Origin: Allolobophora icterica
Lineage: Eukaryota > Annelida > Clitellata > Crassiclitellata > Lumbricidae
Direction: 5' to 3'
DNA: 64,000 nt
Assembly (NCBI GenBank): GCA_963556255.1
Contig: OY744615.1
Location: 7,078,858 to 7,142,857, forward strand
Part shown: positions 1 through 64,000 of the stretch, piece by piece
Position numbering within the stretch: position 1 is the stretch's first letter
Layout of the letters: each line of letters opens with the position of its first letter
The notes under the pieces: generated by a model
Database searches by the model: none
What the model saw: the letters and a program-made list of their open reading frames with translations, nothing else
Told to the model about the DNA's origin: nothing
Made by a program: the position numbers and the translations under genes

Positions 1-436
1 GTCGTTTGTTCCAACACTTCGACTGTGGAAGAAGTTGCTTTCGTTGTCTACAGGCTGTTTGACTTTTTGACACATAAAAAAGAATGATAAAGTGTAAAGA
101 ATGGACGGACGAACGAGTGAATGAATAATTGAATATCCGAGACCAATGGTCAAACATCTGATGAAATCGATGCCATGAAAGCGAATGAAAGTGTCATTGA
201 CGCGAAATGACAAACCGATTTCACTTAGACAGTGGTTTAAAAACTAACATCATTGCAAGTTTTTTCTGAATGGGCAAAACACTAGCAAAAATCTTCTGCT
301 CTTCAGGCCTGCTGTCTCATTATGCCAAACACTAAAATTCTGTTTAGCGATATAAATTACATCTACTGTGCTCTACAACCTAACAGTCTGGGTGTACTTT
401 TACGCTCGCCGTGTACATTGCTTTCATCATCTTATC
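1..436. other. No gene seen
   Basis: AT-rich sequence without a convincing ORF or repeat boundary. It ends where reverse-transcriptase coding homology of the next element begins. It may be host intergenic DNA or decayed retrotransposon. Confidence 0.4.
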
Positions 437-2251
437 TAACTTTAAAAGGTTACACCAATATATAAACAAAACGCCAGGACTGAAATATCTAACTACAGAC
501 CTATCTCTGTTCTACCTTTCTTCTCTAAGATACTTGAAAGAGTCATGTATGATCGCTTATTCTCATATATAAAACACAATAACCTTCTTTACAAACTCCA
601 ACATGGCTTTCAACCGGCTCATTCAACCACCATGTCTCTGTTAGACATCCAAGATAAAATTTCTGAAGCAATGGACAATAACGAATACTCTCTAGGCATC
701 TTCCTGGTTCTTCCTAAAGCCTTTGATACCGTAGACCATCGAATTCTCATAGCAAAACTAGAACACTACGGTATCAGAGGCACTTCACTTGACTGGTTTA
801 AAAGCTACTTGACTGATCGGAAACAACAGGTCCTATGCAATAATAGCTTATCCAAATTCTTACCTCTCAGGTTTGGTGTACCTCAAGGTTCTATTCTGGG
901 GCCCCTCCTATTCATTATATACATTAATGATCTCCCTAATTCTAGCTCACTACTTCATTACATCCTATTTGCTGATGACACAAATGTTTTCCTCTCCAAC
1001 TCCTCGTATGAAGAGCTCTTTAGAATCGCAAATAGGGAACTAAAATCGGCAAGTGATTGGTTCAGGGCTAACAAACTCTCCCTCAATCTATCAAAATCTA
1101 ACTTTATCTTATTCAGATCCAACAACAAGCAACCTCCACCCAATCTGAGTGACATAGTCATAGATGATAAATCTATTCCCCAGGGCAACTCAGCTAAATT
1201 CCTCGGAGTATATATAGACCAGCACTTGAAATGGAGTGTCCATATCGAGGATATCAATTAAAAAATAACTAAGAACATTGGTATACTCAAACGAATCTCA
1301 CATATAATACCCTCTCACACATTGGTTAATCTATACTTCACTCTTATCTATCCTTATCTTACTTATTGTAACCTTATATGGACCTCGACTTATACCTCGA
1401 ACTTAAATAACCTAAGAAGTTCTCAAAAAAGGCAATACGGGTAGTAACTAAATCCCCTTACAATTCACATACTAAACCTTTATTTACACAATATAACCTA
1501 CTAAACATTATGCAACTCAGATTTACGCAAATTTGTGAATTTATGTACAAATATCATAATAATCTTCTCCCTCCCTCATTTACATCCTATTTTATTCAAA
1601 TTCCGCATACAATTAATATAAGAAATAAATACGATTACAGAAGCATCTACGCCAGAACAAATATTCGTCATATGTCTATCAAATACCAAGGCCCAGACCT
1701 ATGGAATAGCCTCCCGCCTAGCGTCCGAACTTCCTTATGTTACAGACAATTCAAACACTCATTGCGTGCACACACAGTAGAGCATATGGTTTAACTGTTT
1801 AGTTGAGATGTAGTTAAGATGATTGTCATGTTTTGTAATTCTTTTAATGCAGGCATATGCTGTATATTTAATTTATGTCTAAAGCAATCTCCCCAGTATC
1901 TCTCTTTGACGTCTGATGCATAATTCCATGCATTGCTCCTGCTAATATCCATTCATCCATTGACCCCTGCTATCATTTCTACTCACACATCCTCTGTCAT
2001 CTTTTCCTACCTTATTTTATAATGCAGGCCCCTCCTTAGCGGGACTGGTCCCTTTTGGGTGCCTATTGATCTCATTAACAACAATACTACGTCGAGGATA
2101 CCTAACACAACGTTTTACAAATGTTACCCAATGGAAATTCAATGTCATGATATTACTTCTCTGATGCTACTTTTCCTCATATGATTAAACATATGAGGAA
2201 AACATGTTATTCTGGGATCAATAAAATTGATTGATTGATTGATTGATTGAA
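437..2251 (+). mobile_element. 5'-truncated CR1/L2-type non-LTR retrotransposon
   Basis: Reverse-transcriptase homology starts near 437, in the segment before RT motif A, and runs to about 1794. A 3' UTR of roughly 430 bp follows. The element ends with a polyadenylation-like ATAAA and a (GATT)n tail at 2229-2251, the usual short-repeat 3' end of CR1/L2-group elements. The endonuclease and the N-terminal RT are missing, as expected from incomplete target-primed reverse transcription. The coding part is closely related to the intact element at 53325-57000. No target duplication was identified. Confidence 0.8.
545..1794 (+). pseudogene. Non-LTR reverse transcriptase fragment (broken)
   Basis: The open segment 545-1261 carries RT motif A (FDTVDH), the GVPQGSILGP motif and the catalytic FADDT box. 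A TAA at 1259 interrupts the frame. The same frame continues with recognisable RT C-terminal coding, and a further frame change follows before 1510. The segment 1510-1794 holds the conserved C-terminal end (GPDLWNSLPPSVR). Endonuclease and N-terminal RT are absent, so this is a dead copy. Assignment to the CR1/L2 group rests on motif style and close resemblance to the 1123-aa ORF at 53587-56958. Confidence 0.8.
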
Positions 2252-2261
2252 AACAATCTTA

Positions 2262-4180
<1,919 letters not shown>

Positions 4181-4255
4181 CATTATACTTGACATTTATA
4201 TAACTACGGCGGTTTGTTGTCAAGTCTAAGCGTGTACGTTGTAAGAAGATGATGT

Positions 4256-4399
4256 TCATGGATCGTTTTTCTTGAGTAAACCGTTTTCCGTTTCATTCTT
4301 AAGGTCGCTTTTGATTTCCTTCTTAAACCGGTCTTCAGTTTTCTTTAAAGACGTCATTTCCACGTCCTTAAGAAAATCATCTTCTGGTCCCTTCAGACC
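4256..4399 (-). CDS. SLC5-like symporter exon 16 (C-terminal tail, stop)
   Basis: A strong acceptor (polypyrimidine then CAG, 4400-4401) opens in phase 0 and codes 47 residues of charged cytoplasmic tail (GLKGPEDDF... LLKKNDP) to a TGA at 4256. The Lys/Glu-rich tail has no recognised domain. Confidence 0.8.
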   Translation of the reverse strand, partial: GLKGPEDDFLKDVEMTSLKKTEDRFKKEIKSDLKNETENGLLKKNDP

Positions 4400-4510
4400 C
4401 TGAAACAAACAAAGTAAGATCAAGCTACTGGACGAATTTCGTGACCTACAGAACCCAAACAACGATCATTCCTACCTACTGTGGAGAAACAGGGTTGTTT
4501 CCTTACCAGA

Positions 4511-4642
4511 GGACTCTGATAGGTCCCCGGGACTCTGTGGAGGGGACTCTGATAGGTCCCCGGGACTCTGTGGAGGGGACTTTGATAGGTCCCCGGGACT
4601 CTATTGAGGGGACTGTGCTAAGTCCCCGGGACTCTATTGCAT
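4511..4642 (+). repeat. 33-bp tandem repeat, four copies
   Basis: Copies start at 4511, 4544, 4577 and 4610. Each holds GGACTCTGATAGG- and CCCCGGGACTCT-type words, with increasing divergence in the last copies. The array lies 10 bp upstream of a TATA box, like an upstream activating repeat. Confidence 0.85.
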
Positions 4643-4652
4643 AGACCGGGGG

Positions 4653-4660
4653 TATATATA
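4653..4660 (+). promoter_or_regulatory. TATA-box-like element
   Basis: GGGTATATATAGGGC directly follows the 33-bp repeat array and lies about 160 bp upstream of an AATAAA signal at 4818. This spacing resembles the U3-R region of an LTR. Confidence 0.45.
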
Positions 4661-5380
4661 GGGCTGTGTGTAAAAGAAGTGTGTATGTGAGAGAGAGAGT
4701 TGGTCGCTACTTCTACTTCGTCTGCTTTGCTGTATTGGTGACTTGGTCAATGCTCCAGTATCGTGTGTTGTGGAGTTGAACGTTGAGTTCGTCGAATAAT
4801 TAAATCTTTTGTTGTCAATAAAGAAAGTTTATCGAACGAACTGTGTCGATCTATAAATCCTGTGACAGACCACGCAGGTCGGAAACACGTGCCTTGAAAA
4901 GAGAAATTTGGAGAGGTCTGGCGATTACCCTACTGACTTCCGCCCTCGGCCTGGTAACCGGAAGGAAGAACAGTAGAGACGGACGACCCGTTCTCGCCGT
5001 TGCCGACGAGAAGGAGAATTTTCGCCACACTACCTTCAACCACTAGTGTCTCCTTTTATAATTAGGCCTGCGATCTTCGGGTGTGGTGGATCTTTTGCCA
5101 AAGCAGCGAGGCAGAACTGTTATGCGTGTCATCATTGTCATGTGTCCATTCGAGCATTCCAAGTTCACATAACCATCGAACCTCTTTTCCATCACGATGT
5201 GCCTCAGAGGCTCAGAGCTTTTAAGCAATTGTATCTCTGACTGTGTTTTACGTGGCCAAATCAGAAAAGGCTAACATATTTAAAATTGCCGGCAATTGCA
5301 TTGCATTAGAAAATGAAGACGAAAATGAAGAAGATGGTAATAATAATAATGAGGGATGATAGCATTTATGTGAGGTTTAC

Positions 5381-5511
5381 TTCAATTTCTTGTAGCGATG
5401 CGTAATTCTTGTCACCCAAGTGTTCTTGATTTTCGTTCTCGTCCGACCATCCGCAACAGCGTATCCTCATAAGAAAACGTTCCTCCACCTTCGCCTCCAA
5501 GTCTTTGTCCC
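5381..5511 (-). CDS. SLC5-like symporter exon 15
   Basis: The acceptor AACAG precedes 5511 and the donor GTAAAC follows 5381. Two bases complete the codon left by exon 14, then 43 codons (DKDLEAKVEERF to LQEIE) follow. This corresponds to the cytoplasmic region after the last transmembrane helix, with a double-Cys CCGW. Confidence 0.8.
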
Positions 5512-5944
5512 CTGTTTTATAAGCAAAGCTAAAATAGCGGCGAAGCTTCGCATACATTTGGAAAATAGACCGTAGGAAAATAACTTTTAGACAGCGACTG
5601 TTTGCTAGCTTGTTGACCTCGGTAACATTGTCATACGAGACTTTGATTAGACAAGACCAGATCAGTTTGGATTGATAATTATGAGTCGATAAAAATAAAT
5701 TTGAGTGAATTTTATTAGTAGATTGGAAATAATGAAATTCGAGATTCGTCTGGATTACATTAGGGTAAACTAATGTAGATAACTATTTTCTTCTTTTCTT
5801 CACCTTCATCATCGCCATCTTTTTCTTCTTCTTCTCGAATGAATTAGACTGAAATGGACTAGGCTGTGTTAAATTAGATTGCAGATTATACTTGTTTGCC
5901 CTGAATAATGAAAATAATAGTAGATAAGAATAGTTTATATTTAC

Positions 5945-6053
5945 TCATAATGAAGGATGCTATTATACCGACGACTCCTGTGACAATGGCTCCAATTGTT
6001 GAGTACCATAAATACGAAATGGCATAGAAATTCTCCAGACCTTGAAAAAGAGT
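5945..6053 (-). CDS. SLC5-like symporter exon 14
   Basis: The exon codes GLENFYAISYLWYSTIGAI and a following hydrophobic helix, matching the conserved final transmembrane region of SLC5 proteins. Acceptor CCCAG, donor GTAAAT, ending in phase 1. Confidence 0.85.
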
Positions 6054-6299
6054 CTGGGGAAAGAACAAAAAAGATAATTAAAAAGAAGCTGTTATATGAT
6101 GCAATCTAATTTAAAAGCAATAGAGAGCAATGTGATGGTTTCGCTTCAAGACGAGACCGTATTTACTGCTTGCCATATGACTTCCAGCTTCGTTCAGAAA
6201 CTCGGTTTTTATGCATTGTAATGTAATAGCCTACAAGAAACTTTAATGTCATTCAATGTAATAAAACGAAAGGTCTGAATTTTCGTAGACGTGTCTTAC

Positions 6300-6557
6300 C
6301 ACTTGGACTCCAGATTCTCTCAGTAGCTCAGTTGTTTGATTCCAATTGTCTTTGATGCCGATTCCATCAACGATCTCGAAGGACGTGTAGTTGGTGAAGT
6401 TAAGTGAGGGAGGGAAGAGAGTGAAATTACCGTTTCCAATGGAACATTGTTCCACGGACACAGGCGGCAGAGGAGGGTGTTTGTGGCGCACCGTCAGAGA
6501 ACCGATATTCAACCACAGGCTAACCATTACACCCACTATTCCCCCTAATAGCGTGCC
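6300..6557 (-). CDS. SLC5-like symporter exon 13
   Basis: 86 codons in phase 0. A transmembrane helix (GTLLGGIVGVMVSLWLNIGS) is followed by a long extracellular loop. That loop holds several N-glycosylation sequons (NFT, NYT, NQT) and one Cys. Donor GTAAGA. The helix plus glycosylated loop is in its usual place in SLC5 proteins. Confidence 0.88.
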
Positions 6558-6845
6558 CTTTAAACAAAAATATCACCTGTCTTATACACATGCATGTAGG
6601 GATGCAACGATAGTATTTGCATGATCATTTCGTCACCGTCATCATCATATTAATTTTGTTGCAAATGTCAGTCATGGTCAGCAAGAGTTTCTCATAATCG
6701 TCTACCCTATCTTATGTAGGCTAATGACCTCTACTTAGCCATTATCAAAATACTTCAAACGATTGTCAGTCGTAGATGCTCTGTTGAAGAGAAAGCAATT
6801 CATTAAGGATTAACAACGATCGTGGACACAAAAATTTGGTATGCT

Positions 6846-7579
6846 GACGTTTGGTCAACGGACGGTTGGTCAACGGACGGTTGATCACGGACGTCAGTCG
6901 TCAAAGGACGATTGGTCAAGCGGACTGTTCGTCAAGGGGACTGTTGATCAAGGGTCCTTTCGTCAAGAGGACGGTTGATCAAAATATCGTCAATCATTGA
7001 AAATAAATTATAAAATAGGTAGGCATTGTTATTCCACAAAATAATATACTTTAATCTAGTAGTTTTTATATCAAATGTAGTCAAGTAGTTAAAACACTAA
7101 GGTACCTAATTGTGAGACAAATATTAGCACGTTCGCTCTTCCATATTCCCCAACTTTTCCGACTTTTCCGACCAAGTCACGGTATTTCTTGGTACCAATT
7201 TCCTGGACTCCAGTTGCGCCTTGCGAGAACGCCCCCTTCTGCTTCTGGCAGTCCTTCTCCAGCCCTTCGATCAACAACCACATCGTTGGACAACATCGTT
7301 GGATGACTGCACATGAGCAGCGATTGGATTCCGCGGTTCGTCTGTCTATGGAAAATTAATTACTGGTCGTCGATTTAAAAGGGTTATCGTATATCTGTGC
7401 CAGTGCAGTTGTTTGTACTGATAAGAGAAGTGACATATTTTAAAAGTGTCTCCAATATCTTAAATTAAAATTTCTCATCAACCGTCCTCTTGACGAAAGG
7501 ACCCTTGATCAACAGTCCCCTTGACGAACAGTCCGCCTGACCAATCGTCCGTTGACCAATCGTCCGTTGACCAAACGTC
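6846..7579. mobile_element. Foldback-type element with repeat-built inverted ends
   Basis: The left arm (6846-6980) and right arm (about 7478-7579) are reverse complements over more than 100 bp. Each arm is made of roughly 20-bp tandem units carrying TTGGTCAACGGACG-like words. The outermost ends pair as GACGTTTGGTCAACGGACG. The 500-bp centre has no transposase, so the element is non-autonomous. No clear target duplication was found. It lies in intron 12 of the host gene. Confidence 0.75.
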
Positions 7580-7702
7580 CTAGAACCTGTAACCCAAAAA
7601 TTTTGTTGGGCAATGTTATTTTTGAACCCGATAGAGAACTACTCTGTCTGGAATGTTGTGATCGGAATGGGATTCACTTGGATTAATAGCAAATATTAAT
7701 AG

Positions 7703-9215
7703 CAGTGCTGTCCAAACTTTTTGACACCGCAGGCCACTGAAACAGTTAATCTTGAAGTAAATTTAAAAGCAATGACTAAAATTGACTGAAAATTAATAAC
7801 TGTGTTAAAATTTATTATGCCAATAATTATGCAGTAATCAGTGGATAAGAGCACGTATCACTGATATTTTCTTAACGAAACTAAAATTAGAAGTAAAAAT
7901 AAATGATTTCGTTAACGAAAATTAGAAGTAAAAGTAGGAATTATTTCAGCACCAAAAACGAAATTAGGAATTGAATTAGAAATTATTTGCCGAACTAAAA
8001 TTATGAACGAAATTAACAATTATTTTCAGAACTAAAATTATTTTACTCCTTGTGGCGCTTAACTTAAGCTGAGATGAAGGCGAGTAAAACTGCACGCGAT
8101 CCAAACACATAATCCATCGAAAAACTTCGGTTGAGATGAAGCCGCTGCGCATACTATCATCGATGTAATATGCTATCTTTGGTCTTCGTTGTCTAATAGG
8201 CCTAATTGTCCCACTGAGGTATACTCAAGGACGTAGCCAGACATAAATTCAAGAGAAGGCAACTCCGGGAGATATCTATGTGTAGCAGGGGTGCGGAGGT
8301 ACATGTAGGCCTATTACACACGGCAAATTTTTGAAATATGGAAAAGCAAGGGAGACATCTGCCTCCTCTTGCCTCAATGTAGCTACGCCTATGTGTGTAT
8401 TAATAGTTACTGGATAGCTAGCAGCCTCTGAAAGTTTGGATTATTCGCCATCGGGCATAGGCCGATGACTGAAGCTTTATCAATCCAGTAGTATTAATAC
8501 ATATCAGTGATACTAACAACCTCAGTTTCGTACGCCATTTTATGTCCGGTTTCATCGTTAAATTGTAAAAAAATGAGTTAATCGAGAATGTTGGCCGGAA
8601 GGAAGCGAGATAGCTCTGTTTGGGATATTTCATTTTTGACGAAGCTACAGGTAGATCTACATGCCAAGAACCAACGGGAAAAATGACGGACCTTGTGGAA
8701 CAGCACTTGGTAGAAAAATAAAAGCATTATAAGTCTTGGGAGAGGGATAGATGCTGCATTGTTAGTTTAACGTTCCACCCTTGTTTTACTTCAGTTTTTT
8801 TCCTTCTCGAGACAAGTTTGGCGCGCTTCTCTATGCAAGCGATGCATACTTTTACAGCGCTGAAATTAATAATTATTTGGAAAAGTAAAATAAGAACTAA
8901 AATTATTTGAAAACTAAAATAGCAACGAGAAGTAAAATTATTTGTGAAGTAAAATTAGAATTAGAAGTAAAATTCAAGAGTTCAGAACTGAATTAAAACT
9001 GAACTAGGAATAACTTTTATAAGTAAAATATCACTGGCATATATGGCATGTTTTATAATAGTTCAACGCCAAAAAGTATATCAGTAAACGTCCCACCACG
9101 TTTTAGTGAGATATTTGGCCTTGAATTGTGCTTGCCACTTTTTTATTTGCGGGTAGTCTTCAGCTCGGGCGGGCCATTTAAAATCAGCCCGCGGGCCGCG
9201 TGTTGGACAGCACGG
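7703..9215. mobile_element. Probable non-autonomous hAT-like element
   Basis: The left end reads CAGTGCTGTCCAAACTT and the right end is the complement of CCGTGCTGTCCAACA. This CAG(T/G)G...TGTCCAA terminus is common among hAT transposons. The flanking 8-mers (7695-7702 and 9216-9223) agree at only about 5 positions, so the target duplication is decayed or the pairing is wrong. The interior is AT-rich, with repeated AAAATTAGAAGTAAAA words near 7880-8045 and 8870-9000, and has no transposase. Confidence 0.45.
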
Positions 9216-9352
9216 GTTTACAGTCTCACACAGGCAGACTATCACAGATTACAAAGGCAGAATTCAAATCAGAGTATCTACCTCATGTACATTATCATCA
9301 TTTGTTTCGCCAAAAATCGCGAATATTGTCAGAAGATGGAAAATATATCAAC

Positions 9353-9439
9353 CTTCCAGTTGGCGTGTCGAGAGACTGCGCCAAGGATGAAGAACGCCAG
9401 TAGTGGACCGTTGACCGAGCCAAGCAAACCAATTATCAC
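9353..9439 (-). CDS. SLC5-like symporter exon 12
   Basis: 29 codons in phase 0 (VIIGLLGSVNGPLLAFFILG... HANWK). This is the glycine-rich helix with the GPLL motif typical of this position in SLC5 proteins. The acceptor GCAG is strong. The donor AAG|GTTGAT is non-consensus after GT but is the only one that keeps phase with exon 13. The Polinton begins 102 bp upstream of this exon in the transcript sense. Confidence 0.85.
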
Positions 9440-9540
9440 CTGCAAATAAACAAGCAAATATTATTATCAGCATAAATTTATCTGGACTTCACCTACTTAT
9501 CTGTCTTCTATGCTTCTCTGTTTCTACGTATATGTACTTA

Positions 9541-9857
9541 AGTAGATAGGGAACCAGACTTTGGGGGCACACCGTAATTCTATCAAAACTACCGGAAGAC
9601 GGCCTACAACACCCAGTTTTCTGGTCCCCACCACTCCATTATCTCACTGAATTAAGAGGATGCCGATCTATACCATCTAGGCTTCCAGAGGGTCCTGAAA
9701 CCCACGGTCAATTATAGCCAATCTACTTCCGGGCAGTCTGTTTGGGGACCAAACGAAAACGGCACGAACGCTTATAGCTTAGAAGTCCTCGAGTGTGACA
9801 ACTTTCACAGTGTGACGATAATATCTGTCACGAGTGTCACGTTTAAGCTAGGAGTGT
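9541..9857 (+). repeat. Polinton left terminal inverted repeat
   Basis: Starts AGTAGATAGGGAACC. It matches the reverse complement of 27963-28279 with only two differences that I noticed, one near 9832 and one at 9855, and no indels. Confidence 0.97.
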
Positions 9858-10067
9858 AATAACAGCTTTAAATATTTAAATTAGGAATATACGCCAAGTT
9901 GAATATATAAAAACGGTGCGGCGCTCCTGAGTAGGTATCTTGAAGGGGCTATTTTAAATTCACAGAACGAATGAATGAAAGAATGGAAATAGAGAGACTG
10001 AGAGAGAGGTAGAGAGATAGACAGAGACATTATTTTATCATAATCATAATTATACCATAATCATCAT

Positions 10068-10339
10068 CATAGGCGCCGACTTTTGGTTTTGTCTCTGGGT
10101 GCCAGTCAGGGGCGGATCCAGAAGGCTTATTTTTTTAGTCATCCGTCAAAAAATAAAAGGGGGCCATGTCTCCTAAAATTTGGCGACTTTTAGGAATTCA
10201 TCCCCATAAAAATGTAACGACCTTTTTAGGAATACCCCAAAATTTAATTTAAGGTCCGAATTCCTCTGGGGGCCAGGCCCCACCGAACTTTTTCTCTGGG
10301 TGCAATGCACCCAAGGCCCCCAAGAAGTCGGCGCCTATG
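10068..10339. mobile_element. hAT-type MITE nested in the Polinton
   Basis: The termini CATAGGCGCCGACTT and its reverse complement bound 272 bp of non-coding DNA. The 8-mer ATCATCAT flanks both ends (10060-10067, 10340-10347), matching the 8-bp target duplication of hAT transposons, although the 8-mer is low complexity. It inserted after the Polinton. Confidence 0.75.
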
Positions 10340-11048
10340 ATCATCATTACACCAGTAATATATACTTTTTTCGCTTAATACAGAAAGAAGTAGAATCACT
10401 ACTCACCAGATGATTGGTTTTTTTCTTGGGTGGATTTCCGTTTCGTCCTGTGCAGCAAGAATTGTCCTCAAGACCAAGACCAAAACCAATGTCAAGACTT
10501 TTGGTCTCAAGGGCAACAAGACCCCTGCTTGGACTCGTCAGGACGTGTTTTACACGCCGACGGCCTCCTCCCAGCTAACTGCTGGTCTTCCGCCCCCATG
10601 TGTAGAACACGATTGTTGAACGACAAATACTATGTAATGATATTTCAGGGTCTATTGTGTTGCCTGTATTGGAGTCGTCTAAACTTTTAGTGAAAAAAAA
10701 TAACGCACAAAAAGCTGCGGGCACAGGCTTATTTTGATGGCGGCCTGAACTCGCCACGTCACAAAGCTATCAATGGGCTCCTGCGGTTTTTAATTATGAG
10801 ACAAACGCCACTTTGCCACACACCGCGCCCTGATAACGATGCCAATATAAATCTTTAAAATTTTCACAGAGCTATGCTATACTCAGCCTTATACTGGCAC
10901 AGCATCAGCTAAAAAATCCGTAATAGCCAGGCTCGAAGGAAAATTTTTTACCATGTTAGGGCATCCGTCCTTATAACAGCGCCGTATGAGCTCAAAATTT
11001 GTTATAGCCTGGCTGTAAGGAAGAATTAAAATTTAGAGAATTTAACAA
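10340..11048. other. Polinton interior without recognised gene
   Basis: Short ORFs of up to about 86 codons appear near 10410-10690, but they lack any recognisable motif and overlap one another in different frames. I see no supported gene. Confidence 0.4.
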
Positions 11049-11393
11049 CTATAAATTAATATCATCGTCCTCCATATTCTCCACGACAGGTTCACCCAAG
11101 GCTGCTAAAATTGCATCTTCTACCTGTTGAGGCAGTTGTAAATTTTCACATTCAGAATCTGAATCTTCATTTACGCCTACCTTTAGCCCGTTAACTTTCT
11201 CACACAGCGACTTCCGTTCAATTGCGAGCTGCCTTAATTTTAACGCTGATTCATTCAGCCGTTGTTTCGTCTTTCTATAATTTTGATTTATTTTGCTAAG
11301 CTGCATTTCTGCAGATTTAATTTTCTCTTTTTTACTAACCTCTTTAAATGGAATATCAGCTAAAGCTCGCAAAAATTTCTGTTCCTTATCCAT
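11049..11393 (-). CDS. Small coiled-coil protein, possible Polinton accessory ORF
   Basis: 114 aa from an ATG at 11393. The first 75 residues are Lys/Glu/Leu-rich with heptad-like spacing (coiled coil). The C-terminal tail is strongly acidic and ends in EDDDINL. It lies between the left TIR and the capsid block, on the same strand as that block. I do not recognise a family. It could instead belong to another insertion in this repeat-rich end. Confidence 0.5.
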   Translation of the reverse strand: MDKEQKFLRALADIPFKEVSKKEKIKSAEMQLSKINQNYRKTKQRLNESALKLRQLAIERKSLCEKVNGLKVGVNEDSDSECENLQLPQQVEDAILAALGEPVVENMEDDDINL

Positions 11394-11747
11394 TTCGAAT
11401 GTTTATAGGAAGTTTACCGTTCAACAACCGTCTTCCGACACATGGGATGTCAATCCAGACTGAGCAGGTCCTATATATAAACACCCACGTTGCTCTGCCT
11501 GCCTGCCTGCCCACTTCCATTAGTAAGCATCAGAGACTCTTACGCGCAGCCTGGCCCAGCCACCAAAATTTGCGACGGTCCATATAAGTCGATAGTTAAG
11601 ACTCGCACAGAGACTGACAGGCGCGCGGCTACCCCAGCCTGGCCCAGCCAGCAAAGTTTAGCCCCAGAGCGGAACGCCCGCGTGCGGCTACGCCGCAAGG
11701 CTAGCGAGCAACGATACATGAGATTCATGACAATACAATGAATACAT

Positions 11748-11916
11748 ATGCATACATACATACATACATACATACATACATACATGCATACATATGCATA
11801 CATACATACATACATACATACATACATACATACATACATACATACATGCATACATACATACATACATACATACATACATACATACATACATACATACATA
11901 CATCCATACATACATA
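11748..11916. repeat. (CATA)n microsatellite
   Basis: About 170 bp of CATA tetranucleotides with a few CATG/CATC interruptions. Confidence 0.95.
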
Positions 11917-12069
11917 TTGCAAACCACTTTATGAGACACTTGATATTAACTATAGCTTTTGACTTAACCATTGTGCGGAGAACCGAAAAGGCAGACACAG
12001 GCCAACGCAGATGCAGGCAGAGACACACACAGAGGCGCACACAGGCACACACACAGAGGAAGACATATG

Positions 12070-12301
12070 CCCACATAGAGGCTTTAGGCTACATCATTCA
12101 ACGCTTGATATAAAACAGATGCGTATTATTTTCCATCATTGCAGCGGTCTCCGACAACCGCCTAATTGTGATTTATTGCTTTGTACCCACATAGAGGCTT
12201 TAGGCTACATCATTCAACGCTTGATATAAAACAGATGCGTATTATTTTCCATCAGTGCAGCGGTCCTTGACAACCGCCTAATTGTGATTTATTGCTTTGT
12301 A
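12070..12301. repeat. 116-bp tandem duplication
   Basis: The segment starting CCCACATAGAGGC at 12070 is repeated from 12186 with only a few substitutions. Both copies end in TTGCTTTGTA. Confidence 0.92.
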
Positions 12302-12416
12302 TTATATTCCATTAGTAAGCATCCTGTTTCACGTGATGTGGCTTTGTTTAGCGCTGAGAAATCTCGGGGATATAGGCCTACATTACATTTACGTAAAGTT
12401 CATCCATCATCCTTTC

Positions 12417-12462
12417 CATCCATCCATCCATCCATCCATCCATCCATCCATCCATCCATCCA
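12417..12462. repeat. (CATC)n microsatellite
   Basis: About eleven tandem CATC units. Confidence 0.95.
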
Positions 12463-13216
12463 CCGCGGAGAACATTTAGCGTGTTCAAACCAAAAAAGCT
12501 ACACTTAGAATATTTTTCTATAGCGCCTTAAAGATATAAATTTAAACTTTTTGAGTAGGGCCTATGTAGTAAACCTTGTATAACTTAGTCAGTATATATA
12601 GATATATTGTTAAATGTTTATTTATTCTGTCTGGAATTGAATTCTGCATATCTATTATATTTTCAATAGAAATTTTGTAGCCAGAAAATATGTTTTATAT
12701 GCGCTTGAACAAACATCTACAATCAGTTTTTACGGTGGTCTTCATTTTAGGCATTTTGGCGCAACTAATATAAATATTAAAAATCTTTTTGACGAAAGGA
12801 ATGAAAGAGGAGATAAAGTGCTAAAAATTAATGTTTACATTACATCAGTATGTTAAGAATTGACTTAGATATTGAAATTTCAAAATCTCCGTAGCTGATA
12901 AAAAATTCTGCTAGTTTTTTGAAGACATATGACGATTTTCGAAAAAATCCAGCACCCTTTCCATATAGTAGCATGACTTACCATGTTTTTACTAGTATGC
13001 GCTACGATTAAATCGATTTTAATACTCATTATTAAGTTTCTTGGTAATAGATGTATAATAGGGATTCAAAGTCACCCCCAAAATATGACCACATTATAGA
13101 CCCGTGTGCCATTTTTTAGATTAAAAATCATCTGCTTTCGTGGTCGTTAAAGGCATATGCTGGTGGCGCGCTAGGAATTACAGACTCACTACTCCAACCA
13201 CCTACGATGAAAACTT

Positions 13217-13822
13217 TTATTTTGAGGTTCGCGGACAAGTCCCAGTGCTGGTTAGTTTCTTTATTAGTTCCGCCACCATGTCGTCTTTGCTTTGACTCGG
13301 CAACTCTTTTTTTCCATTCTTGCTTTGTATATCACGTTTCATCGTTCTATATTTTTCCTCCTCTCCCAGAATAAGTTTATATTCATCGTCGCTTATAGCT
13401 GTGTCTTCCAAAGCCCGAGAAATATGGTCATGAACTGTGTTTAGCTTACTTTCCGCCAAAATACAAATTTCGTCGTGTTTTGAAGCTTTAGCAACAAACG
13501 ATCGGCTAACAACATTTCCAATAATATCCAGAAAACTCGTCGCTATGGCTAAACTCTCTAGAACAATACCAGGAATAAAACCAATACCAGTGGCTAACAT
13601 AGCTGCCCCACCCACCCCAGTTCCAAGACTAACTATAGCAAGGCCGGCCGAGGCCCCATTAGCCACATCTACAACCCTCTTATACTTCTTGCATAGTTGT
13701 CCCCGACTTATCGCCTCGGACCTCAGGAATGCTTCTATTTCGCCTATCTTCTGCAAGCGAAATGTTTGCGACGTCGTGTCTGACGAAATTGTTGACTCCA
13801 TCAGCGGTGGGTACAAAGACAT
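13217..13822 (-). CDS. Polinton membrane-associated protein of unknown function
   Basis: 201 aa from an ATG at 13822. A TATAAAAAAG motif lies only about 3 bp upstream. The N-terminal third is polar. Residues about 55-110 are glycine/alanine-rich and hydrophobic (GTGVGGAAMLATGIGFIPG), suggesting one or two membrane-inserting helices. The C-terminal half is charged and probably helical. The general layout recalls apolipoprotein-L/colicin-like pore or membrane-anchored proteins, but that is a resemblance, not an assignment. It is the last ORF of the minus-strand morphogenesis block, 6 bp after the next ORF, so it is probably co-regulated with the fibre gene. Confidence 0.7.
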   Translation of the reverse strand: MSLYPPLMESTISSDTTSQTFRLQKIGEIEAFLRSEAISRGQLCKKYKRVVDVANGASAGLAIVSLGTGVGGAAMLATGIGFIPGIVLESLAIATSFLDIIGNVVSRSFVAKASKHDEICILAESKLNTVHDHISRALEDTAISDDEYKLILGEEEKYRTMKRDIQSKNGKKELPSQSKDDMVAELIKKLTSTGTCPRTSK

Positions 13823-13828
13823 ACTTTT

Positions 13829-14383
13829 TTATAGTTGCTCTATCAGTAACGTTACGTTTAACTCAATAGTTGAAGTACTTAAAACGCCTCTCTTTTTTCC
13901 TTCAATTCGAAAACTCGTTTGTCCTGGAATGAATATTGCCCTAGATGCATCAAATTGTCCACTTTGAATGTCAACTGTACGATCGATGCTACCCCCAGCA
14001 GCTGCCGGTGCTATAACGCGAACTGTTGCATCACCACCGCAAACACCAAAGACTGTAAGCTTCCAGAACCCGCCCTCTAACGAAACCCCCTGATTGGTGG
14101 TTTGCAAAGTTATACACGGAAAACGCGCAGCGGTCAATGGAAGAGTTTGCCACGCAGTCGTGGTTACCGTTCCGGCCGCCGTATAGATATCGCGGTTGTG
14201 GTAATCGTCAGACACGAAGTCGATGTGCTGTTGAGGCACCGCGGTCAATAGCTCTGCGGTGGGCTTCGGGATGTCGTACCCCCAGTGGCCCACATCACCT
14301 AGACTGTCTATGCTGTATTTGCACATGTCTATTTCTCCGTGTTGACGGAGATACCCCCGAATCTTGTAGTGCGTGTCAGTCAT
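13829..14383 (-). CDS. Polinton small beta-rich structural protein (unknown)
   Basis: 184 aa from an ATG at 14383. TATAGAAAAAT lies immediately upstream, preceded by CAGTAG. The sequence is low in Lys and rich in alternating Val/Thr/Ile, especially in the C-terminal 90 residues (STIELNVTLLIEQL end), suggesting an all-beta fold. There is no signal peptide and no recognised motif. It lies 6 bp downstream of the 721-aa fibre gene on the same strand. A virion surface or fibre-associated role is an inference from that position only. Confidence 0.7.
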   Translation of the reverse strand: MTDTHYKIRGYLRQHGEIDMCKYSIDSLGDVGHWGYDIPKPTAELLTAVPQQHIDFVSDDYHNRDIYTAAGTVTTTAWQTLPLTAARFPCITLQTTNQGVSLEGGFWKLTVFGVCGGDATVRVIAPAAAGGSIDRTVDIQSGQFDASRAIFIPGQTSFRIEGKKRGVLSTSTIELNVTLLIEQL

Positions 14384-14389
14384 ATTTTT

Positions 14390-16555
14390 CTATACTACTG
14401 ACTGTCCTCCGTGTTTAAAATATGTATAGATCTGGAAGTGGGATATTCCAAAAGTAGCTTGTGTTGGGCTGGTGGCCAAGACCGACAGCCTGAATTTTTT
14501 GTATGCATCGTCATCAGAGAAGGTGAACTCTTGTGCAGAATTAGTCAAAGTGACATTGGAGGTGATGAGCACATAAAACATATTTTCAATATCGGATGGA
14601 ATCCCATGAAGCTTCCAGGACGTGATGCGTGGTGCAGTAGGACTAGATCCCCCAGCCAGACTAACCTTCCATATTCGCACAGGCGTCGGGCACTCAATCT
14701 GTAACCAAGTCCCACTACCCACAATATCGGCTCTCGATGTGGACGCCGTCTTCCACTCACCTCTCACACCGGAGTTGAATGCCATATGGGGCGGGTTAGT
14801 GGGTAAAGATTCGTTGGCTGAGGCAATAAAACCCGTTTCGGAAACGTTTCTGGATAGGGGCGGAATATGACCGCTGTAGTTGAGAATCTTGATGCCCGTC
14901 ACGTATCGCCTTTCATTAGCTATCTCACTGTCCACATACTGCTTGTTAGTCAAGTACTTTGGTCCCGCAGGCGCCGTATCATTATTCATAGTGGCATCAG
15001 TGATCAGCTGCGCCACTTGTTTTAAACTCGCGGCGTCACTATCGGATCCTGGAATTTCTGTTGGTAGCCCAGTCACTCTTTTACCACCCATAGCCAGATC
15101 ACCGGTCATGGTACTGCCGGATTTGAGCACGCACGCGTTCCTGACGATAACATCTTGCTCGTTGGCGTACCTCTTAGCAGCTTCAACTTTCTGGTCCGCA
15201 TAGAGTCTAACGGAAGCTCCAATCTCAGCGTTTTTCACGTCAACGTATCGTTTATTTGTCACATGCAACGGTTCTGTTGGTACTCTATCACTCTTTGTCA
15301 TGTTGTCGGCGATCAGCTTCGATACTTGTGCCATACTCGTCGCGTCGCTTTCGGACGTTGCTGCGCCCGTAGGGAGCCCAGTAACTCTTTTACCGCCCAT
15401 GATTAAATCACCAGTCATTGCATCACCAGCTTTAAGCACGCATGCGCTCCTAACGATAACATCTTGCTCGTTGGCGTACGTCTTAGCAGCTTCAGCTTTC
15501 TGGTCCGCATAGAGTCTAACTGAAGCTCCAATCTCAGCGTTTTTCGCGTCCACATACCGTTTGTTAGTCAAGTACTTTGGTCCCGCCGGCGCCGTATCAT
15601 TATTCATAGTGGCGCTGCTGATCAGCTGCGTCACCTGTTTCAAACTCGCGGCGTCGCTATCGGATCCTGGAATTTCTGTTGGCAGCCCAGTCACTCTTTT
15701 GCCACCCATGGTCAAATCACCAGTCATAGAATCGCCGGTTTTGAGCACATGCCCGCCTCTTACGATAGCATGCTTCTCGTCCACATATCTTCTAGCGGTG
15801 GTGACCTTCTCATCCACGTACTGTCTGTAAGAAGCGTCGCGGGAATCTACATACCGCTTATTCACCACATGCAACGACTCCGTTGGTACTCTATCGAGTT
15901 TTACTAGAGCGCCAGCGACCGCTGTTGACACTTGTTTCCAACTCGCTGCGTCGCTATCGGATCCTGAAATTTCTGTTGGGAGCCCAGTAACTCGGTGGCC
16001 ACCCATAACTAAACTTCCAGTCATTACGCCGCCTGATTTGAGCACGCACGCATTCCTGACGATAACATCTTGCTCGTTAACATAACTTTTAACAATAAGG
16101 TCCTTGTCATCTGCGTACCGCCTAACAGAATCTCTCAGCCCCGCATTCTTCTCGTCCGTGTACTGCCTGGCATCGATAAGTTTTTGGTCTGCATGATTTT
16201 CGGCTGCGGTCGCCTTCTGGTCCGCGTATCGTACCACTTGTGCCCAGCTCGCAGCGTCGCTATCGGACGTTGCTGTGTCTGTGGGCAGCCCAGTAACTTT
16301 GTGACCACCCATTTTTAGAACGCCAGACATCGTTCCACCGGTGATTTGTAAGTTGTCCTGATCTATGATGTCTGCATAAGCCTTTGTCGCGGCGTCTGTT
16401 TCCATCGTGGGCGTTCCCACGTTTGTCAGTCGAAAACCTCCAGCCGACAGAATTCCCATCATGGTATCACCCGCTTTGTGGACGAGCCCAGCGGCGCTTA
16501 TCTGCCCCCCTCCCACCCCACCTCCACCGTCTCTTCCAAATTTATCAACCGGCAT
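14390..16555 (-). CDS. Phage-tail-fibre-like repeat protein with discoidin-like head
   Basis: 721 aa from an ATG at 16555, with TATATAAAAA directly upstream. A Gly-rich N-terminus (residues 8-20) leads into about six repeats of roughly 100 aa. Each has a (S/T)MTGDLxMGGKRVTGLPT segment, then a Asp/Ser-rich turn, a helical AxxKQV stretch, and NKRYVD/KAYAD plus ADQK/NEQDVI segments. The MTGDLxMGGxxVTGLPT ... NKxYVD combination is the classic repeat of bacteriophage tail fibres. Residues about 549-721 form a different, beta-rich domain (GTWLQIECPTPVRIWKV, later YKKFRLSVLA and FGISHFQIYTYF) resembling an F5/8-type (discoidin) galactose-binding fold. I infer a trimeric virion fibre whose head binds a surface ligand. 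It sits between the protease and the 184-aa ORF. Confidence 0.85.
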   Translation of the reverse strand: MPVDKFGRDGGGGVGGGQISAAGLVHKAGDTMMGILSAGGFRLTNVGTPTMETDAATKAYADIIDQDNLQITGGTMSGVLKMGGHKVTGLPTDTATSDSDAASWAQVVRYADQKATAAENHADQKLIDARQYTDEKNAGLRDSVRRYADDKDLIVKSYVNEQDVIVRNACVLKSGGVMTGSLVMGGHRVTGLPTEISGSDSDAASWKQVSTAVAGALVKLDRVPTESLHVVNKRYVDSRDASYRQYVDEKVTTARRYVDEKHAIVRGGHVLKTGDSMTGDLTMGGKRVTGLPTEIPGSDSDAASLKQVTQLISSATMNNDTAPAGPKYLTNKRYVDAKNAEIGASVRLYADQKAEAAKTYANEQDVIVRSACVLKAGDAMTGDLIMGGKRVTGLPTGAATSESDATSMAQVSKLIADNMTKSDRVPTEPLHVTNKRYVDVKNAEIGASVRLYADQKVEAAKRYANEQDVIVRNACVLKSGSTMTGDLAMGGKRVTGLPTEIPGSDSDAASLKQVAQLITDATMNNDTAPAGPKYLTNKQYVDSEIANERRYVTGIKILNYSGHIPPLSRNVSETGFIASANESLPTNPPHMAFNSGVRGEWKTASTSRADIVGSGTWLQIECPTPVRIWKVSLAGGSSPTAPRITSWKLHGIPSDIENMFYVLITSNVTLTNSAQEFTFSDDDAYKKFRLSVLATSPTQATFGISHFQIYTYFKHGGQSVV

Positions 16556-16583
16556 TTTTTATATACAAAAAGGTGACGGAAGT

Positions 16584-16958
16584 CTAACATAAGTCAAGCA
16601 CGATATCTTCAAAATTCTTTCCAGCAGCGAGCTCTATTAGCACGGCTAGGCAGAGATGACCACATACCACATCATCTGGCCCCTGTAGCTGAAATGTTTG
16701 TGTTCTTATAGGATTTTTTAAATATCTAGAAATTTCGAGAGGCGGATCCAGCCCATAACTGTCAAAATAGACGGCTTTTGGTCCATCTATCCAATAGGCG
16801 ACCCAGTGAGTACCATCACCAGAACCGGAATCCAGATTAACAACTCCACACTCCTTCTCACGAGCCACGGCGGGCAGACCATCTCGCATGAAAACACCGC
16901 GGAAATGCGGCAGCGCTCTGGCAACTTTCTCTATGTCAAAGTTGCTCAGCGGTTTTAG
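16584..16958 (-). CDS. PRO: Adenain/Ulp1-like cysteine protease (PRO), -1 frame ORF
   Basis: The catalytic pattern of the adenovirus-type maturation protease is visible, counting from the internal Met at 16889: His28 (GTHWVAYW), Asp43 (YFDSYG), Gln69 (QGPDDVVCGHLC) and Cys76. Family members mature virion proteins. Coding homology typical of Polinton proteases (LSNFDIEKVA ... HFRGVFMRD) continues upstream of that Met, and no ATG lies between it and the in-frame stop near 16989. The frame is -1 relative to the 168-aa ORF, and it is entered exactly at an A_AAA_AAC heptamer (16964-16958). I therefore annotate it from the heptamer as the distal part (124 codons) of a frameshift product. An internal start at 16889 would lose conserved sequence. 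Confidence 0.88.
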   Translation of the reverse strand, partial: LKPLSNFDIEKVARALPHFRGVFMRDGLPAVAREKECGVVNLDSGSGDGTHWVAYWIDGPKAVYFDSYGLDPPLEISRYLKNPIRTQTFQLQGPDDVVCGHLCLAVLIELAAGKNFEDIVLDLC

Positions 16959-16964
16959 TTTTTT
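16918..16964 (-). promoter_or_regulatory. Putative programmed -1 ribosomal frameshift signal
   Basis: In the 168-aa reading frame the last codons are CAA AAA AAC TAA, giving the canonical slippery heptamer A AAA AAC (16964-16958) next to the stop (16957-16955). A stem follows after an 8-nt spacer: CTG-(bulged A)-GCAACTTT (16949-16938) pairs with AAAGTTGC-CAG (16928-16918) around a 9-nt loop. A one-base backward slip continues exactly in the protease frame. Slippery site, spacer and stem match retroviral-type signals. Function is inferred. Confidence 0.8.
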
Positions 16965-17461
16965 TGTCTGATGTAGAGACCCGATCCTTTACACATTGGG
17001 CAACAACCACCACGAGTCTCACGCCCGAGATATAAACCAGTCCCGCGGACCTGGGCCTCGAGTTCGCGATTGTGACGCGCCGCCTCCGCCAGTGCAGCGT
17101 CGCTGGCCTGTTTGCTCTGCACAGCCTTTACTACCCCAGCGGTCCCACCAGCCACGGCACCCGCCGCGGATAACCCACCAAAAAGCAGCGGGAGGAGAGC
17201 CAGTAGTGGAAGAAATCCACCCATTTTAGTCATCTTTTTCAACTGCGTTTTGGTGAATCTCAGCTCCATGCCAACGCCTTCCGAAATCTTCTTCACGATT
17301 CGGGCGGCTTGAACTTTCGTAAGCGCGAGCTTATCGTTTCCGCGAAGCTGGCCATGAGTGAGCCGGATCGTGGCGCCAGTGCCGGCACGCGCAGCTTTAG
17401 CCAATGTTTGCTTTTGCCCTTCGGTCAGTGAAAGGCCGAACGCAACGTATTCAGTTTTCAT
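16955..17461 (-). CDS. Small Polinton virion-like protein with hydrophobic segment, upstream partner of PRO
   Basis: 168 aa from an ATG at 17461. The N-terminal half has two or three degenerate LTxxQxxxxxKAARxG...L-type units (LSLTEGQKQTLAKAA, LTKVQAARIVKKISEG, LRFTKTQLKKM), seen in many invertebrate Polinton proteins. A strongly hydrophobic stretch follows (GGFLPLLALLPLLFGG, about residues 82-97), then an Ala-rich helix, and a Cys-rich end (CCPMCKGSGLY). It resembles the small basic/hydrophobic cement or core proteins of adenovirus-like virions, but I cannot name a family. Translation ends at TAA 16957-16955. A fraction is predicted to continue into the protease by -1 frameshift. Confidence 0.8.
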   Translation of the reverse strand: MKTEYVAFGLSLTEGQKQTLAKAARAGTGATIRLTHGQLRGNDKLALTKVQAARIVKKISEGVGMELRFTKTQLKKMTKMGGFLPLLALLPLLFGGLSAAGAVAGGTAGVVKAVQSKQASDAALAEAARHNRELEAQVRGTGLYLGRETRGGCCPMCKGSGLYIRQKN

Positions 17462-17518
17462 TTTTGGAAAAAATATATCTAAAAGAGGACCTTGTATCTA
17501 AATGTGAAAAACCGATTT

Positions 17519-18814
17519 CTAGTAGACGACGTTGAATTTGCTGCCATCCGATTCAAAATTCAGGAGTCGGTCGCTGATCAGGACGGCATATGCCGTCGTA
17601 TTATTTGGTACCCCTTCGTTAAAGTCCACCTTGATTTGTATGTCCTGTACAGAGGTTTTAAGTCGTTCAGATTGCCTGCGCACGTCCAGAACGAAGATCG
17701 GAAACAAATCTACAAATTCGATTGGTGTCGGTTGGCATGACGATTCACGCGCGTCTATGCCGCAATATTCTTCCTTGAAGTCACGTAGGGCCTTGTAAGC
17801 GCGAGAGGTTGTCCTCTTGGTGAAGTCGAGATTCATGTCAACCACGGGGTAGCGATCGGTGTTGAGCATAGCGAATATGTTGCGAACCTGTGCATGGTCA
17901 AACAGTGCCGGATTCTGGCCTTGATGTGCATTCTTTCCAGTCTGAAAAGCAACAAGAATCCAGCGTGGCTTTTCCGTGCCCGACTTAACGCTCAAACGCC
18001 AGGAAAAAGTCGTCGCTCGTGGCACCGCAATGTTGTCGCATTGCATGGCGCGGAATGCCACAGGTACCTTAACCTTGGCTTCAATCTGCTTCATAAGCAT
18101 GCTTTTATACTCCAGAGCGGGTATTATATGCGGCATGAACCAGGAGAGTTTAGTCAGCGCGATCTGGCCATTGGTCGCTGCGGCTTCCTTGAAGATCGCG
18201 TCTGCATCTCCCTGCCGGCTCAGCAGTAAGGAGTGTTTAATCCCGTATACGACTTTGTGGTAATCATCGCAAAAGCCGAATAGATGTCTTAAGGGAACGA
18301 TGAATGAAAACGTTCCAATAGGGACGGGTTTTCCAATGATCATCAGTCGACGGGCCTCGAAGCCGATATTCGCGGTCGCCGCCGCCGCACTCGTGTCCTT
18401 CTGCCAACACATGTTTAAACCTTCGCCTTTGGAGAAGTCGTCGCCGTATACCAGCATGCCTTTCATCGTCGTGGCTTGCCCAGGAGACATGACATTCTCT
18501 ATCTCGGTGTTGTTAGCCAGGTATCGAATCTGAGAGAACATGTACGGGATGGCGTTGTTGATGAATGACACCAACGAGTCTGCGATGTAAGCCGCACCAG
18601 TTGATGTAAGCCTGCCCTCCACAAGAAGGTAACTTTTAGAAGGTTGCGTGAAAATGTCTTGGTTCTGGATGTCTATCTGTATGGCCTGGCCATTGTTAAT
18701 AGCCGCAGGGTTTTGTGATTCATACTCGCGGTATTCAAACGATTCGATGCTATTATCATCGGGTACCGCCGAAGCGATGTCCAACATTTCACTCGGCACG
18801 TCAAATGCCGCCAT
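17519..18814 (-). CDS. MCP: Polinton major capsid protein (double jelly-roll)
   Basis: 431 aa from an ATG at 18814, with TATAATA just upstream. Conserved Polinton MCP stretches are present near the N-terminus: NQDIFTQPSKSYLLVEGRL, then NNAIPYMFSQIRYLANN and PGQATTMKGMLVYG. Later beta-strand-rich segments include PVPIGTFSFIVPLRHLFGF. In this family the protein forms pseudo-hexameric capsomers of an icosahedral capsid. The length is within the range for Polinton MCPs and the frame is open throughout. It lies between the small hydrophobic protein and the pVI-like ORF, the usual structural block. Confidence 0.9.
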   Translation of the reverse strand: MAAFDVPSEMLDIASAVPDDNSIESFEYREYESQNPAAINNGQAIQIDIQNQDIFTQPSKSYLLVEGRLTSTGAAYIADSLVSFINNAIPYMFSQIRYLANNTEIENVMSPGQATTMKGMLVYGDDFSKGEGLNMCWQKDTSAAAATANIGFEARRLMIIGKPVPIGTFSFIVPLRHLFGFCDDYHKVVYGIKHSLLLSRQGDADAIFKEAAATNGQIALTKLSWFMPHIIPALEYKSMLMKQIEAKVKVPVAFRAMQCDNIAVPRATTFSWRLSVKSGTEKPRWILVAFQTGKNAHQGQNPALFDHAQVRNIFAMLNTDRYPVVDMNLDFTKRTTSRAYKALRDFKEEYCGIDARESSCQPTPIEFVDLFPIFVLDVRRQSERLKTSVQDIQIKVDFNEGVPNNTTAYAVLISDRLLNFESDGSKFNVVY

Positions 18815-18929
18815 TATTATAAGTAAAAAAGTTCAAGCTTCAATTATTAATCATGCTGTAAATGAAATTCAGGTGTGGTGGGTAAAGCATTTTTTGCGTT
18901 TTATGAATTAGTCGGAAATTTTTTTTATT

Positions 18930-19361
18930 TTATTTTGCGAGAAACAGACCCCTACCACCACGACTCGGCTTTATAGTCTTGAAACCAGATCCAGCAATGC
19001 GGCTGTTTATGTCAGCCATTGTCGGAACAACGGGTGGCGGACTTACAGCCAGTTGTTTTAAGTACTCGATGCTCTTGTCGCTGAGCGCCTTCTCCAAAGG
19101 TGCGGGAACCGCTACTGGTGCTTTTGCGCCGGCAACAGCGCGTCTCGCTTTCACGGCATCAACGATTTGCCTGACGGCAGACGCTGTTGTGGCCCCAGCT
19201 TTCACAACATTACCAACCACCTTGGCAACGTTTGTGATTGCGCCTTTATTAGCCGAAATGAAGGATCCGGCACGTCCTAGCAAGCCCGCGATTTTGGGTA
19301 TCCAGTCGAAAAGTCCACCACCCACTACACGACGCCGCTTTTTAATTCCAAGAACCAACAT
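18930..19361 (-). CDS. Basic amphipathic pVI-like virion protein
   Basis: 143 aa from the ATG at 19361. An open frame extends to a GTG at 19391, inside the preceding gene, but ATG is preferred. A basic start (KKRRRVVGGG) leads to LFDWIPKIAGLLGRAGS, an amphipathic helix. An Ala/Val/Lys helix, a Pro-rich linker and a basic RGGRGLFLAK end follow. This order resembles membrane-active minor core proteins of adenovirus type (pVI). The VVGGG word is close to, but not identical with, the adenain cleavage consensus, so processing by PRO is plausible but unproven. It follows the minor capsid gene directly. Confidence 0.7.
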   Translation of the reverse strand: MLVLGIKKRRRVVGGGLFDWIPKIAGLLGRAGSFISANKGAITNVAKVVGNVVKAGATTASAVRQIVDAVKARRAVAGAKAPVAVPAPLEKALSDKSIEYLKQLAVSPPPVVPTMADINSRIAGSGFKTIKPSRGGRGLFLAK

Positions 19362-19383
19362 TAGAATATTTAAGTGTGAACAT

Positions 19384-20175
19384 TTACGCACTGCGGATGT
19401 GAAACCTTATAGTTACTGTCTCACCGCGGAGGTTTAATTGTTCACCATTTTGGTCGGTCAGCCACACACGAATGCCCTGTACGTTGCCAGCCGGTGCTAC
19501 TGGTAGGTACACTAGATTTTTCGGAGACTCGATTACCTTATAGCCGGGCGACACATCCGGGAAAAAACTGTAGATAACTGGCAGCTGGCTACCATTGCGA
19601 TACGATCCAGAGATAATGTCACAATTTACCAGGATTGTGTCCACCCGGAGAATATCGACTGGATTTTCTCCCTCTTTATAACCACTACCAAGCCTCTGAG
19701 GGTTAAAACCGAGCATTTGCCTGATGGTAGATTGAGCCATATTTACCTTATATAGAGCATTCGTAATTTTTATGAAGGCGCGAAGGGTAGATGCGTTGGC
19801 TCCTATGGTAATAGGAGAATTAAAGCCGAGTGGTGTCACACCCGTCGGAGAATTTTGCTTTTCTAACTGCCTGCCGATTTCATCATTAATCTGTGCGATC
19901 TCGTAGCTTCCGTCGGGCAAAATGATCGTCTTCCACGTCACACCATTGTCGGTGCTGTAGACGAACTTGTTATTTGAGCTGTCAATGTTCGGAATAGAAT
20001 TATAAGTTTCAAGATTGACCAAAGCAAGCTCAAAGCGTCTTTTTGGATCCAGGTACAGCGGTGGTGAGAAAGCCGTGGTCCACCCTGTAGTATCTGAGGA
20101 AACAACTATACTAAAATTTTCCTTAGGCTGCAAAAGTTCTCGAATTTCTTCGAGCAGTTTCTCCGAGCGTTCCAT
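19384..20175 (-). CDS. mCP: Polinton minor capsid (penton) protein
   Basis: 263 aa from an ATG at 20175. Short helical N-terminus, then a beta-rich body. Family-typical stretches are RFELALVNLETYNSIPNI, TIRQMLGFNPQ and the C-terminal GIRVWLTDQNGEQLNLRGE segment ending in TIRFHIRSA. In the family this single jelly-roll protein fills the five-fold vertices. The gene lies between the PX-like protein and the pVI-like ORF, on the same strand as the MCP. Confidence 0.85.
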   Translation of the reverse strand: MERSEKLLEEIRELLQPKENFSIVVSSDTTGWTTAFSPPLYLDPKRRFELALVNLETYNSIPNIDSSNNKFVYSTDNGVTWKTIILPDGSYEIAQINDEIGRQLEKQNSPTGVTPLGFNSPITIGANASTLRAFIKITNALYKVNMAQSTIRQMLGFNPQRLGSGYKEGENPVDILRVDTILVNCDIISGSYRNGSQLPVIYSFFPDVSPGYKVIESPKNLVYLPVAPAGNVQGIRVWLTDQNGEQLNLRGETVTIRFHIRSA

Positions 20176-20185
20176 CTTGTGTATT

Positions 20186-21307
20186 TTATTTTATGAGCAT
20201 GTTTCTATTCAATTCGAGTGCCAGCTCTTTGGAGATCGCACCGGAACGCAGTAACTCGTCGAGAATGGCGGAGATTTCGTTGCCGAGACCTGTGTTTCCC
20301 GCGGCCCTAGAGGCCACCAAAAGCTGCAACCTCTCTACCAGGGCGTTTGGGTCATTATAGAATTGCACCGCCCCGCCCCGAATCAGCTGGAACTTTTTAC
20401 TTTTCCGGCCATGAATAGGCAGACCAGACATCTGTACGAGCTTTTTGAAAGTTTCAATTGCCTGAGGCGAATATTGCTTAGTCTTAACGAAGCGTTTCGT
20501 TAACAGGCTGAACAATGACTCATCGGCAGGAGCTTCGAGCACGAGGTTCCCACCTTTAAACACTCTTAGTCTACCAGGAGACAGGGCGACGGGGTCAACG
20601 GAGAGCTCACCCAAGGCGTTACCTTGCAATTTCAGAGGAACGGCTGGAACACTGAAACCCTTTCCTTTTTTAGTGAGGGCGTGGCCTTTCAATAGCAAAC
20701 GAATTCGATCTCTGTAGTCCTGTAGGACGCCGATATCTACGGCCAGCGCATGTACCTTTTCTTCGTCTCCGTTCTTATTGGCCTTCCTTTTCGCTTTGCC
20801 CAGGGTGTGGCGATTATAATAATTTACGCCTTCGATTATCTGTTTCACAGCTGCCGTGTCGTTCAGGTCGAGCTCGCTCGGAGGGGTAAAACCGTGCCGC
20901 CTGATTGTATCGACGTTGAGATGTCTGTTTGGGTGGACGAGCAATGCTTCCGCTGGAGCAGATGCTCCTGCGGCGGGGTGTGCCGCAATCGCCGGAAGGG
21001 CTGGAGGAGCAGTTGCTCCAACGGAATCACCGAACAACGCCGCTATCGGGTTAAAATTAGCAGACTCTGAAATCTGCGCCGGCAAATCCTGTAAAGCGCT
21101 GGTAACTTTCTGCAGCTCCTTAGACGTAGCCACCTGGGATTCAGCCGTGGCTGTGGCTATTGGTTTAAAAAGCTTTGCCGCATCGTACTGAAGGTTGGCT
21201 TCACCGAGCTTCTCATCCACGAAACGCTGTCTCAATCGATTTCTGCGAGCTAAGTAATCCTGAGTTAACGCGTCTCGCTCCTGTTTAGAAGAAACCTTTG
21301 TCCACAT
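20186..21307 (-). CDS. PX-like Polinton protein with coiled coil
   Basis: 373 aa from an ATG at 21307. The N-terminal 90 residues are helical and charged (QERDALTQDYLARRNRLRQRF), suggesting a coiled coil. An Ala/Pro-rich linker follows. From about residue 180 comes a globular part with LLLKGHALTKKGKGF, then a Phe/Leu-rich segment (DESLFSLLTKRFVKTKQYSPQ) and a Lys/Arg-rich GRKSKKFQLIRGG. The C-terminal half resembles a conserved Polinton protein (DUF8207/PX-type), which I cannot verify here. It is next to the ATPase and penton genes, so a structural role is likely. Confidence 0.72.
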   Translation of the reverse strand: MWTKVSSKQERDALTQDYLARRNRLRQRFVDEKLGEANLQYDAAKLFKPIATATAESQVATSKELQKVTSALQDLPAQISESANFNPIAALFGDSVGATAPPALPAIAAHPAAGASAPAEALLVHPNRHLNVDTIRRHGFTPPSELDLNDTAAVKQIIEGVNYYNRHTLGKAKRKANKNGDEEKVHALAVDIGVLQDYRDRIRLLLKGHALTKKGKGFSVPAVPLKLQGNALGELSVDPVALSPGRLRVFKGGNLVLEAPADESLFSLLTKRFVKTKQYSPQAIETFKKLVQMSGLPIHGRKSKKFQLIRGGAVQFYNDPNALVERLQLLVASRAAGNTGLGNEISAILDELLRSGAISKELALELNRNMLIK

Positions 21308-21347
21308 CGTGGTTGTATGTCGACTATATGTTGCCTATATCATGTCT

Positions 21348-22034
21348 TTAAATACTTGCCTTGGGCTTATAGAAGCGATCGAACCCGCAGCGATATTTTC
21401 CATCGTACACTTTGGACGTCAAATCTATGACTGCGAATCCATATGGTTGGGCAGCGCACTCGCTGAAGAACGTACGGAATTCATCGAAAGACATGTCGCC
21501 GCCCACGAACGTATCGTGAATGGCTCGCAAATTTTTGCTGTCTTGGTTGAAGAGGACGATAAGATTAGCATTGTCACGGATCGCTTGCTTCGGAATTCGA
21601 AAATAATTCTGCGTTAAGTAGAAGCAGTCCGCGCCACCGTGTCGACCCATAGTGAAATACCTTTCGATGGGCGACTGTTTTTCAAGCATGACGTCATCGA
21701 AAACTAGAAGGCTTCTGGCATTCTTATTTAATGATTCAACTGGAACTATTTCATCTGAGCAAGAGTGAAAGGAAGCCACTTCCTTACCGGCAACTTTTTC
21801 GAGTTCTGTTATCCAGTCCCGAAGAAACTGATATTTTTCCTGTCCCAGAGACTTTGAGTATAGATAGAGCCGGTCAAAACGTAGGTACCCCTTCTTCAGA
21901 AGGAGGTTGAGTAGTAGGTTTGTTTTTCCACATCCGCTAGGCCCACAGATTATGCATCGTATGCTTGATGGCAACAACCAATGGTGGTGTTTTTTCCCAT
22001 CGTCGGCTTCGAGATCGAAATTTGTTATTTCCAT
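21348..22034 (-). CDS. ATP: Genome-packaging ATPase (A32/FtsK-HerA type)
   Basis: 228 aa from the ATG at 22034. The frame is open further upstream to 22181, but that extension lacks conserved sequence and overlaps the divergent gene. Walker A is GPSGCGKT at residues 31-38. Walker B is the SLLVFDDVM segment at about 105. A sensor-like QNYFRIPKQAIRDNANLI segment follows. This family translocates viral DNA into preformed capsids. TCTATATG surrounds the start codon, so any 5' leader is very short. Transcription is divergent from the plus-strand gene that starts at 22073, sharing a gap of about 40 bp. Confidence 0.92.
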   Translation of the reverse strand: MEITNFDLEADDGKKHHHWLLPSSIRCIICGPSGCGKTNLLLNLLLKKGYLRFDRLYLYSKSLGQEKYQFLRDWITELEKVAGKEVASFHSCSDEIVPVESLNKNARSLLVFDDVMLEKQSPIERYFTMGRHGGADCFYLTQNYFRIPKQAIRDNANLIVLFNQDSKNLRAIHDTFVGGDMSFDEFRTFFSECAAQPYGFAVIDLTSKVYDGKYRCGFDRFYKPKASI

Positions 22035-22072
22035 ATAGAGACAACGAGTTATGATTGTATTCAACGAACACA

Positions 22073-22627
22073 ATGTATTGCCTACGATGTAAGAAACATA
22101 CTGAGACTTCAAATGAAACAATCGTCGAGTTACGAAACGGTCGGCCAGCCAAGAAGGGAACCTGTGCCGTCTGCGGTGCAAAGAAGAGCCAAATTTTGCC
22201 TTCGAAAGCGCGAAAGACTGGTGGTTCTCTACTGAATAGGGCCCTCAACGCTCTTCCTCTGCCTGAGATGCATATGAGTCTTCCATCCGGTATGTCTTCG
22301 GAAGATAATCCGGGAGGTTCTTTTCAGAATACGGGAAAGTACTCTTACTGTGGACCATTCACAAAACTCGATAAACGGCTGTCACAGCGCTATCGCGGTG
22401 TTAATCAGCTCGACCGTGCGTGCCTCCACCATGATGTGGCTTACGCAGTTCATAAAGATACTCCGGGGCGTAACCACGCAGATGACATCCTCGCTGCAGC
22501 CGCGTCGAAGATCGCACTCACCGATGAAACTCCAGATTATGAGAAGAAGGATGCGCGGCTGGTATCGGCCATTATGTCAGCGAAGTCGAGGCTGGGGATG
22601 GGTGTCAGAACAAAGGGCCATAAATGA
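22073..22627 (+). CDS. DUF5679 zinc-binding / phospholipase-A2-like fusion protein
   Basis: 184 aa from ATG 22073. The N-terminal 40 residues (MYCLRCKKHTET ... CAVC) match the small Polinton DUF5679 zinc-ribbon, with CxxC pairs at 3/6 and 31/34. After a linker, residues about 90-145 carry the elements of a parvovirus-VP1/secretory-type phospholipase A2: YCGPF-T-LD calcium loop (92-96), LDRACLHHDVAY with the His-Asp catalytic pair (113-124), then HADDIL (135-140). In viruses such a domain can breach endosomal membranes during entry. That role here is inference. It is followed after 75 bp by the integrase on the same strand. Confidence 0.85.
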   Translation: MYCLRCKKHTETSNETIVELRNGRPAKKGTCAVCGAKKSQILPSKARKTGGSLLNRALNALPLPEMHMSLPSGMSSEDNPGGSFQNTGKYSYCGPFTKLDKRLSQRYRGVNQLDRACLHHDVAYAVHKDTPGRNHADDILAAAASKIALTDETPDYEKKDARLVSAIMSAKSRLGMGVRTKGHK

Positions 22628-22702
22628 GTTTCATTTATGAAAACGCAAATGAAAATCATTTGTGTATGTGTTTACCTGTTTGTAATATATAGTTTTACTG
22701 AA

Positions 22703-23716
22703 ATGTCTAAGCACCTTTCAGCCGTCTATTACAGCCCTAGAGGTTACTGGCGAGGTAAGGCTGCGGTGAAGAAACTAGCCTCAGCCGCCAAAGTTTCCGA
22801 GGCGGAGGCTCGTGATTGGCTGAAGAAACAAGCGGTATGGCAGATTTATCTTCCCGTTCCACGCCGCATACCGCGTCCAAAGTTCGATGAAAATCGACCA
22901 AACGCCGTACACCAAGCCGATCTCTTGTTTTTGCCTCACGATAAAGTAGGTCGAAAGACTTATAAATACGCTCTCACTGTTGTTGATGTTGCCTCACGAT
23001 ACAAAGAAGCTGAACCGTTGATAAACAAAAGTGCGACCGAAGTCGCCGCCGCTTTAAGCCGGATCTATAAGAGGGGTCCATTGACTTGGCCTCGACTCTT
23101 TCAGGTCGATCCTGGACGCGAATTTATGGGTGATTTTACACCGTTGTTGGTGAAGCGCGGCGTTCTTGTAAGACGCGGACAGGCCGCAAATCATCGCCAA
23201 CAGGGCATCGTTGAACGCTTTAACCGTACTCTAGCTGAGCGACTCTTCGGTGCTCAATACGCTCAGGAATTGCTCCTGGATGCAAGGGGGTCATCCGAAC
23301 GGTCAGTGGAATGGGTTCGACGATTGCCCGAAGTTGTAGCTGCACTAAACGATGAGCCGACGCGCTTGCTCGACATGAAGCCGGTTGAAGCGATGAAAGC
23401 TGCTAAAGTGACACAGAAGCCCTCTCATTCACAAATGAAAACTCGTTTGTGGGGCTTGGATGAGCCTATTCTTGGACACGACGTTCTCGTTCGGTACTTG
23501 TACGCTCCCGGCGAGCTCGAAGGTGGAAGCAAACGTGCCACCGATCCTAACTGGTCGCTCACCATCCACGCTATTTTGGATGTTGTTCGGCAGGCTGAGC
23601 AACCGGCTTTATACCATCTAGTTGATGGGCCTGGCCGCGGTTTTGTCCGTGAGGAGCTGCTTCTGGTGCCTATGGGCACTGAGCTACCCCCCGATAGAAT
23701 ACTCAACCGTCGTTGA
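22703..23716 (+). CDS. INT: Polinton RVE-family integrase
   Basis: 337 aa from ATG 22703 (MSKHLSAVYYSP). An in-frame upstream ATG at 22637 would add a hydrophobic leader not typical of the family. The catalytic triad is visible: Asp73 (HQADLLFLP), Asp136 (FQVDPGREF) and Glu171 (QGIVERFNR), a D-x-D-34-E arrangement. An N-terminal helical region with AxEARDWLKKQ precedes it. The C-terminus (VLVRYLYAPGELEGG ... VREELLLVP) looks like an SH3-type DNA-binding fold. I see no chromodomain. The enzyme inserts the excised element and would produce the short target duplication. It is convergent with the polymerase, 27 bp apart. Confidence 0.95.
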   Translation: MSKHLSAVYYSPRGYWRGKAAVKKLASAAKVSEAEARDWLKKQAVWQIYLPVPRRIPRPKFDENRPNAVHQADLLFLPHDKVGRKTYKYALTVVDVASRYKEAEPLINKSATEVAAALSRIYKRGPLTWPRLFQVDPGREFMGDFTPLLVKRGVLVRRGQAANHRQQGIVERFNRTLAERLFGAQYAQELLLDARGSSERSVEWVRRLPEVVAALNDEPTRLLDMKPVEAMKAAKVTQKPSHSQMKTRLWGLDEPILGHDVLVRYLYAPGELEGGSKRATDPNWSLTIHAILDVVRQAEQPALYHLVDGPGRGFVREELLLVPMGTELPPDRILNRR

Positions 23717-23743
23717 TTTTGTAGTGCCCATATGCCAGCGTTG

Positions 23744-26700
23744 TTATTCCGTCCGGAGATATCCACTTTTTGTGTCTAATGGAGAGAGGCTGATCTTATT
23801 CTGCTCGTACACTCCGATCTGGTGGTCGTGGCTTCTAATCACGACTTGTGTGTGCCGCATCTCTTCTCGTTCGAACAGGCACTCCTTGTATAGCTCGTGG
23901 TGCAGATCCTTCTTCACAACTGCTCTCTGAACGCCTTTTGCTTTCCTGATTTCTGAACCACCCGATTTTAAGATCGAGTACATCTTCGGGCGCAGTCCCA
24001 CGAATTGGGCTATGGCAACTCCGTTACATTCATCTTTGAACTTGCCCACGACTTTCTTGTTCTCGACGTCGTAGTGGGGGCTGTCTCTTGGAAACTCTGA
24101 GAGGTCGTATTGGTGTTTTTTATTCCACATATCGGTATAGACGTTCGGAGTTTCCACCTGAAATAACAGGCTGTCAGTGTCTGTATATAGCAACTGGGCT
24201 TTTTCTCCGTACTCGTTTTTCACATCGTTGTACCAGAAGTCGTACATCAGATGCTTGCTGAGGTCGAGGACAGCCTGGCCGACATATACAGGTCTGTTTA
24301 ACTTGAGCTTGTTCTTCAAACTGTGAATCGCGGCGAGTTGGTCGTTGAAGATTTTGTGTGATATGTAGGCCGGGTCGGCAATTAGTTTACGAAGTTTATC
24401 AACTTTTGAGGATGGTACCAGGTTGACCCTAATTCTTTTTCTAAGATTTTCCATGGTCTTTCCAAAGACCGCATTATTAGCCAGTTTGAAGAAATCCTTC
24501 TCAAATTCCGACGTTGCCTTCGCTCTCAATTTCGTATTCATCTCAATGTATGGAGCCATCCATGCCTCCTGCCTGAATTTAATGGCACGATGGATTTTAG
24601 CAACTCGTAGGCCTAACGAGTGGTAGAGTTTGAGATTTCTATAATGGACCACATACTGCTCCTTAGGTCGTAGGCTTGGTACTAACTTCACATGCTTTGT
24701 GAACTTGCTTCCCAACTCGTTCATAAGCACATTCTGATAGTCACTCAACCACTCCTCTTGGACAGTCAGGGTCTCCGGTGCTAGGGGATAGTCGTTGTGA
24801 GCATCGTGGAGGTGCTCCGGATACTCAAGATCGACTTCGAGAAGGAAGCCTTCAGGCGCGTCGTCCGCAGTTTCCAACACTTCATTGAGAGTTGGACTTG
24901 CCCAGCTAAATCCTCCAACTGGTAATGGCTGTTGCATCGCCCAGCCGTACAGGTTATTAGCGTCGAGATACATGATCCAGTTTTCTGGCTTCGTGGTATC
25001 ATGATCTGGGCATTGCGGGTTGTTGGCTTTTGCGAAGCGTTTAGATACCATCGAAATACCGCCTCTGAGACCTTTCTCTACGAACAAATGCATGTCAATA
25101 TCTGTTAAAAGTTCGAGCTCGATTTTTGTCTTTTTCAACAAAGCGTCCCAGGCCATTCCTGGTAGGCTGAAGTAGTTAGCCGGGTCCAGACTGTAGTGTT
25201 TCATCGATGTGGATCTGAAGGTTTCGAAGACATCGGCTAGTAGAAGTACATCCGTACGGAGATACAAGTCGTGATAGTCGCCCAGAGTTTTACAGTCAAA
25301 CTCGTCCCACACTCGTTGTGCGTGTTGATAATCCTCGTCAGAAATGCTCTCTCGTGTGAGCTTGCTGTAGAACGCTTCCTTGGGTGGAAGTCGGTCTTCT
25401 TCGAAGCGGTGGTAATCATGGATGTATTCGTAACAATATACGCCCTTTCGTCTCAACAGATCTAGTTTTGTCCTTTCATTATGATTTTTTTCGTTTATAT
25501 ATGTCGTTGTGACTTTAAGATCCTCTAACGACAGATTTCCTGATAATTTATCCAACGAGCTGTTTAGAAACTGGAGACTATCGATGAACTGTAGCTGACC
25601 AATGTTAAATGTCATGTATTTCTCCATATTGTTTGGAATACAGTTAATTTCAGTTTCCTCATCCTGTGCGGCCTCACAGCTACCTATCGCTTGCATTATG
25701 AGGTGGCTGTCGTAACCTCGCAGATTGTGGAAGACCACCGGTACCTTACACTTATCTGGATATATTCGAAGTTTGAGGTTGCAGGCGTTATGAGCGGCGC
25801 CTCGGTACTTACCGGTAATGTGACAGTGGTCCCGAACTCTATCCGCTTCGAGAGCATTTCCGCAGATGTGACATTCGATGGCTTCGCGGAATGATTGGCG
25901 ATCGGCCGCTGACATAACCATCTTAGCTGGGGTGGCCAGCCTTTGTTTAATAGAGTCCAGCTCGCCTTGTATTCGTTGTAGGAATTGTTGCACGGCGTTC
26001 TCTCCACGATATAGCACCGGCTTCTTGGTGCGGCCATCGTAACGAACCACTATATAACAGAAGCTACACGGTTTCTGCTCAGCTATCTGTCTGGTATTGC
26101 TCTCGCTGGGGTTCATGACTGCACCTTCGATTGGTATGTTCAACGCCTCAAAGTCTGCGTATATGATATATGGGGTTTGCATCTGTTTGCGATGGTTCTG
26201 GAATTTGAGGATATTTTCATCCTCTTTTGGCATCTCAATCCGCTGAGGCTTCTCACTGATGCCCTGACAATCTTTGATATGGGCATCCAGCAAGTCTTGT
26301 CTACCAAATATGTGTAGGCAGCGGCGACATGGGTGCTTCCTGTTGTTGTCTTTGCTATTTTTATGAAGAATTCGACCACGGTCTTTAATCCAGACGTAGT
26401 GGTAATTCTCGCCACTGACTAACAGTAGAAGATCGATATTATAGTCTCTATTGGTCTGCTTTGATACACAGATTGGATATAACCCTTCATTCCATCCGAA
26501 GACTGAGACGCTTATATTTTGGTTCTGGCGTTCGAACTTACCAATATCAGTGACCTTCACTGGAAATTCTATACCGTCGAAGTTTAGCTCGCGGAGGTGA
26601 GCCTGATACTTAGTTTGGCGATCCGGATTTTGCCCATGACCTACTGGATACATGGCGCTTAATATAGCCCACTCGAAGCATCGGTTATCTTTATTCTTTA

Positions 26701-27445
26701 CATTAATAACCGTACGAGGGGGTATATACTTTGGTGTGGGAAAGTAGCTCTTACCTCGGAAAGGCTTATATCTTGCAACACTGAGATCTAGCGCCACGAC
26801 CCGCTTCACCCTCCACCCCGATCCCTCATTCGTGTAATCCTCGACAAGTTTTAATACTTCGGCCTTGGCCTTCCGTATAGCCCCTTGGACTTTACCTGCA
26901 TTGGTGATTGGTGCTGCTGTGCTTCGAAAGTAGGCGGTATTGGTAATGATGCCGGGGGGCGCGTTGCCACCATACACATTATCAACGGTCGGTGCCAACT
27001 TTTCCAAATCGACAGTCAACACTTGAGAGTATTTCAAACCGCCATTTTTCAAAAGCTCTTCGTTGAGTTGCGCCTCAATGCTGTGCTCCATTGTACTCAA
27101 GAAAGCCAACGCATCTCTTTCCAGCCTGTGGTTAACAGGTACTTCTGCACGGAAGTCTCTCAGAAGCTGATTGGCGAGCTCTTTGTGCACAAGAAAGGGT
27201 GGTGGTCCACCTCTATCCTTCTTAAGTAGGAGTGGGTCAAATTCTGCCAGAAGGGCCTTACGTTTTGCCCCTCTGCGTTTGCGCACTGGGGGGATTGGCC
27301 TTGGTAGCAGTGGTTGAAGTAAGCGCCTTTTGAGTGCGTCTGGGATAGGTTCGTCTAAGATATTCTGCAGAACAGCCCGAAGAGCTGGGGGACCGGTAAA
27401 CTCGCCCAACAGTTGTTCAATTTTTTCATTCGTAGACAATGCCAT
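23744..27445 (-). CDS. pPolB: Protein-primed family B DNA polymerase
   Basis: 1233 aa from an ATG at 27445. Order: N-terminal Polinton-specific region; KNKDNRCFEWAILSA segment (about 270); C2H2-like CRRCLHIF...DAHIKDC (about 370-395); ExoI YADFEAL (about 428); an endonuclease-VII-like CHICGNAL...RDHCHITGKYRGAAHNACN zinc/HNH module (about 525-560); ExoII NLRGYDSHLI (about 573); motif A DANNLYGWAM (about 825); motif B KLANNAVFGKT (about 990); motif C YTDTDSLLF (about 1087). All catalytic motifs are intact. The enzyme replicates the element from a protein primer. CAGTAGTATAAAATAA precedes the start and recalls the leader of the 184-aa ORF. Confidence 0.96.
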   Translation of the reverse strand: MALSTNEKIEQLLGEFTGPPALRAVLQNILDEPIPDALKRRLLQPLLPRPIPPVRKRRGAKRKALLAEFDPLLLKKDRGGPPPFLVHKELANQLLRDFRAEVPVNHRLERDALAFLSTMEHSIEAQLNEELLKNGGLKYSQVLTVDLEKLAPTVDNVYGGNAPPGIITNTAYFRSTAAPITNAGKVQGAIRKAKAEVLKLVEDYTNEGSGWRVKRVVALDLSVARYKPFRGKSYFPTPKYIPPRTVINVKNKDNRCFEWAILSAMYPVGHGQNPDRQTKYQAHLRELNFDGIEFPVKVTDIGKFERQNQNISVSVFGWNEGLYPICVSKQTNRDYNIDLLLLVSGENYHYVWIKDRGRILHKNSKDNNRKHPCRRCLHIFGRQDLLDAHIKDCQGISEKPQRIEMPKEDENILKFQNHRKQMQTPYIIYADFEALNIPIEGAVMNPSESNTRQIAEQKPCSFCYIVVRYDGRTKKPVLYRGENAVQQFLQRIQGELDSIKQRLATPAKMVMSAADRQSFREAIECHICGNALEADRVRDHCHITGKYRGAAHNACNLKLRIYPDKCKVPVVFHNLRGYDSHLIMQAIGSCEAAQDEETEINCIPNNMEKYMTFNIGQLQFIDSLQFLNSSLDKLSGNLSLEDLKVTTTYINEKNHNERTKLDLLRRKGVYCYEYIHDYHRFEEDRLPPKEAFYSKLTRESISDEDYQHAQRVWDEFDCKTLGDYHDLYLRTDVLLLADVFETFRSTSMKHYSLDPANYFSLPGMAWDALLKKTKIELELLTDIDMHLFVEKGLRGGISMVSKRFAKANNPQCPDHDTTKPENWIMYLDANNLYGWAMQQPLPVGGFSWASPTLNEVLETADDAPEGFLLEVDLEYPEHLHDAHNDYPLAPETLTVQEEWLSDYQNVLMNELGSKFTKHVKLVPSLRPKEQYVVHYRNLKLYHSLGLRVAKIHRAIKFRQEAWMAPYIEMNTKLRAKATSEFEKDFFKLANNAVFGKTMENLRKRIRVNLVPSSKVDKLRKLIADPAYISHKIFNDQLAAIHSLKNKLKLNRPVYVGQAVLDLSKHLMYDFWYNDVKNEYGEKAQLLYTDTDSLLFQVETPNVYTDMWNKKHQYDLSEFPRDSPHYDVENKKVVGKFKDECNGVAIAQFVGLRPKMYSILKSGGSEIRKAKGVQRAVVKKDLHHELYKECLFEREEMRHTQVVIRSHDHQIGVYEQNKISLSPLDTKSGYLRTE

Positions 27446-27486
27446 AGTTATAAATTATTTTATACTACTGTGGCAAACTTTTTCTT

Positions 27487-27607
27487 AATACAATAATTAT
27501 GTCGTTTGTTCAAATGATAATTTTTGTTTACAGATATTCGATTGACGCTTGCTCATCTGTATTAACTCAATACAATAACTATGTCGTTTGTTCAAATGAT
27601 AATTTTT
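27487..27607. repeat. 39-bp direct repeat in Polinton right arm
   Basis: AATACAATAATTATGTCG plus the following GTTCAAATGATAATTTTT (27487-27525) recurs at 27569-27607 with one substitution, 82 bp apart. It lies between the polymerase start and the Zn-finger ORF, so it may be promoter- or replication-related. Confidence 0.85.
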
Positions 27608-27882
27608 TATTCAACTGATATATTTGATAGTCGCTTCCATTCTTTATTAAATTCACGGACTAACCCACCGCGTCGTATTCTTGATTGTATAGCATAATAG
27701 CCACACTTCATACACTCACCTAAGTGGTTTTTAATACCCCTACCACATTTAGTGCAAGGTCTCGTCTCAAAGCCATTTCGCAGCTGTGCTAAATGTTTGA
27801 AGCAGTGCTCCCCAATACATCTGCGACAGCACAGATTTGTTTTACCTATAACTAACCACTTGCAGAAGTTTTGCCCTAACAT
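27607..27882 (-). CDS. Small Cys-rich zinc-binding protein
   Basis: 91 aa from an ATG at 27882, with a TATACATAAAACATA leader. Eleven Cys residues include CCRRCIGEHC (about 18-27) and two CxxC pairs, PCTKCG and GECMKCGYY (about 43-62), suggesting one or two zinc ribbons or a cross-brace finger. The C-terminus is basic (RIRRGGLVREFNKEWKRL). It is the gene nearest the right TIR. A DNA-binding regulator or terminal-repeat-binding role is possible but unproven. I do not recognise a named family. Confidence 0.7.
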   Translation of the reverse strand: MLGQNFCKWLVIGKTNLCCRRCIGEHCFKHLAQLRNGFETRPCTKCGRGIKNHLGECMKCGYYAIQSRIRRGGLVREFNKEWKRLSNISVE

Positions 27883-27962
27883 TATGTTTTATGTATACCA
27901 CAACCGATTCTTTTATTTAAATTGAAAAATTTCTGAACGACTTAAGATGCTTCTGCAGGAAG

Positions 27963-28279
27963 ACGCTCCTAGCTTAAACGTGACACTCATGACAGATATT
28001 ATCGTCACACTGTGAAAGTTGTCACACTCGAGGACTTCTAAGCTATAAGCGTTCGTGCCGTTTTCGTTTGGTCCCCAAACAGACTGCCCGGAAGTAGATT
28101 GGCTATAATTGACCGTGGGTTTCAGGACCCTCTGGAAGCCTAGATGGTATAGATCGGCATCCTCTTAATTCAGTGAGATAATGGAGTGGTGGGGACCAGA
28201 AAACTGGGTGTTGTAGGCCGTCTTCCGGTAGTTTTGATAGAATTACGGTGTGCCCCCAAAGTCTGGTTCCCTATCTACT
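27963..28279 (-). repeat. Polinton right terminal inverted repeat
   Basis: Reverse complement of 9541-9857 at about 99% identity. Ends CCCTATCTACT, then the ACTTA flank. Confidence 0.97.
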
Positions 28280-28614
28280 ACTTATGTAGCTCAGTTAATT
28301 GTATAGGCCTATGGTGTGGCGTTCACTTCACGAGACCATTGTTTTCTTCTTATTCACACACAATATTTTAAAAAGAGCTCTCTCCCAAAATGTACATTCA
28401 GCACCCTGCAAACACTTAAAACAAACCTTATAAGCAAAGTCTTTCGCGTGCGAGCACCTTCGTCTCATACACACCTGCCCAAGGAACTAATTATAATTAT
28501 ATGGAATATCGGCCGACGGCTCACACCTGCTCAAAGCAAATATTTATATGTACGACACCACTGCAAAGCAAACTGCTCAATAATGAAACCCATCACAATG
28601 AAATATCTCTGTTG

Positions 28615-29017
28615 CAGTGGTGTAGTGGGGCGGGAACGCGGGGGAACGCCGTTCCCGCACTTTTTTCCAGGGAGGGAACGCGATCCCTCACTATTTTGCA
28701 GCATTTCTGCTGAAATAAATGAACAAAGAAGACTTCAAGACTCACAGTTTCAACTGCTTACTTACTGGAGCCTTTCGCAGTTTCGCAGATATATTTATAT
28801 AAGCTTATGTGTTGGCTTTATACTAAATAACAAATTCCTATGTATAAATTTACATAATTACATTTATTAATTTTTTTGTTATTTTTTTACATTCAACAGT
28901 TTCAAAAATAGCAGCGCTCACACTTTGCAAAATTCTTGCAAGATTGCACTTTTTGCTACAGTTGCTACTTCAATTTCCAGGCGTTCCCCCACTTCATTTT
29001 TTAGGACTACACCACTG
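28615..29017. mobile_element. hAT-type MITE
   Basis: Termini CAGTGGTGTAGT and ACTACACCACTG bound 403 non-coding bp. A perfect 8-bp target duplication CTCTGTTG flanks them (28607-28614 and 29018-29025). Inner sequence repeats GGGAACGC/GCGTTCCC words near both ends. Confidence 0.92.
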
Positions 29018-29519
29018 CTCTGTTGTCAAAATGCGTTGAGAAATAGTAGCAGTGGTATTGGTAGTATTGTTGGTAGTACCAGTAGTAATAGAGAGGCGCC
29101 AGCGTATCTGAGTCATTTTCCGGTAACATGTCACATTCACTAATTGTAGAAGCAAAAAAATTGTTTTTCCAAATTACATTGATTTTTGTTTGGAGCAAAT
29201 CTTGAATATTTCTATTTCATAAATATATATTTGGTTTTGCACTAATATGTAAAATTATGAAGTTTTTAGCAGAAGCAATAGCCCTACAAAAATATTTGTC
29301 CACTCCATTACTCCTCCATTACCAAACACATATGAGCTATGTATATAGGCCTATAGTAGACAGATTCCTGTTGCATAGTTTGACATGCCAATATGTTTTT
29401 AGTATTAATATTCATAAAATAAATATAAAATAAATTACAATACAAATGATTATTTAATTCCATCACATTTTAAAGTTTATTAAGAAATTCCACTCCGTTA
29501 CCGAAATAGAAATAGGGGA
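29018..29519. other. AT-rich intron sequence, no gene seen
   Basis: No ORF with recognisable motif and no repeat boundary identified. Confidence 0.4.
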
Positions 29520-29529
29520 CCTAATCTAT

Positions 29530-30060
29530 AATCGGTACTTAACGCGGCTGCTCGCCTCATTCCTCATCGTTCTCGGTTCTCCTCCACCTCTACTTACATA
29601 ATTGATGTCTTGCATTGACTTTCTGTCTCCGCTCGTATCCACTTCAAGATCATAACACTAGTCTCTATTCGCAACAGGGCTTAGCTCTAAGCGTGTCTTT
29701 GTTACCTGATGCGCAAACCCCTCTATGCTCTTCTCATCGATCCCTACGTTCTCTGAATCGGCTTGATTGTTCGTTTCGCGGTGATGTTTGCTCTGGCTCA
29801 CTCTCGGTCTTTCGCTGTCGCGGTCCCATCTCTACGGAACTCTCTTGGATTGGTACTGCGTGGAACCCTACATGCTCGGTTATCCCTCTCTGCTGTTCAT
29901 CGTTTAAAATCTTTTCTGTTCCCGCGGAGCTCACACGCTGAGAGCGCCTCACAGGCTGAGAACGAGAATAGTTCGCACGGTAAGAGGCGCTTTATAACTT
30001 CCCAGATACCATACCATTAATTCTTATCATTATAATCATTATGAAAACCATTATCATTGT
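29530..30060 (+). mobile_element. 3' end of an L2-type non-LTR element (degenerate)
   Basis: Frame-shifted coding for an RT C-terminus, with FALAHSRSFAVAVPSLRNSL at about 29785-29845 and a KSFLF-type end, runs into GAGGCGCTTTATAA near 29975. The same terminal word ends other copies at about 39290 and 42110. An (ATT)n tract follows. Confidence 0.65.
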
Positions 30061-30063
30061 GAC

Positions 30064-30200
<137 letters not shown>

Positions 30201-30227
30201 TAATAATCATTATACAAAGAAAATATC

Positions 30228-31130
30228 ATCAATCAATCAATCAATCCGATTTATTAAAACACACGAACAATGCATTTAACAGGCCGATTTTTCAACATAA
30301 GTGTATTTAATGGGATGCCCCTACGGGAGGAGTCCCGCTAGATGGGGTACCCCGAGTTCACTGGCAGAACGGATGTTGAGTAAATGAAGCATCAACGCTT
30401 ATACTAAACTTAACTAGTAAAATAATTTTTAAACTATATCAAGATGTCAGTTCCTAGTAACAGCAAATTATGTACACAGCAAGCTGAAAGATTTAGTACA
30501 GCCCAGTATAAGTGTTAGCACAATGTAAAACAGCGTTTGACAATGATTTTCCCTAGTCGTGGTTGTATTTGTGGTGAGTAATGACGACGCTGTACCCGAT
30601 GATTGATTGTGAGGTATGATCAGGCGGAGGCACAGGGTGATTATTGGTAATGAATAAAGTGGGATTTTAACAGTGTCTTGAACCTGCTGGTGGGCTGGGC
30701 GGAAGTAATTCCAATTGGCAAGGCGTTCCATAACCTTGGGCCCAAACATTTGATGGAAAACCATTTAGCATTTACGCGGGCAAATTCTGGGCGGTAATCA
30801 GATGCGCTGCGTGTGCAGTGTTGGTGGATCGAGGTGCCCATCTTAAATGCACTTAGCATATCAGAAAACAGGGGCGCCCGCAGGCTTAAAAAATTGGACG
30901 CACAGCCCTCTCGTAAACAAATATTAGGCCTATGGCCGCTTGCCCGCTTTGCTACCATACATGCAGATATAAGTTGGACAATCGAAATAGCTGCCACAGA
31001 CAGAGTAGTGAGTAAATGTAAATGTACGCGATTTTCTATAGCGACCGTATATATATATGGCCTCGACCCTGCTAATTTTTCAATGAATTGAGTGGCGATA
31101 AGCGTAAATAATTTCAATTTAGATAACATC
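30228..31130 (-). mobile_element. 3' part of a CR1-type non-LTR element (degenerate)
   Basis: Minus-strand coding near 30670-31110 includes an RT C-terminus (NAKWFSIKCLGPRLWNALPI, then FKTLLKSHFI). It is followed by a 3' UTR ending in AATAAATCGG and a (GATT)n tail (30228-30247). A 5' piece of the same family recurs in opposite orientation at 49860-49925. Frames are broken. Confidence 0.75.
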
Positions 31131-31391
31131 TAATGCTTTAACATGCCGTATAGCCGTTTAAAAAAATATCGATGCGATGCCTATTCCTTGTGTGGATTTG
31201 ATTTGGTGGATGGACGCACGTGCGTCCAGTGCGTCACGCTGCGGGCGCCCCTGTCAGAAAACATAATAACATTCATAGTTTCAGGTACACAACATGTTTA
31301 TGAGAAATGGATTAATGTTCCCATCGGTAAGAGGAAACATTCTGACAGCTCTTAGAAGAATTCTGAATTAAAAAAACTACGACAAACTCAC

Positions 31392-31462
31392 CTGTGAGAT
31401 GGGACCTGGAACAGAATCCGCAAGGAAAGCCACTCCAATGGATAAGGCTCCAAACAGTACAA
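31392..31462 (-). CDS. SLC5-like symporter exon 11
   Basis: Two bases complete a Val codon, then 23 codons (VLFGALSIGVAFLADSVPGPISQ) form a transmembrane helix. Acceptor TTCCAG, donor GTGAGT. This is the last exon before the 22-kb intron that holds the Polinton. Confidence 0.87.
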
Positions 31463-31974
31463 CTGGAAAACAAGGACACAGTGAATTTTTAGTCATGCAA
31501 CAGTTAGGTTAAATACTAAGTATTAGATTGCCAGAGAAAGTGCCAAATATCCGCGAAAAATAGCGACTGTACCATAGAAAGTATTGATTGTCACTGAAAA
31601 TGCACTTAGCATATCAGAAAACTTAACCCATATAAGCCTACGATCCTTTATAAAGTATCTATGTTTAATTAATTGCAAATCTGTAATCTTGCAATATAAT
31701 GTCTATGCTGCAATAAACATGGCGCATCTTGTATCTATTGTTGACGTCCGTTTTTAAATTTTACTTAAATTTTTTCATTTCGTATGAAATATAGATACGT
31801 AAAGTTTAATTGCATTTTATGGAATCCCGAAAAAGGTTAGCTCATAAATTTATTTGTTTCTTTGAAAACCAGTATTTTATTGATTAGTATATTACTAATT
31901 AGTGTCCTTAGTCAGTATGTTTATTGCCCATGCGCGGGGCATGATTAGTTTATGAATAAAATGTTTTTATTGTC

Positions 31975-31992
31975 GATCCTTTATAAAGGATC
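31975..31992. repeat. Subterminal 18-bp perfect palindrome (left)
   Basis: GATCCTTTATAAAGGATC. The same palindrome occurs near the right end at 36655-36672, and a half-decayed copy occurs at 31642. The symmetrical placement suggests a transposase-binding site. Confidence 0.8.
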
Positions 31993-32109
31993 GTAGGGAC
32001 ACGATATACCTAAAAATTAACATATGTATAACATGTGTAGTTTTCAACAAACATACTACTGAAACCACTTTGATTGGTCTTGTATTTCAGGTACACAGCG
32101 AATGAAGTC

Positions 32110-32780
32110 ATTTCCATGGTGGAGTCCGGGTTCTTTGTAGGCCAAGAGCATTAGGTTTAAGGTGGAAATTTTTCATAACAAGCTGAATTTTTCAGGATAG
32201 GTCTAGGAATATGAGTAGAACAACATACTAAAAGTCCCCGAAAATCCCCCTGGAGCTCTTTCAGAAATCCAAGATGGCGTCCATAATGGCCGTCATTAGA
32301 TCATAATGTCTTAAAAGCTGAAAGTAGCTCCTCATAACAATCTGAATGTCTCAGGATAGGTCAAGGAATATGGGTAGAATAACATACTAAAAGTCCCCGA
32401 CAATCCCCTGGAGCTCTTTCAGAAATCCAAGATGGCGTCCAAAATGGCCGTCATTGAATCATAATGAGCTAAATCCTGAAAGTAGCTCCTCATAACAATC
32501 TGAATGTCTCAGGATAGGTCAAGGAATATGGGTAGAATAACATACTAAAAGTCCCCGACAATCCCCTGGAGCTCTTTCAGAAATCCAAGATGGCGTCCAA
32601 AATGGCCGTCATTAGATCATAACGTGTCAAAAGCTGAAAGTAGCTCACAATAAGTTGAATTTTTCGGATTAGGTCTAGGAGCATGAGTGGAATAACATAC
32701 TAAAGGTCCCTGAAAATTCTCTGGAGCTCTTTCCGAAATCCAAGATGGCGTCCAAAATGGCTGGCATTTTCTTTTATTGT
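32110..32780 (+). repeat. Left tandem array of about 155-bp units in piggyBac
   Basis: Four units are marked by AAGATGGCGTCC at 32271, 32429, 32587 and 32742 (spacing 158, 158, 155). They share AATGGCCGTCATTAGATCAT and GGAGCTCTTTC words. The array is the inverted counterpart of 34020-34740. Confidence 0.9.
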
Positions 32781-32926
32781 TATATTTTTGAAACCCGTTA
32801 AGTTAGAATTGCAATTGAAGCGTCTAAACACACGTTTTAAGTCACAAGGATGCATAGTATTCAAAATTCAAAGTAGCCAGAACAAATTTTATATAGCTGA
32901 AAAGTTTGTTCACTTTAGTAGTTCTG

Positions 32927-33519
32927 CATGGGCGGCGATCTAGGGGTGGACGGGGGGGCATGACCCCCACCTTTAAGAGTGGGGGGGGGGACACTCCATG
33001 CATTTGTCCCCCCACCTTTTTGAAAAAAGGCAGAGAAATGGTACTATGTGTGAGAGTTTGTGACCAGACTTGGGAAAAATCCTAATTTTGAAGAGAAGTG
33101 TCCCCCAAAATTATGAGAAAGAAGAAGGAATTTTAAAAATAGTGGGAAAAAATAAAAATTTGTTAAAGTAAATGATAAATGATAGAAAGAAAGGGTTAGG
33201 AGGTGAGGCGGAAGTTAGTGTTGGGGAATGGGAATGACTAAAAAAAAGGTCATCAACCTTTTTTGGGAGATGAAATGGACATTTTTTTCCGAGATAAATT
33301 GGTGAAAATTAAAAATGTAAGTGGGGAAAGAAGTAGGGGAAAAGAAAGGAGAGTGAAAGGAAAAAGTAGTTAAAAAAGAGGTGAAGGACTAAAAAAAAGT
33401 CATAAACTTTTTTCGGAGATTAAATGGAAACTTTTCCGAGATAAAGTGGCAGAAAAATGTTTTTTTGGCATAAGACTTTGTCCCCCCCCCCCACCTCTCA
33501 GACAAGATCGCCGCCACTG
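32927..33519. mobile_element. hAT-type MITE nested in piggyBac
   Basis: Ends CATGGGCGGCGATCT and AGATCGCCGCCACTG. A perfect 8-bp duplication TAGTTCTG flanks them (32919-32926, 33520-33527). The interior is non-coding, with C/G-runs of up to 10-13 bases near each end. Confidence 0.92.
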
Positions 33520-33540
33520 TAGTTCTGTGTCACATAGGTG

Positions 33541-33960
33541 TTAATCTGGTCATTGCTACAAGTTGACGACTGCATTGACTGCACCCAAAGCTTCCCAGTT
33601 CTGCACTGAATTCCACTCTGGTCAAGGAGTTGTGAAATGAAGTCGCATAACTGTTTGAAACACTCATTCTCGGCTACATCAGCGGCGTTCTCGTCCTTTT
33701 AAGAAGAGCTATATAAAGATTCGCTAAGTGATCTTTGTCTATGCTATCCAAGGTGCCACATGTGCCCAACAATGCCCAAATGAGGACAGAATGTGAGCAC
33801 GAAGAGCACGAGAAAAGGCATTTCCAGATAGTATGTGTATGACGGATCCGTTGGCATATACCATCTCCCAAAGTACCGGCAAGTGGCCCTTATACAGCGC
33901 TTAATCGAGCGTGCTTCTGAGTAGATAACCCTGAAGAGGCGCTATATAAATTCTCTATAT
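33541..33960. other. piggyBac interior, no gene seen
   Basis: Contains GAAGAGCTATATAAAG (about 33705) and GAGGCGCTATATAAA (about 33935). These recall L2-type 3' ends, so small retrotransposon remnants may be nested here. Confidence 0.35.
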
Positions 33961-34019
33961 GAATGAACAATTAGGAGACTGGAAGCTACACCTCTGGTTT
34001 GTGAGGCAAATGATTCCAC

Positions 34020-34740
34020 TTTTCCATGCTGCAGGACATCTTAAGTATACCAAATCTGCCAGGTTGCACTTGCAACAGATGGAAGCCTTAGAGCAAACTA
34101 TGCTTTTGGCACATAATGATCTAGTGACGGCCATTTTGGACGCCATCTTTGATTTTGGAAAGAGCTTCAGGGGTTGTCAGGGATTTTTAGTAAGCTATTC
34201 CACTCATGATCCTAGACCTATCCTGGAAAATTAAGCTTGTTATGAGCTATTTTCAGCTTTTAGCACATTATGATCTAATGACGGCCATTTTGGACGCCAT
34301 CTTGGATTTTGGAAAGAGCTTCAGAGATTCAGGGATTTTTAGTATGTTATTCCACTCATGCTCCTAGACCTAATCCTGGAAAATTCAGCTTGTTGTGAGC
34401 TATTTTCAGCTTTTGGCACATTATGATCTAATGACGGCCATTATGGACGCCATCTTGGATTTCTGAAAGAGCTCCAGGGGGATATGGGGGACTTTTAGTA
34501 TGTTATTCTACCCATATTCCTTTACCTATCCTGAGACATTCAGATTGTTATGAGGAGCTACTTTCAGGTTTTAGCACATTATGATCCAATGACAGCCATT
34601 TTGGACGCCATCTTGGATTTTGGAAAGAGCTCCAGAGGGATTCTCGGGGACTTTTAGTATGTTATTCTACTCATATTCCTAGACCTATCCTGAAAAATTC
34701 AGCTTGTTATGAGAAATTTCCACCTTTCATCACATTTTGA
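34020..34740 (-). repeat. Right tandem array of about 155-bp units in piggyBac
   Basis: Four units marked by CGCCATCTT at 34141, 34295, 34448 and 34606 (spacing 153-158). They are inverted relative to the left array, so the transposase gene and the MITE sit inside a very large imperfect palindrome. Confidence 0.9.
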
Positions 34741-34913
34741 TCTAATGCTCTTGGACTATTGACAACCCAGACATTTACATCACGCCGCCAGATGGCGTTC
34801 AGACGGACGAGGACAGCGCGGACGAGGATCAGGGTGGACTGATCGACAACCTGAACGGACATCAACTGCAGGCCGAGGCTGAAGTTGTCATCAGAACCAA
34901 CCGCTACTATTGG

Positions 34914-36536
34914 ATGCGACCGAGCGATGACAGTGATGAGGAAGACGTCGAGGAGTCATCTCACGACGAACTTCCAGGACCGTCATCGACGAAGAGGCGA
35001 AGGACCCCAGCGAGTTCTAAGCCGAAGTCAGGGGCCAGGAAGTGGACCAAGGACGATCTACCGGCATGTGCAGCAGAAGCGTTCGAAGCTACTGGTACAA
35101 GGCGAGGGTTGCGTGCTGTGGACGAGGACTGGACTCCTACCATCTGGTTTGAACAATTCTTCTCTGAAGATATAATACAATTGATGGTAAACGAGAACAT
35201 TTTGTATGCCAAGTTCCGTGGTAATCACCAGTTCACGGTCGACGGCAAAGACATCCGCGCGTTCCTGGCTGTGCTGATCTTATCTGGCTACGTTACGCTT
35301 CCTAGGCGCCGTATGTACTGGGAACAAGCTGCTGACTGTCGTAACTCTCTGGCCAAAGGCTTCATGACGCGTGACCGGTTCGATGAGATCATGCGTTATT
35401 TCCACCTGGCAGACAACAACCGGTTGGACAAGGATGACAAGTTCGCCAAATTGCGGCCACTCTTCAACATTCTCAACCAGTCATTCCTGAAGATGTTTCG
35501 CCATGAGACCCACCTCTCGATTGACGAGTCGATGGTAACGTACTTCGGTCACCATGGATGCAAACAGTTTATCCGTGGCAAACCGATTAGATTCGGTAAC
35601 AAGATGTGGTGCCTCAACAGTACCCTGGGCTACCTGGTACAGTTCCAAGCCTATCAGGGCAAGGGTTCGGTGACAAATCAGGAGCTTGGATTAGGAGGCT
35701 CTGTCGTCGTTGATCTCATCAATAGTCTACCTGAAGGACCGAAGTACAAGTTGTTTTTCGACAACTTCTTTACGTCGCTTCGCCTGCTGGACCACCTGAC
35801 TGACCATGGCTTTGGAGCTACCGGAACTCTGAGAGCGAACCGCACGGACAAGTGTCCACTGATCACGCCAGCAGCAATGAAAAAGAAGGATCGCGGCCAC
35901 ATTGATCATCGCTACGACCAGACTGGAAAAGTCATCGTCATCCGCTGGCACGACAACAGTCCAGTAACAATTGCATCAAACGTGTATGGTGTCCAGCCAG
36001 TTGACAAGGCCAAGAGGTGGTCCAGCGCTGCCAAGAAAGAAATCCTGGTGACCCAGCCTGCAGCGATCAAGCAGTATAACGTCTGTATGGGCGGCACCGA
36101 TCGGATGGATCAGAATATCGGCTGCTACCGTACCAGCATCCGGTCGAAGAAGTGGTGGTGGCCACTGTTCAATTACATGATGGACGTGTCGATCCAAAAC
36201 GCATTCTACCTGTACAAGAGATCGCCTGCCTACAGCCAACGCCGTTTGGACCTTCTCGGCTTCAGGCGTGAGATCGTCGAGGTACATAGCCAGAGGTATG
36301 CACAAAGGCTAAATATTCAGCAGTCGAATGGCAGGGCCACTCGATTTGGCGACTGGAGGGTCTCAACCGAGATCCGTCTAGATCGTCTGGATCATCTGCC
36401 ACTTTACGTCGACAAGCAAAAACAGTGTGATGTTTGCAAGAAGAAGGCGAACTTCGTTTGCCAGAAGTGCACTAGTGGCGGTGCACCTGTTGGCCTGCAC
36501 CCAAAGGACTGCTTTGTGCGCTACCACACGGAGTAA
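34914..36536 (+). CDS. piggyBac transposase (DDE_Tnp_1_7)
   Basis: 540 aa from ATG 34914. The acidic N-terminus leads into the transposase core. Catalytic Asp residues are visible at 204 (LSIDESMVTYFG), 283 (LFFDNFFTSL) and 396/399 (GGTDRMDQN), the piggyBac DDD pattern. The C-terminus carries the Cys-rich domain (CDVCKK, FVCQKC, CFVRYH; about 503-537), which binds the ends. The enzyme excises and inserts at TTAA. The frame stays open upstream to about 34743 with family-like acidic sequence (DIYITPPDG, TDEDSADED) but no ATG, so an upstream 5' exon probably supplies the true start. No disruption is seen. Confidence 0.94.
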   Translation: MRPSDDSDEEDVEESSHDELPGPSSTKRRRTPASSKPKSGARKWTKDDLPACAAEAFEATGTRRGLRAVDEDWTPTIWFEQFFSEDIIQLMVNENILYAKFRGNHQFTVDGKDIRAFLAVLILSGYVTLPRRRMYWEQAADCRNSLAKGFMTRDRFDEIMRYFHLADNNRLDKDDKFAKLRPLFNILNQSFLKMFRHETHLSIDESMVTYFGHHGCKQFIRGKPIRFGNKMWCLNSTLGYLVQFQAYQGKGSVTNQELGLGGSVVVDLINSLPEGPKYKLFFDNFFTSLRLLDHLTDHGFGATGTLRANRTDKCPLITPAAMKKKDRGHIDHRYDQTGKVIVIRWHDNSPVTIASNVYGVQPVDKAKRWSSAAKKEILVTQPAAIKQYNVCMGGTDRMDQNIGCYRTSIRSKKWWWPLFNYMMDVSIQNAFYLYKRSPAYSQRRLDLLGFRREIVEVHSQRYAQRLNIQQSNGRATRFGDWRVSTEIRLDRLDHLPLYVDKQKQCDVCKKKANFVCQKCTSGGAPVGLHPKDCFVRYHTE

Positions 36537-36654
36537 CTGAGAAGTGTTGATCAACTGTAGAAACAGTGCACTGTGACAATTATGATATTTTGGTGTCGTT
36601 ATGTTGAGGCAGAATGTTTTTTTTCCCAAAGTAAAAGTTCTGCTGTATGCCTAT

Positions 36655-36672
36655 GATCCTTTATAAAGGATC
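36655..36672. repeat. Subterminal 18-bp perfect palindrome (right)
   Basis: Identical to the palindrome at 31975-31992. Confidence 0.8.
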
Positions 36673-36807
36673 ACCTTTTATAGAACAAAAATACTACTAA
36701 TTGTGAAAATATTTTCAAAAGTGATTTAATATCTCAATAAGACTTCTATGAAGAACAACTCATATCAGCATAACATGCAAATTCACATTTAGGCATATAT
36801 GGGTTAA

Positions 36808-37020
36808 TAACAATGGAATTAAACAACTGCATTTGATATTACCCTTCTTCTAAAGTTCATCATCGCCCAAAAGATCATAAAAGAACATTGATGGAACTGA
36901 GCAATTATGTCCTACTGAACAGGGTTTCCATCGATGGTACTGAGCAAATTATGTCCTACAGGGTGAGTTGGTAGGCTCGAACCCCTACTCCCCGCATAAT
37001 AAGGAGAACGTCCTAACCAA
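36808..37020. repeat. SINE-like repeat copy
   Basis: Shares ATTTGATATT...CTTC.AAAGTTCA and TGGAACTGAGCAATTATG-type words with 38740-38960 and partly with 47925-48085. It contains GGCTCGAACCCC, resembling the complement of a tRNA-type B box, so a tRNA-derived SINE family is plausible. Confidence 0.45.
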
Positions 37021-37067
37021 TTGGGCACAAGGAACCGACTATAGCGAAATAAGTACTGAATGGTTAC

Positions 37068-37180
37068 CTAAGAGCTTGCTGATGAAAGCCTTCCTTGTTT
37101 CTGGCAGGTGGTTTAGTTTCCATTTGAGAATATCCTCCCAGCAGTTTGCGGCTGAACCACTTAGCGACGAAGACACGGTA
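37068..37180 (-). CDS. SLC5-like symporter exon 10
   Basis: One base completes the Ser codon of exon 9, then 37 codons. STVSSSLSGSAANCWEDIL matches the conserved TM8 segment whose Ser/Thr residues bind sodium in SLC5 transporters. A cytoplasmic KLNHLPETRKAF loop follows. Acceptor TTAAG, donor GTAACC. Confidence 0.88.
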
Positions 37181-37500
37181 CTTAATTATGCAAACACAAT
37201 CAGACAAATTGGACATTGTATGGTAATCCAGGGCAAAGTAATCAAGCGTTGTGAACGCTTATTATCAAATTTTATGACTTTTTACTCAAAAAGCTAAGCG
37301 CAGAGACCCTGCTAATTGACGAGCATTGTGTGATTTGCGTATTTTAGAGAGATTATCCAGAGTTACGAAGTGGAAATCCAAGGCCTTTTTCCAGACTACA
37401 TAGGATAGGCACGAGAAGACAAGTGAAAGTAAGAGAACCAGAGTGTAGTCAGAGAAAGAAAACGTGAATGAGACGTAAGATCGAAGCAAATTAAGAGAAG

Positions 37501-37749
37501 CCAGTTTTTTCAGCCGGAACGGCGTTCTGGCACCTTTCTTCAGTTACTAAAAATAATTTATTTTTTATAATAAAACAATAATTTTGTTATTTTAATTTAA
37601 TTTCATGGTTGTCAGCTGTTTTCAGTGTTTTTTGAGACCCCTGCAAACCCCAGTCCCGTTTTCCTCCGGATTTTAGCCCTTCCATACTTGTTCATTTCCG
37701 GAACATATTGTTCAGTCCCTGAACATTTTTTTTCTAGAAAAAAGCACGG
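37501..37749 (-). mobile_element. hAT-type MITE, diverged copy
   Basis: Reverse-oriented relative of the MITE at 59053-59315. It shares the TTTTTTCTAGAAAAAAGCAC end, GTTCCGGAAC/TGAACAATAT words and the CGGAACGGCGTTC end. The termini are eroded and no target duplication is visible. Confidence 0.75.
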
Positions 37750-37820
37750 AGGGAAGCTACGATTGAAGAGAAGTAGCTTCTTCTCGGAAGTGTCAAAGTG
37801 AATGAAGAAGCAATGAACAT

Positions 37821-37822
<2 letters not shown>

Positions 37823-37913
<91 letters not shown>
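37823..37913. repeat. (CTA)n microsatellite
   Basis: About 30 trinucleotide units in intron 9. Confidence 0.97.
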
Positions 37914-37939
37914 AGCTAAATAATTAATTAAGTCCTGAC

Positions 37940-38028
37940 CTCAACGCTCCTCCATAAAGTGTGGAGAGGAATAGCCCCGCAAATCCAGGTGAGTCAGCGA
38001 AAATTGAGACAACGAAATAGGGAAGCAA
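37940..38028 (-). CDS. SLC5-like symporter exon 9
   Basis: 29 codons plus two bases (LLPYFVVSIFADSPGFAGLF ... GGALS). This is the PYFV...PG-GLF...G-LS block conserved before the TM8 sodium site. Acceptor TACAG, donor GTCAGG. Confidence 0.88.
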
Positions 38029-38272
38029 CTGTACAAATAAACCACACACGTTATTCTCAATTTTAAAGTAAAAGATTGTTACCCAACGTAATTTAACAAA
38101 ACAACTGTACAGATCATTCAGGTTGAAATTATAACTTCATATTGTTTGAACTTATTAACAATTTGTAATGTAATGTAATACAATGAGAGTGGTCAAATGT
38201 AGCGCCAATTTTTATTAATCCATTCTTAGCAACACAAGAGCAGCTAGCAGCGACAAGTAATAGTTGTCTGAC

Positions 38273-38408
38273 CATGTTAGGATTTGCGATGTCTTTGTTG
38301 GCCAGAGGATCGCACTTGATGCTCGAATAGTAAGCGACGATGATCAGTCCATTGAGGCAGGCCATCACGAACATTATGGTCAAGGAAGGAATGTTTATCA
38401 GAACCGTT
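38273..38408 (-). CDS. SLC5-like symporter exon 8
   Basis: Completes a Thr codon, then 45 codons (TVLINIPSLTIMFVMACLNG ... YYSSIKCDPL ... NPNM). A helix is followed by the CDPL loop typical of SLC5. Acceptor TGTAG, donor GTCAGA. Confidence 0.87.
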
Positions 38409-38739
38409 CTACAGGAGAAGATCAGTTCTCAATATATAGAAGAACCGTTTGTTTTGAATATGACGAGAAATTATGCGTAAGGATGTACATGTATAAATAA
38501 TGTACGAATGCACGAGCTTACGTAAGAACATAGTTTTACGACCTTATTATTGTCTCCATTATGACATATTGTATGTATGAATATAGCGCCTCAATCAAAT
38601 TCCATAACCCGTTTAATGAGGAGGATGAGAAGGAGGATGGTTATCACGATCGGTAGTGATGACAGAAAATGAATAACGATGATAACAACGTAGATGATGA
38701 TAACGATAATGATGAAGATACACTATAACAATTGTTTTA

Positions 38740-38960
38740 GACCCTTTAACGCCAAATTCAAATTTACTATTTGATATTGCTCTCCTTCCAAAGTTCAGAA
38801 CTGCACCAACGAATGTTCGCAGAACATGAATGCCGTTGAGCAATTGTGGGGTGAAACACTTCCTCAAGGTCCTAACACAGTCATCGCCTGAGTGGAGGTT
38901 TTACCTCTGTTCTTCGCTTTCAAAATGAGCGCTCTGTCCATTCGATTACTGTGCCATATG
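38740..38960. repeat. SINE-like repeat copy
   Basis: Related to 36808-37020 and 47925-48085. It shares GAGCAATTGTGG..GAA.CACTT..TCAAGGTCC..ACA and a following block resembling a tRNA-derived promoter complement. Confidence 0.45.
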
Positions 38961-38969
38961 ATCTACTGG

Positions 38970-39345
38970 ACACCAGTTATGCTTAACGCCTATATACCTT
39001 TCTGAAATGATGATCAAACCAATCCCTTCACGCTCCGCTCGCTCCCTTCGTTCTCCTGACCAATTGGACTTGTTTGTACCTCGGTCGCGAACCTCATTAG
39101 CTCAGGATCGGGCCTTTGCTTTGGCTGCCCCTTCACTGTGGAATGAACTCCCTTCTATGATCCGGAGCAGGATCCTCGGGGCGCTTTCACCAGCTTCACT
39201 TAAATACTTAAAAACCTTCAAGACCTAAAGACTTTCTTTTTACACAAGCCTATCACGTTGAGAGCGCTTCTGAATAGCTCTGCTGCGAGAAGCGCTTTAC
39301 AAATGCTTATTTTACATTACATTACATTACTAAACAAATTAGACT
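38970..39345 (+). mobile_element. 3' end of an L2-type non-LTR element
   Basis: 39007-39228 encodes a typical RT C-terminus (LFVPRSRTSLAQDRAFALAAPSLWNELPS). A 3' UTR follows with GAAGCGCTTTACAAATGC and a (TTACA)n tail at 39312-39335. It is truncated at its 5' end, within intron 7. Confidence 0.75.
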
Positions 39346-39385
39346 AAACACTGACTAATGTATGAGAAAGATGTTCGACACCTAC

Positions 39386-39537
39386 GTCCTCGCCTTAGAC
39401 AGTGTGTCGACGGCCGAGAATCTCTGAACGGCTGCCTGTGAAAAACCGCATGCGTTAATCCAATTGATAGTCATTCCAATGACAAGACTCCAAACAGTGT
39501 TGCGCTCTCGCGGATCGAAACTGAAACTGTCCAACAT
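39386..39537 (-). CDS. SLC5-like symporter exon 7
   Basis: 50 codons plus two bases: MLDSFSFDPRERNTVWSLVIG, INACGFSQAAVQRF, then SKART. The DPxxRxTxW...Q..VQR sequence is a hallmark of SLC5 proteins. Acceptor TTTAG, donor GTAGGT. Confidence 0.88.
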
Positions 39538-39639
39538 CTAAACTATGAATTCCGTCAGTTAACGAAATACAATAAAGATGATAAGGTAGGGAGAGGAAGA
39601 AACGGTTAACACAACGATTACCATGATGAAAATGACGGT

Positions 39640-39960
39640 GATCATGATGATAATGATGATCTTGATATGATGATTATGATAATTACGGCATAATGATGTC
39701 AATGATAATGACAGTGGTGACACTGATGATGATGTTGATGCTAATGATGATGATGATGAGGAGGATGACGACTATAACGGTGGTAGTGAGGGTCATGGTG
39801 ATCGTGTTAGTCGTGGTGGTCATAGTGGATGTCGTCGTCAAAGTGTGCTAGTGATGATGATGATGACGATGATGATGATGATGATGATGATGAGGATGAG
39901 GATGATGAGGATGATGATGAGGATGATGGTGATGATGATGATGACGATGATGGTGATGAA
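39640..39960. repeat. (GAT)n-rich tract
   Basis: Degenerate GAT/GAC trinucleotides, purest at 39850-39960. Translation gives only Met/Arg-rich runs. Confidence 0.9.
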
Positions 39961-39981
39961 CGATGATTACTTAGCCAAGAC

Positions 39982-40044
39982 CAGTCGACCTTCTTCCCCA
40001 GCCAGTCTGAATACGTTTGTTATTCCTCCGACGACAATTAATCC
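39982..40044 (-). CDS. SLC5-like symporter exon 6
   Basis: 21 codons (GLIVVGGITNVFRLAGEEGRL). The GG...W/F..A.EGGRL motif precedes the DP block in this family. Acceptor CGAAG. Phase with exon 7 requires donor GTCTTG after 39982. The stronger-looking GTAATC 11 bp further (exon end 39971) would break the frame. Confidence 0.75.
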
Positions 40045-40100
40045 CTTCGAAAAAGATAAACCAGTTCATTTGAATGTCACATACCTTCAACTCGTTTTTT

Positions 40101-41240
40101 TGTAAGTAAGCAAGTAAGTATATCCTTTATTAATCCAACTGCTAACCGCATTTTTGTTTACACGTGTATATCACGTCCAGGTTAAAGTACTAAGGCCTAT
40201 ATTCCGGTGAAAATCATCCTAACTATGAAAGATTTGCGAGCCAGACTGTCAGCAGTCGGGAGAACCCGATTATGAACACGAGGTCGCAAAGTATAAATAG
40301 TATGCTTAAGAGGGGATAATAGCGCATACATCGACCGTCTTGCACCAGCGCATAGATTGTCAACATGCACATCAAAGCAGAAGTTATCGGAGAGCGTGAC
40401 ACCCAAGATCTTCATACGTCTGACACTGGTAAGACCAGCGACCTCTATCGGCTGGTTTTCATTCAGTTTTGATCTCGGCTTACGGACAACCATTTCCTGG
40501 GTCTTTGCTTGGTTAAGCTTTAGATTACATCTCGCAGCCCAGATCTCGATGTGCCTGATTTCCGAGTTTATCAAATTGCCGTTGGCAGCAGGAACCAGGA
40601 GATAGGTATCGTCCGCGTACTTGAGTATCCGGTTAGTTGGATGTTTAAGTTTGAGTTTGGAAATTGCTGTTAAGAACAGTATAGGACCAGTTCCAGATCC
40701 CTGAACAATACTGCAGTTGATTTCAATCGCCGCAGAGGTAATTCCTTTAAACTTAGTGCAATGTTGTCGTTGGTGGAGGGCCGCAATGATCCAATTGTAA
40801 GGAGCGGCGGGAATCGGTAAATCCGCCATCTGTTCAGCCAGATGGTCATGCCTCACCGTATCAAATGCTTTTGAAAAATCCAGCGCTATCAGGTGTACAT
40901 AGGCGCTGGACGTCAGCATTTCAGTGAGTTGATGCGTTAATGAACTAACTGCGGCAGTAGTAGACCGAGTGGGCCGAAACGCAAATTGATCGTTAAAAAG
41001 TCGTGATTGTTTTATTCGTCCATCAACACCGGATAGAAATATTTGCGCATCACGATCTTCTCAAGTATCCGACAGAGGACTGAAGTGATTGATATTGGTC
41101 TGAAATCTGCCTCCGTCTTCGGGCGGTAAACCTTTGGGACAGGAGTGATGCAACTTTTCTTCCACTGAGGAGGAATATACTCTGCTCCAATAGAAAGGTT
41201 GGAGAGAACCGCGATGGGCTGCGCAAGATTGTAGGTCTAT
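40101..41240 (-). mobile_element. 5'-truncated non-LTR element, VQGSG-type RT
   Basis: The RT domain runs from about 41240 (PQWKKSCITPVPKVY, DFRPISITSVL) through 40919-40197, with motif A DFSKAFDTVRH, a SIVQGSGTGP motif and the KYADDTYLLVP box. It breaks at a stop near 40995. The short 3' UTR ends in GGATATAC and a (TTAC)n tail at 40101-40120. It lies in intron 5. The clade differs from the GVPQGS elements at 437 and 53325. Confidence 0.82.
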
Positions 41241-41332
41241 TATAATTATATTAATTTCTAGCTCATTGATTTGGGTCATCATCGTCGCCTTCAGCGTCAT
41301 CGTTATCGTCATTAAGTAGTTTTATTAGATAC

Positions 41333-41413
41333 CTTGACGATGATGGCAATCATTCCACCAATCATGATGAAAAACTGAAAGACATCCGTCCATATCACAG
41401 CTCGCATTCCACC
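41333..41413 (-). CDS. SLC5-like symporter exon 5
   Basis: 27 codons in phase 0, GGMRAVIWTDVFQFFIMIGG and an AIIVK end. This is among the most conserved SLC5 signatures (GG..AV.WTD..Q). Acceptor TGTAG, donor GTATCT. Confidence 0.93.
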
Positions 41414-41714
41414 CTACAGTCATAAAATATCCCTCTGAAATCGACACTATTGCTTTCTGAAAATCAAATTCATTGCGATCGCATGGAAGTGACTGGGCCA
41501 CTAGCAAAATAACTGTACCTACAGACCGTTAATCTATTTTTTCTTGGCTTTTCGCGAGTGTCTAAGACACTTGACAGATTAGTAGTGATTGAAGATTGAT
41601 TGATTGATTTTTAGTTTGATTTTGTTGGTTCACTCGTTCAATTCTGTGCTCATTAAATAATTTATTTAATCACTAAATATATCATGTAATGCTTAATACT
41701 TAATACTTAGTGCT

Positions 41715-42160
41715 TATACTTAACGCTGCTGCCCGCGTTATTGGTGGTCTCCTGACGTTTGTCCGCATAAATGCCTGCATTCGGGACACTCTCGACTGGC
41801 TTCCTGTGCAACAACGCATTCAGTTCAAAATTTAACTCTTATGCGCAACTGCTTGGTTGGGGTAGCCTGTCATACCTCAAGACTTTCTGTACCTTGCTTT
41901 CTTCACTCCTTGTTCGCTCTACTCTCCCCTCGGCTGCCAGAGGCCTTCTGGGTGCCCCTATGTTGGCCCCGTTAATTAGAATCGTCATAAGCAGGAATTG
42001 CGGCTCGAGCTCCTCAGCCTTTCTCATTCCCCTTAAACGCCTGAAGACCATATAATTATTTTTAAACGATAGCACTGACTTGGGTCGGGTGCGCCTTGCA
42101 ATCATTCGATGGCGCTTTTATAAATGTACGATTACAACTACAATTACAGTTTTAACATTC
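41715..42160 (+). mobile_element. L2-type non-LTR 3' remnant (degenerate)
   Basis: Broken coding around RIRDTLDWLPVQQRIQFK-like sequence (41770-41840) and a later RT C-terminus. It ends in GGCGCTTTTATAAATGTA near 42110 and is followed by CAATTACA-rich sequence. Confidence 0.6.
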
Positions 42161-42199
42161 TTTTAAACACCCAATGCTATTCAGGCGTTGTGTACTTAC

Positions 42200-42267
42200 G
42201 AGAGCTGTATAGGCAACGGATACAACGGCCATCAGTGGAATTGAAACGGAAAGAGGCAAACCAGTGG
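42200..42267 (-). CDS. SLC5-like symporter exon 4
   Basis: Two bases complete an Ala codon, then 22 codons (TGLPLSVSIPLMAVVSVAYT) of a transmembrane helix. Acceptor ATCAG, donor GTAAGT. Confidence 0.88.
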
Positions 42268-42491
42268 CTGATGAAAGAATAAACATCGATTAATCATTTA
42301 TTCATTTATTTGTTTTATTTCAATTGGCGATTGCGATGATGATGACGATTTTGATCAAAGTGATGATGTATTTATTGACGATGATGATGTTGGTGGCTGC
42401 GGCGGTGAAGGTGGTGGTGGTGATAATGATCATGATGATGAGAATGAAGGAAAGGCACAAAGAAAACACGATAAGCATTGTTTGTAAATAC

Positions 42492-42543
42492 CGGATTCTA
42501 GAGCTGCTGACGGTGCATACATCACCACTCCCATAAACAGAAC
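42492..42543 (-). CDS. SLC5-like symporter exon 3
   Basis: 17 codons plus one base (VLFMGVVMYAPSAALES), matching the MGVVLYAP..AL helix of the family. Acceptor CTTAG, donor GTATTT. Confidence 0.88.
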
Positions 42544-42599
42544 CTAAGAACAGAACAGCTGTAGAACTACCTTTGAACTAATAGCAATCTGTCATTTAT

Positions 42600-43010
42600 A
42601 AGGCCACTTCAAGTGGGAACAGTCAGAAGTCCATGGGACGAAAGAACACCACGACCCGGGACAAAGGAGAACGAAATGCTGAAATTCATACGATATGATG
42701 GGTCAGAGCCGACAAGACAATGACGCATAAGGGTCAGGATCTTAAACTGAATACGCTGCTGGAAGGAGGCCAGTCCAAAGTATCCCGCATAAAGGAAGCT
42801 ATATTGCAAAACCTGGGGACACCGCCAATAAGACGGGCATCGTGATCAAGAACAGACCGAAGCTTCAGAATATTAGCTAGTCAAAGTCCAGCAATGATAA
42901 CATTACCAAAGCCACCCTGATGCAGATAAGGGCGTGAATTGAAGTAGTGACAGCGTGGAAGGAGATGGAGCGGACACAGATGGTAAAAGAACCTCTAGAC
43001 AATGGACGAT
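42600..43010 (-). mobile_element. L2-type non-LTR RT C-terminal remnant
   Basis: Minus-strand pieces (ARLIGGVPRFCNIASFMRD near 42840, then LASFQQRIQFKILTLMRHCL at 42700-42770) are typical of the RT C-terminus. They are truncated on both sides. Confidence 0.6.
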
Positions 43011-43349
43011 ACAAAAACCCGTTTCAATTACTTGGAATCACGCCATCTTCAGAAATCAACAAATCATAATTCCATGTCATCATCCATGTAGAACTGGCTC
43101 TATATAAATCACATCGATTGCAATGTGACTGTGCTAGCTTAGAAAAACCTCATGTGGCCCCTTGGGAGCGCCTACCCTCACCCTCACACCGGAAGAGCAA
43201 CCATCATTGCTCCAATCAAAGATATCTATACTTAAATAAATCAGCGAATCAAGGACGTTGGGAGTGATTGACACAGAAAAGAGAGAAACATACAGAAAGA
43301 GAGAGACAGACAGACAGACAGAGTCAGAGACAGAGAAGGAGACAGAGAA

Positions 43350-43381
<32 letters not shown>

Positions 43382-44100
43382 GCAGTTAAAGCCAGAGAGA
43401 CCGGGAAACAGATATCCAGAATGGCGGCTTTTTTAGAGCCAGGCAGACAGACAAAAAGACACAAAGAGAAATACAGCATGCAGAGAGAGAGAGAAACACA
43501 AAATAAAGATCCTTTCGGTTTACAATAACAGGCACCTGTGACCCTGCACTCCCTGACCAAACTACAGATATTGAACCGTTCTTTGCAGAAAAATATTAGT
43601 CCTTTCCTTACATTACTCGAGACGGAAATCGCTTAAGTTACTCCCTCGCTACCAAACTGACCGCAAAATCAATTTCTTTGAAGGCGTTGGCGAATAATAA
43701 CTCTGTGCGAACTTATATAACCTCATCTTCTCCTTCCATAACTTACGATACCTATCCCACCTAACAAGACGCACTTGTTCAGATCTCTTAGATGTTCATA
43801 GCGCTTTGACGGTCTCCAAAATCGGCTCTATAAATGTCCACCTAGCCCCAAGTTACCTTAACGAGACATATCAGCGGCGAAGTTACTCTTATTTTCACGA
43901 ATTGCCTACACGTTATCTTATTTTATTTTTCTTTGCCCGACTCTGTAATATTTTACCTTATCTTGTAGCATCTTACCCATATTTTCTGTATCATAATGAT
44001 GCATAACCTTACTCTACAGTATCTTAACATTAACCATACCTCACCTTCCCTAACCTTCATCGTCTTACATTACTTTACACTTTAATCGATTTACATCTGC
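43010..44100. other. Intron sequence with purine-rich simple repeats
   Basis: (GA)n/(GACA)n tract at about 43268-43400, otherwise no supported feature. ORFs across the tract are repeat translations. Confidence 0.5.
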
Positions 44101-44109
44101 TTTTAGCCA

Positions 44110-45115
44110 CCTTTAACCATTTTAATTCACTTTTAGTGATTGATTTATATCCACTCACATCGATACCTATATCTCCTTTGATCCACTTAATCAACGAAAG
44201 CTTCGGGCCAACGAACTTCACCACAATTATTTCTGGCCTTAAGCCAGTGCATCCTCACAACCTTATACTAAAATATGCTGATGACACATATCTCTTAGTA
44301 CCGGTACCTTGTCAAATAGTGCAACAATACCTACAGAAATGAACCACATATCCCAATGGGTTTCCAGGTGTAATCTGAAATTAAACATTAAGAAGTCCTC
44401 AGAAATGCCAGTACGTAGGCCGTGGACGGGTCTGGGTATCGACGCAACTACAGCCGAGGTGCAGGGGCTTCCTAAGGGTCGCTAGTATAACAAGTCTAGG
44501 TGTTGTCTTCTCTAAAGATCTTAACTTTAGAACCCATATAGACCACATATGTGCCCGGGCTCGTCAATCGTCCTTCGCATTTCGAACACCATCGGCCCAT
44601 GGTCTGAGAGGGCCAAGTATACACGACGCTGTCAAAGCCACGGACCTGTAAAGGTTGCTCTGCGCCTCCCCGGTATGGTGGGACTTCACAACCGAGAGCG
44701 AGCGTGAGAGGCTGGGAGCCATCCTTAGACGCTCGATAAGACGTGGTTACCTCCCCGATTACTCTCCGTCCATTCAGCGGCTGTGTAGCTTGGCCGACAA
44801 CCGCCTTTTCTTGGAAGTTCTGGTTAATGAAGAGCATGTCCTGCACAGTCTGCTTCCACCTGTAAAGGTCACCGGATATGCACTCCGACCCGAGCCCATG
44901 ACCGAGACATTTCTTCGGCTGACAGTCTCATGAGAAAAACATTCTTAACTAGGGTGCGGTACTTATAACTTGATGAATAACTCTCTGTTTAACACTATAT
45001 AGGTTTTGTCACGGCTAGTTTTGCAGGGCTGTGCGAATGTTTTTATGTGTTTATGTACACAAAATGCGGTTCGAAATTGGTTTAATAAAGAATATTCTAT
45101 TCTATCTTATATCAA
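44110..45115 (+). mobile_element. Degenerate VQGSG/YADD-type non-LTR remnant
   Basis: Frame-shifted RT pieces include LILKYADDTYLLVPV at about 44255-44300, then LGVVFSKDLNFRTHIDHICARARQ near 44500-44570 and a conserved C-terminal extension (44655-44930). The 3' end is at TTTAATAAAGAATATTCTATTCTAT. Related to the element at 40101-41240. It lies in intron 2. Confidence 0.7.
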
Positions 45116-45119
45116 TTTT

Positions 45120-45440
45120 CCCCCTTATATCCACATACATTCACCTATATCCACTTACATCCACTTATATCGATTCATGTTTGACTTATTGATATTTATC
45201 CACTTCAGTCCACTCAAATCCACATTTATGTACACTTTTTTCCATTTTAATCGACATGTCCAATTATATTCACTCACATTCACACTAATATCCACTTTGA
45301 CTATTTATATGCGCCTCATCCCCTCTTATTCACTTACATTCATTCACATCCACATTTGTATACACTTACTTATATGCTCTCACTCACTCATATCCATTTA
45401 TATCAAATCCACTTAGGGCCTATATATTCTAATTATATCT
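45120..45440. repeat. TATATCCACTTA-like low-complexity tract
   Basis: Irregular repetition of TATATCCAC(T/A)TACAT words. No gene. Confidence 0.6.
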
Positions 45441-45842
45441 ACTTTTGTCCAGTTGTATTCAGGACCAGAAGTTTACCTTGTATAAAATCTGGGTGACCTT
45501 CTTAGAAAGACTTTGGACGACTTTTCTAAGTCTCCGAAATCTCTGATGATCTATAGGAGTGGTTTTCAAAGTTTTTGGACCAGAGACCCTTTTTTCTCTA
45601 GACATAGCTCACGGACCCAAGTATTAAAAAAGTCAAATTTAGGATGTTATTGCTAGAAGAGTTAATGAATATTTTTAGAACTCTCTCGCGGACCCCACCA
45701 TATCCTTTGCGGGAACAGCCTGAAGGAAACATTTCTCTTCAATTTTATAAATGAAATTATGACCTTGCCTGCCTTTATGGAGACTGTGTGTGTGAAACTT
45801 TCAGTTTGAATCAGTTGAATGTGCACATAAATTGTCCCTTAC

Positions 45843-45911
45843 CGCAGCTAAAATTCCCAACGAAGAACCAAAAATCTTGATGCTCTTTGACATAAATCGC
45901 TTTTCCAAGTA
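45843..45911 (-). CDS. SLC5-like symporter exon 2
   Basis: 23 codons in phase 0 (YLEKRFMSKSIKIFGSSLGI, ending LAA). The YLE.RF motif directly continues SVYD/SIYD of exon 1, as in other SLC5 proteins. Acceptor TTTAG, donor GTAAGG. Confidence 0.9.
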
Positions 45912-46446
45912 CTAAAAAACGCACACATTGCAGTAATCAATTAACTGGAAAGTGAGTTCTTTCAAAGTCTAACGTACAAGTTATTTTTTGCCTCTCATTT
46001 TCAATTACGCAAGCAATAGCTTAGGCTAAAAGGGTAGGCGTATATTCTGTGGTGACAACATTTACATTATGAGAGGCTTCCATGCTTCGCTGCATATTTG
46101 TTCTAGTATAATTGTACAAGAACAATCATAATTACAAGCACCCTTGTAATTACAGTAAGACTTACAATTACAGTTGTAATAAAATATACAATTACGTTAT
46201 TTGTACTGCTCTAAGTTGCCTGACAATATTACAGTTGTAGTGGGATAACCAGTAAAAAATAAAGATTAATGCTTTGATGGTGCGATACATATAAGACGCA
46301 CTCCGACATTTAAAAGCATCCTAGAATGTTATCACTGTACAATGATGCTATATGAAATCTTACAATTACAAATCACTGCAGTACAACATAGCCTACTGCA
46401 ATGTCATTGCATTACAGTAACGAAATAAAAAGCAGAGTTTACTTAC

Positions 46447-46785
46447 ATCGTAGATGCTGACCAACTTCAACGGATACAGCCACGGAACAATAAAGCGCTC
46501 GACAATGAACAAAGCCAGTGGTGCAGCGAAGATGATGCAGATAAGGAACTGGACTCCGTAGCTGTACATCTCGGCCGTCATTCCTAGCAACAAGATGGCC
46601 GACAGCACGGAAGCGAGCAACGAAATGGCCGTCGGAATGACCTTGAGTTGTCGATTGGCCATTATGAACTCATCGATCGTCTTCTGTCGACCTCCTGTCA
46701 GCGAGTGGTAGATTCCGATGGCCAGAGAGATGACGAGGAATCCGACGAGGATCAGATAGTCCGCCCATTTCAAATGCGATTCCAT
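46447..46785 (-). CDS. SLC5-like symporter exon 1 (start codon)
   Basis: Starts at ATG 46785, 18 bp after an acceptor (TTTCAG at 46809-46804), so a non-coding exon lies upstream. 113 codons: TM1 (about residues 9-28), the GGRQKTIDEFIMANRQL loop, TM2 with the conserved Ser/Ala-rich region (PTAISLLASVLSA), and TM3, ending PLKLVSIYD. Donor GTAAGT. Confidence 0.93.
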
Positions 46786-46803
46786 TGCATCGATTTAATA
46801 TGC

Positions 46804-47620
46804 CTGAAATGAAAAGTTACACCGCATAGTAATATTAGTAGCCATAGCATTAGGTGCACTAGTAGTAACAGTAGTAGTAGCAGCAGCAGCAGTAGTAGTG
46901 ATAGTAGTAGTAGCATCAGTAGTTGTATTAGTCTTAGCAGCAGCAGCAGTGTATTACCACCACTACTAGTAGGTTTTGTTGTAGCAGCAGCAGCAACTAA
47001 AGTGGCTCCTGTGGGCAACATGAAGTTCGCCAGCGGAGAACACCCATGTGGTTCATCTTGAACTCTACCTTTGACACCTGTTGATGAAAACCAGATTGTC
47101 TGTGAATTTTGCTGCTAGTGATCAATAAAGAGACCAATCAATTGATCATTCAATCAAAAGTGAATTTCGCCGTGAGTGTATCGATGCTGGTTGTTGATGT
47201 TCAACTTCTAAGACAATCACGAGAGAATGAAGATTCAAGCCTCAGGAGTGCCATTTTTAAGCGAGGTCAAAAATAAGTTTAGAGAAGCCTTCAGAAATAA
47301 ACGGTCTAACAAATTTTACAGCCCAAGTTAAAGGCAGAAAAACGAGTTATGGCCGGACGCAATCGTTATTAAAACAGTTATATAAAGGTAACGTAGTTTC
47401 AAACCAAGCTGTTCGATAGTTACGCAAGTGTTTGTATACGGATATGTACCTTGATACCGTTCTATGTAGTCCTATGTATGCTCTGTGTGTATGAATGTAC
47501 GCCTATGACTACGCATGTGTACGTAGGTATGTACGTATTTGTATATAAGTCTTTGCATGTATGCATATGCGTGAATGAAAGTTATTATTGGACATTTATT
47601 GAGCGCCACTATCTAATTAC
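46804..47620. other. Upstream/5' intron region, no gene seen
   Basis: Contains an (AGT/AGC)n tract at about 46856-46995 and ATGTA-rich low-complexity sequence at 47440-47570. No exon or promoter could be supported. Confidence 0.4.
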
Positions 47621-47924
47621 CAAGCATTAATCAATGATTGATACACCGTACATAGCGCCACTGGCATTGGCGTCTACTCCATAGAAACCTTGGAGAAAAT
47701 GGTCCAGCCAAAAATAGAAGGGGGGAAATCTGTCAGTGGCACTGTATGCGCCATCATAAATAGGCGGGGGGAGAAGTGGAAGCGGAAGAGGAGAGGAAGT
47801 TGCTCCAATGACTTTAGGGAGGATAGACGCCTCTGGCAACTGGCGCGTAAATATATACGTAGACATTAGACAGCCATCCGCAGCACTGCAGTATTTTTGA
47901 GAGATTCTTAAAATGCCTTCTATA

Positions 47925-48085
47925 AAAGCCTATACAGCAATCGATGGCGCTGAGCAATTGTGAGTGAAGGACTTGATCAAGGTCCCAACAGAGTGACCGT
48001 CTCAGGGAGGATGATCAAATTTGTCTCTATTTGTTACAAAGCGAGCACTCTCACCAAGCGGCTACAATGTCCCACTAAGAAAGCG
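47925..48085. repeat. SINE-like repeat copy
   Basis: CGATGGCGCTGAGCAATTGTGAGTGAAGGAC...TCAAGGTCC is shared with 38810-38880. A GTTACAAAGCGAGCACTCT..CCAAGCGGCTACA block resembles a tRNA-derived head in reverse. Confidence 0.45.
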
Positions 48086-48142
48086 TACACATTATATTAT
48101 TTAGTACTTAGATATAATACCAGGGTCGACCTTCTTCGCCTC

Positions 48143-48273
48143 ACTCTCTCACTCTCTCTCTTTTTTTTCTCTCTCTGTCTCTCTGTCTCTCTCCATCTGT
48201 CCCTGTCTCTGTTTCTGTTTCTGTCTGTTTCTGTCTGTCTCTGTCTGTTTCTGTCTGTCTCTGTCTCTCTGTC

Positions 48274-48304
<31 letters not shown>

Positions 48305-48320
48305 CACTCTCTCTCTCCCC
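48143..48320. repeat. Pyrimidine-rich (CT/CTGT)n tract
   Basis: About 180 bp of CTCT and CTGT repeats. The apparent ORFs on both strands are artefacts. Confidence 0.92.
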
Positions 48321-48604
48321 AGTCTCACTTATAAGAGCACAATGCTGGTATACATGCCTGCAGAAAGTGTACAAGATCAACGAAGAAAGTTTGCCAAGTG
48401 TTATACGGATGTCATAAAACGATGTCACGCTTTGAAGATAAATGCTCGTCGAAAAGTCTCTCCAAGGGCTTGACCTTGTTGCGATGTGAGGGGTAATCCA
48501 TAAAGGACACCCGCAAGAGGATGATGAAAAGTCACTCAAATGTATGTATTATGTAACTAACATGTAGCTTTTACAGAGCTCATTTTAAGATCCTCTCGAA
48601 AGGA

Positions 48605-48620
48605 TATGTGTGTGTGTGTG

Positions 48621-48701
<81 letters not shown>
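48605..48701. repeat. (TG)n(TA)n microsatellite
   Basis: A short TG run followed by about 80 bp of TA. Confidence 0.95.
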
Positions 48702-48705
<4 letters not shown>

Positions 48706-49855
48706 CCTGCGTGTAGTATGGAAATCGGGTCGATGCACATTATTCAATTTTCGTACAAAAGAGGAAAAATAGGCACGATGCAACGCAGCACTTGAAAAAA
48801 TGCGATCCTATTACAGATTTACGTAGTTACAATAATAGAGAAACTCATCTGACGAATTGCATAAAGACCACAGTAAAATAATCTGCCTTAGCAAGTGATT
48901 TAAATGATGTAGCAATCTGGCAAATCCTTCCGTAGTAGACGACTCCAAATTTATAGGAGGAGTACAGAAGGCGAAAGCACATGATACTTAATTTGTCCTA
49001 ACCTAGGTCTTAGCGACAAGCCAGTGCCATAAGAATGCAGTAGACTCAGTATTATCAGTAGAAGTACTAAAATTAGTAACTGTAGCAGTATTTGTAATAG
49101 TTTTTGTTGTAGTCGTAGTCATAGGCGTAGACTCTGGGGTGGGGGCAGCCGGGGCACGTGGCCCCCAATAATTGAGGAGCCGGGGCAATGCCCCCAAAAA
49201 AATCGAGAGGAAAATTTCTTCAAATATTAAAATATTATGTTTCAGTATAGACAAATTTCTTCAGAAGCAGAAAACAGCGACACAGAACTGAAATACAATC
49301 AGAAATTCATAATTAAAACAAAGATTCATTTTTATCTTCAAAATCTTCAAAATGAAACAAACATGCATGTAAACAAAACGCCCCATTTCATACGCATTAA
49401 CGTAACACCTGAAGCCTCGTCTGACGGTCCAGTCCAGCGATGAAAAAAGTTTTTTCGGATTTTGGTTTTTAAAAAAGAAGGAAAGAGAAAACACAAAATT
49501 TGTTTGTTTTTTTGTTTAAAAATTAATTTCTTATTTTTTAGAAGTTATTTTAATAACATTGATTTAATGATTTTTAATTTTGGAAAATCGCAACTGAATT
49601 AAACTGAGTTGGAGCTCTTCTACATGCCATTTTCCAAGATGTTTATGATCCGAAATCCGAAAATCTTAAAAAACATCCAAAACAACAAAAACCCTCAAAA
49701 CAAAAAAAAGACAACAACAAAACAACTTTTTATCTAGAAATTTTTTAACCTCTGGTCCAGAACCCATGCCCCCCAACGATTCAAACACGGGGACCTTAAA
49801 TGGTGTGGCACCCATTCAAACGGGCAAGCGGTGGTGAAGGATCTCACCCGATCAA
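48702..49855. other. No gene seen
   Basis: AT-rich with a GGGGCA/GCCCCC block at 49135-49200 and a GCCCCCCAACG block at 49770-49790. These could be the ends of a decayed MITE, but they do not pair convincingly. Confidence 0.35.
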
Positions 49856-49859
49856 TTCA

Positions 49860-49925
49860 TTGAAAAATGAGCAGGGTCGAAGCCATATACGGTCGCTATA
49901 GAAAATCGCGAACATTTACATTTTA
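49860..49925 (+). mobile_element. Short CR1-type coding fragment
   Basis: Reverse-complement match to 31020-31090 (shares ATTGAAAAAT, GCAGGGTCGA and GGTCGCTATAGAAAATCGCG). A small relic of the family whose 3' part is at 30228-31130. Confidence 0.6.
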
Positions 49926-50286
49926 CATATTTTGGACAAGTTTACGCCAGTGGTCGTAGTAGCAGCTGTAATAGTAATAATAGTAATAACTGTGGCAATC
50001 TCCTTCTCCTTCTTCTCCTTCTTCTTCTTCTACTTCTTCTTCTTCTTCTTCTTTTTCTTCTTCAGGACTCTATCCAATAATTGCCGTTTGTGGGCAAGAC
50101 CACCCTCTGGGCATTGCACTGCGCCACCCCTGCGCCATCTAGTAAGTAGCGCCTCGCGTTGTGGATCGGCTAAAACAACATTTCCCAGTATGGTTCATTG
50201 GAGGAGATCGGTGCTCACGCCTGAATGCCCTAAAGGCGGACAGTGCCAGCGAGGTCACCGATCGGATTGCTATATTACTATCTTTT

Positions 50287-50288
50287 TA

Positions 50289-50375
<87 letters not shown>

Positions 50376-50460
50376 CATCATTATTATTATTATTATTATT
50401 ATTATCATTATTATTATTATTATTATTATTACTATTATTATTATTATTATTATTATTTTT
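50287..50460. repeat. (ATT)n microsatellite
   Basis: About 175 bp of ATT with CAT/ACT interruptions, ending in a T run. Confidence 0.96.
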
Positions 50461-51478
50461 TTTTTTTTTGCCCCGAGGTATACAGTATCCCTCAGGGACT
50501 TCAATATTAACTAATGTAAAAAAAAAGGTGTCCGGAATGGCCCTAATTATTATTATTAAAAATAATAATAATATCACCTTCATCATCAGCATCATCATTT
50601 GTATCTGAAGCGCCATCTCAGCAGGCCTCAGAGTATTATTACTATCATTGTTATTATTATTAATATTGTTTTTCTGCATAATGATAATAAAACGTGCAAA
50701 ATTTTGGTAGTAGTTTATGATCAATTGAAACAAAATTAAGAACTATAAATACCATTCTCTAAAGCCGTTCAAATCTTCTGACTTGACGCAGCGCTTGTGA
50801 TTAAGCTGATGTCCTGCGCTTAGTTTTAAGTAGAGCTTTATGAATTCTTCAGTTTTCAATTTCGATTCTATTAAGTCATGCATAAATTAAGTAACCATAG
50901 ATTTCCGTGAAACAAATGATTAAATAGGAAACAACTTTCCTTTTTCAAGCATTAGACTACTTGATTATGTTAGCACCCTTCTCCATTGACACTCTTTTGA
51001 TTTACTCCTGATTGTGTATTTTGTAAGCTGATGGCGATCAATCAATCAATAAATCAATCAATCAATCAATCAATTAAACACTGAAAAGAGTAGATCATAC
51101 CGCGAGCATATATTGAGCTGCTTGTTGTACGTTTCAGCTTCCAAAACATCCACGACGAAATGAAGACTTTACGCTTCTGAGTCACTGGTTTGAAAGAATC
51201 GTCGCGAGTTCAGAAATCAGGTTACAAAAGGCCTTAGACGTCACCCGACTGTTCTCTTGAAAAATATTATATCCTAATTTATTGCCAGAGTTGACTTATG
51301 CGCTGGCGAAAGGGTTAAGTAAACAGCTATATGAGTACGGCTTTAGCCGGCGTAACTGTTTAACGACATGGGCACCGGAAAACTTTAGGATTTATTATTC
51401 TTCTTTGTATCATAGCCAAGTTAAGACAGCTCGGCACAGGAAAAGGAGAGTTTAGAGCGGTTCGACAGTAAATTGCAG
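50461..51478. other. No gene seen
   Basis: AT-rich. A (ATCA)n tract at 51029-51076 may be the tail of a lost retroelement. Confidence 0.4.
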
Positions 51479-53286
51479 CAGTGTCCGATTTGCCGGGGGG
51501 TAAGGGGGTTGGACCCCAGCTTCTTGTTTTGACCCCCGCGCTTCTAGCCTTTGGCTGACCCCCTCAAATTTATTAGCCACAGTGCTAAACCAACCGACTC
51601 CAATACTGCCTAGTAATTCAGTAATTATTTATTATCTGCAGTCGGTACCCTTGTGTAGGTTGATATTGTGATACACTTTTTAAGAATTAGGTTATCCTTT
51701 GACAGGCTCTGAGACGATACAACAACTTGGCATCTACAGCTGTTGAGAGATGATCTTACTTTAACTCAAACTGAGGTCGTCTACTGTTGTAGGCAGAAGC
51801 AGGGTATAGAGATAGGGCCTATTTCACAGGGCATGACCTCGGGGCTCGGTCCACATACAGCAGACAACGTATGGACAGAAGCCCGTGCTCAAGCCAGCAC
51901 CCTCAGGCATATCGGCTCCAAAGCCACTAGCATCCAGTTGTGGGGTAAAGGTCTTCCGTGGGTATTCTGTCTGAGATCCAGCACTCGCTGGGGCTTTTGA
52001 CCTCGAGTGACCTACAATTCACATCTATATCAGTCCACACTCCACAGCTGTATAGACTGTCATTTCTGTGCTGGTAGCGGCTTTGAGACCTATAGGATTC
52101 GACCTTTATATCATACAGTCAGAATTTGCAACTCAGTATTACATCATACATGATATAATTTGAAATGTCGCAGTAATTTCAGCCGACAGATATGAATCGA
52201 AGTTTAGATCGACATAAGGCCACTAATCAGCCTAGTGACTTTCAAAAACGCAAGTTAAGTAAAAAAAAGCACATCTCAAAATGAGAGAGTACTTGGAAAG
52301 ACGCTTACTGCTTTCCTTAAGCAACAGATCTAAGTACATCTTCTCTCACGTGGACGATGGCAAAAATGCAGGCTCATAATTCCTGGTGTCACTGGCGATA
52401 CTGCAGTTGTTGTCGAACAGTTCAACAACGTTCCCGCTCAGTTGGGTCTCACTCTGTTGTGGAATAGCAGAATATATTCAAACAAGAGCACGTCATCAAA
52501 ACGCATGTCTCCTACTAATTATGGTCGAACGCCAGAAGCTGCAACATAATTCAGGAGCAGTTCATGTACCAATTAATACTCGACAAATGTGTTAAAAGTT
52601 CATTTGACCTAATTAACTTACTCAAGCTATCTGCTTTTAGTTTGAAGGTCCCGGTTACGGCTTACCTCTAGTTTTTGTTTGTTTGTATGTATCAACAACT
52701 TCTGTTAAAAACTGGCTAAGAATTTTAAAGCTTATCCTTTTGTTTTGTATTTGAGAAATTAATGTTTACCTATTAATATAATAGAAGACACTTTATTTAG
52801 GCTATAAGCAAAATGACGTTCCCAATTTATTTTCATTTATATATTTTAAATTGAAAAAAAAATTCATACATTGCCCTTAACACGCAATTGCATGTATGAG
52901 TCAGTATGACATGTTTTAACCGTTGGTATGCGGGTTGTCCCTGTTGAAGACTGTGCATCGGCAAAGGCAAGAAATCCGCTGCAGAAGGGGCCCCACTATA
53001 TTGGGCGCCCATGGGCCCACCGCCCTAAAAACGGCCCTGTTTCCTATTAGTAGGCTACTTTAGCTAAAACTCCAACTGAAAACACATCTTTTTTACCAGT
53101 TCAGTTCAAAAGTTTCCCGCTACTTTAGCTAAAACTCCAACTGAAAACACATCTTTTTTATCAGATCAGTTCAAAAGTTTCCCCCCCCCCCACATGTCAA
53201 ACAAGATAGCCGCCAGTCTGTTTGGCTTAGTCATTTTTATATAGATATCCGACCCCCCTGCTTCTTTTTTGACAAATCGGACCCTG
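51479..53286. mobile_element. Possible non-autonomous DNA element
   Basis: The left CAGTGTCCGATTTG and right CAAATCGGACCCTG ends form a near-perfect 13-14 bp inverted repeat, followed inward by G- or C-runs. No matching 8-bp flank and no transposase. The internal sequence includes the tandem duplication at 53055-53181 and a GATAGCCGCC word seen in the MITE at 32927. Extent uncertain; it may be a composite. Confidence 0.35.
53055..53181. repeat. About 65-bp tandem duplication
   Basis: CTACTTTAGCTAAAACTCC ... TTCAAAAGTTTCCC occurs twice in direct succession with two differences. Confidence 0.88.
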
Positions 53287-53324
53287 CAGTTATGCACACT
53301 ATCTGTTTTTCCATTTTACTGTAT

Positions 53325-56300
53325 TAACCATAACCATAACCATAACCATATATTTTATTGATTTCCATCAAAAGCAGCAGATAGTGTGAACAAACACAAA
53401 TTCAGCAATTGAGGAAAACAATGGGAACAGAAAAAACCCTAAAGGGAACAAGTCCCGGCTAGCAGGGTCACCCATTCATCATATATTGTGCAGTGGCAGA
53501 AGTTAATATAATGTTATTGTATTCTTTTTTTTATCTATGACAAGCCTTAACTAGTTAACTAACATGCACAGTTGTACAAACAGAAATTAGCATGTCGTAC
53601 CACAGTCGATCAAGTAAGCACGTAGTCTACGTTTAAATAGGTTAAAATTGATTAGACATCGTAAGTCTTTGGGAATATTGTTCCAGGCACGCGGTCCGGC
53701 ACTTCTAATTGAAAATTTCCGAGTATTAGTACGAGAGTATACAGGTCTATAGTTTGCTGAGGAGCGCACAGCATAGGGATTGGTTTCAGATGTAAGTTTA
53801 AAATAATCATTAAATGATGAAGGTAGTTGGTTATACGTATATTTGTGCATAAATTCATTGGTTTGCTGTATGGTTATTTGTTCAAGTCTTAGAATGCGTG
53901 TTTGCCGGTATGCCGAGTCGATAGGAGAATGCACTGGATAATGTTGCGAGTGATTGGTTATGATACGAAGAGCTCTATTTTGAAGAATATTTAATCGTTT
54001 TAACCTTATTGCGTAGTTAGAAGCCCATATCATATTGCAGTAGGTGAGGTATGGATGGACAATGGAATAATATAGACTAACACGTATGTGGGTGGGCAAC
54101 AGGTAAGCAATTCGGGATAATATGCCTACATTCTTGGCAACTTTTAGCGAGATATTTTCAATGTGATCGTTCCATTTTAAGAATTGGTCAACATAGACAC
54201 CAAGGAATTTCACAGAGACCGCCTGCGGTATTGGAATATTATTCAAAGTAATAGGGTCACTAGGCACTATTGTCTGTTTGCGATGGGAGCGGAATAAAAC
54301 ATAATTCGTCTTACTTATATTGAGGGATAACTTGTTCGTTTTAAACCAATCATATACTTTGTTAAGCTCTTGGTTCATTAATGAGAATAGTATATCAAGC
54401 GATTTATGCGATGCGAAGATATTCGTATCATCCGCAAAAAGCAGAAAGTGTAAAAAGGGGGAAGCACCAGGCAGGTCATTAATAAACAAGAGGAAAAGGA
54501 GAGGGCCAAGAATCGATCCTTGTGGGACCCCATATTTAATTAATTTTAATCTAGACAAGAATCCATTGCATAGAACCTGTTGGTGTCTATTGCTTAAGTA
54601 GCTTTGAAACCAGTCTAATGCCGTCCCACGTATACCCATACACTCGAGCTTGGCTAGTAGTATTTTGTGGTCTACCGTGTCGAAAGCCTTAGCAATATCG
54701 ATAAAGACTCCTAATGTATATTCATTACGGTCGATTGCAGCAGATATGTTGTCCTGTATGTTGAGTAGAGACATCATAGTTGAATGATTAGGTTGAAACC
54801 CATGTTGCATAGCATAGATGATATTCTTTTTGTTTATATAGTCGTATAGGCGATTGTACATTGCTTTTTCAAAAAGTTTAGAAAAATATGGTAAGATGGA
54901 AATCGGCCTATAATTAGCTGCGTCTTCTTTACGACCTTGTTTAAATATTGGAGTAACTTTCGCTATTTTTATCGCAGATGGAACAATTCCAGCATTTAAG
55001 GAACAATTAATAATTGCCGATAAGGGAGCAGCAATGTGATGGAGTACTGGGGTAATCAAGCTCGGGTTGACACCGTCAGGCCCCGTGCTATGAGTAGATT
55101 TCAGATTATGAGCTATTGTCATTATTTCGTCCGGTGTGGTTGGGAAAACTGCAAATGAATTCAAACTTGATGGCTTAAGGTAAGAGGCAACTGAGTTTTC
55201 AGAAGTTGGTATTTTATCTACAAGTTCTTGAGCTATACCAGTAAAATAGTTATTAAGCGCTTCAGCTATCTGCTCACCTTGGGTTACTTTAGTGCCATTG
55301 ATTATTAAACATTTTACCAGTGTGTCCGAAGTTTTCTGATTAATTATTGTTTTAATGGTCTGCCAAGTCTGTTTAATATCATTACTACATTTAAGGAATT
55401 CCAGTTCGTAATAAGTCTTCTCAGCTTTGTTTCGAAGCGTTTTAAATTTATTCCTATAAACTGTAAACTTATTCTTATTTTCGATAGTGGGAGTCTTGAT
55501 AAATTTTTTGTATAGTTTCGATTTCGTTTTGCATGATTTCAAGAGACCGGGTGTCATCCAGGGCTTTTTACATATCTTCGAGGGTTTGATTTTAGTTAGT
55601 TTTAATGGAAAGGCAGAGTCATAGCTACGTTTAACAATGGAGAAGAATCTGTTATAAGCAGTATCCGGATCTGTGCTGGTAATCGAATCCGTAATGCAGG
55701 ACCAGTCAATTTCAGCCAATAGCTTACTAAAATACTGTTTAGAGGCTTCATCAATGTGTCGGGTGAGCTTAGTAACAGGATCCTTATAAACTTTAGGTTT
55801 AAGGTCAATCCAGGTTATGATCGGGAGATGATCCGATATATCTTCAATGACAATGGCAGAATCAATAATTTTTGTAATTCGGTTTGAAAATATGTTGTCT
55901 ATTAAAGTTGCAGATGTAGTAGTGACTCGCGTAGGTTGAGTGATTAGCGGTAGAAGATGATGAGAAGACATAATATCCACAAAATTATTTGTTGGTGCAT
56001 GGTTATTGAATTTAAGCAAGTCAATATTAAAATCACCCAATATATACATTTCTTTATTTTTGGCTGATAATATTGATACTAGTTGAGTGCATTCGTAATT
56101 GAACTCCTCTAGTTGTTGTCCAGGAGGCCTGTAGATTACCCCTAGTATAATATAAGAGCCATTGATCTGAGGAATACGAAGAAACAATGATTCATAGGTA
56201 GTATGAGAGAGAGTTTCAGTTGGCATACTATATTTCTGATAGGTTATTTGCTTATTAACGAAGAATCCTACACCTCCCCCTCGATCACTTTTCCTACACT

Positions 56301-57000
56301 GGAATTCAAAGTGGTATCCTGGGATATAAGTCAAAGTTGCATTGGCATCCTCTAGCCAAGTTTCAGTAACTGCCAAGATATCAACTGATAGCTGGGCTAG
56401 CAAGTTCTCAATGGATGGAAGCTTAGTGGTTATACTACGACAGTTAATGTGCATTAGAGAAAAGAGTTGTTCCTTGCTTGAGTGCAGCGCCTGTAAAGAA
56501 GTAGGAGTTTTATAAGTAGAATCAGCGGGAGGGGCAGTGAAGTAATTTACATCAGGGTCCAGGTCGAAATTGTTAAGTAAGAGACGGGTGTCTGTTGTAT
56601 CAGTATATAATTCAAGTCTCGGCCCTTCCCTTAGACGGCGAGTAGTGAGATGGCCATTCGTTGAGTCAAGCAAACAGTCTTTAAATTCGTCGTCGTCAAT
56701 TATATGGTTGAATGGAAGTAGTTGAGACGTACAACCTATACAGTAACGTGAAACTATACTAGACTGTGACAGCGTGTCTGATATGCAATCAGTGGGCCCA
56801 TCACAAAGTACACATTTAATTCTTTCATACAAGTTAAAGGAACTGTGCATGCCTAAACTATCCTTAACTAAATTATCTCTGGGTAAAATTCCACCAGAGA
56901 TCATAACACAACAAAGCACAAAAGAAAAACAAAAGAACGGCCCGAGCAAATCCAACATCGTAAATAATCTTTGTAGAGTATTAAGAAAGTAACAGATGAC
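53325..57000 (-). mobile_element. CR1-type non-LTR retrotransposon with intact ORF2
   Basis: The minus-strand element ends in TTTTATTGA-complement sequence and an (ATGGTT)n tail (53325-53351). It carries one uninterrupted endonuclease-reverse transcriptase ORF. The 5' boundary is not resolved. No ORF1 attached to it was found, because the ORF1 at 57639-58307 ends in another family's tail. Confidence 0.85.
53587..56958 (-). CDS. CR1-type ORF2: endonuclease-reverse transcriptase
   Basis: 1123 aa, open throughout. The ATG at 56958 may be upstream of the true start. An N-terminal Cys/His cluster (CVLCDGPTDC, YCIGC; about 48-75) is followed by an APE-type endonuclease from about residue 168: HINCRS, AVTETWLE, ILGDFNIDL, LIDNIFSN and ISDHLPI, all catalytic positions present. 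The RT has NYRPISILPYFSK, motif A IAKAFDTVDH, GVPQGSILGP, FADDTNIF and a C-terminal AGPRAWNNIPKDL. The product nicks DNA and copies its own RNA at the nick. An intact frame of this length suggests recent activity. Confidence 0.93.
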   Translation of the reverse strand: MLDLLGPFFCFSFVLCCVMISGGILPRDNLVKDSLGMHSSFNLYERIKCVLCDGPTDCISDTLSQSSIVSRYCIGCTSQLLPFNHIIDDDEFKDCLLDSTNGHLTTRRLREGPRLELYTDTTDTRLLLNNFDLDPDVNYFTAPPADSTYKTPTSLQALHSSKEQLFSLMHINCRSITTKLPSIENLLAQLSVDILAVTETWLEDANATLTYIPGYHFEFQCRKSDRGGGVGFFVNKQITYQKYSMPTETLSHTTYESLFLRIPQINGSYIILGVIYRPPGQQLEEFNYECTQLVSILSAKNKEMYILGDFNIDLLKFNNHAPTNNFVDIMSSHHLLPLITQPTRVTTTSATLIDNIFSNRITKIIDSAIVIEDISDHLPIITWIDLKPKVYKDPVTKLTRHIDEASKQYFSKLLAEIDWSCITDSITSTDPDTAYNRFFSIVKRSYDSAFPLKLTKIKPSKICKKPWMTPGLLKSCKTKSKLYKKFIKTPTIENKNKFTVYRNKFKTLRNKAEKTYYELEFLKCSNDIKQTWQTIKTIINQKTSDTLVKCLIINGTKVTQGEQIAEALNNYFTGIAQELVDKIPTSENSVASYLKPSSLNSFAVFPTTPDEIMTIAHNLKSTHSTGPDGVNPSLITPVLHHIAAPLSAIINCSLNAGIVPSAIKIAKVTPIFKQGRKEDAANYRPISILPYFSKLFEKAMYNRLYDYINKKNIIYAMQHGFQPNHSTMMSLLNIQDNISAAIDRNEYTLGVFIDIAKAFDTVDHKILLAKLECMGIRGTALDWFQSYLSNRHQQVLCNGFLSRLKLIKYGVPQGSILGPLLFLLFINDLPGASPFLHFLLFADDTNIFASHKSLDILFSLMNQELNKVYDWFKTNKLSLNISKTNYVLFRSHRKQTIVPSDPITLNNIPIPQAVSVKFLGVYVDQFLKWNDHIENISLKVAKNVGILSRIAYLLPTHIRVSLYYSIVHPYLTYCNMIWASNYAIRLKRLNILQNRALRIITNHSQHYPVHSPIDSAYRQTRILRLEQITIQQTNEFMHKYTYNQLPSSFNDYFKLTSETNPYAVRSSANYRPVYSRTNTRKFSIRSAGPRAWNNIPKDLRCLINFNLFKRRLRAYLIDCGTTC

Positions 57001-57569
57001 ATAGCAAATGCATTTTGGGCATCATCACGTCATTTATAGGAAAAATCTATCAAATCGGAAGGCAAGAAAACTGTTAAATTGATCAAATCTAATATAGAGT
57101 TAGTTAAAATCAAGTAAGTGAGTATCAGGTCATTAGCTAATTGTAAAGGTACCAGCGGGGCAAGGTAAGGCGGAGATGAAGAAACTGAGCATAATTAGAA
57201 ATAAACTGAAGCAAACTGAAACAATAAATTGGGTTACAAACTGTAACCTTAAGTTAAACAAGTTTACTGAACATCAATCACATAGGCCTTCATTGGCAAC
57301 ACAAAAAGTTATCAATGGGAACTATTGTCAGAATGTAAGTTTTGTTATAGTTTCTTGCTGAGGTTCAGTCCCAAGTGGTCCGTAGGCCTAGCTCATAGAA
57401 ATAAACAAAGTCGTACAGACTCACAGAAAGCGATCAAGTTCCTCGATACGGGTGATTCTTTCAGGTCGTGCGTTAGGTGAGTCAGTGAGTTTGATGTATA
57501 CGAATCCGTTTGCCGTCCAGGTAGAGAGAATCTTTTTCTCTCGGACAAGTTTTCTTGTCAGGGCGTGAA

Positions 57570-57570
<1 letters not shown>
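57001..57570. other. No gene seen
   Basis: AT-rich sequence between two retroelements. It may be the 5' UTR of the CR1-type element. Confidence 0.35.
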
Positions 57571-57601
<31 letters not shown>

Positions 57602-58640
57602 TATCCTTTATTAATCCAACTGCTAACCGCATTTTGGTTTACACATGTATATTCGTCTTCGTAAGATTCTCATTGATGAACACCGAACCATGAGTTTGGC
57701 CAAGATGAGTCTGGGACATGTCGTGGCGAAGGTTCCTCTTTGCCATAAAGACTAGGTTCCGCATACGTAGCGAGGTAAACTTGACCATGAGTGGCCGACA
57801 TTTGTTCGCCCCTTTCTGCGGAAGACGGTGAACATAGGATATGTCAGATCCTGATGTGTTTAATTTGAGATTGGTCTGGCAGAGATTCAGAACCGCTTCG
57901 ATAGTGCCTTGATTGAGTTCCTCCCGTCGCTGACCATATGAATGTTCGCTTGTAGAAGGAAAGGAGTGGGGAATTTCTGGAAGGCCATGGATGATAAGTG
58001 AGTCCAAGCGATCATTGTTTTCCAGAACCTCCAGACGTTGCTTAAGGGATCTGTTTTCTTCCTCAAGAGTAGTCACCTTCTCAGTTGTAGTAGTATTGAT
58101 TTTCCCCGATTGTTCCACGGTTAGTGTCTTGATAAGTTGTTCCATGGACGCTGCGAGAGTTGAAGTAAATTTGTCGATGATTTTCTCAATTATCGGTGTT
58201 AGACGAACCTCAAGTATGCTGATTATACGGTCGTCCTGAATAACGTCCACTAGGTCGTCTACTTTGATCGACTTCTTCGACATATTTAGGTTGTTTAAGT
58301 GTCGCAAATCGTGTAAAACAAGTCCTGACAGATGAAGACTGAAGTCACAGGCAAAAATTCGTTAGCTTAACTCAGTAACGTTAATAATGATGAAAACTAG
58401 CTCGGTGCCGCCCACCGTTGTGTTGACTCGCCCACCGTTGAATTACCTCGCCGCCAACTCGATCGATTTCTTCGATATATTAATGCATTTAGGTATTACA
58501 AATCGCGTAAAATAAGTCCTGACGGATGGATACTGAATCCATAGGCAAAGAAATCGCTAATTTCAATCCCGTAGCTTTAATAACGACGAAATTTGCTCAA
58601 CGCCGTTCATTGTTGTGTTAACTCGCCACCATCTTGGAAC
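57571..58640 (-). mobile_element. ORF1-only non-LTR derivative
   Basis: ORF1 (57639-58307) runs directly into a 3' tail, CCAACTGCTAACCGCATTTT...GTTTACAC plus GTATATCC and (GTAA)n at 57571-57600 on the plus strand. The tail is nearly identical to the tail of the RT element at 40101-40165. No RT lies between them. The 5' end carries two diverged copies of a roughly 185-bp unit (58266-58448 and 58459-58636). Confidence 0.75.
57639..58307 (-). CDS. Non-LTR ORF1 protein (coiled coil + RRM-like), C-terminally shortened
   Basis: 222 aa from ATG 58307; a second ATG at 58283 (MSKKSIKVDD) is equally plausible. A helical region with a coiled coil (VTTLEEENRSLKQRLEVLEN, about 82-101) leads into an L1/Tx1-like RNA-binding module (LIIHGLPEI, DISYVHRLPQKG, RPLMVKFTSLRMRNLVFMAKRNL). 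The C-terminus stops just after INENLTKT, where such proteins normally continue, because the sequence joins the 3' tail. It would bind its RNA as a trimer in the family. It is probably truncated rather than complete. Confidence 0.75.
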   Translation of the reverse strand: MRHLNNLNMSKKSIKVDDLVDVIQDDRIISILEVRLTPIIEKIIDKFTSTLAASMEQLIKTLTVEQSGKINTTTTEKVTTLEEENRSLKQRLEVLENNDRLDSLIIHGLPEIPHSFPSTSEHSYGQRREELNQGTIEAVLNLCQTNLKLNTSGSDISYVHRLPQKGANKCRPLMVKFTSLRMRNLVFMAKRNLRHDMSQTHLGQTHGSVFINENLTKTNIHV

Positions 58641-58654
58641 ATCAAGGATTGAGG

Positions 58655-59800
58655 ATGAACAGGACTTCATATGTACAACCTCTTCATCTGTGTGCACTTC
58701 TGTGGTAAAATCTAAGAATGTGAAACAGTTGTTTTTCAATCCTGCAGAACATTGTGAGGACGGACTTTCATTTTGATGGATCCTAATGTTGATGCAGACT
58801 TAAGTTTCTATAGTAATGCTTGTCACCATTCAAGTCAGGTTTCAGATATTGAACAGGTTGCATCATCTGTTTCACAGCTGCAGCATAAGGACAACTTTTC
58901 TTTAATTCACTTGAACTGCAGGATTTTGTTTTATAAATTGTCTGATATTCAATTGCTAGTTGAACGAACAAACGCAACTGTTGTAGCTGTTTCGGAAACA
59001 TGGTTGAATTCTAATCTTGTGCCTAGTGTGGTGGTTTCAGGTTACAGCTGTGCAGTGCTTTTTTCTAGAAAAAAGGTTCCGGAACTGAACAATAGGTTCC
59101 GGAACTGAACAATTATGGAAGGACTGAAATCCCGAGAAAAAGAGGATTGGCGGTGGGAGTGGTCTCAATAAACACTGAAAACTGTTCACAACACTTACAT
59201 TAAATTAAAATAACTGAATTATTGTTTTTATTATTAAATTAAATTAATAATTTTTATTAGCTGAAAAAATGTTCCGGAACGCCGTTCCGGCACGTTCCGA
59301 CTGAAAAAAGCACTGCATCTGTGTATCCAGATGCAGAGAGGGTCTTGGGTGGGGTTGTTGGATTTCTTATAAAAGAAAATATCTCCTACGAGGAATTAGG
59401 GTAGATTGGACACTAGCGGGGCACAACACTTTTGAATCTATGTTATTAAAATTGCACTAGGACAAAAGAAAAGATATAGTTGGTGTTGTATATCGCCCAC
59501 CTGGACACTGTGTGGATGACTTGAACACTGACATTGATTGCATTCTTTCAAAGTTAAATGGTTTTAGTGGTAATGTATTGCTAGCTGGCGATTTTATCAT
59601 TGATCTTCTTAAATTTGATGCACATTCGTCCACCCTCCCATTTTTCGATATCGTGACTTCATACCAGTTAGTGCCTGCAATACTTCGGCCAACAAGAATT
59701 ACGCCATTCTCAGCCAGTATCGTTGATTATATTTTTTTAAATTTTCATTCTAGCAGCCAAGGAATTATTCATTTTGGTAACGGACTTGTCAGATAATTTG
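58655..59800 (+). pseudogene. CR1-type endonuclease fragment, split by a MITE
   Basis: 58773-59050 encodes the start of an APE-like endonuclease (FSLIHLNCRI, VVAVSETWLNSN, VVSGYSC). After the MITE, coding resumes at 59330 (VLGGVVGFLIKENIS) and continues through VGVVYRPPGH, LLAGDFIIDLLKFD, PTRITPFSASIVDYIF and VTDLSDN at about 59790. Several stops and frame changes occur, and no RT follows. Confidence 0.75.
59053..59315. mobile_element. hAT-type MITE
   Basis: 263 bp with ends CAGTGCTTTTTTC and GAAAAAAGCACTG. Flanks CAGCTGTG (59045-59052) and CATCTGTG (59316-59323) match at 7 of 8. Two tandem GGTTCCGGAACTGAACAAT units lie near the left end. It interrupts the endonuclease fragment. Confidence 0.9.
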
Positions 59801-59953
59801 TTAAGTAAATAGTCATGTTCTGTGCCGATCTCCATCCCGTGAAGCACTCCAAACCTATCACTACCAGCAGGAGGCTGGAGACAATTGTGTGTAGGCAGAC
59901 CAGCATTTAACCTGGTGTGAGCATATTGCACACATATCTAGGAAAATTGCAAC

Positions 59954-60147
<194 letters not shown>

Positions 60148-60200
60148 TGAAGGATTCTGTATTCAGAAGGCTACATGCCTAGAAACGTTCTAACGGAATC
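60148..60200 (+). repeat. TA-associated repeat unit
   Basis: GAAGGATTCTGTATTCAGAAGG and ATGCCTAGAAACGTTCTAAC, near-identical to 4127-4178. Confidence 0.8.
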
Positions 60201-60593
60201 ATACTGTGTGCAGTTAAAGCATATTTTACTTAGTGGACACGAATTTCAAACATTCAAAATTGATGCCCTACAAATACTGAGCAATATTTTTATTAATAAT
60301 TATCGAAGTGCTCAGACTAAACAAATAATTAGTTAATCTTAATTTTGGTTAATCATTAATATTTTAGTCCATGAAACATTTCAGCAGTGTGTTAAACTTC
60401 TTACTCCTGACGTAAAACTTTAAAAAACAAAATTGCATGTCAAACATGACTGTCATTCATAAAAATAAAACATTATGTATATTTTAGGCTTATTGTCAAA
60501 TTCTAATTCACATACTATACTAAATTCGCTATAAACTATGAATTATGAAATGCGCGTTCACATAGTAAATCTAAACTTTTTCGTAGCAATATA
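60201..60593. other. No gene seen
   Basis: AT-rich, no ORF or repeat boundary recognised. Confidence 0.4.
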
Positions 60594-60702
60594 TACGTAA
60601 CGCTGTGATGGGTGGGTGGGTGGGTGGGTGGGTGGGTCTATGGAAACGTTACAAAGCGTAACAGGGTGGGTGGGTCAAAAACGGCCATTTCGGCGTTACG
60701 TA
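60594..60702. mobile_element. Mini inverted-repeat element with GGGT array
   Basis: Perfect 10-bp ends TACGTAACGC and GCGTTACGTA enclose a (GGGT)n run of six or more units at about 60609-60637 and a second short GGGTGGGT near 60665. 109 bp, non-coding. Confidence 0.6.
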
Positions 60703-60872
60703 ATTATACATTCCTTTAAACTCCTGATCAGAGACGAAGAAATTTTATATCCCATATTCTGTTCGAAAGACAATTAAATGCCTCTCATTCCACATTCATA
60801 AATAAAATAATGTGTTCAACTGGACGTTACTCTGCACCCTAATGCGGTCTGCCATTTAGGATTTCAATAAAA

Positions 60873-60874
<2 letters not shown>

Positions 60875-60914
<40 letters not shown>

Positions 60915-60945
60915 TATAAGGATTTTGTAATCAGAAGGCAATTAT
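60875..60945. repeat. (TA)n plus shortened repeat unit
   Basis: A TA run to 60912 is followed by ATAAGGATTTTGTAATCAGAAGGC, a truncated relative of the units at 4125 and 60148. Confidence 0.65.
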
Positions 60946-61029
60946 TTTTAAGTAAATGAATTCTAATAGTGGGCAAAAGATGCAACTTAGGTAGGAAAAG
61001 AAACACACCAAATATTTTAAATTTCAAAT

Positions 61030-62100
61030 GACATCTTCTGCCCTCTACCGTCGAAGCAATATTTCAACGTGATTAACCTAATATCACAATGGATGTCATT
61101 CAATCTCCTCTGCCTTAACCTTTCCAAGACAGAATTCATAATCCTAAGCCTTCCTCATCATATAAAGAAAAGCCCTAATCCTTCCATACACCTATCGACT
61201 AACTCATCGTTTCTTAACTTTCACATCGGACCCCCGTCCATTACTTGTGATCCACACCTCTCCTTCTCTAACCACATCTCCAACCTGTCGCGCTCCTGCT
61301 TCAGGCACATTTGTGACCTTCGTCGCATTCGGTCCAAGATCGACCTTAAAACTGCTTCTGCCATTGTTACCTCTATTGTTCACTGATTACAGCAATTCCC
61401 TCTTCCTCAACCTTGAATCCACCCAAGTGAAGCGTCTGCAACTTATCCAAAAGTCACTAGCCAGGGCTGTCACGAGAATGCCCAAACATCATCATTTCAC
61501 TCTCATCCTCAAATTATTACATTGGCTGAAAATCCGAGAGTGAATCCACTTCAAAGTCCAATCACTAACCCATGACTCTCTACAGTATATTCAGCCAAAG
61601 TACCTCCGTGGTCTTTTCACCATCCAGGCAACCCGCTCCAACCGATCCTCCTATTTCAGTCTTTCTCGATCTCCGGTCACTACTCATCTCAAGTTCTCCA
61701 ACCCAAACATATCCAACAGAGCACTACGCCTCTGGAACGATCTCCCCTTGAATTCCCCAGATTCTTGGTTCCTCCATCATCATTCCAACCCATCCTCCAT
61801 CCTTCTCCTCATGTTCCTTTATCTATCTCCGGGATTTCCACTCCAAACTGAAGTCTCACCTTTTCAAGTAGGGCCTACTCCTACCCTGACTCATTTGATC
61901 CTCTGCCTTCCAATTCTTCTCGCCCTAAATGACACCCGCTTTCACAGCTGCTCTGCCTCCTCTCTTGATCTCCCCCCCCCCAAACCAGACTCGGACCTCT
62001 TTTGGATTACTCTCTGGAAAACCCCCTCAACACTCACAGTCGTATGCTGGCGCATCCTGCTTGAACAGAGCTTTGGTAGTTCTTTCGTTCTCTCCTAATT
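61030..62100 (+). mobile_element. L2-type non-LTR RT C-terminal remnant
   Basis: 61069-61386 encodes the post-YADD RT region (ISQWMSFNLLCLNLSKTEFI, HIGPPSITCDPHLSFSNHI). A frame change follows, then YSNSLFLNLESTQVKRLQLI, LILKLLHWLKIRE and the terminal ALRLWNDLPLEF (about 61720). Multiple frameshifts. Confidence 0.75.
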
Positions 62101-62144
62101 TTCTTTCTTTCAGTAATGTCGCTGCATTCATTAGGCGTTACAAT

Positions 62145-62346
62145 CATAGACGTAATTTGTGGGGGGAACGAGGGGTAACCTTACCCCCACGCCACGTTTT
62201 GGGCTGTGGTACCGTACCCCCACTTTATGAGCAATGTCAATCAATATTTTATTATTTTTGCCTTCCCAGAGATCGTAGTCAACGCCTTGCTTCCTGTATG
62301 TAAGAAATTGGTACCCCCCACTTTATAGACCAAAGTTACGCTTCTG
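62145..62346. mobile_element. hAT-type MITE
   Basis: Ends CATAGACGTAA and the complement of CAGAAGCGTAA. Perfect 8-bp flanks GTTACAAT (62137-62144, 62347-62354). Internal ACCCCCAC words, non-coding, 202 bp. Confidence 0.8.
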
Positions 62347-62354
62347 GTTACAAT

Positions 62355-63015
62355 TATATAATCCTGTAACACACCAGAGGCGATTTCCGCAACTGTTTTG
62401 AACGTGTATTTCATTAATTGTAACCGTTCGAAGACAGTCAGTTGAAGAAAAAGAAAAATAATGCACTACATTGTCGTTATTCATAGAATTTTATATGGTA
62501 TATGTCAGCCTCATAAACCGACAACGAGCCACACAAAAGTTATGACTGATTTAATACTATGAAATACGAATTTTATATACAGGATACATACACAGGCATG
62601 CACATACAGCTCTTTTGATTGGCTAAAGCCGTATGCCCTATACTAATTATACTTGTCCTATCCTAACAAAGTCTTTATGTAGATATACTGTCATTATACT
62701 ATACAAGCATATACATAATTACATATAAACCACGCCTACCCAATCTAAAGCCTAACAAACACCTACCCACAATTAATGCATATGACATACCTCTTATCCT
62801 TCTTTTTCAAGTTTGCAAATCATATAAATTTGCAAACTTGAATACAATGCAATTATCAACACAAAATAATTCAAAAACACATAAAAACACAAAACACAAA
62901 AATTATACACTACATATGTTTTCCCTGGGTCCATATGTACATTACATTACACGTCTTGCTCCTAATCTAAAGTCTAGACAGGCAGTCCGCTACCACGTTC
63001 AATTTTCCCTACTTG
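62355..63015. other. No gene seen
   Basis: AT-rich, no motif-bearing ORF. It lies next to the gypsy fragment and may include its decayed continuation. Confidence 0.35.
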
Positions 63016-63020
63016 TAGGC

Positions 63021-64000
63021 CTAGTGCCAATCCCCAGCGTAGCCTACTAGCTTGGCTGATTTTGACATGGTCGTGCTTAAGTAGGTCAGAGGATTATGAT
63101 CTGTGTATACCATTATGTGGGACCCAGAATACAATCTTTTAATTTGGACAACGCCCAAACAACGGCATATGCTTCTTGCCCAATTTTGTTGGCTAGGAGT
63201 CAATTTCTGACTGATAAAATAATCTGGCCTGTTATACGGTCAACACTAAAAGTCTTTTAATCTTCATGACTCCACTATCTATATTACTGTGCAGCATTAT
63301 CATAGGAGAGAGTATGGCACTGGACTAAAGGTGACAATCGCTCTCTGAACATCAAATACATTGTTTATCTTAAAGCAACTCCCAAAAACTACTCCTTCAC
63401 ACACTGGCTTTCAACCACGATGATATCAAACAGCACTACAACCTATAGCTTGTTGGCCACCAATACACATGATTCGAGCTGTTGTACCTCTTTACGCATG
63501 CACATTTTTTATACTAATAAGATTAAACAATGCTAATAATTAAAACGAATAACTCTGACTGTCTGGATCACAACTAAATCTCTCTATCTGTCATGAGTTA
63601 TCTCCAAACAGTCCATTTCAGGGACATACTGATGTAGCTGGGCAGGATTTACCAACACCTGCCTCACATGCTATCCCAATACAAATTTACTGGTTGACCT
63701 AACTGAAATATTTCAAATACAACATTATGACACGAACAATGCTTCAATTCATCAACTGCTTTCTGATGATCTTCTGTCCAGCAAACACTTTCAGGCGTTT
63801 TCTTTCCAGTTTCATTAGCTAATGGTTTCGCAATTTTGGCAAAGTCTTTTATGAATTGTCTGTACTAACTACACTACACAAATCAAGCGTCTCAATTGCG
63901 TCTTAGCTGATAGTCTAGTCATGTCTGTCACTGTCTTCAGTTTGACAAGGTCCATTTTCTTATGACTCGAACTAATCACGTGTCCAATTAACACTTCAAT
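63021..64000 (-). pseudogene. Ty3/gypsy pol fragment (RT end and RNase H start)
   Basis: Minus strand from the window edge: GHVISSSHKKMD and then FIKDFAKIAKPLANET ... VCWTEDHQKAVDELK near 63750-63860, the connection between RT and RNase H in Ty3/gypsy elements. 63021-63203 gives the RNase H segment HIMVYTDHNPLTYLSTT ... SAKLVGY. The frame is broken in several places, and the element continues beyond the window. Confidence 0.8.

What the first reader, a model, noticed from the sequence alone, without database searches (positions are those of the whole stretch)
16918..16964. Programmed -1 ribosomal frameshift predicted to express the Polinton protease
The protease ORF has no ATG ahead of its conserved N-terminal segment. 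Its frame is -1 to the preceding 168-aa ORF. At the end of that ORF the codons are CAA AAA AAC TAA, which is a textbook A_AAA_AAC slippery heptamer touching the stop. An 11-bp stem with one bulge (CTG-GCAACTTT with AAAGTTGC-CAG) begins 8 nt downstream. A one-base slip leads straight into the conserved protease sequence. Retroviruses express gag-pro this way; I know of no description for Polintons. It would tie the amount of protease to a small virion protein and deliver the protease into particles as a fusion.
Basis: partly seen in the sequence, partly recalled or inferred. Interest (0 to 1): 0.9.

Follow-up and report, generated by a model that had tools for sequence, protein, structure and literature searches.

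The report
Slippery site feeding a Polinton protease
In a virus-like transposon called a Polinton, the adenovirus-type protease gene has no start codon ahead of its conserved part and lies behind a slippery sequence that recurs in relatives, so ribosomes are predicted to reach it by slipping back one base at the end of the preceding gene, as retroviruses do.

Summary
A PX-like ORF ends CAA AAA AAC TAA and the adenain-type protease continues in the -1 frame, with no ATG from that frame's upstream stop to codon 23 after the junction. Of 101 copies read in the same genome (53 haplotypes), 98 keep A7-C-TAA while flanking codons vary. Elsewhere, 18 of 25 PX relatives with a CPxC-type tail end Lys-Asn-stop, and in the 6 of 120 proteases that could be solved with a PX tail as two frames of one DNA, A_AAA_AA[C/T] lies in frame at, or one codon before, the stop. 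A distant IMG/VR contig has the same layout, its -1 frame closed directly before the A-run. A-runs of 6, 7, 8 and 11 in constant phase favour ribosomal over transcriptional slippage. Against: 12 of 16 KK-bearing relatives have an in-frame Met upstream, the stem is neither conserved nor covarying, and other clades start the protease at their own Met. A 2024 preprint already suggested hypothetical Hexon-Adenain slippage in adintoviruses; my searches found no PX-protease shift. Verdict: very likely a programmed -1 frameshift making a PX-protease fusion in some Polinton clades; no product has been shown.

The parts
9541..28279 (.). Whole Polinton/Maverick element between terminal inverted repeats (arms 9541-9857 and 27963-28279, 317 nt, 99% complementary)
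   Evidence: PolB PF03175 E 6.7e-23, integrase rve PF00665 E 5.8e-9, Pox_A32-type ATPase E 2.9e-8, double-jelly-roll capsid PF21738 E 2.4e-54
16955..17461 (-). PX-like small protein ORF, 168 aa (zero frame); likely virion core protein
   Evidence: Adeno_PX PF05829 E 0.0054, below Pfam's cut-off; PF05829 precomputed on relatives P0266, P0277, P0290
16958..16964 (-). Slippery heptamer A_AAA_AAC at the last sense codons of PX
   Evidence: A7-C-TAA in 98 of 101 copies; phase kept in relatives and in L001
16955..16957 (-). Zero-frame stop TAA directly after the heptamer
16918..16949 (-). Stem-loop 8 nt downstream: CTG-a-GCAACTTT / AAAGTTGC-CAG, 9-nt loop; possible but unproven stimulator
   Evidence: z -3.66; not conserved or covarying
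16584..16988 (-). Adenain-type protease frame (-1 relative to PX), open 134 codons; entered after the shift at CTA 16958-16956; conserved part starts at 16949
   Evidence: profile of 30 rows matches adenovirus proteinase 1avp E 1.3e-5; model pLDDT 89.8, best fold match 1nln E 3.5e-7
16989..16991 (-). Stop TAA closing the protease frame upstream; no ATG lies between it and the heptamer
16887..16889 (-). First ATG of the protease frame, inside FRGVFMRD; starting here would remove the first helix and nearly all of the first strand

Best explanation
The Polinton's adenovirus-type protease, whose frame has no ATG ahead of its conserved start, is predicted to be made as a PX-protease fusion when some ribosomes likely slip back one base on A_AAA_AAC, the last sense codons of the PX-like gene. 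Shown: the ORF layout, the phase of the heptamer, the missing ATG in this genome's copies, and the recurrence of the heptamer in relatives. Inferred: most ribosomes would stop at TAA and make PX alone. A minority would re-pair AAA/AAC as AAA/AAA, skip the stop and read on into the protease. The fusion would set a low, fixed protease:PX ratio and could carry the protease into the particle on a likely DNA-binding core protein. A downstream stem may help in many copies but is not obligatory.
For: (1) Copies: 98 of 101 have A7-C-TAA, 2 have A8 and 1 has A6, over 53 different 120-nt haplotypes. In 51 aligned copies the 13 nt CAAAAAAACTAAA do not vary, whereas 52% of the 200 columns upstream and 16% of the 200 downstream do. 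(2) No ATG in the protease frame upstream of the heptamer in 80 of 81 copies, also where that frame is open for 96-169 codons. (3) PX relatives: 18 of 25 with a CPxC-type tail end Lys-Asn-stop; none of the other 38 listed does, some of which are truncated. What precedes varies in sequence and length. (4) Protease relatives of the window's 31-row clade: 14 of the 15 that extend upstream of the LSN-like motif carry KK[L/V] there; 13 of the 15 others were called from an internal Met. (5) Solving PX tail and protease head as two frames of one DNA works for 6 of 120 proteases against 59 PX tails, all six with A_AAA_AA[C/T] in the PX frame; in P0018/P0266 the C is forced. (6) L001, protease 41% identical: ACT AAA AAA AAA AAC with the -1 frame stopped (TAC TAA) just before the A-run and no ATG until FMRN. 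(7) A_AAA_AAC is named among the most shift-prone heptamers on mammalian ribosomes in PMC5009743 (passage).
Against: No product was seen. Of the 16 relatives with KK at the site, 12 begin with an in-frame Met upstream (P0002-P0005, P0009, P0011-P0013, P0015, P0018, P0037, P0088) and P0017 with a Met directly before KK, so separate initiation is possible there. Seven sister-clade rows start MPLSN. P0007 has no KK; P0012 (KKV) and P0259 (KK-stop) imply A_AAA_AAG instead. Relatives' DNA, L001 apart, was inferred from proteins, and several of the two-frame fits are between close kin or over only 6 codons (P0006). The stem, the usual stimulator, is not conserved. L001 is one contig with an 11-A run, so an assembly indel is possible. 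The copies in this genome share recent ancestry and look mosaic.
Confidence: 0.83

Rival explanations
1. The protease is translated on its own, from a non-AUG start near CTG 16949, from the internal ATG 16889 or, in relatives, from a Met inside the PX gene.
For: Gene callers place many relatives' starts at MRD or similar, and 12 of 16 KK-bearing relatives have an in-frame Met upstream. One copy, L033, has ATG in place of the CTG.
Against: The CTG is CTT or TTG in many copies, and CTT is not a usual start (recalled). The internal ATG would delete the first helix (16-23) and nearly all of the first strand (29-34) of a confident model. In this genome no upstream ATG exists in 80 of 81 copies. None of these explains the recurring A_AAA_AAC.
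Confidence: 0.08
2. RNA polymerase slips on the A-run and altered transcripts join PX and protease in one frame.
For: A homopolymer run lies at the junction; the two A8 copies have long fused frames (L068, L084). L001 has 11 A.
Against: The run is as short as A6 in the fits P0002/P0247 and P0018/P0266, 7 in nearly all copies here and 8 in P0001/P0251 and P0013/P0262. Run length varies while the heptamer phase stays.
Confidence: 0.05
3. Splicing supplies a start or joins the frames.
For: The window has CAG just before the A-run and an AG in CTGAG.
Against: That CAG occurs in only 3 of 81 copies. The stretch before CTGAG is A-rich, without a pyrimidine tract.
Confidence: 0.03
4. The layout is decay or sequencing error with no expressed protease.
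For: The elements are integrated repeats; 2 of the 150 copies scored have a stop inside, and a few have fused frames.
Against: The layout recurs in 98 of 101 copies and in relatives. The protease frame is uninterrupted in 150 of 150 and 148 of 150 scored copies, though scoring favours intact ones.
Confidence: 0.01

Closest known systems
Retroviral gag-pro -1 frameshifting (mouse mammary tumour virus, HTLV; PMC5009743, passages; that MMTV uses A_AAA_AAC is recalled)
   Same: Protease placed -1 behind an abundant virion protein, slippery site near its end, predicted fusion at low ratio.
   Different: DNA transposon/virus with a cysteine protease of the adenain type instead of an aspartic protease; the upstream protein is PX-like, not capsid; no conserved stem or pseudoknot found; stop directly after the heptamer.
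Hypothetical Hexon-Adenain ('Hexain') slippage in adintoviruses (PMC11071296, section 16 read)
   Same: The same protease type, reached by a predicted -1 slip, in the same broad virus group.
   Different: There the upstream gene is Hexon, and the section gives one sentence, following KnotInFrame predictions for Penton; here it is the PX-like gene, with comparative evidence for the slippery site.
Adenovirus adenain (AVP) and pX/mu
   Same: Fold and sequence of the protease; weak Adeno_PX match of the upstream protein.
   Different: Adenain is translated from a late L3 mRNA alongside hexon and pre-pVI (PMC8537868 passage); that passage mentions no frameshift.

Membership tests
Programmed -1 ribosomal frameshift site (X_XXY_YYZ) | In-phase slippery heptamer before the zero-frame stop | tested here: met
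   A_AAA_AAC at 16964-16958, TAA next; A7-C-TAA in 98 of 101 copies
Programmed -1 ribosomal frameshift site (X_XXY_YYZ) | Downstream -1 frame conserved and without its own start | tested here: met
   In this genome: no upstream ATG in 80 of 81 copies, protease conserved. In relatives mixed: 12 of 16 KK-bearing rows have an upstream in-frame Met
Programmed -1 ribosomal frameshift site (X_XXY_YYZ) | Heptamer conserved in divergent relatives | tested here: met
   (inferred from proteins), L001 DNA; clade-limited
Programmed -1 ribosomal frameshift site (X_XXY_YYZ) | Stimulatory structure a few nt downstream | tested here: inconclusive
   Present in this copy, z -3.66; z +1.48 to -3.43 over 24 haplotypes; pairs no better than shuffles; none notable in L001
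Programmed -1 ribosomal frameshift site (X_XXY_YYZ) | Frameshift product formed | not testable with these tools
   Needs a reporter, profiling or mass spectrometry
Polinton/Maverick | TIRs, PolB, rve integrase, A32-type ATPase, DJR capsid, adenain-type protease | tested here: met
Adenain (peptidase C5) | Sequence and fold of adenovirus protease | tested here: met
   1avp E 1.3e-5 by profile, 1nln E 3.5e-7 by fold; PF00770 matches 17 of 30 rows, best E 0.0026, but not the window's own protein
Retroviral gag-pro system | Aspartic protease fused to Gag in a retrovirus | tested here: not met
   Adenain-type cysteine protease in a DNA element with PolB and TIRs; works like it, is not a member

The most novel reading that the evidence does not exclude
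A lineage of Polintons, and by the same layout in a distant IMG/VR element possibly a much older stock of adenovirus-like viruses, makes its maturation protease only as a frameshift fusion to its DNA-core protein: a DNA-virus counterpart of gag-pro that tethers the protease to the packaged genome and fixes its dose.
Probability: 0.5. Interest if true: 0.85.

Novelty: new variant of a known kind. Interest (0 to 1): 0.72.

Why it matters
Polintons that carry capsid genes are suspected to be viruses, and how they express and package their protease is, to my knowledge, not established. A recurring shift site gives a directly testable answer, would show retroviruses and DNA transposons arriving at the same solution, and may explain why gene callers truncate this protease in many relatives.

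Tried and rejected
Stem as a conserved element: not borne out. CTG start and splice acceptor: not conserved. Transcriptional slippage: disfavoured by A6 relatives. Searches that gave nothing: window protease, two capsid alignments and the PX alignment in viral contigs; capsid alignment in genome contigs; L001's protease found only L001's own contig again. Of 11 PX/protease pairs tried by hand, 3 fitted; P0017 and P0259 share a contig length but do not fit, unresolved. The adintovirus founding paper (PMC8502044) is not held. A search of the own genome for other Polinton families (P0052 as query) and a genome-wide count by DNA pattern did not complete.

Full report
1. The site. The window holds a Polinton on 9541-28279 with 317-nt terminal inverted repeats, a PolB, an rve integrase and an A32-type ATPase and a double-jelly-roll capsid gene. 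The junction lies on the minus strand. The PX-like ORF (17461-16955) ends CAA AAA AAC TAA. The protease frame is -1 to it, closed upstream by TAA 16991-16989, and its first ATG is 16889. The details of the finding are correct. A_AAA_AAC occurs in frame once in 3953 sites of ten ORFs of the element; looser slippery heptamers occur 13 times.

2. The proteins. The protease frame is an adenain-type cysteine protease: an alignment of the window and 29 relatives matches adenovirus proteinase in the PDB (1avp, E 1.3e-5). The window's own protein has no Pfam match; 17 of the 30 rows match PF00770, best E 0.0026. Its model (mean pLDDT 89.8) is closest to adenovirus 2 proteinase (1nln, E 3.5e-7). Residues ahead of the first ATG form the first helix and nearly all of the first strand, so a start there is implausible. 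The upstream protein matches Adeno_PX only weakly (E 0.0054, below cut-off); three relatives carry PF05829. That it is a DNA-core protein is inference.

3. Copies in the same genome. The genome is 1.12 Gb; two protease queries gave 1646 and 1642 candidates, of which 150 each were scored. I read the junction in 100 of these copies plus the window: 98 of 101 have A7-C-TAA, two A8 (L068, L084), one A6 (L090), over 53 haplotypes of 120 nt; L083, counted as A7, has an extra C before the run. Forty of the 100 were chosen by me, mostly for low identity or odd frames. In the first 51, no site varies in 13 nt around the heptamer, against 52% variable columns in the 200 upstream and 16% in the 200 downstream, indel columns included. 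Six longer invariant runs exist (17-35 nt), all downstream in the protease part; the longest listed upstream is 10. In 81 copies the protease frame has no ATG upstream of the heptamer in 80, even where it is open for 96-169 codons; L068 is the exception. In 80 of 81 the first ATG is 23 codons downstream; L033 has one at codon 3. PX is at least 150 codons in 78 of 81. Recent shared ancestry and apparent recombination limit what these copies prove.

4. Relatives elsewhere. Few DNA records were reachable, so I used proteins of the two frames. PX: 63 hits; 25 have a CPxC-type tail, 18 of these end Lys-Asn-stop. The seven others: P0242 (reads KKTRTSEQF, fitting an A-run of other length), P0252, P0254, P0258, P0259 (KK), P0266 (KN plus one residue), P0275. 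P0248, missed by the motif, ends PKK. Protease: the best 120 of 2802 hits. In the window's clade (31 rows, support 100/99), 15 of the 30 other rows extend upstream of the LSN-like motif and 14 of them have KK[L/V] there; P0007 does not. The other 15 were called from Met or Val at or inside the conserved part. The sister clade of 22 has KKQ in P0018, KKR in P0037, seven MPLSN starts and 13 truncated calls. A 54-row group (support 91/92) begins at a Met ahead of motifs such as LPNKPLSN. Of the 16 KK-bearing rows, 12 begin with an upstream in-frame Met, three with Val or Leu, and P0017 with a Met next to KK; these starts are gene callers' choices and lie where PX is encoded in the other frame, but they leave separate initiation open in those relatives.

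5. Two frames at once. Treating tail and head as two frames of one DNA, 6 of 120 proteases (P0001, P0002, P0005, P0006, P0013, P0018) fit at least one of 59 PX tails over 6 or more codons, all with A_AAA_AA[C/T] in the PX frame; the stop follows directly in five and one codon later in P0018/P0266. P0001/P0251 and P0013/P0262 have equal contig lengths and so probably share a contig; the other fits are by compatibility only, and P0006 overlaps just 6 codons.

6. A distant case. IMG/VR contig L001 encodes a protease 41% identical in its best segment, followed by an ATPase and a repeat-rich ORF. Ahead of it is a 207-aa ORF with weak PX resemblance (hhalign E 0.00068, probability 27%). That ORF reads ACT AAA AAA AAA AAC CCA GAG TTT TAA; the -1 frame has TAA immediately before the A-run, so nothing upstream can start it. 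An assembly indel in 11 A cannot be excluded.

7. The stem. It is strong locally but weak in wider context. Over 24 haplotypes z runs from +1.48 to -3.43; paired cells are 81.4% against 81.1% in shuffles, with one double change; the consensus fold is -2.27 kcal/mol. The slid controls give 35-60%, as expected when the structure comes from one of the rows. I read it as optional.

8. Mechanism. Shown: phase, heptamer, missing ATG here, recurrence. Inferred: the slip, the fusion, its low ratio and its packaging. Neither the PX tail nor the protease frame holds an adenain-type cleavage motif ([MIL]xGGx or [MIL]xGxG, recalled), but PX has one at LFGGL (93-97), and 51 of 59 PX relatives have an [MIL]xGGx; the motif also occurs in other ORFs of the element. 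Release of the protease is therefore open.

9. Prior work. Searches for Polinton, Maverick, adintovirus or adenain with frameshift terms and one for frameshifting in DNA viruses gave one relevant text, PMC11071296 (section 16 read; passages): hypothetical slippage at Penton 3' ends and a 'similar relationship' for Hexon-Adenain fusions. I saw passages of PMC10120064, PMC8537868, PMC12567637 and PMC5009743, and only the listing of the other papers. Nothing seen describes a PX-protease shift. The library lacks most subscription journals and the adintovirus founding paper.

Noticed in passing
G000 (own genome): Very high copy number: over 1600 first-look candidates for the protease; the 150 scored are 97-100% identical and uninterrupted, suggesting recent or ongoing amplification.
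   Followed up: partly
L002-L102, PX end and protease start: Haplotypes look mosaic: different PX 3' ends occur with the same protease start and the reverse, as if copies recombine around the junction.
   Followed up: no
L032-L035, L037, L038, L041, L054, L058, L066, L080: The -1 frame is open for 96-169 codons upstream of the heptamer yet has no ATG.
   Followed up: partly
window 17005-16976 (-) and PX relatives: The PX C-terminus has a CCPMCKGSGL motif, like half of a DnaJ-type CxxCxGxG zinc site (recalled); 25 of 63 listed PX relatives have a CPxC-type tail.
   Followed up: no
window 22055-22627 (+); P0299: An ORF with a YCGPFTKLD...DRACLHHDVAY segment that looks like a phospholipase A2 domain (by eye); P0299 carries a precomputed PF08398 together with a PX-like end.
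   Followed up: no
window 14390-16558 (-): A 722-aa ORF of repeated TGDLxMGGxxVTGLP...KRYVD units, possibly a fibre; L001 has a similar repeat ORF after its ATPase.
   Followed up: no
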